A DNA stretch of 47,789 nucleotides from assembly GCA_025922875.1 (NCBI GenBank), contig JAICGZ010000010.1:1-47789 (forward strand), given 5' to 3'. The position numbers and the translations under genes are program-made. Positions 1 through 47,789 of the stretch are shown here, one piece after another. The notes beneath the pieces are model-generated. The model made no database searches. It had not been told where the DNA came from and worked only from the letters and a program-made list of their open reading frames with translations. This stretch comes from Pyrinomonadaceae bacterium (GTDB taxonomy: Bacteria; Acidobacteriota; Blastocatellia; Pyrinomonadales; Pyrinomonadaceae). Every line of letters starts with the position of its first letter. Position 1 is the stretch's first letter.

Positions 1-329
1 AAGTGCAGCGACACGTATGGTTCGTCGCCGATCACCCAACTGTCGTGCGGAGTGGCTGGAATATAAAACAACTGTCCCGGCGTAAGCTCGACGATCTCTC
101 CACCGGACATCACGGCCACGGCGCGACCTGAGATCACTGAACCCACGTGCTCGACTTCACACAGAGCGGCGCCGGCTTGAGGAGCAACATGCACGGACCA
201 CTTCCATCCCGGTTGGTAGGTAGCTCTGCCGATTGTCAGCCCGCCGATTTTAACGATCTCGAACTTCCCCTTTTCGAATACTCTCGTTTCATCCGGCTGT
301 TCAAAGCTTTTGAGTATTGCATCAGTCAT
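1..329 (-). CDS. Cupin-domain protein, C-terminus beyond window edge
   Basis: The visible 109 residues start at an ATG preceded by a GAGGA ribosome binding site (just after 329, read on the minus strand). The sequence reads like a small one-domain cupin: an opening strand ending in KIGGLTIGRATYQPGWKW, then HV and an E-H pair (CEVEHVGSV), a glycine-rich turn (VMSGGEIVELTPGQLFYIP) and a second conserved box with PHDSWV. These match the two cupin motifs that normally bind a metal with His/His/Glu and a later His. Substrate unknown: such cupins may be sugar or small-acid isomerases, dioxygenases or sensors. The gene lies 9 nt downstream of the acetyltransferase on the same strand and is probably co-transcribed with it. 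The family call is fairly secure, the function is not. Confidence 0.7.
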   Translation of the reverse strand, partial: MTDAILKSFEQPDETRVFEKGKFEIVKIGGLTIGRATYQPGWKWSVHVAPQAGAALCEVEHVGSVISGRAVAVMSGGEIVELTPGQLFYIPATPHDSWVIGDEPYVSLH

Positions 330-338
330 ATTTATTCC

Positions 339-827
339 TCATACGGTTGTACTGCGACGTTCAAAGAGCAATGTGTCGCGCCAGACGCCATTCAATAGTC
401 CGATTCGTTCGCGTCTTCCTACTTCGCGAAATCCACACCGCAGATGTAATTTCAAGCTGGCGGCATTTTCCGGGAAGATCGATGCCTGGAGTGTCCAAAT
501 ACCATTTTTCTCAGACTCATCGATGAGTGCTTCAAGCAACGCACGGCCAACGCCCTCGCCTCTCGCACTTTCAGTCACGGCGACAGTCAACTCTGCAACG
601 CCGCGATAAACGTTTCGCTTCGATACGGGACTCAACGCCGCCCAACCCAAGATCCTGTTCCCATCTCGCATCACCAATCGCGCGACTTGCAGGTGAGCCT
701 CGTCCCACTTATCCCACGACGGAGCATCCGTCTCGAAAGTGCTGTCGCCAGTAGCGATGCCTTCAAGATAGATCGACCGCACTTGCTCCCAGTCGCTCGC
801 TTTCATCTGATCGATTGCGTGGTTCAT
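339..827 (-). CDS. GNAT N-acetyltransferase, phosphinothricin acetyltransferase-like
   Basis: A 162-residue single-domain GNAT enzyme that should transfer acetyl from acetyl-CoA to a small amine. The acetyl-CoA loop is visible as ARGEGVGRALLEAL (the R/Q-x-x-G-x-G/A pattern), followed by the typical GIWTLQASIFPENAASLKLH segment and CGFREVGRRERIG. The end, with NGVWRDTLLFERR, is characteristic of the Pat/Bar/MnaT subgroup, which acetylates phosphinothricin, methionine sulfone or related amino acids. The natural substrate is unknown. I chose the ATG at 827; a TTG 27 nt upstream would overlap the preceding gene. With the ATG start it begins 4 nt after the stop of the hydrolase-like gene, so the genes are probably one transcript. 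Confidence 0.8.
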   Translation of the reverse strand: MNHAIDQMKASDWEQVRSIYLEGIATGDSTFETDAPSWDKWDEAHLQVARLVMRDGNRILGWAALSPVSKRNVYRGVAELTVAVTESARGEGVGRALLEALIDESEKNGIWTLQASIFPENAASLKLHLRCGFREVGRRERIGLLNGVWRDTLLFERRSTTV

Positions 828-831
828 AGCG

Positions 832-1410
832 TTACGGCTTCGCCCATTCGACAACCAGGTCGACCCATTCCTTCAACGGTTTGTACAAGACGGCGTGGCC
901 AGTCCCAACCTTCAGGACAACCTCCTTACGCCGGTTGAGTCCACTTGCCTTATCAAAGAACTTCTGACACGTCTCACCAAACTCATCATTTATGTCATAG
1001 ATCGACAGCACATTACCGTACAAGTCGATTTGGAAATTCTGATCAACCCAGTCGTTGCAGTTAGACATGACGACGAAGTTAACGTCTTTATTTCGGAGCA
1101 GAGTTGAAACGCGCATTGTGATCACAGACCCTTTCGAGGCGCCGAGAACCGTGATATGTGACGGCGGCGCGCCCGCATTGATAAGAGTGTTGACCTGTTG
1201 GACCACCTTGTTTGCATACTGATTCACGTCCGTGTCTTTCGCACGCGCTTCGCTTATTACGGCAAAGCCTCTGCCGGCTAATGTCCTTAGTATCTCTTCG
1301 TATTCGTAAACGCCATACCTCGGATCGGTTGGCCGGATGCCCTGATTCTCGATTATCCGCCCGTGCAGGTAGAACAAGTAGCTCGCTTTCGTTTCAATCG
1401 TCGCGGGCAC
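832..1410 (-). CDS. Alpha/beta-hydrolase-like protein with uncertain start
   Basis: About 192 residues. The core starts with a strand and an oxyanion-type segment, ASYLFYLHGRIIENQG, and contains a nucleophile-elbow-like ITVLGASKGSVIT with Ser in GASKGS. A later Asp (IYDINDE) and a His near the end (VGTGHAVLYKP) could complete a Ser-Asp-His triad. It is short for the fold and has no clear cap domain, so it is probably a small esterase-like enzyme; substrate unknown. No ATG exists in frame upstream before the TGA at 1474-1476. The start given is a GTG with a poorly spaced AAGGA. Homologous proteins are often exported, but the segment upstream here carries no signal peptide. The N-terminus is therefore unresolved and may be damaged. 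Confidence 0.6.
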   Translation of the reverse strand: MPATIETKASYLFYLHGRIIENQGIRPTDPRYGVYEYEEILRTLAGRGFAVISEARAKDTDVNQYANKVVQQVNTLINAGAPPSHITVLGASKGSVITMRVSTLLRNKDVNFVVMSNCNDWVDQNFQIDLYGNVLSIYDINDEFGETCQKFFDKASGLNRRKEVVLKVGTGHAVLYKPLKEWVDLVVEWAKP

Positions 1411-1653
1411 ATCCTTGAGTACGACACCTTGAACGTTGGAATTATTCGAAGTTGGCGTGTTTGCACGAACAGATCATCTCTGCCAATGCATCGATCTTGT
1501 CTTCAGTGGTTGTCGTTTGAGAGAGTTGGTTAGATGAGGTGTTTCTTCGCGCGTAGTTGCGCTACCATTAGTCGTAATCTTCATCCTTTCTTGGAAGGTT
1601 GAGGGTTTAGGGTCGGCTTCGTGTTGTAGCACAAGTCGGCCCGCTTCTTTTTG

Positions 1654-1684
1654 AGTGCCGGCACTATAACACAGTTCACACTGT
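1654..1684. promoter_or_regulatory. Two palindromes in the divergent region 1411-1762
   Basis: The 352-nt space between the hydrolase-like gene and the cyclase gene has no convincing gene. It contains a perfect 12-bp palindrome, AGTGCCGGCACT, at 1654-1665 and, six bases later, ACAGT-TCAC-ACTGT at 1671-1684. Their spacing, about 80-110 nt before the cyclase start, fits dimeric regulator sites. No strong sigma-70 promoter is evident. A 36-codon minus-strand frame at 1474-1584 ends in frame just upstream of the hydrolase and may be noncoding. Confidence 0.35.
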
Positions 1685-1762
1685 TCACTCTGGAATTTCT
1701 CGATGTAATGACTTAAAAATACTGGCTGGTCCAAAGTCTTCGTGAAGCTTAAAAGGAGAACC

Positions 1763-2713
1763 ATGAGAATTCATTCTGCGGCAAAGCTGTGTGTTCTGTT
1801 GTTAGCGTTCACCATCGGCGCACATGCCCAGCAAAAACCTTGTCTAACGGCTTCGAAGTTTGGCCCTGACGATCAAATCGGCAACCTCAATCACGTCACG
1901 CCTGCGAAGACGCTTGCTGCAACCAGACTCGTCACAAAAGGCAAGACTTATCGTCTCGGTATCGAGACGAATAAGGACACGCCCGCTTATCCGCCGCGCA
2001 CTTTCGCGATTACGATAGTTCAGCCAAGCCAGGTCGCAGGCGGCTCGCTTGGTCCAACGAAAACGACGTACAACGACGACATGATTACCGGATGGTTAGG
2101 AGTTGGTTCGCAACTCGATGGACTGGGCCACATCGGCATCGACAATCTTTATTACAACTGCAACAAGGCCGCCGATTTCGCGATGACTGACGGACTTAAG
2201 AAACTCGGAGTCGAGCACGTTCCCGCGATAGCAACGCGTGGTGTGCTGCTTGATATGGCTGGTTACTTCAATACCGACATTGTCAAAGAAGGCACCGCAT
2301 TCAACCGCGCCGAAATCGAAGGCGCGATGAAACGTCAGGGCATCACCTCGATTGAAAAGGGCGATGTTGTTTTGTTCTATACCGGATGGCTCAAGCTTCT
2401 CGGTAAGGACAACAAACGTTTCGGTTCGGCTGCACCAGGACTGGGGCGTGAAGGTGCGAAGTATCTCGCGTCGTTGGAAGTGGCGATCGCCGGCTCTGAT
2501 ACGTGGAGCTTCGAGGTGATTCCGTTTGAAAAGGATGTAGGCGTTTTTGAAGTCCACCAGATCCTGATTCCGCTCAACGGCATTCACATACTCGAGAATA
2601 TGAATACCGAAGAGATGGTGAAGGACCAGGCGTGGGAATTCCTGTTCACGCTCGGTCCGGCACGGATCACGGGCGGTGTGCAAGCGATCGTAAATCCAAT
2701 TGCGATTAAGTAG
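1763..2713 (+). CDS. Exported cyclase-family (kynurenine formamidase-like) hydrolase
   Basis: A 316-residue protein of the putative cyclase family (PF04199), metal-dependent amidases and lactonases related to kynurenine formamidase. The ATG is preceded by AAAAGGAG at good spacing; an upstream GTG is less likely. Residues 1-22 form a signal peptide ending AHA before QQKP, so the enzyme is probably periplasmic. The conserved GSQLDGLGHIG segment around residues 115-125 corresponds to the family's S-x-x-D-x-x-x-H metal box. GDVVLFYTGW and the late IAGSDTWSFEV and VHQILIPLNGIHILENM segments are also typical. The exact substrate is unknown. It is followed by a 13-bp hairpin and a peptidase gene on the same strand. 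Confidence 0.75.
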   Translation: MRIHSAAKLCVLLLAFTIGAHAQQKPCLTASKFGPDDQIGNLNHVTPAKTLAATRLVTKGKTYRLGIETNKDTPAYPPRTFAITIVQPSQVAGGSLGPTKTTYNDDMITGWLGVGSQLDGLGHIGIDNLYYNCNKAADFAMTDGLKKLGVEHVPAIATRGVLLDMAGYFNTDIVKEGTAFNRAEIEGAMKRQGITSIEKGDVVLFYTGWLKLLGKDNKRFGSAAPGLGREGAKYLASLEVAIAGSDTWSFEVIPFEKDVGVFEVHQILIPLNGIHILENMNTEEMVKDQAWEFLFTLGPARITGGVQAIVNPIAIK

Positions 2714-2721
2714 TTATCCAT

Positions 2722-2750
2722 AGATTACGCAGAGTTGCTCTGTGTAATCT
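2722..2750. terminator. Hairpin of the AGATTAC repeat family after the cyclase gene
   Basis: AGATTACGCAGAG at 2722-2734 pairs with CTCTGTGTAATCT at 2738-2750 across a 3-nt loop, with one G-U pair. It begins 9 nt after the cyclase stop. No T-run follows, so it may be a processing or attenuation hairpin rather than a classical terminator. The sequence is closely related to the hairpin at 45309-45347, indicating a dispersed repeat. Confidence 0.55.
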
Positions 2751-2790
2751 GTGGAATCTGTGGTTAGTGATGATGGCTTGTGGAGAACCT

Positions 2791-3840
2791 ATGAAAAAAT
2801 TCCTCCTGTTGATTCTCGCGATGCTTGTTCTGCAGGCATGCGCCCGTGAAACACCGTCAGATCAAGTGCTCACATTTACTATTCCCGCATCGCCTTATCT
2901 GAATTACTCGGGACGCGACGATGTACTGAGCGGCGGAGTCAAGATGATTCCAATCACGACGCCTAAGGGTGTGTTCCGCGTGTGGACCAAACGAGTCGGT
3001 AACAATCCGAAAATCAAAGTGCTGCTGTTGCATGGTGGACCAGGAGCGACGCACGAGTACCTGGAAGCACTCGATAGCTACTTTCCGGCGGCGAGCATTG
3101 AATATTATTACTACGACCAACTCGGTTCGGCGTACAGCGATCAACCGAAAGAGCCGGAACTGTGGGAACTGCCGCGTTTCGTCGAGGAAGTTGAGCAGGT
3201 GCGACAAGCACTCAAACTCGAAAAGAGTAATTTCTATCTCTTCGGCCATTCATGGGGTGGGATACTGGCGATGGAGTATGCGTTGAAGTACCAGCAGCAC
3301 CTGAAGGGACTGATCATCTCGAACATGATGGCGAGTTGTCCTGCGTACAATGAGTACGCGACCAAAGTGTTGATGCCGTCGATGGACCAAAAGGTCCTGG
3401 CTGAGGTCAAGGAGCTGGAGGCGCAGAAAGACTTTGCGAATCCGCGTTACATGGAGTTGCTAATCCCAATGCATTACGAGCATCACATCTTGCGCATGCC
3501 TTACGAAGAGTGGCCGGAGCCGGTGACCCGCGCTTTCAAACACATCAACGCTGACATCTACATCCCGATGCAGGGACCAAGCGAACTCGGACTCAGCGGC
3601 AAACTCCTCAACTGGGACCGCACCAACGATCTACCAAAAATCAATGTCCCCACACTCGTCATCGGCGGGAAATACGACACGATGGACCCCGCACACATGG
3701 AGATGATGTCGAAGAAAGTACAGAAAGGCCGCTACCTCTTCTGCCCCAACGGCAGCCACATGGCGCTCTACGACGATCAGAAGACTTACGTCGAGGGTCT
3801 AATCAAATTCATCATCGACGTCGACCACGGCCAGTTTTAG
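2791..3840 (+). CDS. Proline iminopeptidase-like S33 lipoprotein
   Basis: A 349-residue alpha/beta hydrolase of peptidase family S33. The ATG at 2791 has GGAGA upstream. The first 17 residues form a lipoprotein signal with lipobox LQAC (Cys17), so the enzyme should be membrane anchored on the periplasmic side. The oxyanion motif HGGPG is present, the nucleophile elbow is GHSWGG (Ser154), and a late GGKYDTMDP and NGSHM supply the acid and His of the triad. S33 enzymes release N-terminal residues, often proline, from peptides; related ones hydrolyse other amides or esters. It is convergent with a cytosolic prolyl aminopeptidase gene, so two related enzymes with different locations sit side by side. 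Confidence 0.8.
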   Translation: MKKFLLLILAMLVLQACARETPSDQVLTFTIPASPYLNYSGRDDVLSGGVKMIPITTPKGVFRVWTKRVGNNPKIKVLLLHGGPGATHEYLEALDSYFPAASIEYYYYDQLGSAYSDQPKEPELWELPRFVEEVEQVRQALKLEKSNFYLFGHSWGGILAMEYALKYQQHLKGLIISNMMASCPAYNEYATKVLMPSMDQKVLAEVKELEAQKDFANPRYMELLIPMHYEHHILRMPYEEWPEPVTRAFKHINADIYIPMQGPSELGLSGKLLNWDRTNDLPKINVPTLVIGGKYDTMDPAHMEMMSKKVQKGRYLFCPNGSHMALYDDQKTYVEGLIKFIIDVDHGQF

Positions 3841-3870
3841 TGCACAGGATTGACATGATTATCAGGATGA

Positions 3871-4836
<966 letters not shown>

Positions 4837-4888
4837 TTATCGTGGTAGATCGTCCACGTCTGCAAACCAAACAATGAGAGGTAAACAC

Positions 4889-5278
4889 TTGAGCAATCTC
4901 GATGCAGTGAAGAAAGTTTATGACGCATTCGCCAAAGGCGACATCCCGACGGTGCTTGGTTCCTTGAGCGCTGATATCGATTGGACGGAAGCCGAAGGAT
5001 TCCCCTACGCCGGAACGTACCACGGGCCTAGAGCAGTGCTCGAAGGTGTCTTTATGCGATTGGGATCGGAGTGGGAAGGATTTGCCGCGGTGCCTCATGA
5101 ATTCATCGACGGTGGAGATACCGTCGTTTCGTTAGGCAAATACAGCGGAACGTACAAGCGTACCGGCAAGAGCTTTCAGGCAGACTTCGCACACGTTTGG
5201 AAAATGAGGGACGGAAAAGCCATCCGCTTTGTGCAGTACGTCGATACGCTTGTCGTTCACCGGGCGCTGCAAGCCTGA
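4889..5278 (+). CDS. SnoaL-like NTF2-fold protein
   Basis: About 129 residues with the NTF2/SnoaL fold: an N-terminal helix (NLDAVKKVYDAFAKGDIPTVL), the aromatic-acidic DIDWTEAEGFPYAGTYHGPRAVLEGVF segment, and strands ending in FQADFAHVWKMRDGKAIRFVQYVDT. Members include polyketide cyclases and ketosteroid isomerases, but many only bind ligands; this one's role is unknown. I prefer the TTG at 4889 because GAGAGG lies about seven bases upstream and homologous proteins usually start right at SNL. The ATG at 4874 is an alternative without a ribosome binding site. The gene converges with the next, separated by only 2 nt. Confidence 0.7.
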   Translation: MSNLDAVKKVYDAFAKGDIPTVLGSLSADIDWTEAEGFPYAGTYHGPRAVLEGVFMRLGSEWEGFAAVPHEFIDGGDTVVSLGKYSGTYKRTGKSFQADFAHVWKMRDGKAIRFVQYVDTLVVHRALQA

Positions 5279-5280
5279 GA

Positions 5281-5742
5281 CTACTCTCGCGCCACAACTT
5301 GCGTGTTCTGAAACGCGGCGATGGTCCATCCGTCTTTCTCTTTCGTCATGAACAGCGTAAGCATCGCCTCGGTTGTGAGTTCCTTCGTGGGACCATTCCG
5401 ACGTCCGATCACATGGACGACGGCGACGTCAGGTCGAAGAAACCGGATCTGTTTGACGGCGAGAGTGATTGTCGTGTCTTTGTAGATCGTGTCGAAGATT
5501 CGCTGATGCGCGGTTTCGATTACAGACCGGCCTTTGATGTACATGCCGTTAATGACGACGTAATCCGCATCTTCCGCGAAGGGTTTAGCGAAGAGCGCTC
5601 CACTCTTCGTGTTCCATCCCGTTTCCAGTTGCTTCACGTGCTCGCGAATAGCCGCTTCATCTGGCGCGTGGCTACTCTGCGTTGATAACGGTTGGGCAGA
5701 CTGTGCCAGCATAAACAACGTCAAAAACACTAATGATTTCAT
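5281..5742 (-). CDS. Exported SgcJ/EcaC-type NTF2-like protein (DUF4440)
   Basis: A 153-residue protein with an N-terminal signal peptide (MKSLVFLTLFMLAQSAQP) and a good GGAG site before the ATG. The remainder matches DUF4440/SnoaL-like proteins: AIREHVKQLETGWNTKSGALFAKPFAEDADYVV, then a GRSVIETAHQRIFDTIYKDTTITL segment and the closing GWTIAAFQNTQVV. These proteins use the cone-shaped NTF2 fold and often act as small binding proteins or unassigned enzymes. It lies back to back with a second NTF2-like gene of the opposite strand, which could be chance or a related pair. Function cannot be inferred. Confidence 0.75.
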   Translation of the reverse strand: MKSLVFLTLFMLAQSAQPLSTQSSHAPDEAAIREHVKQLETGWNTKSGALFAKPFAEDADYVVINGMYIKGRSVIETAHQRIFDTIYKDTTITLAVKQIRFLRPDVAVVHVIGRRNGPTKELTTEAMLTLFMTKEKDGWTIAAFQNTQVVARE

Positions 5743-5832
5743 CTTATTCTCCTTCTTGTGCTTGTTCGTGGCTCATTTCAGTAAGCGACGAATAACAAGC
5801 AAAGCGGCCAACCCATCACGAAAATTTTTTGT

Positions 5833-5847
5833 TAGAATTCGCGCCCG
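5833..5847 (+). promoter_or_regulatory. Extended -10 element directly before the sigma-factor start
   Basis: TGTTAGAAT, an extended -10 pattern (TGnTAGAAT, hexamer at 5833-5838), ends 9 nt before the ATG at 5848. No Shine-Dalgarno sequence is present. A start about 6-9 nt downstream of the hexamer would place transcription at or next to the ATG, consistent with a leaderless mRNA. Confidence 0.4.
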
Positions 5848-6450
5848 ATGCCCGCGATTTCGCCACAGGAAGTTACACAGTTACTTGCCGATTGGAGCAA
5901 AGGCGACCGGTCCGCGCTCGATAAGCTCTTCCCTCTCGTAGACGCTGAACTCCGTCGCATCGCCCGCCGGCAAATGAGCCAGGAACGACCCGGTCACACT
6001 TTGCAGGCAACCGCACTGGTCAACGAAGCGTATCTGAAACTTGCCGGGCAGGAGGGATTCGAGTTGCAGGGCCGCGCACACTTCTTTGCGGTCTGCGCGC
6101 AAGTGATGCGTCATATTCTGATCGATCACGCACGCGCTCACGCGCGCGACAAACGCGGAGGCGGTGCAATCCAGGTTTCTCTTAATGAGACTTCGGCCAT
6201 AGTCGGAGAAAAGGCAGAAGACTTCCTCGCGCTTGACGATGCGTTACGCTTTCTCGAACGTGTTGACCCGCAGAAGGGCAAAATTGTCGAGTTGCGTTAC
6301 TTCGCCGGTTTGAGCATCGAGCAAACGGCAGAGTTATTGAACATCTCACCGCGAACTGTGAGACGCGAGTGGCAGCGTTCGAAGGCATGGCTATATCGAA
6401 TGATCACCGAAGGGACAGCAGATGAAACCCGACCGCTGGCGAAAGGTTGA
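5848..6450 (+). CDS. ECF-family RNA polymerase sigma factor
   Basis: A 200-residue ECF sigma factor of the Rhodopirellula/Acidobacteria type (TIGR02999-like). Region 2 is visible in LRRIARRQMSQERPGHTLQATALVNEAYLKLA and the HFFAVCAQVMRHILIDHARAHARDKRGGG segment, and region 4 in FLERVDPQKGKIVELRYFAGLSIEQTAELL followed by the HTH ISPRTVRREWQRSKAWLYRMI. It directs RNA polymerase to unknown promoters. Such sigma factors commonly sit beside Ser/Thr kinase genes and lack a classical anti-sigma factor. Here the kinase ATG at 6422 overlaps the sigma coding end by 29 nt, so expression is probably coupled. Control by phosphorylation is an inference from context. Confidence 0.9.
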   Translation: MPAISPQEVTQLLADWSKGDRSALDKLFPLVDAELRRIARRQMSQERPGHTLQATALVNEAYLKLAGQEGFELQGRAHFFAVCAQVMRHILIDHARAHARDKRGGGAIQVSLNETSAIVGEKAEDFLALDDALRFLERVDPQKGKIVELRYFAGLSIEQTAELLNISPRTVRREWQRSKAWLYRMITEGTADETRPLAKG

Positions 6451-9220
6451 TGAACTCTTCGAGGCCGCGCTCGAGCGTAAGCCACAAGAGCGCGCTGCAT
6501 TTCTCGATCAAGTGTGCGGTTCAGATCGAGATCTTCGTCGCGAAGTGGAGAAGATGCTCCAGTTTGACAAGCAGGCCGAAGATTTCATCCAAACTGATGT
6601 TTTCGACGTCGCTGCGAGGTTGATTTCATATCCACCTCGACCAGTTGATACTCCGAGAAAAAGGCTCGCGCCTGTCACTTCCGATTCGATCGACGATGCG
6701 AGATTCATTCCCGGCGACGTTCTCGCAGATCGCTATCGCATAGTTGGACTGCTCGGTCGCGGTGGAATGGGCGAGGTCTATCGCGCCGACGATCTCAAAC
6801 TCAAACAATCCGTCGCTTTGAAGTTCCTGCCTCAATCGCTGACGGCGAACGCCGCGGCACTGGCGCGTTTTTATCGAGAAGTAAGCGTTGCACGGCAGAT
6901 CTCACACCGGCATGTTTGTCGCGTTTACGACATCGCCGAGTACGAAGGGCAACATTTCATCTCGATGGAGTTTGTGCGTGGAGAAGAACTCTCATCGCTT
7001 CTTAAACGCATCGGTCGCCTGCCACAGGACAAGGCCGTCGACGTCGCGCGTCAGCTCTGCGCAGGACTTGCAGCCGTGCACGAACGCGGCGTCCTGCATC
7101 GCGATCTGAAACCCGCAAACATCATGTTGGACGAACACGGCGAGGTGCGCATCACCGACTTTGGTATCGCGTCACTCGAAGTGGACCAGCGCGAAGCAAT
7201 GTCGGGCACGCCGGCATACATGTCACCGGAACAACTCGAAGGACAAGAGCTGACCGCGAAGAGCGATATCTTTTCACTGGGGCTCGTGCTGTATGAAATC
7301 TTTACCGGCAAGAAGGCTTTCGAGGCTTCGACGTTAGCGGAGTTGCTCAACCTGCGACGCAGCGACACAACACCGACCAGTCCCTCGCAATACGTTCCGG
7401 AATTAGATCCGCTCGTCGAACGAGTCATCTTTCGTTGTCTTGAAAAAGATCCGGCGAAGCGTCCGGCTTCGGCGTTGCAGGTCGCCGCTGCTTTGCCTGG
7501 CGGAGATCCACTCGCGGCTGCACTTGCCGCAGGCGAGACTCCTTCGCCCGAGATGGTTGCCGCGGCGCCTAAACAAGGCGGGTTAAAGCCGGCTGTCGCT
7601 GTGTCGCTGCTCGCGTCAGTCGTCGTGTTGCTGGCGATCATCGCTTTTCTCTCGCGCTCCACGATGCTGTATCGCAAGGTTCCGTTGAACAAGTCACCCG
7701 AGGTTTTACGCGATCGCGCGAGTGAACTGGTCAAGAAGTTTGGCTACGTCGCTCCAGCCAGTGATTCTGCGTACGGCATGGGTCTCGATCGAGAGTATTT
7801 GAATTACGTCCACGAGAACGACCCATCGCCTTCGCGCTGGAACAAGTTGAGTAGCGGACAACCAGCAGCGATCTATTTTTGGTACCGGCAGAGTCTACGC
7901 CCATTCGACGTTTCGAGTGGCGCTGGTGTCAGTGAACACACGCCCGCGCGCGACATACCCGGCATGACGACTCTGACACTCGACACGCTCGGAAGGTTAC
8001 GATCATTCTACGCAGTACCGCCCCCAAAGAGTTCGGGCGCAGACTCGGCCACGCCAGATTGGTCTCTACTATTCAGCGAAAGCGGACTGGACCAGGCAAA
8101 GTTTCAACCTGTTACACCCATCTGGACCCCACCACATGAATCGACTGCACGCGCGGCGTGGGAAGGCACGTACCCCGACCAACCGGAGATCAAAATACAT
8201 GTCGAAGCTGCTGCGTTCGAAGGCAAGCCTGTTTACTTTGAAATCTTCGAAGCCTGGGATCAACCACGTGACCCACAAGCTTACCTGTCTCGATTCAGAG
8301 AGCGCGCTCTGATCATTGTGCTGCTAGCGGTGTTCATTACAGTAATGCTGGGCAGTGCACTCCTGGCGGTGCGAAACTTGAAGTTGGGCCGCGGCGATCG
8401 CAAAGGCGCCTTTCGTCTTGCCGCCTTCGTCTTCGCCATCTTCTTTCTTCGTTGGCTGTTTACCTCCCACCATGTGTTTACGATCTACGAGGCACTCAAC
8501 TTTATTTCGAGCATTCAGAACGTGCTGTTTTGGGCGTTCTTTTTGTGGGTGGTCTACATGGCATTCGAGCCGTTTGTGCGACGGCGCTGGCCCCACCGGA
8601 TCATTTCGTGGAGCCGTTTGCTCGCCGGCGGTTTTCGCGATCCGCTTGTCGGACGTGACATATTGATCGGAGCACTGTTCGGCCTTGGCGCTATTGTTTG
8701 TAATCTGTACCTGGCGAACCTGGTCCCACAATGGTTGGGCCAACTACCTCGTATTCCGTGGTTTGATTTTCCCGCGACACAGTTGTTGGGAATTCGTTCG
8801 TTTGCGCACGCCGTCATTCAGCAAACTTTCGCCGCTCTTCTTCAGGGGTTTATCCTGCTGTTCTCTCTGCTGCTCATATACATCATTCTGCGAAGAGAAC
8901 TAGTGGCTGCTTTTGCGCTTTGGTTGATCATGGCCGTAACGCTGAGCCTGACCCATGAAACTGCGGCAGCCGTGCCATTCGCCAGTGTCACGGCTTTTCT
9001 AGTTATTTGGCTGCTGTACCGTTACGGGTTACTGGCGTTAATCTCAGCGCTATTCTTCCTGCACCTGATGATCTTTTATCCCATCACCTCCGATCTCTCG
9101 GCATGGTACGCCGGTGACTTCGTATTGGGACTGATCATCTCGCTCGCGCTAGTGGGTTTTGGTTTTTATACGTCACTTGCGGGTCAACCACTCTTCCGTG
9201 GCGCCCTGCCGGACGACTGA
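6422..9220 (+). CDS. Transmembrane Ser/Thr protein kinase with large C-terminal membrane region
   Basis: A 932-residue kinase. N-terminal residues 1-60 form an acidobacterial helical lead (DRWRKVDELFEAALE). The Hanks domain spans about 105-360: glycine loop GRGGMGEVY (112-120), Lys134 (VALK), HRD at 226-228 with catalytic Asp228, Mg-binding DFG at 246-248 and the activation loop ending GTPAYMSPEQ. A first membrane helix lies near 390-410 and is followed by a ~230-residue extracytoplasmic segment. From about 650 on there is a block of roughly eight to ten hydrophobic helices, unusual for kinases that otherwise end in PQQ/TPR or beta-propeller sensors. It may sense a membrane ligand or resemble CAAX-protease-like membrane proteins, though no catalytic motif was recognised. 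It is cotranscribed with the ECF sigma gene. Confidence 0.85.
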   Translation: MKPDRWRKVDELFEAALERKPQERAAFLDQVCGSDRDLRREVEKMLQFDKQAEDFIQTDVFDVAARLISYPPRPVDTPRKRLAPVTSDSIDDARFIPGDVLADRYRIVGLLGRGGMGEVYRADDLKLKQSVALKFLPQSLTANAAALARFYREVSVARQISHRHVCRVYDIAEYEGQHFISMEFVRGEELSSLLKRIGRLPQDKAVDVARQLCAGLAAVHERGVLHRDLKPANIMLDEHGEVRITDFGIASLEVDQREAMSGTPAYMSPEQLEGQELTAKSDIFSLGLVLYEIFTGKKAFEASTLAELLNLRRSDTTPTSPSQYVPELDPLVERVIFRCLEKDPAKRPASALQVAAALPGGDPLAAALAAGETPSPEMVAAAPKQGGLKPAVAVSLLASVVVLLAIIAFLSRSTMLYRKVPLNKSPEVLRDRASELVKKFGYVAPASDSAYGMGLDREYLNYVHENDPSPSRWNKLSSGQPAAIYFWYRQSLRPFDVSSGAGVSEHTPARDIPGMTTLTLDTLGRLRSFYAVPPPKSSGADSATPDWSLLFSESGLDQAKFQPVTPIWTPPHESTARAAWEGTYPDQPEIKIHVEAAAFEGKPVYFEIFEAWDQPRDPQAYLSRFRERALIIVLLAVFITVMLGSALLAVRNLKLGRGDRKGAFRLAAFVFAIFFLRWLFTSHHVFTIYEALNFISSIQNVLFWAFFLWVVYMAFEPFVRRRWPHRIISWSRLLAGGFRDPLVGRDILIGALFGLGAIVCNLYLANLVPQWLGQLPRIPWFDFPATQLLGIRSFAHAVIQQTFAALLQGFILLFSLLLIYIILRRELVAAFALWLIMAVTLSLTHETAAAVPFASVTAFLVIWLLYRYGLLALISALFFLHLMIFYPITSDLSAWYAGDFVLGLIISLALVGFGFYTSLAGQPLFRGALPDD

Positions 9221-9300
9221 TCTATTTATAAGTAGGATCAAGTTTTTTCCGTCTTACCAAAGATGGAGACAATGGTACCGCTTTGCCTCAAACGTCGGAT

Positions 9301-9417
9301 CTCTAAGGGCGCAATTGTAGGGGCGGCCCTCCGTGGCCGCCCCTCGTTCGTATGGCGCATCCTTCGTCAGAGGGGCGGCCACGGAGGGCCGCCCTACAGT
9401 CGCGCTGATTGAGGCAC
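9301..9417. repeat. Copy 1 of a ~110-nt GGGGCGGCC inverted repeat
   Basis: Inside the 280-nt gap after the kinase gene. The left arm 9310-9345 (CGCAATTGTAGGGGCGG... to CCCCTC) and right arm 9370-9404 are near-perfect reverse complements, giving a stem over 30 bp with a 24-nt loop. A 3' flank with ACAAAACCCGAT follows. A second copy at 17405-17520 shares the same arms and flanks, so this is a dispersed mobile or regulatory repeat rather than an ordinary terminator. The rest of the gap shows nothing I can assign. Confidence 0.8.
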
Positions 9418-9500
9418 AAAACCCGATCATCGGTACAACCGCATGAAGGATTCGGGAATCCTAACCTCCGGTTTCTAACTGCTGACTTAAAGGAGTTTAA

Positions 9501-10091
9501 ATGAAATTTAGCAAGTCTTCTCCGGCTCTTTTAGCGACGCTCGCGCTTATCTTTGCATTTTCCGGCCTCGCCCTGGCCAAGAAAAACCCGCAATTCCCGA
9601 ATGTCAAAATCAAGAACTTTGGTCAGATGGATGAGCGATTTTATCGCGGCGCCAGGCCTAAAGAAGAGGACTATAAAGCCCTTGCTGAGCTCGGTGTAAA
9701 AACCATCATTGACCTCACGGACAACTCCAGGGAGTACGAGCAGCCCGCAGTCGAAGCTGCTGGATTGCGCTATATCAACATTCCCATGGTTGATAAGAGC
9801 TACCCGAGCATGGAACAGATCAATGAGTTTCTGAAGGTGATTGATGATCCTGCAACCGGCAAGTTTTTTGTGCATTGCGCCGGCGGACGTCATCGCACGG
9901 GGGTGGTAGGAGCGGTGTATCGCTTCAATCATTACAAGTGGAATCTCGAACAGGTTCTGGCGGAGATGGAGCAGTACGACTTTAATTCCGGCTTTGGTCA
10001 TGGAAAGCAGAAAGGTTTCGTTAAGGACTACTGGAAACAGTTCCAGGCGAAAGAAAGCAACATTGCCGTTTCAGCAACTGGCAATAAATAA
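9501..10091 (+). CDS. Exported dual-specificity/tyrosine phosphatase-like protein
   Basis: A 196-residue protein with an AAAGGAG site and a signal peptide (MKFSKSSPALLATLALIFAF... with ALA before KKNP), so probably periplasmic. The catalytic P-loop HCAGGRHRTG fits C-x5-R with Cys126 and Arg132. Upstream, FYRGARPKEEDYKALAELGVKTIIDLTDN resembles the WPD-region lead of bacterial DSP-like phosphatases. Such proteins remove phosphate from tyrosine, serine/threonine or non-protein phosphates such as inositol phosphates or lipids. An exported member cannot directly reverse the nearby cytoplasmic kinase, so the neighbourhood link is weak. It ends close to a strong terminator. Confidence 0.82.
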   Translation: MKFSKSSPALLATLALIFAFSGLALAKKNPQFPNVKIKNFGQMDERFYRGARPKEEDYKALAELGVKTIIDLTDNSREYEQPAVEAAGLRYINIPMVDKSYPSMEQINEFLKVIDDPATGKFFVHCAGGRHRTGVVGAVYRFNHYKWNLEQVLAEMEQYDFNSGFGHGKQKGFVKDYWKQFQAKESNIAVSATGNK

Positions 10092-10114
10092 CCCTTCTTA
10101 AAGTTGTTGCACCG

Positions 10115-10139
10115 GGCCGCTCAATTCTGAGCGGCCTTT
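10115..10139 (+). terminator. Rho-independent-type terminator after the phosphatase gene
   Basis: GGCCGCTCA (10115-10123) pairs perfectly with TGAGCGGCC (10128-10136) around a 4-nt ATTC loop and is followed by TTTGCTTTT. It ends transcription of the phosphatase gene and sits just before the convergent histidine kinase stop at 10144. Confidence 0.85.
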
Positions 10140-10143
10140 GCTT

Positions 10144-12789
10144 TTAGCAAACAGGTCCGGCGCTAAGATCCCGATCGACTTTTCCATCCTGTCCGTTTGA
10201 AGTGCTCTGCGCGCGTATTCTCTGAAGCACTTGCGCGAACGCCTGCAAATTCAACGGCTTGGTAATGTGCGCAAAGAAACCGGCGGCGCGGGCCCGTTCG
10301 ATGTCGTCGCTGCGGCCAAAGCCGGTGATCGCGACGACCGGAACGTCTTGTCGCCCATCGATCTGTCGCAGCCGTCGCAAAAACTCAAACCCATCCATCT
10401 CAGGCATCGATATGTCCGACACGATCACGTCAAACTCTTTCTCACTCGCAATACGCAGTGCATCCGCACCGTTCGTTGCCGTCGTGACCCTCGCCCCGCC
10501 GGTTTTGAGCAACTGCTCCAGCATTGCGATTGTGTCTTCAGAGTCGTCAAGGACCAAAAGTTCCGTGTCTGCCAGCACACCCAGCTCGACCGGCGACATA
10601 CCGAGCGAAGGTGATAGTCTCTGCGCTTCGCGCGTGAATGGTAGTCTCACAGTGAAGCGCGACCCCTTGCCTGTTCCTTCCGACTCAGCCGAAACTGTTC
10701 CGTGATGAAGTTGGACCAGTTGCTGCACGAGAGCAAGACCGATACCCATTCCGCCGTGCCTGCGGACGCGACTACTGTCTGCCTGCCGAAACATCTCGAA
10801 CACGTGAGGCAGGAAAGCCGGATCAATTCCCTGCCCTGTGTCCTCGACGGCCAGCACCGCAGTTTCACCCTCACCGCTCAAACTAATCTCGATGCTTCCA
10901 CCCGCGGGCGTAAACTTCACCGCATTGTTGAGCAAGTTCCAGGCTATCTGCTGTAATCTCAACCGATCGCCGTCAACCAGGAAAAGCTGATCGCTTACAT
11001 TCACACGAATGTCGATATCTTTTGCAGCAGCGTCGGCGCGGACAGTTTCCACCGCGCTATCAATGATCGCTGCCATTGAAACTGTCTCCCGGTTCAGAGT
11101 GATCTTGCCCCGCTGTAGCCGCGAGAGATCGAGCAAGTCGTTAATCAACTGCGACTGCGATTGGGCGTTTCGTTTCAACGCCTCTCCCATTTTGGCCAGA
11201 CGTGGCGAGTGTTCGATCTCGGGCATTCGCAGCAACAGCTCCGAATATCCGAGAATGACGTTCAGAGGATTGCGCAACTCATGCGACAATGTGGCAAGAA
11301 ATTCGTCTTTGAGTTGATTGGCCCTTTCAGCAGCGTCACGCGCTTCCTGTTCGCTCTGCAACAATCGCTCGCGTTCCGCTACGGCTCTCAGTTTTTCGAC
11401 GGCTGTCCAGGTTCGTTCTGCAGACATCTTCAAGAGCGAAACTTCTTCAAAACTCCATTGACGCGGCTGATCGTCGCTGGCCCAAAATGAAGCAACCCAC
11501 CGCCCTTCTCGCATCAACGGAACAGCAATGTACGCGCGCTCACCGGTCGCCTCATAACTTCGCTTGTAGTCGGCAGCCGTGCGCGGATCAGTCTTAGAGT
11601 CGTAATTGACGACGATTTGCCCGGCTTTCATGCGTTCAGAGGCAATGCTGCTGTAGTCTGAAAGGCGGTGTTCACCGGCGACCGACTTAGCACCATCGCA
11701 GTAGTCGCGATGCACAATCTCGAGATCCCGATCGATATAAATCTCATTAAATAAACAACGGCGCACGTTCAGGTGGGAACCAACTGTTTTCGCAACGGCG
11801 TACGCCAGATCGTAAGGATCTTGAAGTGTGCGTATCAGATCGCTTACCTGAACGAGCACAGTCAAACGAGCTTCACTGTCTCGCAGCGCCAGATCGGCAA
11901 GGCGACGTTCCCTGTCCGTGCGATTGAGAGATGCAGCCGTCCACCAGATTAGAAAAATGAAAAGCAAAAGAATCGATAGCACAAAGGCCGCTGTCGCGAA
12001 CCCGGGGCTAAACCATCCGGCATCGCGTACGATAGTTCTGAACCAGCCTAAGATGATCACCACCAACAAAGCCGGCCACATGCGTCGCGCAACAATAGCT
12101 CCCGGACTGTTACCGATAAGAGTCGAGATAATGCCGCGCTCAGGCCGGGCCAGGAGAATCGCCGCGCACAGACTCAGAAACGCGACGACGGTGTGCAACG
12201 CAATAGTGAAATAGAGTCCTATCGGTTCCTTTGGCTCAGCGCCGTAAAAGTAGTAGAGGAAAACGAGCAGCGTGACTACGACCACCATCAGCACGGAGAT
12301 GTTTGACACGCGGAACCATCGTGTTGAGCGTGCGTCCAGAAAGAAGAGAGCGATGCCGAAGAAGAAAAAGTCGAGCGATGCCGCCACACCCATTCGGCCC
12401 GGGAACGACTGTCCAGCTTCTTCGAGAGACTCATGAAAGAGCAACAGATCAAGTCCGGTGTCCCAACCGAAAACATGTTCGCCCAGTGTGATCAATCCAA
12501 CTATCCCGACAATGACGGCAAAGAGTTGGGCCAACCACCGCCGCGTGCTCGATACCGGTCGATTTTGAATTAAGAGCAACGCGGTGGCTGTGAGCATCAG
12601 GCAAATTGCAGTATTTGCCTTCATATTCACTAACGAAGCGTGGATCCTTTTGAGGAGTGTGATGTTGAAGATCCATCCCAGGAAGGCAATGCCGCCAATG
12701 CAAAACGCGAGCAGCGCAAAGATGATAGACATCGATTTGCAGCGCGCTAGTTGTTGTGAAACAAGTTCAGGTTTTATCAAACGTGTCAC
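10144..12789 (-). CDS. Hybrid sensor histidine kinase (8TM-GAF-HisKA-HATPase-receiver)
   Basis: An 881-residue hybrid kinase. The GTG start at 12789 is supported only by reading-frame position; an internal ATG at Met20 is possible. About eight hydrophobic helices fill residues 20-285 (MASE-like sensor, ligand unknown). A GAF domain lies around 300-470 (LTVLVQVSDLIRTLQDPYDLAYAVAKTVG). HisKA has the phospho-accepting LSHELRNPLN with His503, then HATPase with N-box NLLNNAVKFTPAGG, G1 DTGQGID and G2 GGMGIGLAL. The receiver carries DIVSD-type SDISMPEMDG with phospho-acceptor Asp792 and ends with Lys in ITKPLN. It likely works by phosphorelay to a partner response regulator not in the window. No adjacent regulator gene is visible. 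Confidence 0.9.
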   Translation of the reverse strand: MTRLIKPELVSQQLARCKSMSIIFALLAFCIGGIAFLGWIFNITLLKRIHASLVNMKANTAICLMLTATALLLIQNRPVSSTRRWLAQLFAVIVGIVGLITLGEHVFGWDTGLDLLLFHESLEEAGQSFPGRMGVAASLDFFFFGIALFFLDARSTRWFRVSNISVLMVVVVTLLVFLYYFYGAEPKEPIGLYFTIALHTVVAFLSLCAAILLARPERGIISTLIGNSPGAIVARRMWPALLVVIILGWFRTIVRDAGWFSPGFATAAFVLSILLLFIFLIWWTAASLNRTDRERRLADLALRDSEARLTVLVQVSDLIRTLQDPYDLAYAVAKTVGSHLNVRRCLFNEIYIDRDLEIVHRDYCDGAKSVAGEHRLSDYSSIASERMKAGQIVVNYDSKTDPRTAADYKRSYEATGERAYIAVPLMREGRWVASFWASDDQPRQWSFEEVSLLKMSAERTWTAVEKLRAVAERERLLQSEQEARDAAERANQLKDEFLATLSHELRNPLNVILGYSELLLRMPEIEHSPRLAKMGEALKRNAQSQSQLINDLLDLSRLQRGKITLNRETVSMAAIIDSAVETVRADAAAKDIDIRVNVSDQLFLVDGDRLRLQQIAWNLLNNAVKFTPAGGSIEISLSGEGETAVLAVEDTGQGIDPAFLPHVFEMFRQADSSRVRRHGGMGIGLALVQQLVQLHHGTVSAESEGTGKGSRFTVRLPFTREAQRLSPSLGMSPVELGVLADTELLVLDDSEDTIAMLEQLLKTGGARVTTATNGADALRIASEKEFDVIVSDISMPEMDGFEFLRRLRQIDGRQDVPVVAITGFGRSDDIERARAAGFFAHITKPLNLQAFAQVLQRIRAQSTSNGQDGKVDRDLSAGPVC

Positions 12790-12917
12790 CGGCAGTGGGG
12801 ACTGTGCTGTTTGCGGTTTAAGCCTTCAGGGGTTCTGAGTAAAGTCTATACTGGTCGATAACCGGGCGACAAGTTTCGTTTTTGTATAAGGAGACCATCG
12901 CACGCGGGGATTGATGA

Positions 12918-13934
12918 CTATTGTGCTTCTTGTGCCTCTTTGTGGCCACGTTTGAAGACACGAAATAGATAATAGTAAGAGGGAAACAGTAGTAGTGCGC
13001 CAAGCACGAGCGCGCCGAGTAATAGTTGGAGCGTGATGCGCGGGGCGGCAGCCGAGAATATGGTGATGTCCGGCTCGACCAGATGTGGGAACTGTGCGAA
13101 CGCCCAGCCTAACAAAATCAATGTCACCTGTGCTGCCGCGCAAATGCGGGCCAATTTGTACTGTCTCATCCACAACGCATAGAACGCTCCCACTGCGAAC
13201 ACTGCGGTGCACACATGTAGGATTAAGGCCCACCAGGTTCGACTGATACCTGCGCGCACCGTCGGTGCACCTGTTCCCGCAAGCACAAAAACAGTTAACG
13301 CCAATATGCCGACTGCGACTCCGGAAACAAGCGCGCGCCGCCGGAAATCTTCCTGCAATTCTCGCTCTCGCGTTTCCAGTGTCAGGTACACCGCGGCGAG
13401 AAATGCGAACAAGGCGAGCGCAAAAAAACCAACGGCAAATGGAAAAGGCGCAAGCCATGATCTGAAAAAACCGTTTACGACTACTCTATCCACAATGCGA
13501 ATTGTTCCCGAGGCGATCGCACCGAGCGTGATGCCCAAAAGAACCGGAGTGATAATACTTGCAATCGAAAACACCAGACTCCAGCGCCGTTGCACGTCAT
13601 CGCGCTGCACATCGTAAGTACGGAATGTGAATGCCGTGCCGCGTAGTACGATTCCAATGAGCAACAGCGTGATCGGAATATGAAGCGCGGTTGCAATGGT
13701 GGCGAACGCAGGTGGAAAGGCTGTGAAGAGGATAACGATCACGAGTATCAACCAAACGTGATTCGCTTCCCACACGGGACTGATTGCTTCCGCGATTAGC
13801 GCGCGTTGCCTGCGCGCACGTGGTCCAAAAGCAAACAAATCCCAAACACCGCCGCCGTAATCTGCGCCGCCCAGAAGCGCGTACAACACGAGCGAGGCGA
13901 TCATTACGCCCGCGATAATCGTCTCAAGCGACAA
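12918..13934 (-). CDS. cydB: Cytochrome bd-type quinol oxidase subunit II
   Basis: A 338-residue polytopic protein: LETIIAGVMIASLVLYALLGGADYGGGVWDLFAFG at the N-terminus, then the PVWEANHVWLILVIVILFTAFPPAFA segment diagnostic of CydB. The start is probably the TTG at 13934, preceded by AGGAGG with 6-nt spacing and overlapping the cydA stop by 11 nt; upstream in-frame starts would run through cydA. It forms the membrane quinol oxidase with CydA, reducing O2 to water. The last residues, GHKEAQEAQ, are encoded by a CACAAAG-type palindromic repeat and are not part of the family, so the natural end has been replaced or extended. Confidence 0.93.
   Translation of the reverse strand: MSLETIIAGVMIASLVLYALLGGADYGGGVWDLFAFGPRARRQRALIAEAISPVWEANHVWLILVIVILFTAFPPAFATIATALHIPITLLLIGIVLRGTAFTFRTYDVQRDDVQRRWSLVFSIASIITPVLLGITLGAIASGTIRIVDRVVVNGFFRSWLAPFPFAVGFFALALFAFLAAVYLTLETRERELQEDFRRRALVSGVAVGILALTVFVLAGTGAPTVRAGISRTWWALILHVCTAVFAVGAFYALWMRQYKLARICAAAQVTLILLGWAFAQFPHLVEPDITIFSAAAPRITLQLLLGALVLGALLLFPSYYYLFRVFKRGHKEAQEAQ
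12921..12947. repeat. CACAAAG-family repeat arm at the end of cydB
   Basis: TTGTGCTTCTTGTGCCTCT plus TTGTGGCC (one arm of the repeat family) coincides with the last codons of cydB and gives its C-terminal GHKEAQEAQ. Related palindromes occur at 15281-15366, 23455-23497, 33440-33492 and 44609-44663. No clear complementary arm is seen downstream of 12918. Confidence 0.65.
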
Positions 13935-15267
13935 GTTGCGCCTCCTTTGCGAGCGGCTCCGCATCTCGTGGACTCGCAGCAACCTGGCGCAACAACAACC
14001 AAATCGTAACGATGGCGAGAAGAATGTAGAGCAACGTGAAAGTGATGAAAGGCACGATGAGACCAGGCATCGGCGTGACAGCTTCACTCGTACGCATCAC
14101 ACCGTAAATGATCCAGGGCTGCCGTCCTACTTCTGTCACTACCCAGCCGGTTTCGATCGCGATGAAGCCGAGTGGCGCGGCTGCGACAAGCAATCGCAAA
14201 AACCATTTTGACTCCAGCCGCCTTTTATTACGCCGCGCTCTTAGATATCGCCACGCGCCCCAAAGCGCAATCAGCATCATCGCTACACCGCATGCCACCA
14301 TGATTTGAAAGGCGATATGCACGATGGCTACAGGTGGGCGCTCGTCCGCGCGAAAGTCGTTCAAACCTTTGACTGTCGCATTTGGATCTCCATAGGCCAG
14401 TATGCTTAGAGCGTATGGGACTTCAATTGCGTAGCGAGTAACGCCCGCAGTTTCGTCAGGGATGCCGCCGATGCGAAACGACGCACCTTGCTCTGTCTGA
14501 AACTGTCCTTCGAAAGCGGCGAGTTTCACTGGCTGAGTTACCGCTACTGTTTTGGCGAGGAGGTCGCCGCTTAAGGGTTGCAGGATCGCGGTCACACCAC
14601 CGACGACAAATGCGATAGCAAGCGCAGCTTTATGAAATCGATTGCGCGGATCGCGCAAGAGCATAAACGCGTGAATGCCGGCAACGACAAATCCAGTCGC
14701 GGCATACGCGGCAAGCGTCATGTGCAGAGTTTGCGGCAACGCCGCGGGATTCATCATCGCGGCTATCGGATCAATATCGACAGGTTTGCCGTCGACGAGT
14801 CGAAAACCTCTCGGTGCGTTCATCCACGCGTTGGCGATGACGACGAAAATTCCGGAGAGTGCACCACTGAGGGCAACCATCGCGCCTGCGAATAAATGAG
14901 CACGCGGCGGTACACGCTGCCAGCCATAAAGATAGATACCTAAGAATATTGCTTCGGTGAAAAACGCGAAGCCCTCGAGCGAGAACGGCATGCCGATAAT
15001 CGAACCGGCGTAGCCCATGAAGCCGGGCCACAACAAGCCGAGCTCAAATGAAAGCACCGTTCCGGAAACTGCCCCGACCGCGAAGAGTATCGCTGTTCCC
15101 TTGGCCCAGCGTTTGGCGAGTGTGAGATATATTTCGTCTTTAGTGCGCAGCCACTTCCACTCGGCAATTGTCATCAACAGCGGCATCGCGATACCGATCG
15201 CCGCAAAGATGATATGAAAGGCAAGCGACATCGCCATCTGCGAGCGCGCCGCAAGAAGATCGTCCAT
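13924..15267 (-). CDS. cydA: Cytochrome bd/CIO-type quinol oxidase subunit I
   Basis: A 447-residue CydA. Visible family marks: DLLAARSQMAMSLAFHIIFAAIGIAMPLL with heme ligand His18, the SLEGFAFFTEAIFLGIYLYGW region with Glu98 and Glu105 (corresponding to the conserved E. coli Glu99 and Glu107), His182 in TLHMTLAAY, and GWVVTEVGRQPW. The Q-loop is short, placing it with the cyanide-insensitive (CioA) group. With CydB it oxidises quinol and reduces oxygen at low O2 or under stress. No Shine-Dalgarno sequence is evident; the ATG sits 14 nt from the start of a CACAAAG repeat. Operon order is cydA-cydB with overlap. No small CydX-like gene was seen. Confidence 0.95.
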   Translation of the reverse strand: MDDLLAARSQMAMSLAFHIIFAAIGIAMPLLMTIAEWKWLRTKDEIYLTLAKRWAKGTAILFAVGAVSGTVLSFELGLLWPGFMGYAGSIIGMPFSLEGFAFFTEAIFLGIYLYGWQRVPPRAHLFAGAMVALSGALSGIFVVIANAWMNAPRGFRLVDGKPVDIDPIAAMMNPAALPQTLHMTLAAYAATGFVVAGIHAFMLLRDPRNRFHKAALAIAFVVGGVTAILQPLSGDLLAKTVAVTQPVKLAAFEGQFQTEQGASFRIGGIPDETAGVTRYAIEVPYALSILAYGDPNATVKGLNDFRADERPPVAIVHIAFQIMVACGVAMMLIALWGAWRYLRARRNKRRLESKWFLRLLVAAAPLGFIAIETGWVVTEVGRQPWIIYGVMRTSEAVTPMPGLIVPFITFTLLYILLAIVTIWLLLRQVAASPRDAEPLAKEAQLVA

Positions 15268-15280
15268 CGGGTATATCTAG

Positions 15281-15366
15281 CCACAAAAACGCACAAAAAG
15301 CACAATGCAGTTCAGCCGGGCCAAATGCTCTCCATAACACTTTGCGCTTTTATGCTTCTTTGAGGC
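15281..15366. repeat. CACAAAG-family imperfect inverted repeat upstream of cydA
   Basis: Left arm CCACAAAAACGCACAAAAAG (15281-15300) and right arm around 15339-15366 (CTTTGCGCTTTTATGCTTC...) are imperfect reverse complements with a ~40-nt spacer. The repeat lies between cydA and the haloperoxidase gene and probably contributes to the cydA 5' leader. The rest of 15268-15622 holds a possible promoter and a 6-codon frame. Confidence 0.6.
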
Positions 15367-15411
15367 TTCACTCGCGATGAATTCGCGATAGTGAAAACAT
15401 CTTTTCTTTAA

Positions 15412-15440
15412 TTGACTTGCGAAAACCGCGCGACTAGCAT
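15412..15440 (+). promoter_or_regulatory. Sigma-70-like promoter candidate for the haloperoxidase gene
   Basis: TTGACT (15412-15417) and TAGCAT (15435-15440) are separated by exactly 17 nt. The -35 is a near-consensus match and the -10 is weak. This would give a 5' leader of about 175 nt before the haloperoxidase ATG, containing a short frame with a strong ribosome binding site. Confidence 0.4.
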
Positions 15441-15535
15441 GTGCGCCTCCCATGCCACACTGCCTTGCATTGTGCCCTCTCTGCTGCACTGCTCCCCAAC
15501 GTTCCCTTGATCTGTCATACCTGCAAGGAGGAAAA

Positions 15536-15556
15536 ATGTTCGACGTTTGCATGTGA
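15536..15556 (+). other. Six-codon leader frame with strong SD
   Basis: GCAAGGAGG is followed by an ATG at 15536 and then a stop at 15554-15556, giving MFDVCM. Continuing through the stop, the same frame reaches the haloperoxidase ATG at 15623 without other stops. It could be a leader peptide or a relic of an upstream start. Confidence 0.3.
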
Positions 15557-15622
15557 AGGCCCGCTCAATCACAATTCTTCGCATGCTTCCCTATCAACCT
15601 CATCACGCAAAAGGAGACCAAG

Positions 15623-17371
15623 ATGCCAGACTCAATCCTTTTCTGGAACGCCGTCGCGCTCGAAGCGAATCGCGTTAGCCACAGCGACCCTGACAAGAGG
15701 CAGCAGAACGGTCCGACGCTCTCATCCAGGGCTATAGCTATTGTCCACCTCGCGATGTACGACGCCTACGCCGGGATCGCCGGCTTGACTCGGTACATAG
15801 ATCCCCCTGTACCGCCAAACGGTACGTCCGAGAGCGACGCGGTGGCCGGTGCTGCCCATAGGACGCTCTCAAGACTTTACAGTGCCCAGACCGAATTCTT
15901 TGACGCGCAGTTGAGCGGCTTCAACACCGACGACCCGAGCTTCGCCTTCGGGGAGGAGGTCGGCGAAGCGATGCTTGAACTGCGCGCTAACGACATGGAC
16001 TCGCGCAGTTCCGGTTATGTGCCCTCGAACGAGCGCGGCAGGCACCGCATCGATCCAGACAATCCTAACCAGGGTTTCGACTCGCCGTTTTACGGAGCAC
16101 AGACGAGGACCTTCGCCGTCAGGCAAAGGCACAATCTCGATTATCCGCCTTTCAACAATGGCAGTGACCCCAAATACCGGAGGGCACTCAGCGACGTGAG
16201 GGCGCGGGGCATCAGGCCCGACCTGACCGCGACGCTGTCGACGACGCCGCTCTTCAACAGACGGAGAACCCCGGGGGAAACCCTCACGGGTATTTACTGG
16301 GGTTATGACGGCGCAAACCGTCTGGGTACCCCGCCACGCCTCTTCAACCAGATCGTCCGCGAGGTGGCCATCCAGCAGGACAATACCGAGGAGCAAAACG
16401 CACGTCTCTTCGCCTACGTCAACGCAGCGCTGGGAGACGCAGGAATCCTGGCGTGGGAGCAGAAGTATTGCCACGACTTCTGGCGTCCGGTCGTCGGCAT
16501 CCGCGAGCACGACGAAACACTCGGGCCAGCCGCGCCGTACGACGCAATCCAGAACGTCGAGTTCAACGACGGTGACCCTGGCTGGCTGCCGCTCGGCGCA
16601 CCCAGCACAAATTCGCCCGGCGTAAAGAACTTCACACCGAACTTTCCGGCCTACCCGTCGGGACATGCCACGTTCGGGGCGGCCGCCCTGCATATCACCC
16701 GAATGTTCTACGGCATCGGCGCGAACAACAAGAGCGGCGACGGCCTGTTTCCTGACGACTTCGTCTCAGAGGAATGCAATGGCCGCAACCGCGACAATGA
16801 AGGGACGGTGCGCCCACATCACACGCGCTTCTTCCCCGGTGGCCTGTGGGACATGATCATCCAGAACGCCATCAGCCGCGTCTTTCTCGGCGTCCATTGG
16901 ATCTTCGACGCCTTCGACTTCACCGGGGGTGATAACGGCCCACTGAACCCCTCCCTCGGCAACGAGAGAATTGGCGGCGTGGGCCTCGGTTTGCGGATCG
17001 CGAGAGACATTTTCCAGCACGGCGGAGGTGCCGACGGCGCACCTCAGATGACGCCGGCAGGCATTGAACCGCCGATCATGACCCCAGAACCCGGAACGCC
17101 GATGCCCATCCACCCGGCACAGCCGGCGGTACAAGGAAATTGCATCGGTGCTGAGCCTGCTACCAAGTCGAAAAAAGCGGCAGGCAAGCGAGGTGCGAAA
17201 AAGCCCGGTAAGAAGGGCGCTGCGAAGAAGAGACGTAAAGGCGCGGCATCGCCCGAGGCGATCAGCCGGCGACAGCGCGCATGGCCGTCAGGGATTTCCG
17301 AGCGGGACGGAGCCCAACCCGGAAACAGAGGTCCGGGCGCCTGGCCGTCAGGGATTTCCGAAAAGGAGTAA
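15623..17371 (+). CDS. Vanadium-dependent haloperoxidase-like enzyme with Lys-rich tail
   Basis: A 582-residue protein of the vanadium haloperoxidase/acid phosphatase superfamily, with an AAAAGGAG site. Vanadate-binding residues are all recognisable: Lys281 and Arg288 (KYCHDFWRPVV), Ser346-Gly347-His348 (YPSGHATFGAAA), Arg419 and His425 (SRVFLGVHWIFD). It could oxidise halides with peroxide; halide preference cannot be read, and a phosphatase-like use is possible. No signal peptide is present. Residues from about 510 carry a Lys/Ala/Arg-rich segment (KKAAGKRGAKKPGKKGAAKK) like histone H1, then two copies of AWPSGISE from a 60-bp-period direct repeat. The tail is not part of the catalytic fold. 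Confidence 0.85.
   Translation: MPDSILFWNAVALEANRVSHSDPDKRQQNGPTLSSRAIAIVHLAMYDAYAGIAGLTRYIDPPVPPNGTSESDAVAGAAHRTLSRLYSAQTEFFDAQLSGFNTDDPSFAFGEEVGEAMLELRANDMDSRSSGYVPSNERGRHRIDPDNPNQGFDSPFYGAQTRTFAVRQRHNLDYPPFNNGSDPKYRRALSDVRARGIRPDLTATLSTTPLFNRRRTPGETLTGIYWGYDGANRLGTPPRLFNQIVREVAIQQDNTEEQNARLFAYVNAALGDAGILAWEQKYCHDFWRPVVGIREHDETLGPAAPYDAIQNVEFNDGDPGWLPLGAPSTNSPGVKNFTPNFPAYPSGHATFGAAALHITRMFYGIGANNKSGDGLFPDDFVSEECNGRNRDNEGTVRPHHTRFFPGGLWDMIIQNAISRVFLGVHWIFDAFDFTGGDNGPLNPSLGNERIGGVGLGLRIARDIFQHGGGADGAPQMTPAGIEPPIMTPEPGTPMPIHPAQPAVQGNCIGAEPATKSKKAAGKRGAKKPGKKGAAKKRRKGAASPEAISRRQRAWPSGISERDGAQPGNRGPGAWPSGISEKE
17277..17361 (+). repeat. Short direct repeat at the haloperoxidase 3' end
   Basis: A 25-nt unit, GCGC(A/C)TGGCCGTCAGGG followed by ATTTCCGA, occurs at 17277-17301 and 17337-17361 with a 60-bp period. 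It encodes the duplicated AWPSGISE at the protein end. It sits directly before the 160-bp nested inverted repeat at 17376-17537. Confidence 0.7.
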
Positions 17372-17375
17372 CGTT

Positions 17376-17537
17376 GGTAGGGGTGGCGCTCCCATAACAA
17401 GTGGGCTCTTAGGACGCAATTGTAGGGGCGGCCCTCCGTGGCCGCTCCTCTGTTGAATTCGAAGAAGGGGCGGCCACGGAGGGCCGCCCCTACAGTTGCG
17501 CTGATTGTGCACAAAACCCGATAGTGCCACCCCTACC
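17376..17537. repeat. Copy 2 of the ~110-nt GGGGCGGCC inverted repeat, nested in a 12-bp inverted repeat
   Basis: Inner arms 17415-17450 and 17467-17500 are reverse complements with about two mismatches in 34, homologous to 9310-9345 and 9370-9404, with the same flank ending ACAAAACCCGAT. Outside them GGTAGGGGTGGC (17376-17387) pairs perfectly with GCCACCCCTACC (17526-17537). The element fills the gap between the haloperoxidase and barrel genes, which converge here, and could terminate both. Confidence 0.8.
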
Positions 17538-17540
17538 TGA

Positions 17541-18836
17541 CTAGCGGGTGAGCCGGCTTCCGCGACTCGACACTCCCCCACTGAAGCGCGTTCGGCTACC
17601 TTCACCGCTGCCGAACGCGACGTAGAATCGAAATAGATAATTCTCGAGCCGGCGTGGCTTTACTACAACCCCTACACCAAAGTTGTGGCGCGTGCGTCCT
17701 TCGTCAAAGCTACTCGCGGTTCGCGCGACTTTACCAAAGTCCCAGAACGTGATCAGATCCACTGGTCCAAACAACTCACGCAGAAACTCGTTCTGGACCA
17801 GGAAGTGATTGCGATCGCGAAACCGATAATCGCGAAATCCACGCAGCGTATCGTCGCGGCGGATGTTCTGCCCGCCCAACGTTTCCATCAAGTAAAACGG
17901 GATTTGCCGCCCTTCCCGCGTCTCAGCCAAAGACAGGCGACCGCGAACTCGAAACTCCTGTTTCTCACCCAACGGAAACTTGTGTCGTAAATCTGCATTG
18001 AAACGCCGGAAGGAGTACGAGTGATCGCCGGCGTCGTGATAGATGTGATAGAGCAACAGGTATTCAAGCTTGCGCGCCTCGGGTTGGCCCCGCGAGTGCA
18101 ACCTGGCAAACGCAGCGAGGTGCAGGAAGCCCGGCTGTGAATTCAAACCGGGCGCCGTCGCTTCGGTGTACTTTAGATCAACTGACGTTACAGTCGGATC
18201 GTCGATTTCAATCAGCTCGGGCCAGATGCCTTCAACTGCGCCGCCGAGATCCAGCCAACGGTTGATCGGTTTTGAAATATCTGCACCGGCCACCACTTCA
18301 CGATAGTGAAATACCGCGCGATCGTCCTCTCTTGATTCGGGTCCCAGGCCGAAGAAATTGAGCCGCCGCATGTCTTTGACGAAGCCGTAAATATTCGACT
18401 TCAGATTACCCACGTCGGGTGACGCCGTCGTACTGTCGCTGGTTTTTGTCAGACGAAGATTCCCGTCAATCTCCCAGTACCTTTTAGTTGAGATTCTGGC
18501 AGACGAATTAAACTCTGTCTGATAATTTGGACCAAAGGTCCTGTGCCCGTATCCGACTCCCGCCGCCAGACCACCACCCGGTGCGACGCTGCCGATGACA
18601 AGACGAAAACCATCTTTGTTGGTGACCTTATCGTAGAGGTGCTTACCGCATTTGGCGTAATAAGTGAGCCCCTTGCTTTCACCAGGTTGCGTTTTGCAAG
18701 GGTTCGTTTGAGACGGTGTTGACACTGGGGAGACTGGAGGCGGGGTTTGCGAACGCGCCGTACCGCACCATAGCAAGATAATCAACAATGCCCATGGTCG
18801 ATTGACTATCAACCCCCCTGGTGAAACAAATCGCAT
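17541..18836 (-). CDS. Omp85/BamA-like outer-membrane beta-barrel protein
   Basis: A 431-residue protein from the ATG at 18836 (GGAGA upstream; an ATG at 18851 is also possible). It has a signal peptide (NRPWALLIILLWCGTARSQ) and then a short Pro/Ser/Thr-rich linker. The rest alternates short beta strands, and the last third shows the hallmark of the Omp85 superfamily surface-antigen domain: LGGQNIRRDDTLRGFRDYRFRDRNHFLVQNEF followed by a DLITFWDFGKVA strand. No POTRA repeats are obvious, so it is a compact member or a degenerate homologue. It probably sits in the outer membrane and may translocate or anchor something; the adjacent phosphoesterase, 19 nt upstream on the same strand, is a plausible cargo. 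Confidence 0.75.
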   Translation of the reverse strand: MRFVSPGGLIVNRPWALLIILLWCGTARSQTPPPVSPVSTPSQTNPCKTQPGESKGLTYYAKCGKHLYDKVTNKDGFRLVIGSVAPGGGLAAGVGYGHRTFGPNYQTEFNSSARISTKRYWEIDGNLRLTKTSDSTTASPDVGNLKSNIYGFVKDMRRLNFFGLGPESREDDRAVFHYREVVAGADISKPINRWLDLGGAVEGIWPELIEIDDPTVTSVDLKYTEATAPGLNSQPGFLHLAAFARLHSRGQPEARKLEYLLLYHIYHDAGDHSYSFRRFNADLRHKFPLGEKQEFRVRGRLSLAETREGRQIPFYLMETLGGQNIRRDDTLRGFRDYRFRDRNHFLVQNEFLRELFGPVDLITFWDFGKVARTASSFDEGRTRHNFGVGVVVKPRRLENYLFRFYVAFGSGEGSRTRFSGGVSSRGSRLTR

Positions 18837-18855
18837 AGCTGGATTCTCCATGACC

Positions 18856-20361
18856 TTAACGTTTCTTCGCCGTCGCTTTCTTCTTAGTTGTTTTCGCTTT
18901 CATAGTCTTGCCTGCTTTCTTACGTGCAGTAGCCTTACGCTCTTTGGGCTCTCCGTTTCTGCTAGCCTCGATGATGTTACGGAGTCGGACCAGGTACTCC
19001 GCCGCCTCTGATTCGCTGCTCATTGAGGTAACTTGCTCCGCAGCTACATAGTCGGGCAGGATTTTGTCAGCCATGACAGCTTGAAAAATCATCGCCTGCT
19101 GAAACTCGCTCAGTTGTCCGGTAGACATGTTGTTCGCCACTTCACCACCGCGCGTAGAAGCAGGCGTCGAAGCAAGCGCGAATGGAGATGCCGCAATCTC
19201 AGTAGCTTTCGGAAATTTCACTTTATCGGTGCGCGCGGACGAGAGGTTGAGGCAATCCTCAAAGGTGTTAGCCTGGCGATCGCGTTCGGTTAGCGCGAAC
19301 TTATCCGGCTCCGCTAGAAACAGCTTTCTGGCAGTCGCGATAATCGACGTGTGATCAAAGACATCGTGAATGATCGTGCCTTTTTGAATGAATGGTGAAA
19401 CGAGCACTGCCGGAACCCGAACGCCAAGACGCTTAAAGTCAAACGTCGGGTCAGGAGGTTTATCGCCAGGGTGCACCGTTTCCGGTGGGGGCACGTGATC
19501 GTAAAGTCCACCGTGCTCGTCGTAGGTAATCAACAACAACGTGCTCTCCCACGTCTGTTTGTTGCTCCGAATCGCTTCGTAAACGAAATTGATCACCCGC
19601 TCTCCGAGGCGCATATTGTGGTCCGGATGCTGATCAGAAGCACCAAAGAATTCGCCCGGCGCCGAGAAGTCATTGAAGCGCGGCTCAACAAAGCTCAGAG
19701 CAGGAAGCCTGTTCTTCTTGCAGTCGTTGCGGAAGTTATCCACGGAGAATAGAAACTTCTTCGCGCGCGTAATTATATAACCCACGGCCAGACCCAGAGT
19801 GTAATCAGTGTAATAGATCTTTGACGACACCCCGTTTTGGTCGAGTAGCTCAAAAATTGTTTTCAGCGAGAGGTAGTTGGGATTCATATCGACGCGACCG
19901 AGCGAGGTGGCGCCCATTGAAAACGCGCGGTTCGGCAGCGTCGGCCCGGGCACAGAAGCGAACCAACGATCACAAACGGCATATTCCTTCGCGAGTGTTT
20001 GCAGGTTTGGCAGCCGGCCGGGACCAAAGCACTTCATCACATTGTGAGACTTCTGCACGTTCTTCGTTTTGCCTTCGTAAGCTTTGACGAAGCCCTGCAT
20101 CGTAGGCTGGCCCGTGCCCGCCAGGTTACCAAAGATCTGTTGATTAACGCTGAGAAAATCGTGCGGTGGATCAGGAAAAAGATCGCCCGCGTGCTGGGCG
20201 TTCTGAGTAACTTGAACTGGTGTGCCCTGGCTGTCAGGGTTGGTTTCGTTGCCGTTGAGACCATCGATGGGCCATGAATTGCTCTTCAAAAATCCAAACA
20301 TGTGATCGAACGAGCGATTCTCCATCATCAACACAACGAGATGTTCGATTTTTTTCGCCAT
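18856..20361 (-). CDS. Phospholipase C-like phosphoesterase with Lys-rich C-terminal tail
   Basis: A 501-residue phosphoesterase of PF04185 (phospholipase C/acid phosphatase AcpA type). The start ATG at 20361 has GGAGG at 8 nt. Residues near the N-terminus read VLMMENRSFDHMFGFLK, the nucleophile/metal segment of the family, and later THNED-like ITYDEHGGLYDHVPPPE supplies further metal ligands. These enzymes cleave phospholipids or other phosphoesters outside the cytoplasm, but no signal peptide is visible here. The C-terminus after about residue 465 is Lys/Ala/Thr-rich (KATARKKAGKTMKAKTTKKK), similar in type to the haloperoxidase tail. The gene is upstream of the Omp85-like barrel gene and probably cotranscribed with it. 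Confidence 0.85.
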   Translation of the reverse strand: MAKKIEHLVVLMMENRSFDHMFGFLKSNSWPIDGLNGNETNPDSQGTPVQVTQNAQHAGDLFPDPPHDFLSVNQQIFGNLAGTGQPTMQGFVKAYEGKTKNVQKSHNVMKCFGPGRLPNLQTLAKEYAVCDRWFASVPGPTLPNRAFSMGATSLGRVDMNPNYLSLKTIFELLDQNGVSSKIYYTDYTLGLAVGYIITRAKKFLFSVDNFRNDCKKNRLPALSFVEPRFNDFSAPGEFFGASDQHPDHNMRLGERVINFVYEAIRSNKQTWESTLLLITYDEHGGLYDHVPPPETVHPGDKPPDPTFDFKRLGVRVPAVLVSPFIQKGTIIHDVFDHTSIIATARKLFLAEPDKFALTERDRQANTFEDCLNLSSARTDKVKFPKATEIAASPFALASTPASTRGGEVANNMSTGQLSEFQQAMIFQAVMADKILPDYVAAEQVTSMSSESEAAEYLVRLRNIIEASRNGEPKERKATARKKAGKTMKAKTTKKKATAKKR

Positions 20362-20457
20362 GAGGCGGTCCTCCATGAGTAAACAAATCGAGCCGTTGTT
20401 AGTAAAGGCAAAGTTTCACAAATTGGTTTCTGGTAGGAAATTTTTTGCCACGGGAGG

Positions 20458-21315
20458 TTAATTTGATTTCTTCCCGCTCGCGACAATCATTTGCGCCGGA
20501 AACTTCATTTGATTGTCAGGAAAGAATTCGCTCACCGCCTGTTCGACTTCATGAGTCACTTCAGCCTGCTCGGCAGCGGGAAGTTTTGCTAGTTTGTTTC
20601 TCAATGTGTCGGACGTTTGTGAGCGGATGACCCAGAACTAGCGCGGTGAGATCGGCGCCGCGATATCAAACTTGATCACACGTTCCGTTACATCGACGAG
20701 ACCAGCGCGTGTCATCACATTGGCGAGTTTGCCTGGTTCAGCGAAACGAAAAGCGCCAGGGGCATCGGGATCAGTCGGGGGTTGTTCGACATGTTGATCG
20801 ATGACGCGGCTGACAAGATAACAAAACGGGTTGAGGTCGCTCTTGTGCCAAACTCCAAAGGCCAGGCTTCCACCCGGTTTCGTAACGCGGAGCATTTCGC
20901 GCATCGCTGCGAGTGAATCAGGAAAGAACATCACGCCGAGCCTGCTAACGACTGCGTCAAAGGAATTGTCCGGAAATGGCAGAGAGTCAGCGGAGCACAC
21001 CTGAAACTGGATATTCTTCACGCCTCGTCGATTCGCTTCATTCCGAGCAGTTTCAACCATCTCAGGTACAGCATCAGTACACGTCACCGATCCGCCTGGT
21101 CCGACGACCTCCGCGATCGTCAGCGAAGGTTCACCCGGACCACCCGCAACGTCGAGTACTGACTGTCCTTCGTGTATGCCTGCGTGCTCGATCAGCGCCT
21201 GGGTCAGCGGCGCGAACATCGTCCGGATCGTGGCATTGTGTTTCTTCCAGTACTTGGCAGACTCCCGCCACTCGTCAAGAATGTTGACAGCATTTACAGG
21301 ATTTTTATTAGTCAT
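20458..21315 (-). pseudogene. UbiE-like SAM methyltransferase interrupted by in-frame TAG
   Basis: Coding starts at the ATG at 21315 (AGGA upstream), overlapping the arsC stop by 8 nt. The SAM domain is clear: SVLDVAGGPGEPSLTIAE motif I, CTDAVPEMVETARN, and DAVVSRLGVMFFPD. The frame meets TAG at 20638-20640 after KFDIAAPISPR, yet continues in frame for 60 more codons, FWVIRSQTSDTLRNKLAKLP, ...AVSEFFPDNQMKFPAQMI, ending in TAA at 20458. That segment is the family's normal C-terminus, so one base change (e.g. from GAG or CAG) likely truncated the gene. It could also be a sequencing error or readthrough. The 225-residue truncated product may still bind SAM. Its role in the arsenic locus is unclear; it is not an obvious ArsM. 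Confidence 0.8.
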
Positions 21316-21736
21316 CTTGTAAGTCCTGTACAAAGGACCGGAGTCGCTCCAGTATCTCATCGCGGACGCGGCGAAACACAGTGAGCCTTGTAAGCTCGTC
21401 ACCTTCTACTGCCGCGGGATCGTCAAAGCTCCAATGGATGCGGTTAGTCTTACCTGGAAACACCGGACACTGTTCGTTTGCATTGTCGCACACCGTGATC
21501 ACGTGATCGAACTCGCGACCAACAAAATCATCAACACCTTTCGAGCGCTGGTGTGAAATGTCGATGCCAAGCTCGCGCATCACTTCGACCGCCTCGGGTC
21601 TCACCGTCGTCGGCGAGACCCCGGCGCTGGCAACCTCAAAGCGATCGCCGGCAATATGCCGCAACAACCCTTCCGCCATCTGACTTCTCGCCGAATTACC
21701 GGTGCAGAGAAACAAGACTCTTTTCGGATGATTCAC
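21308..21736 (-). CDS. arsC: Arsenate reductase, thioredoxin-coupled type
   Basis: A 142-residue low-molecular-weight-phosphatase-fold arsenate reductase. The P-loop LCTGNSARSQMAEG holds Cys11, and TVCDNANEQCP supplies Cys83 and Cys90, matching the Cys10-Cys82-Cys89 relay of the S. aureus ArsC type. It reduces As(V) to As(III), normally with thioredoxin. It starts inside the 3' end of arsI (41-nt overlap) and overlaps the methyltransferase start by 8 nt, so translation is coupled. It is expressed from the divergent ars promoter region. No As(III) efflux pump gene (arsB or acr3) is within the window. Confidence 0.93.
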   Translation of the reverse strand: MNHPKRVLFLCTGNSARSQMAEGLLRHIAGDRFEVASAGVSPTTVRPEAVEVMRELGIDISHQRSKGVDDFVGREFDHVITVCDNANEQCPVFPGKTNRIHWSFDDPAAVEGDELTRLTVFRRVRDEILERLRSFVQDLQDD

Positions 21737-22235
21737 GCGTTACTCCTATGGGTTCCGTACCGCAGCATGATACTGCCTCAGTTGCGGCAGCAGATGTATC
21801 TTCGACGACTTTGGTCCCACACTCGCAGGGTGACGTTTCTGCGAGATTGTCTTCGAGCACGACAAACACTTCCCATTCGTTGCCATCAGGATCTCTTACC
21901 CAGGTCTTGTCCTGCAAAGCATAACAGCAACTGGTCTGCATCTCGTCGCGCGTGATGAGTCCTGATTCTACCCATTTTTCGCGCGTTGCGAGCACGTCGT
22001 CTGTCGACCTCACCTGAATACCGAGATGCGACAACGCCCCACGCTCATTGAAGCTGTATTCATTAAGCGTCAGGTTCAACGGCGGATTCTGCACGTCGAA
22101 CTTTGCGTATCCGGTCCTGACTTTACTGGGCTCGATCCCGAGCAGTTTCTTGTAGAACTCTATGCTCCGGTCAACGTTGTGAACATTCAGCGCCAGGTGC
22201 ACCTTCAGAGCTTGTACTTGTTTCTCCCTAGTCAT
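21696..22235 (-). CDS. arsI: ArsI-like dioxygenase/VOC protein (C-As lyase or CadI-type)
   Basis: A 179-residue vicinal-oxygen-chelate protein with GGAG upstream of the ATG. Probable metal ligands are His13 (KVHLALNV), His70 (LSHLGIQV) and Glu122 (GNEWEVFV). The vicinal thiols are Cys103-Cys104 (TSCCYALQDK), as in ArsI, the Fe(II)-dependent enzyme that cleaves the C-As bond of trivalent organoarsenicals. The same family is also called CadI. It has an extra Cys-rich C-terminal tail (CECG, SCCG) that may bind As(III). Overlap with arsC by 41 nt implies one operon. It faces arsR divergently. Confidence 0.88.
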   Translation of the reverse strand: MTREKQVQALKVHLALNVHNVDRSIEFYKKLLGIEPSKVRTGYAKFDVQNPPLNLTLNEYSFNERGALSHLGIQVRSTDDVLATREKWVESGLITRDEMQTSCCYALQDKTWVRDPDGNEWEVFVVLEDNLAETSPCECGTKVVEDTSAAATEAVSCCGTEPIGVTRESSEKSLVSLHR

Positions 22236-22252
22236 TTCCTTTTCTCCTTCTT

Positions 22253-22336
22253 TTCAATATACGCCTACGCGAATATGCGCAGTATCTGACAGAACTACAT
22301 ATATGTCAAGCCGTATATTGAATTTCGTGCTAAAAT
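22253..22336. promoter_or_regulatory. Divergent ars operator/promoter region
   Basis: TTCAATATACG (22253-22263) is the exact reverse complement of CGTATATTGAA (22312-22322), and the palindrome ACATATATGT lies between them (22297-22306). These are good candidate ArsR-binding sites. TAAAAT (22331-22336), preceded by TG at the extended -10 position, ends 7 nt before the arsR ATG, with no Shine-Dalgarno sequence. arsR may therefore be leaderless and autoregulated. Confidence 0.6.
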
Positions 22337-22343
22337 CCTCCGC

Positions 22344-22742
22344 ATGAGCAAGAAATCCAAGGAATTTGATAAGGAATTATTTTTTCGTGCGCTGGCTGAC
22401 CGCACGCGTCTGCGGCTGCTTAACCTGTTGAGAACTGACGAAGTCTGCGTTTGTTACTTTGTCGAGACTCTCAAAACGAACCAGCCGAAGATTAGCCGGC
22501 ACCTGGCCTACTTGCGACGCGCGGGAATTGTGGGCGTACGAAGAGAGGGGCAATGGATGCACTACCGCGTGGTCGAACCTGCGGACGAGGGTGCAGCTCG
22601 CATATTACAAGATGTGCTCGCGTGGCTGGCCACTGATCAGGAGATGCAACGCGATCGCGAGCGACTGATCAAGGTCTGTTGCGCGCCACAACTTCCCATC
22701 AGTATTCAAGGCGCACCACGCCCGAGTCTTGCAGGCGGGTAA
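22344..22742 (+). CDS. arsR: ArsR-family metalloid-responsive repressor
   Basis: A 132-residue winged-helix repressor. Core: FFRALADRTRLRLLNLLRTDEVCVCYFVETL, then KTNQPKISRHLAYLRRAGIVGVRREGQWMHYRVV. Cys35 and Cys37 form the CVC metal site typical of ArsR, and there is a further CC near residues 111-112 that may complete a three-thiol site. Binding of As(III)/Sb(III) releases DNA. It is divergent to arsI-arsC and only 5 nt upstream of pepE, which it therefore probably cotranscribes. Confidence 0.92.
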   Translation: MSKKSKEFDKELFFRALADRTRLRLLNLLRTDEVCVCYFVETLKTNQPKISRHLAYLRRAGIVGVRREGQWMHYRVVEPADEGAARILQDVLAWLATDQEMQRDRERLIKVCCAPQLPISIQGAPRPSLAGG

Positions 22743-22747
22743 AACAA

Positions 22748-23446
22748 ATGAACAAACGTCTTCTACTTATCAGCAACTCAACCTTGCATGGCAGTGGCTA
22801 TCTCGATCATGCGGAAGAAGAAATTCGAAGCTTCCTTGGCGACATGAAACGCGTATTATTTGTTCCGTTCGCACTCTACGATCGGGATAGATATACCTCA
22901 ACGGCGCAACAACGTTTTGACAAGTTGGGATACGAGTTGTGGTCAGTTCATACTGCAATCGATCCGGCAAAAGCAGTCAACGAAACCGACGCTGTCTTCA
23001 TCGGCGGTGGAAATACATTTCGACTTCTGAAAGCCTTATACGATTTCGATCTGCTTGATCCGATTCGAAAAAGAGTCGAGGCAGGAATGCCGTACATTGG
23101 CTCGAGCGCTGGTTCAAACGTAGCTGCTCCAACAATCAAGACGACCAACGATATGCCCATAGTGCAGCCGCCATCTTTCGATGCGCTGGGTTTAGTTCCC
23201 TTTCAAATCAACCCTCACTATCTCGATCCCGATCCGAATTCAAAACACATGGGCGAGACGCGCGAAGAGCGGATTCTCCAGTTTTTGGAAGAGAACGACA
23301 CACCCGTGATCGGCCTACGCGAAGGCGCGATGCTGCGAATCGAGAATGGGAAAACCATCCTGCGCGGATCTTCCGGCGCCCGCATCTTTCGTAAGGGATT
23401 AGAACCAGTAGAAATATCCCCAGGCACTCAAGTCGATACTTTATAA
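22748..23446 (+). CDS. pepE: Peptidase E (alpha-aspartyl dipeptidase)
   Basis: A 232-residue peptidase of family S51 with the family's usual length and no signal peptide. The nucleophile Ser120 lies in IGSSAGSNVAAP, aligned with Ser120 of the Salmonella enzyme. His residues of the INPHYLDPD segment and the FIGGGNTFRLL loop are also typical. It cleaves dipeptides with N-terminal aspartate. The ATG at 22748 has only a weak GGCGGG upstream and lies 5 nt after arsR, so it is likely expressed with it, although no functional link to arsenic is obvious. It ends 20 nt before the convergent glycoamylase gene, with a hairpin repeat between. Confidence 0.9.
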   Translation: MNKRLLLISNSTLHGSGYLDHAEEEIRSFLGDMKRVLFVPFALYDRDRYTSTAQQRFDKLGYELWSVHTAIDPAKAVNETDAVFIGGGNTFRLLKALYDFDLLDPIRKRVEAGMPYIGSSAGSNVAAPTIKTTNDMPIVQPPSFDALGLVPFQINPHYLDPDPNSKHMGETREERILQFLEENDTPVIGLREGAMLRIENGKTILRGSSGARIFRKGLEPVEISPGTQVDTL

Positions 23447-23454
23447 GTAGCGAA

Positions 23455-23497
23455 GCCACAAAGACTCAGCGAAAACCTTTTTGTGCCTCTTTGTGGC
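23455..23497. repeat. CACAAAG-family hairpin overlapping the glycoamylase 3' end
   Basis: GCCACAAAGA (23455-23464) pairs perfectly with TCTTTGTGGC (23488-23497). The right arm is coding and gives the glycoamylase C-terminus GHKEAQKGFR; the TGA stop at 23466-23468 lies just inside the left arm. It also lies between the convergent pepE and glycoamylase genes and may terminate both. Confidence 0.7.
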
Positions 23498-24788
23498 CCA
23501 GCCAGCCGCCGCTGAAACCCGCGCGACGCAGGCCTTCGACAATAGCAGGACAACGGCGCATCAGTCGCCAGATTAGACCTGTGCGGTAGTTCTCGATCAT
23601 CATTACGATTGGTCCCTGGTCCAGGCCGTAATACCCTTTCGAGACCCAGCCTTTGCGTCTGCCTGAATTGAACGTCGGGTTGTAGCTACACTTGAATCCG
23701 TATTCATTAGTTATCTCCGGATGATCCTTGTTGAGCCGGCTGAGAGACGGCAAAACGACCTCAGGAGCGAAAGGCAGCGACGCAACAACAGCCCAGGGCG
23801 CGAGCGTTCCGTCGTCCGGACCATGCGGAATGGATCGCGCCTTGTAGTCGAAAAAGCGGATCTTTCTGCCATTGATACGTTGCACTGCCGGTCCTGGACC
23901 ATCACTCGCCGTGATGCCCCAGCGAAATCGATCGTAGCCTACAAACTTCTTCGGATTCCGCATCGCGTACGCCTGCTGCGCGTAAATCGCCCGACGACTA
24001 TTCTCGAAATAGTTAATTGCCTTGCTGCGCATGTACTCGTCCTGGATGCCGCGAAAATCAATCCACAGGTGCGAGAGGTGATGAATGAATAGTGGTCCAG
24101 CGTAAAGAAACTCGTGGCCGTAGACGTTTTTCCATTTGTAGGTTCTGGTCCAGGCTGTATAACTCTCCGCCGGCAGCGGAAAAGTTGGAGACGCAAGACC
24201 GAGAACATACAGAATCAAAGCCTCGCTATATCCGGTCCAACGGTACTTGATGAATCCTGTTTCAGGTTTCCAACCGTGCGAGACCGTTAAGGCGCCGTTC
24301 TGCGCCCACTGCCAATCCGCCCGTTTATATAGCGCATCCGCGAGTTCCCTGATCTCGCGCTCACTCTTTGTGTCGCGATTGAAAAAGCCAGCGGCAGTGA
24401 GTGCGCCGGCGATCAGGTACGTGGTATCGATGGTCGAGATCTCCGATTTCCACGCACGACGCCCGGTCTTCATATCGAGGAAGTGGTAATAAAAACCTTT
24501 GTAGCCAGTCGCGTCAGGGTCTGTTCCCTGAGGGCAGTCAAGAAAGAATCGCAACGTTGTCAACGTTCGCCGCACTGCTTCTGCTCGGGTCAAGTACTTC
24601 CGCTCCACTGCGAGTGGGTAAGCAGTGAGTGCAAACCCGACGACGGCGATTGACGACGGGGCGCCAGGGCGCGTGTTGTCCGGGACAAGTCCGTTCTCGA
24701 GATTTACCTCATCCGCGAAGTATTTAAACGTGTCGTGTTCGATCCGGGACAGTTCTTCATCTGTTATCGAGGGCTCCAGTACCTTCAT
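23466..24788 (-). CDS. Glycoamylase-family protein (PF10091), possibly beta-1,2-glucan related
   Basis: A 440-residue protein, with no signal peptide. The N-terminal region (ELSRIEHDTFKYFADEVN and DATGYKGFYYHFLDMKTG) and the closing LDQGPIVMMIENYRTGLIW are strongly characteristic of the conserved glycoamylase family that includes beta-1,2-glucanases (GH144). Helical alpha/alpha toroid architecture is expected. Substrate within the family is uncertain. The ATG overlaps the upstream glycosidase stop by ATGA. Its last residues GHKEAQKGFR come from a palindromic repeat, not the fold. Lacking an export signal, it would act on a cytoplasmic or otherwise unusually exported glucan. Confidence 0.8.
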   Translation of the reverse strand: MKVLEPSITDEELSRIEHDTFKYFADEVNLENGLVPDNTRPGAPSSIAVVGFALTAYPLAVERKYLTRAEAVRRTLTTLRFFLDCPQGTDPDATGYKGFYYHFLDMKTGRRAWKSEISTIDTTYLIAGALTAAGFFNRDTKSEREIRELADALYKRADWQWAQNGALTVSHGWKPETGFIKYRWTGYSEALILYVLGLASPTFPLPAESYTAWTRTYKWKNVYGHEFLYAGPLFIHHLSHLWIDFRGIQDEYMRSKAINYFENSRRAIYAQQAYAMRNPKKFVGYDRFRWGITASDGPGPAVQRINGRKIRFFDYKARSIPHGPDDGTLAPWAVVASLPFAPEVVLPSLSRLNKDHPEITNEYGFKCSYNPTFNSGRRKGWVSKGYYGLDQGPIVMMIENYRTGLIWRLMRRCPAIVEGLRRAGFSGGWLGHKEAQKGFR

Positions 24789-26245
24789 TTCGACGTCCTG
24801 CGCTTGCCAGGTTTGAATTCTATCGTTATCGCCGCGACTGCGTGCGCCGGCAAACTCGTTTTCAGAAGTACGGAGCCTTCATGAAAACTAATCGATTGTT
24901 TCTGATCAACCAGCCTTGACGCTTCTTCCAAACACTCGACATGTTTACTACTCAAATACTCCGGTTGCCCCATCTCCAGCCATAGTCGTTTCGGGTTGGC
25001 GTGTTCTTCGTCAATGCGCTGTATCTTTGCAGCAAGCGGTTCGCGTGCATTATCCAAACGAACTTCCACCTGCTCGGCTTCAATCGAGTGTCCGGGCGTC
25101 GTGTGATTTGTCAACAGCACCGTCACACTCGATTCTTGCTGAATCACGTTGCAGTCAACCGTTTCATGCAAGCCGTCGACGAGCGATTGCCTGTCGCCAA
25201 GATTATGAAGCAATTCAAACGCGCGATAGCTTGGCTTCGGAATGCCGTGCAGGGTGAGCAGACCGAATCCACCATGAAAAGGCACTGACGAAAAATAATC
25301 TTCTTCGAAGATGTCTGAGAAGGTCCAGAAGCTGTAACCCTCCACCAGGCCGTTCGCTTCCATCACGGTCGAGGCGACAAAGGCTGCTGCGTAAGGCTCG
25401 TCGTGCAACGGATCTCGCGGATTCGACGAGGAGTTCCATTCGGTGTAGTAAACAGGCCGGTTGCGCGCGTGGTAGCGAGTGTTTTGCGCCACTTCTCGCA
25501 TGATCCCACGCTGGCTCTTGAACAGCTGCAGGTCGGTGTCTCCATCATCTTCGAAGCCATCGTTCGGATAGTAATGCGTGCTGATGAAATCCGCGGGCAC
25601 GTTGTTGCGTTCACAAAAGCCGACAAAGTCGTCAATCCACTCACTTCTCGCCGTGGCGGGCCCACCAACCTTCATCGAAGGCGAGATTTTCTTGATGGCT
25701 TCGGCGGTGTAACGATAGAGACGGAAGTATTCCCGTTGATTTCCATCCCAGAACATCTTCAGATTCGGCTCATTCCACACTTCAAAAAACCACTCGCTAA
25801 CCTCGTCCTCGCCGTAGCGTTCAACTAAGTGTGAAACAAGTCGATCGATCAGTGTGGCCCATTGCTTGTAGTTTTTCGGTGGTGTGATGTTCGCTTCGTA
25901 GCTGAAGACCGTCTTGTCGCCCGAAGCAAGTGCTCCCGGCATGAAGCTCAACTCGACAAACGGTCTCATTCCGATCGAAAGCAGAAAATCAAAAACCTGA
26001 TCGGAGTTGAAGAAGGAGTAAAGAAATCTGTCACGCTCGCGAACTAACGTGCGCATGTCGTCAGACAGTAGACCGTGAAAACGCACATGACGAAATCCCA
26101 GTTCTTCGTGAGCTCGTTTCAACTGCCGCTGCCAATCAGCACGCAGTGCTACGCGCGCGTGATCGCTGCCGGCTGTGTGTTCCCAGAAATGCGGGAGCGG
26201 AATAGTTGCTTCTGCCAGATCACAGAAGAAAGTGAGTTTACTCAC
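24785..26245 (-). CDS. GH39-like glycoside hydrolase (beta-xylosidase/iduronidase type)
   Basis: A 486-residue TIM-barrel hydrolase without signal peptide, starting at GTG 26245 that overlaps the preceding stop as GTGA. The acid/base is Glu159 in FEVWNEPN and the nucleophile is probably Glu269 in VYYTEWNSSS, both typical of clan GH-A and of GH39. RHVRFHG and a late SFWTFSDIFEE segment agree. Family members remove beta-xylosyl, alpha-L-iduronyl or related residues; substrate unknown. It is the third gene of a four-gene operon, followed by the glycoamylase. Because both hydrolases lack signals, they likely process an oligosaccharide inside the cell. Confidence 0.85.
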   Translation of the reverse strand: MSKLTFFCDLAEATIPLPHFWEHTAGSDHARVALRADWQRQLKRAHEELGFRHVRFHGLLSDDMRTLVRERDRFLYSFFNSDQVFDFLLSIGMRPFVELSFMPGALASGDKTVFSYEANITPPKNYKQWATLIDRLVSHLVERYGEDEVSEWFFEVWNEPNLKMFWDGNQREYFRLYRYTAEAIKKISPSMKVGGPATARSEWIDDFVGFCERNNVPADFISTHYYPNDGFEDDGDTDLQLFKSQRGIMREVAQNTRYHARNRPVYYTEWNSSSNPRDPLHDEPYAAAFVASTVMEANGLVEGYSFWTFSDIFEEDYFSSVPFHGGFGLLTLHGIPKPSYRAFELLHNLGDRQSLVDGLHETVDCNVIQQESSVTVLLTNHTTPGHSIEAEQVEVRLDNAREPLAAKIQRIDEEHANPKRLWLEMGQPEYLSSKHVECLEEASRLVDQKQSISFHEGSVLLKTSLPAHAVAAITIEFKPGKRRTSK

Positions 26246-26793
26246 AGCACCTGCCGCAATGCCCTCCGGCTGAATTCAGCGGTCACCCCATAGACGAGAT
26301 GAGACGCCAACGCGTAAACGTGAGTCGAAACCGGATACTCCGTTGGTCCCTTCGAGAGTCCGAGCAGCGGCACCGAGACTTCATCGGCGATCAGCCAAAA
26401 CGCTGCGCCAAACGGAAGACCTGCGCCTGTTGTCACCTGTGGCGAGACTTCTGCAAGTGCTCCATACAATCCACCGGTCACAGTCCCAAAGGTATAGTGA
26501 ACAGCGGCACCCGCGGGTTCTTTTTCACTTTCTCGCAGCTCATGCCCGAAGACTTTTTCGGAAATCACTTTGGCCGTTTCCACTGTGGCGTCGTCCTGGT
26601 CGTTTACGTCTTCAGTTTGATTGCCTTGTGAACCATAGCTTGGCTGCATGGACTGCGCACCGTGTGACTTCTCGGAGCCTTCTGCGAGGCGTGTCCAGGC
26701 CGCCTGAAACTGGTTCATGGTCCATGAAGCGATCAGTCCGCCGGCGAGTCCAGCGACCAGGCCTTTCCAGATGTTTTGGTCATGTTCATGCAT
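26242..26793 (-). CDS. DUF1440-like membrane protein
   Basis: A 183-residue protein resembling YagU/DUF1440 inner-membrane proteins. It has a first hydrophobic helix (KGLVAGLAGGLIASWTMNQFQ), a charged middle segment, and two later hydrophobic stretches (AAVHYTFGTVTGGLYGALAE and the YALASHLVYGVTAE end). The start ATG at 26793 lies within the SDR 3' end (8-nt overlap). Function of the family is not established, although YagU has been linked to acid survival in E. coli. Translational coupling to the SDR and to the GH39 gene puts it in one operon. Confidence 0.75.
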   Translation of the reverse strand: MHEHDQNIWKGLVAGLAGGLIASWTMNQFQAAWTRLAEGSEKSHGAQSMQPSYGSQGNQTEDVNDQDDATVETAKVISEKVFGHELRESEKEPAGAAVHYTFGTVTGGLYGALAEVSPQVTTGAGLPFGAAFWLIADEVSVPLLGLSKGPTEYPVSTHVYALASHLVYGVTAEFSRRALRQVL

Positions 26794-27817
26794 AATTCTT
26801 GTTCTCGTTGTTCCTTGCGAGCGAACGCCATCCCGCAAACGCTGCGAAGCCAAGTCCCGCGATCAGTGAACCGGCAATCACCGGATGCAGCTTCGCCTTT
26901 GTATAAACGCTCGATTCCGCCACATGACCGGGATAACCACCCCGCTCTTTACCGCCGTTTGAAGGTGAATACAAACTATCGCGCCGATTGTTCGATTGAG
27001 GCCGATCAGACTGCTGCGCGTCAAACATCGTCCCTTCTATCCACTTGTCTGTCAGCCGCGGCAGATGATGTCCGGCTTCGGCAAGCATTTTGCCGGCGCC
27101 GCCCACAAACACGTCACGCTCAGGATGTTCGGCACAGTGAAGGATCGCCTCAGCGACAGGCTCGGGCGCATAGACGGGCGGCGGGTTCTGCGGCTCGACG
27201 GGCATAAGGTTCTTCGCGTGATGGACGTACGGCGTGTCGATCGTGCTCGGTTTGATCAGTGTTACTGAAATCGGCGCGCCTTCTTCTGCGAGCTCGAGAC
27301 GAAGCGCGTCAGTGTAGCCTTTAACCGCATGCTTCGATGCGCAATACGTACCCTGGATCGGAATAGCGATGTCTGACAGGACGCTGCCGACGTTGATTAA
27401 CGCTCCGCCTTTGCTCCGCAGGTGAGCACAAGCAACCATAGATCCATGGACCATGCCCCAGTAGTTCGTATCAAACAGCCGGCGTTGATCCTCGAGTGAC
27501 TGGTCCAACATACGTCCATAGATCGATACGCCGGCGTTATTGACCCAGGTGTCAAAACCGCCGAAACGCCGGATGGCTTCATCGGCGATCTTATGCACGT
27601 CGTCAAAGTCGCCCACGTCGCCCGCAACGGGGACTGCTTGTTCGCCCCTCTCGTTGATTTCATCACAAACACGCTCCAGCGCGTCCGCATTTCTCGCATT
27701 TAGGACCAGCCGCGCGCCACGCTTCGCCGCCATGCGGGCGGTCACGAGTCCAATCCCCGACGAGGCGCCGGTGATCACAATCACCTGGTCCGATAGTTTC
27801 TTGAGTTTCACATTCAT
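26786..27817 (-). CDS. Short-chain dehydrogenase with C-terminal membrane helix
   Basis: A 343-residue SDR: NAD(P)-binding TGASSGIG at 16-23, NNAG at about 93-96, catalytic Ser145, Tyr158 and Lys162 (YCASK). After the ~250-residue catalytic domain comes a Ser/Asn/Gly-rich linker and a hydrophobic helix (PVIAGSLIAGLGFAAFAGW), so it is probably anchored to the inner membrane. AGGAG lies before the ATG. Similar enzymes reduce ketones or sugar-like compounds, but the substrate cannot be read. It leads the operon with the DUF1440-like protein, GH39 and glycoamylase genes. Confidence 0.88.
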   Translation of the reverse strand: MNVKLKKLSDQVIVITGASSGIGLVTARMAAKRGARLVLNARNADALERVCDEINERGEQAVPVAGDVGDFDDVHKIADEAIRRFGGFDTWVNNAGVSIYGRMLDQSLEDQRRLFDTNYWGMVHGSMVACAHLRSKGGALINVGSVLSDIAIPIQGTYCASKHAVKGYTDALRLELAEEGAPISVTLIKPSTIDTPYVHHAKNLMPVEPQNPPPVYAPEPVAEAILHCAEHPERDVFVGGAGKMLAEAGHHLPRLTDKWIEGTMFDAQQSDRPQSNNRRDSLYSPSNGGKERGGYPGHVAESSVYTKAKLHPVIAGSLIAGLGFAAFAGWRSLARNNENKNYA

Positions 27818-27934
27818 TCAAGATCTCCTGCGTTTGGAGCAACCTTGTGCAACTTCATTGCCACACACCACAAGCCCAATTAGTTTAACTTTTTGCTTTC
27901 GTGAGGACTTGTCGCTGTACTTGTCTAGTACGGC

Positions 27935-28111
27935 TCAGTGATTGGGTTTGTCATGCTGTCGCTTTAAAGGGTCGGCGGAATCGATCGCGTTGAGCTTCAT
28001 AAAAGCGCGCTGCTGAATATTCCGGGGAAGCCGTCTCACAAATTGTCGATAGAAAATTTGCTCGGTATCGCGGCAGCGAAATGACCGTATCCCACGCCGG
28101 ATGGTAAACAA
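27935..28111 (-). pseudogene. Truncated HigB-like toxin remnant
   Basis: A 59-codon minus-strand frame: IRSFRCRDTEQIFYRQFVRRLP then NIQQRAFMKLNAIDSADPL. These match the first half of HigB/RelE-type mRNA-interferase toxins, whose normal continuation (an L-R-x-P-P-G-N-R-L-type segment) is missing, ending instead in KRQHDKPNH. The start is only a TTG, with no ribosome binding site, and no HigA antitoxin follows. It therefore looks like a decayed toxin gene. Elsewhere in 27818-28301 I see only a repeat hairpin and no gene. Confidence 0.6.
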
Positions 28112-28209
28112 AGTGTTTACTGTCGGTCAATTTGTGCGCAGTATTGCCAGTAAGCTGCCTTAGCAGACCTACCACACTGTTCAGACTACGTATATTTAAC
28201 AGTAGGATT

Positions 28210-28285
28210 TCGCGCAAAGGCGCAAAAACGGCAAAGACGCAAAGAAGAGTCACGATCTCCTTTGCGTCTTTGCGTCTTTGCGCGA
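28210..28285. repeat. CGCAAAGACGCAAAG palindromic hairpin
   Basis: Left arm TCGCGCAAAGGCGCAAAA... to GACGCAAAG (28210-28244) and right arm CTTTGCGTCTTTGCGTCTTT to GCGCGA (28260-28285) are reverse complements with small mismatches. The repeat sits 16 nt beyond the stop of the cytochrome fusion gene and may terminate its operon. A related shorter form occurs at 39941-39970. Confidence 0.75.
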
Positions 28286-28301
28286 GAACTTTCCAGTCGA
28301 T

Positions 28302-29912
28302 TCAATCAACCGCCACCCACTCCGAACTCGCGGGGAAGAGTTTCTTTTCAGGATCGATCGTGACGACGTACGCGCCGAGAACGCCGATGCGACGATTCGG
28401 ACCGAAGGTGATCCTGGGCATCAGCCCTGTGTCGTATTCATAAAGACCTTCGAGAGTTGTAATCAGTCGCTCGCGGCTGAGGTCCTTGCCGCACAGTTCG
28501 AGCGCATGGACCAGTATTCGGGCGGCGGCAATAGCTGACGCCTGCGCCGCCGCATGCGTTGAGTCAATCTTGTTTCTTTGCAGTAAGGCGCTGTATTCAG
28601 CAGCGCCGGCTGCGGAAACATCGGCCGGCACTGTCGGAAACGCCAGAAAGACCTTGTCTTTCATTTTTACTGTAACCGTTTCGGAGATATTTCTTCCGAC
28701 CAGCGAACCCAGCATGTACAACGAGGGCGTCCAACCAACCGTCTCAGCCTCCCTCAAAACTGCTGCTGCTTCAATACCGGAACCAAGAAAAAAGATCGTA
28801 TCGAATCCCTTCTGGTGAGACTCATTCACAAACTCAGTGGCGCTGAATCGATCACTCGCATAATAGATCGACGTTACGGAACTCCAGCGAAACTTCTTCA
28901 CTTGCGCTTCAATGGTCGCAGCGATACTTCGATTGAACTCGAGGTCGGGCGAAACGATCGCCACCCGCGACTTTGAAGCGTCAGCTTTCTTCGCGGCAAA
29001 AGTGGCCAGTGCGCGTCCCTGTTCTTTCAGACCCGAAAGCAAATAGAAAATGTAGCGATTAAGCGGCAAGTCTCTTTGCGGGAGCAAAGTGGAAGGACCG
29101 ACGAATGGAACTTCTTTTTCCTGAGTTAATGCAGCGGCTCCATCTTCAGCGCCTGCGGTGAGACCGCTGACAATCGCAAACACCTGATCGTCCTCTATCA
29201 GATGTTTCATGTTTGGAACTGTCGCTTTCGAATCGCCATACATGAGGCGCAGTTCGATCTTGCGGTTATAGATACCACCGCGACTATTGATCTCGGCAAA
29301 ATAAGCCTGCAACACATCGCCCATCGACTGGGCCAGCCCACTCAACGCAGCTTTTTCCGGAAGAACCGTGCCGAGCACAATGCTGGTATCGGTTACACCT
29401 GGATCAGTGTCTGTCTCGATCCGTTTCAGATAAGCGATCAGGTTCGCCATGTCCTCCTGCGGCATGCGGTAGGTCGGCATAGCGACAGCCAACTTGTTGC
29501 CCGCAGGATCAAATCCGGCTGTCATCAAACGCACGAAAGAAGCCTCTGTGAAAGGCGGGTGCTTGCGTCCGCCTTCGTCTGTGTGGCCGTAAGGCTTGGT
29601 CAGGAAGGACCAGCTCATATTACCGGCAGTAACGCCGCCCTCAGTTCTTCCTTCACCCCTGTTCCCGTGACAACCAGCGCACGTGAGAGTCGAAGCAGGT
29701 ACATCCACCTCGCCCATCATGGCGGTAATTTCCTGACCGGAAGCGCTCTCGCCTCGGAGATAGAAAGCCTTGCCACGCTTTTCCTGGAGCGTGAGTTCGC
29801 GACGTTGTGAACTCTGAACGGCGGCGGTCTGTGACTGAACTGTTGATGGTCCACTCCATACCAGACAGCCGGCGATCGCGATGAGACTTACTATTATTAA
29901 TCTCGTGATCAT
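28302..29912 (-). CDS. Cytochrome c fused to a periplasmic amino-acid-type binding domain
   Basis: A 536-residue exported protein (signal MITRLIIVSLIAIAG; a lipobox reading AGC at 14-16 is possible). Residues about 45-165 form a cytochrome c domain with CAGCH (Cys78, Cys81, His82) and Met145 or Met150 as probable sixth ligand. From 175 on it is a type 1 periplasmic binding protein like leucine/branched-chain amino-acid receptors (IVLGTVLPEKAALSGLAQSM, GGIYNRKIELRLMYGDS, ... AIVSGLTAGAEDG). The fusion suggests ligand recognition linked to electron transfer in the periplasm. It is the last gene of a four-gene operon beginning at 33312, with SCO chaperones and a propeller protein. No ABC permease is nearby. 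Confidence 0.85.
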   Translation of the reverse strand: MITRLIIVSLIAIAGCLVWSGPSTVQSQTAAVQSSQRRELTLQEKRGKAFYLRGESASGQEITAMMGEVDVPASTLTCAGCHGNRGEGRTEGGVTAGNMSWSFLTKPYGHTDEGGRKHPPFTEASFVRLMTAGFDPAGNKLAVAMPTYRMPQEDMANLIAYLKRIETDTDPGVTDTSIVLGTVLPEKAALSGLAQSMGDVLQAYFAEINSRGGIYNRKIELRLMYGDSKATVPNMKHLIEDDQVFAIVSGLTAGAEDGAAALTQEKEVPFVGPSTLLPQRDLPLNRYIFYLLSGLKEQGRALATFAAKKADASKSRVAIVSPDLEFNRSIAATIEAQVKKFRWSSVTSIYYASDRFSATEFVNESHQKGFDTIFFLGSGIEAAAVLREAETVGWTPSLYMLGSLVGRNISETVTVKMKDKVFLAFPTVPADVSAAGAAEYSALLQRNKIDSTHAAAQASAIAAARILVHALELCGKDLSRERLITTLEGLYEYDTGLMPRITFGPNRRIGVLGAYVVTIDPEKKLFPASSEWVAVD

Positions 29913-29958
29913 GGTAGCGATGACCTCCCGTCAAGCCGCCGCACTCCAGAGAGACGCA

Positions 29959-30573
29959 CTAGCGATCGTTTATTACGTCTTCGAGGATCTTTATTAACTC
30001 ATCAGCCTTTGCCAGGCCAAACGCTTTCTTCCAGAGTCCTTTAGGCTCATTGCCGATGATGAATATGCTCGTGTGCTCGCCTTTGGCTTCCACGTACTGG
30101 CCCAGCTTGTAAAGCGCCCAGTCAACGTTCTCTTTTTTACCGGTCAGAAACAGCCATCCTGGTCGAGCATGAAACCGGCGGCCATAATCTTTGAGTCGTG
30201 TCGGTGTATCTGTTTCCGGATCGACACTGATCGAAACGAGGAAAGCTTCTTTGCCTAACCGGTCGCCCAGTGCATCCTGCATTTTCTCGAAATTACGATT
30301 CATCGGCGGACAGATGCTCGTGCAGGTGGTGAAGAAGGTGTTGATAACGACGACTTTGTTTTTGAGCACGTCAGTGTAGAACCGCAGCTTCTGACCATCC
30401 TGATCGATCAGTTCCACGTCTGAAAAGTACCTCTCAGCAGGTGAACGCGTTGGACCATCATCAACTTTTGGCAACGAGGAAGGCTCGGTTGGTTTCGCCT
30501 TCTGCCCAGCCGATTGACCCAAAACCGTCACCGTCGAGAACACGATTAGTAGAATGGCGAGGTGCAACTTCAT
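29959..30573 (-). CDS. SCO1/SenC-family copper chaperone
   Basis: A 204-residue exported thioredoxin-fold protein with GAGGAGG before the ATG at 30573, which overlaps the previous stop (ATGA). The signal peptide is MKLHLAILLIVFSTVTVLG. Copper ligands are Cys84 and Cys88 (TTCTSICPP) and His167 (GEHTSIF). SCO proteins assemble copper centres of respiratory oxidases, or act as thiol-disulfide oxidoreductases. No cytochrome c oxidase is in the window, so the neighbouring multicopper oxidase is a plausible client. It forms an operon with a second, larger SCO gene. Confidence 0.92.
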   Translation of the reverse strand: MKLHLAILLIVFSTVTVLGQSAGQKAKPTEPSSLPKVDDGPTRSPAERYFSDVELIDQDGQKLRFYTDVLKNKVVVINTFFTTCTSICPPMNRNFEKMQDALGDRLGKEAFLVSISVDPETDTPTRLKDYGRRFHARPGWLFLTGKKENVDWALYKLGQYVEAKGEHTSIFIIGNEPKGLWKKAFGLAKADELIKILEDVINDR

Positions 30574-31382
30574 GGCTTGACCTCCTCGGCCGCGGATGAC
30601 TCTTCGACTCTTCCTGCTATCACGTTCTGAATCACACCGACAATTTGAGTTATCTTTGCGAGACCATAAGTACGTGTCCACACGCCCCTGGCATCATTGC
30701 CGATGATCATCGCCGGCGTGTGATCTTCTCGTTTTGACACCGCCGCGCCGAGCGCGTTCAACAACTTATCCATCTCCTGTTTTTCGCCCGTCACGAAGGT
30801 CCAACCTGGGCCGGCTTTGAACTTGGCGCCCCAGGCTTTCAAACGCTCCGGTGTGTCTGTCACTGGATCGACGCTGATGGAGATGAGGTGGACGTCTTTG
30901 CCCACCTTCTCGCCCATCTCTTTTTGCAGTCGTGCAAAGGTTGCGGCAAGCGGCGGGCAAATCGTGGTGCAGTTCGTAAAAATGAAGTTGATCGCTACCG
31001 TCTTGTCTTTGATGAGATCGCGGTAGAAGTGAAGTTCGTTGCCGTGCTGATCCAACACCTCGACGTCCGGGATCACCATCTTGTTGCGAGCAGTGGGTGG
31101 AGTTGCAACCTTCGGCCCAGTTGGTTCGGTGCGATTATCGGGCGAAAGCGTGCTCTCCGTTTTTGCGGGCCGGAGATCCATCTTACATTTCGGGCACCTG
31201 CCGGGTTTTGCCGATGTAACATCGGGATGCATCGGACAAACGTAAGTTGGCGCCTCTTTTTTGGCGGCCTTTTTCGCGTGAGAAGCCGGCGGTACTACAC
31301 TCGATTGCGCCTGGACTTCAAATCCGACTGTCATGATCACGGCTAGTATGAGAGCTTTGGAAAGATTTGGTTGTGTATACAT
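30570..31382 (-). CDS. SCO-family protein with N-terminal heavy-metal-binding domain
   Basis: A 270-residue exported protein (signal LSKALILAVIMTVGFEVQAQ). Residues 47-70 read YVCPMHPDVTSAKPGRCPKC followed by KMDL, a heavy-metal-binding domain often fused to copper or zinc proteins. The SCO domain follows with Cys138 and Cys142 (TNCTTICPP) and His221 (REDHTPA). The extra domain could bind copper before delivery. It begins 1 nt before the propeller gene stop and overlaps the smaller SCO gene by four bases, so the two act in one transcript. Confidence 0.9.
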   Translation of the reverse strand: MYTQPNLSKALILAVIMTVGFEVQAQSSVVPPASHAKKAAKKEAPTYVCPMHPDVTSAKPGRCPKCKMDLRPAKTESTLSPDNRTEPTGPKVATPPTARNKMVIPDVEVLDQHGNELHFYRDLIKDKTVAINFIFTNCTTICPPLAATFARLQKEMGEKVGKDVHLISISVDPVTDTPERLKAWGAKFKAGPGWTFVTGEKQEMDKLLNALGAAVSKREDHTPAMIIGNDARGVWTRTYGLAKITQIVGVIQNVIAGRVEESSAAEEVKP

Positions 31383-31383
31383 T

Positions 31384-33312
31384 TTATTTCACCTCAGATG
31401 AGTTTGCTTCTTCTTGGTCGGTTGCGTGTAGCATCAGGTAAGGCAGGTCTATGAAACGCACGCCCATCGATGACGATTCAACAAACAGCATGTAGAGGCC
31501 CGTTTGCGGTACGTTGATCTTGAGTTCGTAGACTCCGTCACCGACTGACTGCGCAATGTCCCGGCGTTGCCAAATACCCGGACTCAGGAACGTCAATACA
31601 CGCACATCTTTTAAGTCTGACTTAGGATTCCCCGTTGCAGTGTCGACGAGCTTGAAACGGAAGGTGAAATCCCGGCGAACTGCTAACGTCCTCTCCTTCA
31701 CCTGATGCTCGATGCTAAGAGCGATCGGTTGTTTCTCTTTGAGTGCAGGGTTCGCCTCAGCACCTATCTCAAAGCAATGTGAGACACGCGGAGAGTCATT
31801 TACGAAAGCGACATCGTAGCGGCCACTGGAGGGCAACTTGATCGTGGTGGAATAGATGCCCGGTTTGAGTTCCCGCAAGCTGCGATCGACGATGAGAACG
31901 GCGAGCGGCTCGCGACGATAATTCTGGAAGTTGCCCATCGGGGCCGCCATTCCCTCGCTGTAATAGTAAAGCACTTTATCAACCGGATTCGCCACGATAA
32001 CGGCGTTTCCTTCCGGCGCCAACACGATCGAATCCGCACGCACCGGAGCAGGACCGTTTCCAGGAGAGCCCTGGCCGCCCGGGAAGTCAGTGATGTCAAC
32101 CTCTTTACCGATGGTCCGAAGCCGCAGCATGTGCACGTTTTCCGTCTCGAGTGATCTCACGAAGGCAAACGTGTCACTGAACATAATTTGATCCGGGCTG
32201 CTGCCAACGTTTACTTCATGCAGCATGCGATTCGAGGCGGCGTCGAAGATGCTTACCAGGCTTTGTTTTGTGTTGAGTACGAATCCATGCCGGCCGGTTG
32301 GTGCGAATCGGATGGAACGCGCACCCGGCTTTGTTTTCATACGCGCCAGCACCTGATGGTTCTGCTGCTCGATAACCGTCACGGTACCGTCGACTTCGCT
32401 TGCGACGTACAGTGCTTTGCTCAAATCAGACTGGGCCATAGAGACAGGACCTGGACCAACTTTCACATCATTGATTTTTTCCAGTTTGCGAATGTCGATG
32501 ATCGAAACCGTTCCACCTTCACGATTCGAGACAAAGGCGAACCGGTTATCGTTGCTGATAACAATGTCGTGTTGACCGGCGCCGGTCGCAATCTTTGCAG
32601 CCACCTTCAAGTTGACCGGATCGATGATCGTCACCCCACCGTCCGTTTCATTGCCATCGTTTGTAACCCACACGTATTGCTGATCGGGCTGAATGGCGAT
32701 GCGAGCCGGCCTGGTTCCGACGTCGATGTAGTTGGTTACTTTCCAACTGCGCGTGTCGATTACCGCGACCTGGTTGACCAGCGGCAAGGTGACGAAGAGT
32801 TTTTCGCCGTCGCGAGTCAGAAGCCAATCTTCGCCAGGGCTCCTCATCATCACCAGAGTGAGCAGTTTGCTTCCGCCGTATCCCAACAACGGATCGATAA
32901 CGGAGATATCGGGGCTCTTGTTTAAGGCAAGCACGTAATAAGAATTCAGATCGACGTCCGGACGCGTGCGCAGGCTGCCGGTGAGATACGACTGAATTTT
33001 CTCGCGACACTGTGCGGGCTCGGTGGCTTTGTCGGCCGGGCGCAGGCTGATCCATGCTGAAAGACCCAGCCCTTTCACGGGAGTCCCGGTCGTCGTGTCT
33101 GTAACTTTGAACTTGACGCTGACGTCCTCTGCGGCCCTGATCGTGGTTGCCTTCGGGGCCAGAGGCTCGGCGGTGAATTCGATCGCAATGCCCTGCTCAA
33201 CTATTTTATGTGGTGGAGCGGGTGGCTTCGCTTCCTGAGCTTGCACCGCGACAGCGACGGCAAAAAGAAGCAGGCCGGCGAATAAAATGTTTCGGTGGGT
33301 GTGTAGTTTCAT
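31384..33312 (-). CDS. Exported YVTN-type beta-propeller protein with YtkA-like ends
   Basis: A 642-residue exported protein (signal MKLHTHRNILFAGLLLFAVAVAVQAQ) with GAGAGGAG upstream. After a YtkA/FixH-like immunoglobulin-type domain (IAIEFTAEPLA..., residues ~40-120) come about seven propeller blades (ISVIDPLLGYGG, VAVIDTRSWKVTNYIDVGTRPARIAI, GVTIIDPVNLKVAAKIATGAGQHDI, VSIIDIRKL... , VTVIEQQNHQVLA). The end has two further YtkA-like segments. Such propellers bind partner proteins or ligands in the periplasm. The 5' end is 205 nt from the multicopper oxidase stop, with a repeat between, so the two may belong to one transcript or be separately controlled. Confidence 0.85.
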   Translation of the reverse strand: MKLHTHRNILFAGLLLFAVAVAVQAQEAKPPAPPHKIVEQGIAIEFTAEPLAPKATTIRAAEDVSVKFKVTDTTTGTPVKGLGLSAWISLRPADKATEPAQCREKIQSYLTGSLRTRPDVDLNSYYVLALNKSPDISVIDPLLGYGGSKLLTLVMMRSPGEDWLLTRDGEKLFVTLPLVNQVAVIDTRSWKVTNYIDVGTRPARIAIQPDQQYVWVTNDGNETDGGVTIIDPVNLKVAAKIATGAGQHDIVISNDNRFAFVSNREGGTVSIIDIRKLEKINDVKVGPGPVSMAQSDLSKALYVASEVDGTVTVIEQQNHQVLARMKTKPGARSIRFAPTGRHGFVLNTKQSLVSIFDAASNRMLHEVNVGSSPDQIMFSDTFAFVRSLETENVHMLRLRTIGKEVDITDFPGGQGSPGNGPAPVRADSIVLAPEGNAVIVANPVDKVLYYYSEGMAAPMGNFQNYRREPLAVLIVDRSLRELKPGIYSTTIKLPSSGRYDVAFVNDSPRVSHCFEIGAEANPALKEKQPIALSIEHQVKERTLAVRRDFTFRFKLVDTATGNPKSDLKDVRVLTFLSPGIWQRRDIAQSVGDGVYELKINVPQTGLYMLFVESSSMGVRFIDLPYLMLHATDQEEANSSEVK

Positions 33313-33439
33313 GGTTGCACTCCTCTCGGTGATTGACCCGCCTAGTGCAACCTTTGTGCCCGCGCGAAATGTTGAGGAAGTGAGTGTTATCTCCTGAAAG
33401 ACTGGGGAAAATTACGGCGTGGTGCGAAAAATTTTTGGA

Positions 33440-33492
33440 CCACAAAAGCACAAAAAGCACATGTAACATGTGCTTTCTGTGCCTCGTTGTGG
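33440..33492. repeat. CACAAAG-family palindrome between oxidase and propeller genes
   Basis: CCACAAAAGCACAAAAAGCA with CATGT (33440-33464) pairs with ACATGTGCTTTCTGTGCCTC plus GTTGTGG (33466-33492) across almost no loop. The innermost 11 bp are perfect. It lies 24 nt beyond the multicopper oxidase stop codon at 33517 and may end or attenuate transcription into the propeller operon. Confidence 0.7.
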
Positions 33493-33516
33493 CCCGGTTT
33501 ATGGCCGGCCGCGGAG

Positions 33517-36500
33517 TTACGGCGCTACACGGAAGATACCCCAGATTCCGCCATCAAACATGAGCGACGTCTGTGTGCGATAGAGGTAGTCGCCGGTAAT
33601 TCGGCGTGCACCGCCTGCACCATTCACTGGTATCACTTCATAGTGTGACGACGGTCCAATTCCATACTGAGCACCCTTGAACTCTGACAGAGGATTGTTG
33701 CCAATCACCTTGGATCTATTGGTATAAGGCTCCTCCTGCCAGAAGTGTCCATGTAGATTTAGCACGTTATTGCGTGCGTGACCATTGGCATTCAGAACTC
33801 GGAACCTGACCTGCTGGCCAGCACGAGCTGTGAACACCGGCGTCTGCGGATCGCCTCCAACCTGTGCGTTGGTTAGCACGTTGGTGAAGTCGAAATTGTT
33901 CGTGTTCTCAAACGAAGTCTGCGGAGGATAATTCATCCGTTTCCAAAGCGGCTCAGTGCGATAGTTAATCGCTTTCTGCGCCGAATCTTCGTTGTCTTCT
34001 GCTCCGTCCGGGCCACCAAGGTTTGGTACCGGACTGCCGTCCGCGAACCTCATGTTGATGTCCGTTTGGAGTTGCATTACGAATTCACGGAACGACGTGC
34101 CGTCGGATTTGGTGACTGTCGCTTGCGCGCGTGATCCCGCGTCCTCAATCCACGTGGATCCCTGAGGTTCGATGATTAGCGAACCAATCGCACCTTTATT
34201 GCTGTGCTTGATTGGGTCGGACGAGATCAGATTGGTTGCGCCAAACTCGATCGGGGTCGCAATCCGCTGGGAGCCATTGATAACAACGTCACCCGCGTAC
34301 CACGTGTACCTTACGATGCCGCCTGGTCCAACCGTCTGATTTGGATTAAAGCCAACGTTCTTCCCATCACTGTTTGCTACGTTATAAGCAAGCAGTTGCG
34401 GGTGCAAACCAACGTGGTTTGACGGTCTCACTTGATTAGCATTGAAGTGGTAGAGCAGGTTTGGCATCGTGTTGAAGCCGTCGAGATCCGCCAGTACCTT
34501 CGGTAGCTTGTTAATCAAAGCGAAGTTGATGCATTCACCGGCCCTTGCACGGACCACGAGCGGTTCAATCGGTACCCCAGCCTTCACCTTGCCGTAGGAG
34601 TCAAGGTCCGAACTGCGGAAGTACATGATCGCCGTCGGATCGTTGAGCGCTCCACCGTTACCAGCGCGGCTGTTGTATACGAGTTTACCTCCCGGCAATG
34701 CTGAGGCATTGACCGCGGTAACGCTGATGGTTCTCTTTGGTGCGTTCAGCGGACAGATCGCGGTTGGATCGGGCTTGCCAGTTGCGAAGTCAGTGGGGAG
34801 TGCAGTGACGATGGTTTCGGTAGTACCACCGAAAAGGGCACCCTCATTGAGCTTCGTGATCATGTCAGGAGACATGTACTTCGTGTCAGTTGTAGTCTTG
34901 AAATCAGTACTGATCGAAGTATCTGTTTTGTCTTCGTAGTCGGTTGCACCATTGGGAAAGTTTGTGTCGATAGGGAACGACGAATCGTTGATCGAGACGT
35001 CTGCTGCTCCCTCGAGGTTGTTGGGCAGCGTTATCAGGTCTGCTTGTTTTCCAGCCCGGCCATTGTAGACTCGCATGATTCCCCAAACGCCATTCCACTG
35101 GCCGTCAACAGACGCGTTGTTCTGGTAGAGGTAATCGACAAAGGGACGATTGCCCAGGATCGATTCCTTGCCTGTCAGAAATTCAAAGTGTTCAGAAATT
35201 CCGGCTACTTGCGAGTTCCTGTAACCGGAGTTGTTGACTGCAAGCGGGTCTTGCGGCGTACCGGGTTGGTGCAGCCACTTGTGACCGTTAATAGTCAGGT
35301 TGTGTGTTTCTTCGTGTGCTCCCACAAGTATGCGAATTTGAACCCGGTCATTTTCGTAGGCTCTCAGGAGCGGCGTGAATGGATCGCCGGGTTTCACTCC
35401 CTTAGTCAGTGCAGGATAGAAAGTCGGCTGCACGTTGAAGTCCGGGTCAGCGCGTGTGATGTTCGATTTGTAAACCTTTGATAGATCACCGGCAGCACCG
35501 CTGGCCTGAGTGTTGGTCGCCGGATTCCGCACGCGCAAAGGCACGGGCTCATTCCGGTAATTAACGCTCATGGTACCCGGGTCGGCGGCTGAGACTGCTT
35601 CCGGACATGGAGCCGGAACTCCGCCAGGACAAACAAAGCCGTTCTCAACGATGAAGGGCAAGCCAACCTCGTCTTTGATCGGCGGATTGATCACGCCTTT
35701 TGGATCGGCGATCGGATTACCATTGCCGTCAACGCCGGCGCCGGCTACATACGCGAGCTGGTAATCGGCGAATTCAAAGAGAAACTCGCGATGACTCTGT
35801 GACGGATCTTTCTCGATGATGGCCGCCTGCCAGCTTGTTGGTCCACCGTCAACGAGCCGTGTTCCCATGACTGCGCCCGTTTCCGGATCCTTCCAGACGG
35901 ACCCTGTAGGTTCGATTACCAGACCGGCATAGAGACCGCCCTGCTGGTGAGTCGATGGTCCGAAGTGATCGTGCGTAAACACCGTGCGAAGCGTACGGTC
36001 TATCTTGTTGTTATTAAGAACATCGTCGGCAAACCAGCGCTGTACCGTGGTCTGCGCGCCGAGAGTACCGAAGAATGGGTGAGCTTTCGCTGTCGGACAC
36101 GTAAACGTCCCGTCGCGAATATCGCCCGAATCTGTTCCGATGCATCTATTCTGTTTGCGAATGGCGTGAATGCGTTCGATTACTTCGTCGGGACTGAAGG
36201 TTCCGTCTTCGTAATTGAAGCCATTGCCTGAGCCGTCTGACGAAGTGACGTCAAACTTCACCAGGTGAATGTGTTGTCCAATGATGTCTGTCGGCGTACG
36301 AACCTGAAAATCGTCCTGTTCATACACACCGGGGACCAGGTTCGTGTGGTAGAAGGTGATGCAATCGTTGCTATTCGCGCGGAAGAAGAAGGGTTCCGGC
36401 GGTTTCTTTCCATTGATTGTCGGATCCACATCCGCCCACAGTGAAAGAATACGAGATTGCGGGAAGTGCCAGCCCGCCTTGTTCAATTTGATATCAAGTT

Positions 36501-38610
36501 GGAACGCAGCAGCTTTGTACGTGCGCGGAGTTCCTGTTGGAGTTCCACTGCTGGTGATGCAGGGATCGGCAAAAGGAGCGCCGGGCTTGCGCGGCAGTCC
36601 ATTCAACACGAAATTTGCCGGCGTGCCATCAGGCTTGAAGCTCGCGTGCAAACGTTGCTCGTGATAGACCATTGCGGCCAGCTCTGAAGCCGTGCCGGTT
36701 TCAGCGATTTTCTGTGCAACGGCAGTTATTAACTCTTTGCTGAAGTCGAGACGGTTCTCAACGCTGACGAACGTTCCGCCTACGATGATGTGTCTCGGCA
36801 AACCACCATCATCGATCGTGTCGAGCGGTGGCTTTGGTGGACGATGGCCTGCGACTGCCGGAACAAAGAAAGGATAACCGGGTAAAGCAGCCGTCGGCAT
36901 CGGAGCCATTGCCAGGGTCGGCAGTGGCACTATCGCGGGCGTCGGTGTGCCCGCCACGATTTCACCATCGGGTAAAGCGCGAGAACCCGGCACGGGAACG
37001 CCATTGGCATCCAGTACTGTGCCCGCTTCAAATACATCGTGTGCGCGCCACAGTTCCCACATGCCTTGTGCAAAGTGGGGATAAAAGTGGCAGTGGAAGA
37101 TGGAATCGCCGACGGTTTGATTACGGTTGCCCGTGCCGCCGTGGGTAATTTCAGTGGTGAATGCGTAACCTGGTCCAAGGCTCTGACTGTCGAGGTACGT
37201 TGAATTATCGTCGTCAGGTGTTTGTAACCATTGATGCGCATGCAGGTGGTGAACGTGATGCTCCTTTGGTCCCGCGTGCACGACTCTCATCTTCACGGGA
37301 TCTCCGAGATAGCTGTGATGCACGTTGGAAGGATCATCGGGATACAAGACTTTCGTCGCCTTTCTTCCCTTGATCAAATTACCCAGCTTGTCGGTCGCAT
37401 TAGCCGGCACGTCAACTATCTGTGCCGGATCGCCAACCGTCCATGACGAAAGGAAGAACTCCTCAAACTTGCACTCGGTGCAGTTGGCCATGGGGCCGAC
37501 TCCAAGCCGGTTCGCGAGAATTTCTGCGCCCGCGCCGGCTACGCCGTAGTTAATGCCGAATCCGTCTTTCACGCTGTAAAGCGTGTGTTTGAGAACTGGA
37601 TCCTCGAACTGCGGAAACGACTGCACGGCTTTGATTTCATCGTGATAGATCACGGTGAATTCTCTAAACGGACGTTCGCGATCTGGTTCGGTTGGATTCA
37701 CCTTGAAGGTCCCGGCCGGAAAACGTCCTTTGTTTGGCCCAGTGATGATCGCGTTCAGGTCGGTGTGCACGATCGTGTCGCCGTTAAGCATCTTTATAAT
37801 CGGCTTACCGGCCCTGGGATGTCCTACGGGATACACTGCGTCGTAATTGATAATCGGCTGGCCGCCGGGGGTTGTGCCGGTTTTCGCCAGGGTCATGTCC
37901 TCTGCGGTTAGCTGCGAGCGATACCACTCCGCTCCTTTGGGCTCGACGTTGACGCTCCCGAATAAACCCTGGGCCAACGAGCCGCCATCACCTTCGCCGC
38001 CTGTCGTAGCTGCGGTGCTGTACATCAGGTTGTTGCCTTCACGCGTAGCGGTAAGGGTGTAAATAGTCGAACCGCCTGGAGCAACAAGGCTCGGCGGATT
38101 ATTTCCGACATTCGATCCGTCGGAAGCGGAACTGCCGACCCACTCCATCCCGATGACGTGTATGCCGGCGGTGCGAGTTGCCGGTTGATCGTGAATCGGA
38201 GAGGACGACAGGAGATTAGTAAAGGTAATTCTCAGACAGTCGCCGCTATTCATTCTTAAGGCAATGGGCCGCGGCCGCTTGTTGGAACGCAACTGTACGT
38301 TCCCGGCGACAAGGCCCTTTGCCGCATCGATCGGTACGATGTCCTGTTTGAGCGCGTAGATCATACCGCCCGGATTAACTGCCCCGAGGCGGTTGTACGT
38401 GATTACCTGATCGAGCGCGACCACATCAGCCTTTATTATCCGGCTACAGACTGCTGTGGGCGTTGGCGTCGGAAGAGGCTCGACAGTTATATCGTCAATT
38501 ATTGGAGTCTGTGCCTGTGAGCCGGCCGCCGTTAGCAGCAACACAAGCAATGAGAACAAGAGCAGAAAGGAGAGCTTCCTCCTTCCACGTATGTAATGTT
38601 CGTTTTCCAT
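33517..38610 (-). CDS. Giant multicopper oxidase-like protein with three two-cupredoxin modules
   Basis: 1697 residues from the ATG at 38610 (GGAGGAAAAG upstream), with a signal peptide (SFLLLFSLLVLLLTAAGSQA) for export. Three repeats of an N-type plus C-type cupredoxin pair are visible, with GDC, NDC and GEC starts near 122, 749 and 1358 and the REF segments near 315, 938 and 1507. Copper ligands: His452, His457, His459 (HVHHLHAH) and the complete HCHxxxHxxxxM (His506-Cys507-His508...His512...Met517) in module 1; His780/His782 (HIHLVKF) and His880/His882 (THDHFG) in module 2; module 3 keeps only LHGH (1620-1622). It resembles large bacterial Mn(II)-oxidase-type MCOs such as MnxG. The substrate is unknown. 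SCO chaperones are encoded downstream. Confidence 0.85.
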   Translation of the reverse strand: MENEHYIRGRRKLSFLLLFSLLVLLLTAAGSQAQTPIIDDITVEPLPTPTPTAVCSRIIKADVVALDQVITYNRLGAVNPGGMIYALKQDIVPIDAAKGLVAGNVQLRSNKRPRPIALRMNSGDCLRITFTNLLSSSPIHDQPATRTAGIHVIGMEWVGSSASDGSNVGNNPPSLVAPGGSTIYTLTATREGNNLMYSTAATTGGEGDGGSLAQGLFGSVNVEPKGAEWYRSQLTAEDMTLAKTGTTPGGQPIINYDAVYPVGHPRAGKPIIKMLNGDTIVHTDLNAIITGPNKGRFPAGTFKVNPTEPDRERPFREFTVIYHDEIKAVQSFPQFEDPVLKHTLYSVKDGFGINYGVAGAGAEILANRLGVGPMANCTECKFEEFFLSSWTVGDPAQIVDVPANATDKLGNLIKGRKATKVLYPDDPSNVHHSYLGDPVKMRVVHAGPKEHHVHHLHAHQWLQTPDDDNSTYLDSQSLGPGYAFTTEITHGGTGNRNQTVGDSIFHCHFYPHFAQGMWELWRAHDVFEAGTVLDANGVPVPGSRALPDGEIVAGTPTPAIVPLPTLAMAPMPTAALPGYPFFVPAVAGHRPPKPPLDTIDDGGLPRHIIVGGTFVSVENRLDFSKELITAVAQKIAETGTASELAAMVYHEQRLHASFKPDGTPANFVLNGLPRKPGAPFADPCITSSGTPTGTPRTYKAAAFQLDIKLNKAGWHFPQSRILSLWADVDPTINGKKPPEPFFFRANSNDCITFYHTNLVPGVYEQDDFQVRTPTDIIGQHIHLVKFDVTSSDGSGNGFNYEDGTFSPDEVIERIHAIRKQNRCIGTDSGDIRDGTFTCPTAKAHPFFGTLGAQTTVQRWFADDVLNNNKIDRTLRTVFTHDHFGPSTHQQGGLYAGLVIEPTGSVWKDPETGAVMGTRLVDGGPTSWQAAIIEKDPSQSHREFLFEFADYQLAYVAGAGVDGNGNPIADPKGVINPPIKDEVGLPFIVENGFVCPGGVPAPCPEAVSAADPGTMSVNYRNEPVPLRVRNPATNTQASGAAGDLSKVYKSNITRADPDFNVQPTFYPALTKGVKPGDPFTPLLRAYENDRVQIRILVGAHEETHNLTINGHKWLHQPGTPQDPLAVNNSGYRNSQVAGISEHFEFLTGKESILGNRPFVDYLYQNNASVDGQWNGVWGIMRVYNGRAGKQADLITLPNNLEGAADVSINDSSFPIDTNFPNGATDYEDKTDTSISTDFKTTTDTKYMSPDMITKLNEGALFGGTTETIVTALPTDFATGKPDPTAICPLNAPKRTISVTAVNASALPGGKLVYNSRAGNGGALNDPTAIMYFRSSDLDSYGKVKAGVPIEPLVVRARAGECINFALINKLPKVLADLDGFNTMPNLLYHFNANQVRPSNHVGLHPQLLAYNVANSDGKNVGFNPNQTVGPGGIVRYTWYAGDVVINGSQRIATPIEFGATNLISSDPIKHSNKGAIGSLIIEPQGSTWIEDAGSRAQATVTKSDGTSFREFVMQLQTDINMRFADGSPVPNLGGPDGAEDNEDSAQKAINYRTEPLWKRMNYPPQTSFENTNNFDFTNVLTNAQVGGDPQTPVFTARAGQQVRFRVLNANGHARNNVLNLHGHFWQEEPYTNRSKVIGNNPLSEFKGAQYGIGPSSHYEVIPVNGAGGARRITGDYLYRTQTSLMFDGGIWGIFRVAP

Positions 38611-38979
38611 CTTCTTTTCCTCCAGACGGGTTCGGTAAGACTCGGTAAGCTGGTGGGCCCTATGGTCCAACCGGCGTACGGTGAACCCGACATTTAATCC
38701 GAAGGTGCATGAGAAAGACTGAGCACCTGATAGACTGCTATTGCGAGGCTGCAAGCCACCTTGCAATTTTCGTACGCAGCGTTGGTTCAGCCGTTTGGCT
38801 CAGCCTTTCATCAGCAGTGAGATAAGAGCCATGTAAAAAAAAAAGCGGAAACCTCCACAGTTGGTGCGCGCTTTTACCCAATTCGAGTTCGCAAAGAATA
38901 GATTCGAGAAAAAATTCGCACAGCACGACGTTTGCTAGGTGTGGTCCAAACTCGGTGACGCCGATAAAGGAGATGGATC
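38611..38979. promoter_or_regulatory. Divergent regulatory region between the oxidase and SurA-like genes
   Basis: 369 nt without a gene. It holds an inverted repeat, TGCAAG-CCAC-CTTGCA (38750-38765), two TCGGTAAG copies 10 nt apart (38632-38649), and an A10 run at 38835-38844. No reliable -35/-10 pair could be picked. Shared control of the oxidase and the SurA-like protein is possible. Confidence 0.3.
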
Positions 38980-39936
38980 ATGAGGAAAGTGATAACTGCA
39001 ATTATTCTAACGATGGTTTCGTTGCCGGCAGTGGGCTTGGCGCAAACTCAAATAGCCGCCGAAGATTGCGCCTGCGAGTCGCAAGTTTTACCAGCCACGC
39101 TGGCGATCGTAAACGGCGTGACGATTGGCCCACGCGACCTTGAAAAGTCGATTGGTGACTCGATTCGCGAGTTACAACAGCAGGTTATCGAGGCACGCAA
39201 GCGAGAACTCGATCTGATAATTAATTCGAAGCTGCTTGCTGCTGAGGCTGCTAAACGTGGTCTTACTACGACAAAGCTGCTCGAAATAGAGGTGGTCGCC
39301 AAAGTAAAGACGCCCACTGAGGCTGAAGTCCAGGTGTTTTATGATCAAAACAAACCGCGAATCCGTGATGACTTCAGCGCCGCCAAAGAAAATATCGTCC
39401 GCTATCTGATAGAAGAGCGACAGCGCCTCGAGGCAAAGAAATTTGCCGATGGACTACGCGCCGCCAGTAAGACAATTGTTAAGGCTGCTCAAGTTGCGCC
39501 GCCACGGAATGAAGCAGAACGCGCTCAGGTGATGGCCACCGTTAACGGCACAAACATCACAGCCGGAGACGTAGAAGATTCACTCAAGCCGTTGATTTCT
39601 GCTGTTCAGGGGCGGATTTACAAACTGCGGAAGGACGAACTTGACCTAAACATCAACGACACACTCCTGATGCAGGAAGCGCAAAAGAGAAAGATAACCA
39701 CAACTGCGTTGCTTGACGTTGAAGTTAAGCCGAGGCAGGTGACAGAAGAGCAGGCGCGTGTGTTTTTTGAAGAGAATAAGGAGCGTGTGAGCGGAGACTT
39801 CGCGCAAACAAAAGACGCGATCGTCGGCTATCTGCAACAGACGGAACTGCGTATTGCAGAGCGTGCGTTTATGGAGAAACTGCGCAGCGCGGCTACGATT
39901 CAGGTATTTTTGGCAGCGCCGGAAAAAGGAAAGTAG
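38980..39936 (+). CDS. SurA N-terminal-like chaperone with tandem domains
   Basis: A 318-residue exported protein with AAGGAG upstream and a signal peptide (MRKVITAIILTMVSLPAVGLAQ). Two homologous ~130-residue domains follow: VNGVTIGPRDLEKSIGDSI... LDLIINSKLLAAEAAKRGLT and VNGTNITAGDVEDSLKPLIS... LDLNINDTLLMQEAQKRKIT. Each matches the N-terminal helical part of SurA/PpiD-type chaperones; no rotamase catalytic domain is seen. It is probably a periplasmic holdase. A CAC motif (EDCACES) lies just after the signal. It is divergent from the large multicopper oxidase, so it might assist its folding, but this is only context. Confidence 0.75.
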   Translation: MRKVITAIILTMVSLPAVGLAQTQIAAEDCACESQVLPATLAIVNGVTIGPRDLEKSIGDSIRELQQQVIEARKRELDLIINSKLLAAEAAKRGLTTTKLLEIEVVAKVKTPTEAEVQVFYDQNKPRIRDDFSAAKENIVRYLIEERQRLEAKKFADGLRAASKTIVKAAQVAPPRNEAERAQVMATVNGTNITAGDVEDSLKPLISAVQGRIYKLRKDELDLNINDTLLMQEAQKRKITTTALLDVEVKPRQVTEEQARVFFEENKERVSGDFAQTKDAIVGYLQQTELRIAERAFMEKLRSAATIQVFLAAPEKGK

Positions 39937-39940
39937 GCAG

Positions 39941-39970
39941 TTTCGCGCAAAGGCGCATTTGCGCGAGAAA
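39941..39970. terminator. Short CGCAAAG-family hairpin between convergent genes
   Basis: TTTCGCGCAAA (39941-39951) and TTTGCGCGAGAAA (39958-39970) form a short stem around GGCGCA, one base from the RND stop and four after the SurA-like stop. It is the small relative of the hairpin at 28210-28285 and could act as a bidirectional terminator. Confidence 0.5.
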
Positions 39971-39971
39971 T

Positions 39972-42900
39972 CTACGTGAGCGATTCGGGCGCAGGTTGAG
40001 TCTCAACCACAGGAGTCGTCTGCGTGCGGCGCGAACGGAAGAACGAACTTCGATCCAGAACCTTCTCCTGAAACTGCTCGAGATACAGGTAAATAACAGG
40101 AGTGATGTAGAGCGTAATAAACTGCGAAACCACTAGCCCACCAACAACAACCAACCCCAACGGACGGCGGGAAGATCCATCAGCGCCATAACCCAACGCG
40201 ATCGGAATAGCGCCGAAGACCGCCGCCAGCGTCGTCATCAGAATCGGCCGGAAGCGGTCCATGCTCGCATCGTGGATGGCCTTGTCCGCAGCCTCACCTG
40301 CCTCAACGCGGTGACGCGCAAAGTCGACGATCATGATTCCGTTCTTCTTCACGATACCCATCAACATAAACATGCCGACGAACGCGTAGAGCGACGCCTC
40401 TTCGCCAAACACCATCAGCGTCAACAGTCCGCCAACGAGCGCGGTTGGTAGAGTCGAAAGCACAGTCAGCGGATGGACGTAACTTTCGTAAAGGATCGCG
40501 AGGATCACGTACATCACAAACACAGCCAGCGCCATCAGTATCGTCAGACTCCTGACGGTATTGCTGAACGTCTGCGCCTCGCCTTGCAGCTCAGCGCGTA
40601 TGCCGGGCGGAACGATCTGCGCCGCCACCTGGTTGATGTGATTCGTTGCATCGCCAAGCGCTACACCCGGCTTGAGGTTGAAAAACAGAGTCATGCTGGT
40701 GAACTGGTTGAGGTGATTCACCACTTGTGGGCCAAGCACGGATTTCCACGTGACCAGTTCGCTAAGCGGCACAAGCTTACTGCCGTCATCTGACTTAATG
40801 TAGAGCAGCGAAAGATCTTCCGGCTTCTCGCGCACGGGATCGTCCATCTCTAAGATGACCTGATACTGGTCCTCGGGCTTTTTAATCAGGTAGAGATAGT
40901 TTTGCGAGTAAGCATTGCGCAACAAGGTGAGAATCCGCGCCTCGGAAACACCATACGTCTTCGCTTCATCGCGCTTGATATCGATGTTTAAGTTTGGCGT
41001 GTTGTTGTAGAAGTCAGACGAAACCGTCAAAAACCCGGGATACTCCATGAGCTTGGCCATGAGCTTCTGGCCAGTGTCGTAAACCTGGTTGGGGTCCGCG
41101 CCCGAAACTGTGAAGGCGTATTGACCCTGGTTCTGGTTTGTAACGCCGGTGCTGATCTCCAACACGGGAAGCGGCCGCAGGAAAGTCATGATACCGGGAA
41201 TGGTGTTGAGCTGGCCCATCATCTCCGCCGTCACTTCTGCAATCGGCTTTCGTTTCTCGGGTGGCCCGACGAACGTAAAGGTGATGCCCTGGTTCGATGC
41301 GAGAAACCCGGTAGCGCCAGTCATCGTGAAGTCGGTGATGACGTTTGGATTCTGGTGCAACATCTCGTCGACGCGATCCTGGTACTCGCTCATCTGTTTT
41401 GGTGACGAACCTTCCGCGGCGATAAAAGCGCCGAAGATCACGCCACTGTCTCCCGGCGGCAGAAATGCTTTTGGAACCAGTAAAAACAGCCAGATCGTAC
41501 CCGCCAAACAAATTGCCCAAATCACAGGCGAGACCCAACGATGACGCAGGAACCACCAGAGTGATCCGCCGTAGAACGCCAGGATCCGTTTCTCGATTCC
41601 TCCGATGACACGTTCCATCCACGTTTTGCGCGAACCCTCACCGCGCTCTTTCAGCAGTCGCGCGCACATCAACGGAGTAAGCGTCAGCGACACAAGACCG
41701 GATGCAAGGATCGCGATCACGATCGTGATGGCGAACTCACGGAAAATTCGTCCCACCAATCCGGTCATGAACACCAGCGGTATGAACACAGCCGCGAGTG
41801 AAATCGTCATCGACATGATCGTGAAGCTGATTTCCTTCGCGCTGTTGATCGCCGCCTGGAAGGGGTGCTCGCCGCGCTCCATGCGCCGCACGGTGTTCTC
41901 GAGAAAGACGATCGCGTCGTCCACCAGGAATCCGATCGCCAGCGTCAACGCCATCAACGAAAGGTTGTCGAGGCTGTAACCAATCAGGCGCATCGCGATG
42001 AACGTGATGAGCAACGACAACGGTAGTGCGACCACTGGAATAAGTGTGTCAGTCACCCGGCCGAGAAAAGCAAAGATCACGATCACTACCAGCACGAATG
42101 CGATGACCAGCGTCACCTGCACGTCGGCGACTGAGTGGACGATGCTCGCCGAACGATCGTAGATCGGCATGATCCGGATTGAGCCGGGCAACTCCGAACT
42201 GAGCGCCGGCATAATTCCGTAAATCGACTTCGATACTTCCACCGCATTGGCGCCGGCGCGTCGATTGACCGCCACGATCACAGTCGCCGTCGGTACTGAA
42301 AACCCGCGCACCCAGAACCGCATGTTTACGCGTTCGTCCTGGACCGACTCTTTGACGGTCGCGACGTCGCGAAGATACACCGGCGCATTGTTCGTGCCGC
42401 CGACGATCAAATTGCTGTATTGATCAGCGGTTTCGAGTTGACCCTGCGGCCGCAGAATCGCGGTTCGAGAGGGACTGTCCAACTGGCCCGCGCCCGTGTA
42501 GCTTGTGCCATTCTTAATCGCGGTGCTGAGGTCGTCTATCGAGATACCACGCGCCCACATCGCCGCCGGATCCGCTTTGATGCGGATCGCCGATTTCGTC
42601 CCGTACACGTTGACCTGCGATACGCCCGGCAGAATGCTGATTCGCTGGCCCACCTGCGTGCTCGCATAGTCGTACAACTGGCCCGGCGTGACCGAATCGC
42701 TGGTCATCGCGATGTACATGATCGGCTGATCGTTGGGGTTGGTCTTTGAATAAGTGGGCGGCGAGGGCAGGTCCGCCGGAAGACTGCCGGTCGCCTGCGA
42801 GATCGCAGTCTGGACGTCCGTCGCGGCGGCATCGATGTTCTTCTCGAGAGCGAACTGAAGCGTAAGCGTCGCTACCCCCTGAGTGCTCTGCGAAGTTACT

Positions 42901-43136
42901 ACTTCCAGTCCATTGATCTGCATGAACTGGCGCTCGAGGGGCGTGGCGATATTGTTGGCGATGGTGTCCGGACTGGCGCCGGGATAACCAACCATCACCT
43001 GGATTACTGGATAATCGACGGCGGGCAGATCGTTTACAGGGAGCTGAAAATAACTCATCACCCCGAAAAGGATCACTGAAAGAGTCAGCACCGCCGTCAT
43101 TACGGGCCGGCGTATGAATGGTTCTGAGAGATTCAT
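39972..43136 (-). CDS. RND-family multidrug efflux inner-membrane pump (MdtB/AcrB-like)
   Basis: A 1054-residue RND transporter, full length. It starts MNLSEPFIRRPVMTAVLTLSV, as in MdtB/MdtC-type pumps, with 12 predicted helices, the proton-relay Asp pair in LAIGFLVDDAIVFLENTVRR and the two large periplasmic loops. It exports drugs or metabolites using the proton gradient with a membrane-fusion protein and an outer-membrane channel. Its start immediately follows the adaptor stop (TAAATG). No TolC-like gene is in the window, so the channel must be encoded elsewhere. The substrate range is unknown. Confidence 0.93.
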   Translation of the reverse strand: MNLSEPFIRRPVMTAVLTLSVILFGVMSYFQLPVNDLPAVDYPVIQVMVGYPGASPDTIANNIATPLERQFMQINGLEVVTSQSTQGVATLTLQFALEKNIDAAATDVQTAISQATGSLPADLPSPPTYSKTNPNDQPIMYIAMTSDSVTPGQLYDYASTQVGQRISILPGVSQVNVYGTKSAIRIKADPAAMWARGISIDDLSTAIKNGTSYTGAGQLDSPSRTAILRPQGQLETADQYSNLIVGGTNNAPVYLRDVATVKESVQDERVNMRFWVRGFSVPTATVIVAVNRRAGANAVEVSKSIYGIMPALSSELPGSIRIMPIYDRSASIVHSVADVQVTLVIAFVLVVIVIFAFLGRVTDTLIPVVALPLSLLITFIAMRLIGYSLDNLSLMALTLAIGFLVDDAIVFLENTVRRMERGEHPFQAAINSAKEISFTIMSMTISLAAVFIPLVFMTGLVGRIFREFAITIVIAILASGLVSLTLTPLMCARLLKERGEGSRKTWMERVIGGIEKRILAFYGGSLWWFLRHRWVSPVIWAICLAGTIWLFLLVPKAFLPPGDSGVIFGAFIAAEGSSPKQMSEYQDRVDEMLHQNPNVITDFTMTGATGFLASNQGITFTFVGPPEKRKPIAEVTAEMMGQLNTIPGIMTFLRPLPVLEISTGVTNQNQGQYAFTVSGADPNQVYDTGQKLMAKLMEYPGFLTVSSDFYNNTPNLNIDIKRDEAKTYGVSEARILTLLRNAYSQNYLYLIKKPEDQYQVILEMDDPVREKPEDLSLLYIKSDDGSKLVPLSELVTWKSVLGPQVVNHLNQFTSMTLFFNLKPGVALGDATNHINQVAAQIVPPGIRAELQGEAQTFSNTVRSLTILMALAVFVMYVILAILYESYVHPLTVLSTLPTALVGGLLTLMVFGEEASLYAFVGMFMLMGIVKKNGIMIVDFARHRVEAGEAADKAIHDASMDRFRPILMTTLAAVFGAIPIALGYGADGSSRRPLGLVVVGGLVVSQFITLYITPVIYLYLEQFQEKVLDRSSFFRSRRTQTTPVVETQPAPESLT

Positions 43137-44399
43137 TTACTTCGACTCGCTTGCAGCCGTTGCTGGTTGTTGCTCGAGTACTTTGCCGCCGGGAGTAACG
43201 CCGAGTTGTCCATTCGTCACGACCTTTTCACCTGCCGCGACGCCTTTCTCCACCACGACCAGATCTCCCTGCCGTTGGCCCAGCGAGACTTGCCGCTGCT
43301 CGGCAGTGGAGTCAGGCTTGACGACGTAAACGTACGAACCGTTCGCTGACATCTGGGGAGCGGAAGCAGGAACCAGTACCGCGTTTTGCACTGTGCCCAG
43401 CAGCAGTCGGATGTTGACGAAACGACCGGGCCAGAAACGATGATCGGGATTCGGTAGTGTTGCCCGAAGCGTTACCTGACCAGTTTCCGCCTGCACTGCA
43501 TTGTCGATAAACGTCAAGCGTCCTGGAACTGTGCTCTCGGCGTTGTCCGGCAGACGCACTTCAGCCATCAGAGTGCCCGAGCGCATCTGCTCTTGCACCG
43601 CAGTCAAATGGTTTTGCGAGATGGTGAAATCCGCGTAGATCGGATCGAGTCGTTCGATCACCAGCAGAGCACCACTCGGAACCGAACCGTTGCTCATTTC
43701 CGAATTACCCGAAGTTCCGGGATTCACGACGTTGCCGACGTCTACAAGTCGCTGTCCCGCGCGTCCGTCAATCGGCGAGTGGATGTAGCAGTAACTGAGT
43801 TGGACCTTGGCGGTCTCAATCGCAGCGTTATCAACTCTGATGGTTTCATCTGCGCTGCGCACGGCGGCGCGTGCGGCTTCGCTATTGGCTTTAAGCGTAT
43901 CGTACTCTGCGCGCAGTTGTTGGTATTGCTCGCTCGGCACGACTCCCTGCTCGACGAGCGTGCTATATCGGTTTACCTGTGTCAGTCCCCATTGCTCGCG
44001 TGCCAGCTCGCGAGCCAAATTCGCCTCGGCCTGCTTCTTGGCCGCAACGTCTTTGGACAGGTTTGCCTGAGCTTGTTTGAGATTTGCCTCGAAGGGGCGG
44101 GGATCGATCGTAAAGAGGAGTTGACCCTTCCGCACGTTCGTGCCGTCAGTGAAATGGATCTTTTCGATGCGGCCCGAGACCTGGGGCTGAATGGCCACGA
44201 TTTCACGCGCGACGATCTTGCCGAGTGCGTCCATGTAATTCGAGACATCCTGAGACACTGCTGTGCTCACGACCACCGGTGCGGGCGGGCGCTCAAAATT
44301 CTGCTGGGCTTTATTTTCACAACCGGAGAGAGTGGCGCAGAGTCCACTCATTGCCAGGACAAGTCCCAGACGATAAGACAAGCTCTGCTTGAATTTCAT
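43137..44399 (-). CDS. RND periplasmic adaptor lipoprotein (membrane-fusion protein)
   Basis: A 420-residue membrane-fusion protein with AAGGAAA upstream. The signal MKFKQSLSYRLGLVLAMSGL runs to lipobox LSGC (Cys27), so it is a lipoprotein. Then come the lipoyl-like half (ALGKIVAREIVAIQPQVSGRIEKIHFTDG), a coiled-coil hairpin (QANLSKDVAAKKQAEANLARELAREQ), the second lipoyl half, a beta-barrel (LRATLPNPDHRFWPGRFVNIRLL) and the membrane-proximal domain. This is a standard adaptor in an MdtABC-type pump and the pump follows directly. A TATAAA-bearing palindrome (44426-44439) lies 27 nt upstream of the start and might be a repressor site. Confidence 0.92.
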   Translation of the reverse strand: MKFKQSLSYRLGLVLAMSGLCATLSGCENKAQQNFERPPAPVVVSTAVSQDVSNYMDALGKIVAREIVAIQPQVSGRIEKIHFTDGTNVRKGQLLFTIDPRPFEANLKQAQANLSKDVAAKKQAEANLARELAREQWGLTQVNRYSTLVEQGVVPSEQYQQLRAEYDTLKANSEAARAAVRSADETIRVDNAAIETAKVQLSYCYIHSPIDGRAGQRLVDVGNVVNPGTSGNSEMSNGSVPSGALLVIERLDPIYADFTISQNHLTAVQEQMRSGTLMAEVRLPDNAESTVPGRLTFIDNAVQAETGQVTLRATLPNPDHRFWPGRFVNIRLLLGTVQNAVLVPASAPQMSANGSYVYVVKPDSTAEQRQVSLGQRQGDLVVVEKGVAAGEKVVTNGQLGVTPGGKVLEQQPATAASESK

Positions 44400-44608
44400 A
44401 GAGTTATTTCCTTAGCGCATCCAGCGTCTATTTATAGACCCCGGAGGTGGAGTTTGGTTCGGGTACGATATCGCGCGCGCATTTGTTGCGCACGCCGTCG
44501 CCAGCCGGGAAGCGCCGCTACATTGTGCCATTACGAGCAGAGAATACTAAGTGGGGTGAAGAAAGGTTGTGTTAAGTGCAGGTAAAAATTTGTTAAGAAT
44601 TGTGAACC

Positions 44609-44663
44609 GCCACAAAGAAGCAAAAAAGCAAAAAATCTCGCCGCATTTTTTGTGCTTTGTGGC
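44609..44663. repeat. CACAAAG-family inverted repeat upstream of the efflux genes
   Basis: GCCACAAAG (44609-44617) and CTTTGTGGC (44655-44663) are perfect inverted repeats; A-rich and T-rich inner segments (AAAAAAT/ATTTTTT) can pair too. The region 44400-44608 otherwise contains a TATAAA palindrome near the adaptor start and no other feature I can support. Confidence 0.65.
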
Positions 44664-44777
44664 AGTATCCTCCCAAAGCGAAAATCTGTTTGTTAGTATG
44701 GCTTCGCAACGACAAAGCAAGTGGTTTACTTGATCGTCAGAACGAGTCGACTTGTTTAAGTCTGTGCTAAAACAGGG

Positions 44778-44818
44778 CGAGAGTGGCAACTTCCCAAACC
44801 CTTAAGTTGCCACTCTCG
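44778..44818. other. Perfect 15-bp inverted repeat upstream of the XRE regulator
   Basis: CGAGAGTGGCAACTT (44778-44792) pairs perfectly with AAGTTGCCACTCTCG (44804-44818) around an 11-nt loop. It is not next to a stop codon, so it is not an obvious terminator. It may be an operator or part of a structured leader of the XRE gene, whose start is about 200 nt away. Confidence 0.6.
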
Positions 44819-44885
44819 AGGGCGAAGCACTAACCCGATTGCCTCTGGGCCACGCACTTCGCTAACATGAATGGAATGATTAACT

Positions 44886-44937
44886 GGCGAACGAGAATCG
44901 CCTGAGATGCTCGCCGCCCGGAAGCTTCGATTCCGGG
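44886..44937. other. Two further stem-loops in the putative leader of the XRE gene
   Basis: GGCGA-ACGAGAA-TCGCC (44886-44902) and CCCGGAA-GCTTCGA-TTCCGGG (44917-44937) form successive 5-bp and 7-bp stems, both with 7-nt loops. Together with the 15-bp stem at 44778-44818 they give a hairpin row before the regulator gene. I could not match it to a known riboswitch. Confidence 0.4.
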
Positions 44938-45019
44938 TCTCTCCTAAAGCCAGCCACAGCGTATTTCTATTTAGAAAGCTTTGCAAGTGCAGTTGCGCCT
45001 CTTCCGGGAGGACAAGTTG

Positions 45020-45304
45020 ATGGGGCGCGCTCACCGATCGCGACCTAACCTGCTTGCCGAAAAGCTGCGGTTCTTACGGAAACATTTTGGTCTGACTCAG
45101 TCAGCACTGATTAAGAGGCTCGCTGTCAAAGGGGAGCCGCTTTATCCGTCCAGCATCTCACTCTTTGAACAAGGCGGGCGAGAGCCGTCATTGCTGGTTC
45201 TGCTCGCTTACTCGAAGCTTGCCGGAGTGACCATTAACGATTTAGTCGATGACAAAGTGAGGCTGACAGATTTAAGGGTTAAGCCCTGGCGTGTTAAGGA
45301 TTAA
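45020..45304 (+). CDS. XRE-family helix-turn-helix regulator
   Basis: A 94-residue regulator with GGGAGGA upstream of the ATG. It begins MGRAHRSRPNLLAEKLRFLR, then the HTH region KHFGLTQSALIKRL and ISLFEQGGREPSLLVLLAYSKLAGVTINDLVDD. The helix-turn-helix is of the Cro/C1 type and binds DNA as a small stand-alone regulator or antitoxin-like protein; no toxin gene follows. A row of predicted stem-loops lies upstream, and an AGATTAC hairpin follows the stop. It is convergent with the MBL-fold gene, so it may or may not regulate it. Confidence 0.8.
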   Translation: MGRAHRSRPNLLAEKLRFLRKHFGLTQSALIKRLAVKGEPLYPSSISLFEQGGREPSLLVLLAYSKLAGVTINDLVDDKVRLTDLRVKPWRVKD

Positions 45305-45308
45305 GAGG

Positions 45309-45347
45309 TCCACAGATTACCAGGAGCTTGTCTGTGTAATCTGTGGA
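45309..45347. terminator. AGATTAC-family hairpin between XRE and MBL genes
   Basis: TCCACAGATTAC (45309-45320) pairs perfectly with GTAATCTGTGGA (45336-45347) over a 15-nt loop. It sits between two convergent genes, four bases after the XRE stop, and is related to 2722-2750. Confidence 0.6.
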
Positions 45348-45353
45348 TTCAAA

Positions 45354-46565
45354 TCACATCTTATCCAGCAGGTTGATCAGGTGCGGTTTGTTCTCGTCGA
45401 CGATAACAACCTTCTTCGCAAATTTCTTATTCTCCTCCAGGAATGCCTTAAGACTTTGCTTCTTCGGTGACCAGGGCTTCCCTTTCTTTTTAACCTCCTT
45501 CTTACGCTCGGCATCGATCTCATCGATCGGGTAGGTTAAGTGAACCGTATATTGTTCGTCGCCTCTTTCCGCCCACAACATCTCCAACGTCTCGCGTTCC
45601 GGATTGCCGTGCTCACCGTCCCCGGAAAAAACATAATGGTCCGCTGTGATGCGACGGAAAAAGATCGGTTCGACGTTACGATTACTACCGTGGTGCGGCC
45701 CCTTCAGAATATCCACGTGAATCTTGCTCTTGCCGTCCGGCTTTAGAAGGCCTACCAGTTCAAGTCCTTCCAGAATCTTGTCGCCCCGAGCATCGCCCGT
45801 GAGCAACATGCGTTTTTTTCCAGCCTCGGCTAAAACAACAAGGCTTGAAAGGTTCGCGACAGATTTATCGGCGAATGCCGCCAGCGCGGCCTCAGTTTTC
45901 TTCTCTTTCTTCTTCAGAAATTCATCGTGGGCTTTCTGCAGCGCCACGACTTCATCGTTCATTGGCCCAACCACCGTTAATTGAAGGCCCTTTCCCATAG
46001 CTACCTTTTTGCCCTTCTTCCGTGCGAGTACAAGTTTGCCGTGAAACTCCGGATTGACGCGCAGGCTGAGTCCTCTGGTGTCATCGCGCAACCGAAACCC
46101 CTGACCCACACTGGCGAGCACCCTGGCTGTATCCGGATCGAGGCCGTCAACGTCTGCCTCACCCGACAACGAAGCCGCTCCGAACTGGGCCGTCACGGCA
46201 GCCGTCAACTCTTTTGCACTGTTACCGATGATGTCGTCGAAGGTGTTGTGCCAGACCCCCTTTATTTTCAATGGGAGCGGCCGTTGCGAGGCTTTTGCTT
46301 CAAGCAGCTCTTTAGTGAGTTCGAGCACGCCGTTGATGTGATCGTCGTCGATGTGACTGACCATCAGGAAATCGACCGGGAGTGAAGCATCGGCTGCCAG
46401 TCCGCGCGCTTTCCGTATCTCTGCCAGTCGCGGTTTGAGATGGGGTGTGTAAACCTTTGATGGTCCACCATCAATCAATGCCAGTCCCGGATCGTTTTTT
46501 GTGCCGTAGTGAAGAATGAGACAGTCGCCTTTACGAGCGCGCCTCACGTCGAGTGTGAAAAACAT
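45354..46565 (-). CDS. MBL-fold metallohydrolase of the ComEC/Rec2-like type
   Basis: A 403-residue protein without signal peptide, AAGGAG upstream. The metal motif reads SHIDDDHING (His71, Asp73, Asp75, His76), the HxDxDH form used by the ComEC/Rec2 beta-lactamase-fold subfamily, and later LLTGDARGDK and KGPHHGSN supply further ligands. A Lys-rich helical segment (FLKKKEKKTEAALAAFADK) interrupts the fold and the C-terminus is highly basic. Members hydrolyse phosphodiesters, including nucleic acids. It begins 11 nt after the stop of a subtilisin-like protease gene and is surely cotranscribed. The pairing is probably functional, but its job is not apparent. Confidence 0.85.
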   Translation of the reverse strand: MFFTLDVRRARKGDCLILHYGTKNDPGLALIDGGPSKVYTPHLKPRLAEIRKARGLAADASLPVDFLMVSHIDDDHINGVLELTKELLEAKASQRPLPLKIKGVWHNTFDDIIGNSAKELTAAVTAQFGAASLSGEADVDGLDPDTARVLASVGQGFRLRDDTRGLSLRVNPEFHGKLVLARKKGKKVAMGKGLQLTVVGPMNDEVVALQKAHDEFLKKKEKKTEAALAAFADKSVANLSSLVVLAEAGKKRMLLTGDARGDKILEGLELVGLLKPDGKSKIHVDILKGPHHGSNRNVEPIFFRRITADHYVFSGDGEHGNPERETLEMLWAERGDEQYTVHLTYPIDEIDAERKKEVKKKGKPWSPKKQSLKAFLEENKKFAKKVVIVDENKPHLINLLDKM

Positions 46566-46576
46566 ATGGGTTCTCC

Positions 46577-47789
46577 TTAGATACTTTGAAAAGCCCTGAG
46601 CACATCAAGCATGCCGTGCCCTTGAAAACTGCGCTCACGTCCGAGATCCGTTGCACTCTCGCAGAGAATCCTCTTGATCCTGCGCGGCTCGCCGATCAGT
46701 TCGTCGTAGCGCGCCATCAGCATCGCCGCCGCTCCACTCACGTGAGGCGCTGCCATGCTCGTCCCGTCAAGTTCTCCCCAGCCTCCGTCAGGCAAACACG
46801 ATTCGATTCTTTCGCCGGGAGCAACCAGATCCGGTTTCAACCGTCCGTCACCGGTTGGACCACGGCTCGAAAAGAAACTGACACCGTAAGTATGTGGCCG
46901 GTAACGGTGAGTTGCACCAACGGTGATGACGCCGTCAGCATTGCCCGGATCTGTAACACTGAAAGCCGTATAGCCCTCGTAAGAACCATCCTTTGTTTCA
47001 AACCGCTGATATCCGAGATTGCCGGCTGCCGCCACTACAACCACACCGCTTTCCACCAGTCGCTCAGATTCGTTACAAATCGGAGTGCGGCCGCAAGCGA
47101 AGTTACGCACGTCGTGTGGTATCGACAAGCTGAGGTTGGCGCCGTGAATGGTGAGGTAAGTGTTACGGTCGTTCAGATAACGCAGGTACTGCAGCGCCGC
47201 GATGATTGCGAACTCAGTGTCTTCCAGCGACTTTGCAAGTACACGAAAGTCGTAGAACCTGATATCGGGACACATACCGTCAAAGAAGCTCGGATCGGCT
47301 GGTCCTTCAGGAGTTTCCCTTGCAGCATACGCGCCGATGATACCGGCTACGTGCGTACCGTGTCCGCTGCGAGGTCGTGCGGTCTTTGGATCAACTGAGA
47401 TGAATGGTTCTACGAGCTCCCAATGAATCGGTCGATCGTTCTCAGCATCAAGAGCCAACTCCTGAAGGATCTTAGTCGCTTTCTTCCCGGTGAGCTCTTT
47501 TTCGCGCCCGTCTCGGAGTTCGCGGAGTCGCTGCTTGAATGCGTCAGTGGTTGTGTCGAGATTGTCGAGACTCACGATCTTGCGGATGTTGCTGAAATCG
47601 AAAGCCTTGAGCACGCGGCTCTCGCCGTCTTTGTCTTTAAATACGGGATGCGCGCCGTCAATGCCTGAATCAATAACAGCCCAAGTGATCTTGTCGCACT
47701 TGACGTTGAACAATGTACGGGCGGCGTCGCCCTTGACGGAGGGAACGGATCGCTCCAGGGCCGGCATTGCCTTTCGATTCAGCGACACT
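46577..47789 (-). CDS. Subtilisin-like S8 serine protease, N-terminus beyond window edge
   Basis: At least 403 residues; the frame is open at the window edge, so the start is not seen. Catalytic residues: Asp40 (WAVIDSGIDGAHP), His143 (RSGHGTHVAGI) and Ser344 (LDGTSMAAPHVSG), with AAAGN as oxyanion Asn. Between Asp and His lies an insertion of about 60-70 residues more than usual (from NIRKIVSLDNLDTTTDA to LALDAENDRPIHW), which may serve a regulatory or partner role. No signal peptide is visible in the covered part. It is followed by the MBL-fold gene. Confidence 0.88.
   Translation of the reverse strand, partial: VSLNRKAMPALERSVPSVKGDAARTLFNVKCDKITWAVIDSGIDGAHPVFKDKDGESRVLKAFDFSNIRKIVSLDNLDTTTDAFKQRLRELRDGREKELTGKKATKILQELALDAENDRPIHWELVEPFISVDPKTARPRSGHGTHVAGIIGAYAARETPEGPADPSFFDGMCPDIRFYDFRVLAKSLEDTEFAIIAALQYLRYLNDRNTYLTIHGANLSLSIPHDVRNFACGRTPICNESERLVESGVVVVAAAGNLGYQRFETKDGSYEGYTAFSVTDPGNADGVITVGATHRYRPHTYGVSFFSSRGPTGDGRLKPDLVAPGERIESCLPDGGWGELDGTSMAAPHVSGAAAMLMARYDELIGEPRRIKRILCESATDLGRERSFQGHGMLDVLRAFQSI

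Follow-up and report, generated by a model that had tools for sequence, protein, structure and literature searches.

The locus considered here, in a Pyrinomonadaceae (Acidobacteriota) bacterium, raises the question of which substrate is served by a giant oxidase encoded among copper chaperones, a beta-propeller protein and a cytochrome fusion. Our analysis of the window, that is, the whole stretch of 47,789 nucleotides, indicates that the locus is probably an mnxG-type Mn(II)-oxidation cluster. We favor this reading because the oxidase belongs to the MnxG family, its copper ligands are retained, the gene arrangement resembles that of the Pseudomonas putida operon, and the arrangement is conserved across phyla. 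The cluster type itself is already known, with the P. putida mnxG operon as its counterpart. The ORF list, together with Pfam and NCBIfam searches, placed all six genes where the original prediction had located them (ORF limits as listed, unless a second end is given):

28225..28280, minus strand: terminator-like hairpin just 3′ of the cytochrome fusion (18 pairs, z -7.4)
28302..29912, minus strand: monohaem cytochrome c joined to a Leu/Ile/Val-type periplasmic binding domain (PF00034, Cytochrom_C; PF13458, Peripla_BP_6)
29959..30573, minus strand: second SCO chaperone (PF02630, 2e-19; CxxxC; listed ORF to 30681)
30570..31382, minus strand: HMBD-SCO copper chaperone (PF02630, 1.2e-18; N-terminal HMBD, PF19335, 3.7e-14; CxxxC)
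31384..33312, minus strand: YVTN-type beta-propeller (YVTN/Cytochrom_D1-type matches)
33346..33361, minus strand: sigma-54-like -24/-12 element ahead of the propeller gene (one mismatch)
33440..33490, minus strand: hairpin in the 204-nt oxidase-propeller gap (19 contiguous predicted pairs, z -6.4)
33517..38610, minus strand: MnxG-family giant multicopper oxidase (NF041487, 1478 bits; PDB 9bxa, E 8.8e-115; ligand columns 12/12; listed ORF to 38766)
38611..38979, no strand: oxidase-SurA intergenic region
38980..39936, plus strand: SurA-like periplasmic chaperone (SurA_N, PF13624), divergent from the oxidase

The oxidase ORF as listed (1749 aa) opens with TTG, and the likely start is an ATG at 38610 with GGAGG directly before it, which makes the protein 1697 aa long and leaves 369 nt between its gene and that for SurA. 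Pfam was silent on this protein, while the NCBIfam MnxG model, NF041487, matched it with 1478.1 bits in three stretches (model positions 1-583, 692-785 and 818-1893), below the equivalog cut-off of 3100 bits for Pseudomonas-type MnxG. None of the genomes or homologues that we scanned exceeded this cut-off, the best whole-protein score being 2422.1 (L169). The oxidase carries four copper motifs that correspond to a type 1 and a trinuclear site: HxxHxH (504/507/509), HCHxxxHxxxxM (558-569) and two HxH motifs (832/834 and 932/934; 1749-aa ORF numbering). The 12 ligand positions, which we take to be a complete set of type 1, 2 and 3 copper ligands, were all kept in 96 of 96 aligned homologues, although the conservation of H558-C559 is to some extent built in, both residues being covered by a pattern used to find homologues.

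In our tree, the oxidase fell in a mostly acidobacterial clade, among whose members we know of no tested Mn oxidase, and this clade was sister (support 88) to one that held higher-scoring gammaproteobacterial sequences. The genome encodes three MnxG-family clusters, the other two oxidases being 63% and 40% identical to that in the window. Homologues with full copper sites were also found in Methanoperedens and Jettenia, which are anaerobic lineages, and for this reason the presence there of an O2-using oxidase needs explaining. These sites in anaerobes, the distance of the oxidase sequence from the equivalog, and three divergent copies that could have divided substrates among them would each fit an MnxG-family enzyme whose substrate has become Fe(II), Cu(I), a phenol or some different small reductant, with its partners retained. 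Such a shift seems unlikely to us, given that the full partner set and its order are those described for an Mn oxidase operon and that, outside the substrate-site residues, nothing in the sequence hinted at a new substrate.

That operon is the mnxG operon of P. putida GB-1, predicted with mnxG first and described in the order oxidase, propeller, SCO, SCO, cytochrome (PMC11409713). As presented in the available descriptions, this order, ending in a cytochrome c/ABC binding protein, is the minus-strand order of the window, and the Pseudomonas mnxG operons (P. putida GB-1, MS-1, DSV-1 and OF001) share all six families with the window cluster. The comparison with GB-1 draws on published descriptions and the NCBIfam model, with class, family and order searches yielding only sequences below the MnxG cut-off. 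Within these descriptions, SurA is the last-listed gene of the Pseudomonas operon, whereas in the window it is divergent and upstream of the oxidase. In the window, one SCO bears an HMBD domain, and the oxidase, unlike Pseudomonas-type MnxG, lies below the equivalog cut-off. GB-1 mutants with MnxG alone are described as oxidising both Mn(II) and Mn(III) (PMC5906577). The correspondence in families and order thus lends good support to the proposed extracytoplasmic copper-redox module and, together with these mutants, makes its suggested use in Mn(II) oxidation well founded, by analogy of sequence. Calling the substrate unknown was too cautious, since the family includes a genetically shown Mn oxidase, and we found no support for the suggested electron-exporting system.

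Two other large-oxidase systems resemble the window less closely. MnxG of Bacillus (9bxa), part of a complex which we take to be MnxE/F/G, is homologous to the window oxidase over most of its length, the latter being about 470-520 aa longer. Unlike the Bacillus system with its small mnxE and mnxF partners, the window oxidase has no such adjoining genes among the listed ORFs of at least 100 aa: the 204-nt gap is too tight for them, and the 369-nt upstream gap holds no ORF of that size. A Priestia plasmid locus (L166) has two small genes before its oxidase, and the propeller, SCO and cytochrome models found no match there. The mcoA operon of P. putida GB-1 likewise encodes a large multicopper oxidase followed by an SCO, but the available part of its description lists neither propeller nor cytochrome fusion; McoA is likened here by description only.

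The co-placement of these families is not due to chance, since only 15 SCO matches occur in the 6.8 Mb genome and yet two sit here, and since the partners favor one side of the oxidase in relatives. We gathered 80 homologous loci, counting the 66 with at least 6 kb downstream of the oxidase, 47 of which extended 6 kb or more from it in each direction. The propeller was next to the oxidase in 59 of the 66, an SCO lay downstream in 45, and the cytochrome fusion in 41. Among the two-sided loci, the propeller, SCO and fusion were downstream in 45, 33 and 31 cases, respectively, versus 1, 1 and 2 upstream, and SurA had no side bias (2 downstream versus 1 upstream). Random placement in relatives is thereby refuted for the first three families; SurA is only weakly associated beyond close relatives, with a downstream copy in 4/66 loci. 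By sequence, the gene block is conserved across phyla, with oxidase plus propeller as the constant core, including in Methanoperedens.

The propeller sits between two beta-rich flanks, of which the C-terminal one is YtkA-like, just below the Pfam cut-off. Its AlphaFold model (pLDDT 85) matched best, in Foldseek, an archaeal YVTN protein (1l0q) and hydrazine synthase beta (5c2v). NosZ was also matched, at only ~10% identity and TM ~0.4, and we do not claim NosZ-like catalysis.

The second SCO likely starts at the ATG at 30573, which overlaps the HMBD-SCO stop as ATGA. CxxxC was present in 88 of the 89 SCO ORFs longer than 150 aa in the fetched loci and the HMBD-type motif in only four, so that the latter appears to be a local feature. 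Copper loading of the oxidase by the SCO pair is plausible; 15 of the 66 loci had oxidase and propeller with no SCO match within the locus. The original prediction argued for copper loading from the lack of a cytochrome oxidase nearby. No haem-copper oxidase that the SCOs might assemble was found among the Pfam-scanned portion of the window ORFs, which upholds that statement in part; a cytochrome oxidase is nonetheless encoded, in the form of the cytochrome bd quinol oxidase CydAB (12918-15267, minus strand). Cytochrome bd holds no copper.

The SCO pair, the HMBD domain and the RND pump genes adjoining at 39972-44399 could alternatively mark a copper-stress system, in which a cuprous oxidase and copper chaperones work beside an efflux pump. 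The highest-scoring model for the pump, however, was the drug-type RND_permease_2 (1064.6 bits, below its cut-off of 1250; MdtC/MdtB next), and the pump reached only 386.8 bits against the CusA/CzcA cut-off of 701. In the nearest orthologous locus, the gene beyond SurA encodes an amidohydrolase instead of a pump. We regard copper resistance as very unlikely because the pump is of drug type and is not kept beside that ortholog.

The cytochrome fusion keeps its haem ligands, in that C78, C81, H82 and M145 were invariant in 26 aligned members and CxxCH occurred in 52 of 55 fusion ORFs longer than 300 aa; its model (pLDDT 87) matched binding-protein folds. These conserved ligands, and the loss of Mn oxidation described for P. 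putida cytochrome c biogenesis mutants (PMC9634551), would accord with Mn(II) oxidation being tied to respiration, the fusion passing Mn-derived electrons to the chain and conserving energy. Against this, the trinuclear site is already an O2 sink, in 16 of the 66 loci the propeller is the sole partner downstream (with a strong fusion match elsewhere in the locus in just one, L116), and the window encodes no multihaem CxxCH protein. We therefore give respiratory coupling a small chance, and return to Mn(II) oxidation with O2 as the direct acceptor.

A SurA copy 67.5% identical to that of the window lies divergent from an 85%-identical oxidase in L048 and L068, which are the same contig, with a regulator gene in between; the corresponding intergenic region of the window lacks this gene. 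SurA copies elsewhere (on C169 and in G015) bear an extra DsbA-like thioredoxin domain, absent from the window SurA. The five oxidases nearest to the window oxidase in the tree each have an MnxR-like regulator gene alongside, and the window oxidase has none in this assembly.

The GB-1 mnxG promoter is described as having predicted sigma-54 and IHF sites (PMC11930936). In contrast to the Pseudomonas operon, the window has no adjacent regulator, and its sigma-54-like site precedes the propeller rather than the oxidase, the oxidase side of the intergenic region having none at up to two mismatches. Across homologous loci, sigma-54-like sites were enriched before both oxidase and propeller genes relative to antisense and shuffled controls (22 of 84 oxidase upstream regions in sense versus 4 in antisense), and L055 also has one before its propeller. 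A further copy of the cluster in the same genome (C32) is adjoined by a sigma-54 response regulator and two sensor kinases, like mnxR/mnxS1/mnxS2, and an MnxR-like sigma-54 activator probably regulates the cluster, partly in trans. The hairpin in the oxidase-propeller gap is a possible partial terminator; L055 has a different hairpin, then T residues, within this gap. With this hairpin and a sigma-54-like site of its own before it, the propeller gene may be transcribed partly apart from the oxidase gene, and independent regulation, which the original prediction named as a refuting outcome, may thus hold in part. The scan that gave the terminator-like hairpin behind the cytochrome fusion had no overall excess (10 versus 14.6 in shuffles). 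We rejected as an operator the palindrome TGTCTCA-N3-TGAGACA, which precedes the oxidase in L063 and L068: no other sequence carried an exact copy, the five matches in total were on a par with one shuffle (four), and none occurred in the genome itself at one mismatch. Rfam returned nothing at the gathering threshold, no tandem repeats were found, and a search of the genome for MopA-type animal haem peroxidase gave no match, with the control equally silent and the negative therefore uninformative.

In the mechanism that we propose, the cluster proteins would be exported, and the HMBD-SCO and SCO would acquire, reduce and insert copper, while the SurA-like protein and propeller may aid folding of the very large oxidase or form a partner subunit. 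At its type 1 site, MnxG would strip single electrons first from Mn(II) and next from Mn(III), and would pass them via the trinuclear site to O2, with Mn(III/IV) oxide deposited outside. The cytochrome-binding-protein fusion most likely acts as an electron partner, and might keep copper and SCO reduced or feed respiration. A rather doubtful extension is that oxidase and propeller form an ancient core pair, spanning bacteria and Methanoperedens, to which the two-SCO copper-loading and haem outfit was added, the fusion being the c-type cytochrome that Mn oxidation in P. putida depends on.

These results extend the mnxG-type cluster to soil-type Acidobacteriota, with one genome holding three oxidase copies; for this phylum we found a single publication on a MAG with putative Mn oxidation, from the same class, Blastocatellia (PMC9224936). 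Of more use is the cross-phylum gene order, which singles out the propeller as MnxG's closest partner. The cytochrome fusion, moreover, offers a specific candidate for the cytochrome that Pseudomonas must mature in order to oxidise Mn, a role for which three hypotheses are in print in the available account (PMC9634551). If this is true, loss of the haem protein of the fusion would explain why Mn oxidation stops in P. putida cytochrome c biogenesis mutants.

All six genes that the original prediction had assembled into one extracytoplasmic copper-redox module were present at the positions given, and Pfam and NCBIfam models supplied the families of the five smaller products:

28302-29912, minus strand: cytochrome c/Peripla_BP_6 fusion (monohaem cytochrome c joined to a periplasmic binding domain)
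29959-30573, minus strand: SCO1/SenC protein
30570-31382, minus strand: SCO1/SenC protein with an HMBD
31384-33312, minus strand: YVTN-type propeller
33517-38610, minus strand: giant oxidase
38980-39936, plus strand: SurA_N protein

The oxidase had no Pfam match, and matched the NCBIfam MnxG model NF041487 at 1478 bits, below the equivalog cut-off of 3100, and, at E 8.8e-115, the MnxG chain of the solved Bacillus-type structure 9bxa. Its start is likely the ATG at 38610 rather than an upstream TTG. The other four minus-strand genes were tightly spaced: two of their junctions were gaps, of 1 and 46 nt, and the third was an ATGA overlap (counted at the inferred SCO start). They were separated from the oxidase by 204 nt. 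A terminator-like hairpin lay 3′ of the last gene, the cytochrome fusion (z −7.4), in a region where terminator-like sites overall were not in excess (10 found versus 14.6 in shuffles). A second hairpin lay within the oxidase-propeller gap (z −6.4); the same gap in L055, a locus whose oxidase is 90% identical to that of the window over a 413-aa oxidase end, also held a hairpin, one that differs in sequence and has T residues after it.

The four copper motifs together have 12 positions, which correspond to type 1, 2 and 3 copper ligands as generally known for multicopper oxidases, and each was identical in 96 of 96 aligned oxidases. These comprised 89 proteins of >1000 aa from loci, plasmids and gammaproteobacterial genomes and seven from the window's own and related genomes, with shorter fragments excluded; H558-C559 (1749-aa ORF numbering) is partly conserved by construction because one search pattern used for retrieval covers it. 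Fixed-spacing regular expressions recovered the motifs in 80 to 85 of the 89, and we preferred the alignment count.

A profile search of genome contigs with the oxidase alignment returned 363 relatives. The best 80 were kept and included Acidobacteriota, Pseudomonadota, Nitrospirota, Myxococcota, Planctomycetota (including Jettenia), Chloroflexi, Gemmatimonadota, Desulfobacterales and two Methanoperedens archaea, by names taken from record titles, which may be wrong for the many relatives that are MAGs. Partner genes, located with models from the window and its relatives, were counted in the 66 of these 80 loci where 6 kb or more of sequence was available downstream of the oxidase. The propeller was the first gene downstream on the same strand in 59 of the 66; an SCO (45) and the cytochrome fusion (41) were also frequent downstream on that strand, the strict order propeller-SCO-cytochrome fusion was retained in 37, and SurA followed in four. 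Across the 47 loci where each flank of the oxidase extended for 6 kb or more, the propeller was downstream in 45 versus upstream in one, SCO in 33 versus one, and the fusion in 31 versus two. SurA was downstream in two versus upstream in one, and is thus only weakly linked to the oxidase outside close relatives. The proposed module is real and conserved.

In 16 of the 66 loci the propeller was the sole partner downstream. One (L116) carried SCO and the fusion on the opposite strand and another (L128) one weak fusion match, while neither was found in the locus for the other 14, which include two Methanoperedens loci and one of Desulfobacterales (L086, L092 and L095); the propeller was there in all three. 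These three and L099 (Jettenia) encoded MnxG-family oxidases with full copper ligands. Methanoperedens, Desulfobacterales and Jettenia are anaerobic lineages. Searching the locus DNA of the 16 propeller-only loci plus L078, L109 and L134 for CxxCH ORFs of at least 90 aa gave none in 15 of 19 and one or two in four. Separately, Methylobacter luteus carried two tandem MnxG-family oxidases (L131:6011-17023).

CxxCH was present in 52 of 55 fusion ORFs >300 aa (exceptions L127 and the weak matches L111 and L128), and C78, C81, H82 and M145 were invariant in a selected set of 26 aligned proteins. The predicted structure of the second domain was that of a Leu/Ile/Val-type binding protein. Among SCO ORFs >150 aa, CxxxC occurred in 88 of 89 and an HMBD-type motif in just four. 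SurA-like domains fused to DsbA-like thioredoxin domains lay beside mnx-type genes at L060:2439-3971 and L045:1990-3471, suggesting that disulfides are handled during assembly of the cluster.

The genome containing the window spans 6.8 Mb in 542 contigs (completeness 93.5%, contamination 4.9%) and encoded two further oxidases, on contigs C32 (63% identical) and C35 (40%). The propeller and HMBD-SCO lay at one end of C32; contig C169 began with SCO, the cytochrome fusion and a SurA-DsbA fusion, which probably continue the C32 cluster. C35 carried HMBD-SCO, cytochrome fusion, propeller and SCO, in a different order. Among relatives, 11 of 39 genomes (own genome counted) matched the oxidase at E ≤ 0.001, in some cases weakly. 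By FastTree, with local SH-like support only, the window and C32 copies formed sister groups of three within a clade of 32 rows, most of them acidobacterial; L169-L171, the three gammaproteobacterial rows whose MnxG-model matches were longest, belonged to its sister clade of 26, and the C35 oxidase was placed outside both.

Ahead of the C32 oxidase lay genes for a sigma-54 response regulator and for two histidine kinases, resembling the mnxS1/S2/R set. In C32, L063, L064, L068 and L071, the five rows that share a six-row clade with the window, this regulator or a homologue lay no more than 0.9 kb upstream of the oxidase and on its strand; the arrangement was not general beyond close relatives (six upstream, one downstream in the 47 loci). 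The regulator was absent from the window at 38611-38979, where SurA-side and oxidase-side sequence both align to L068 around its regulator, possibly through true deletion or an assembly fault. Sigma-54-like sites (GG/GC fixed, at most two mismatches) preceded the oxidase in 22 of 84 regions versus four antisense (shuffle mean 3.5, largest 7) and the propeller, in the oxidase-propeller gap, in nine of 53 versus one antisense (mean 1.4, largest 4), counts that overstate independence because close relatives are included. They were no commoner than chance across the whole window (18 found versus 22 expected) or L043 (six versus seven); the window had one before the propeller and none within two mismatches before the oxidase. 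In P. putida GB-1, sigma-54 and IHF sites are predicted at PmnxG and PmcoA (PMC11930936). A perfect palindrome, TGTCTCA-N3-TGAGACA, lay between regulator gene and oxidase at L063:1872-1888 and L068:7707-7723, and was absent from the window's genome.

Three neighbouring features of the window were:

12918-15267, minus strand: CydAB, cytochrome bd oxidase subunits I and II, ~13 kb from the cluster
15623-17371, plus strand: vanadium chloroperoxidase-like protein (VCPO_N 1.9e-17; PAP2 match below its cut-off)
39972-44399, minus strand: drug-type RND efflux pump permease and adaptor, adjoining the cluster

L048, on the same contig as L068, had an amidohydrolase on the SurA side in place of the pump.

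The putative GB-1 mnxG operon, as listed in PMC11409713, comprises mnxG, YVTN propeller, SCO, SCO, an ABC binding protein with a cytochrome c domain, and SurA. All of these families are found in the window, whose five minus-strand genes follow the order of that operon, but whose SurA is divergent and upstream of the oxidase rather than last. A similar operon is noted for Pseudomonas OF001 (PMC8218464). The window cluster is of an already known type, not a new kind of system. GB-1 mutants that retain MnxG alone oxidise Mn(II) and Mn(III) (PMC5906577). The guess of Mn(II) oxidation was a good one: it is the most likely function of the predicted MnxG of the window, and a quite probable one. Within such a system the SCO pair would load copper, SurA would aid folding, and the propeller may act as partner or scaffold. 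No acidobacterial mnx cluster was found described, which is weak evidence of absence in a search mostly outside subscription papers; PMC9224936 lists one MAG of the Blastocatellia among putative Mn oxidisers and names moxA and mcoA as top matches for it and another MAG. P. putida cytochrome c biogenesis mutants lose Mn oxidation, for which PMC9634551 gives three hypotheses. The cytochrome fusion, a proposal we did not find in the literature accessible to us, is an obvious candidate for the cytochrome behind that loss.
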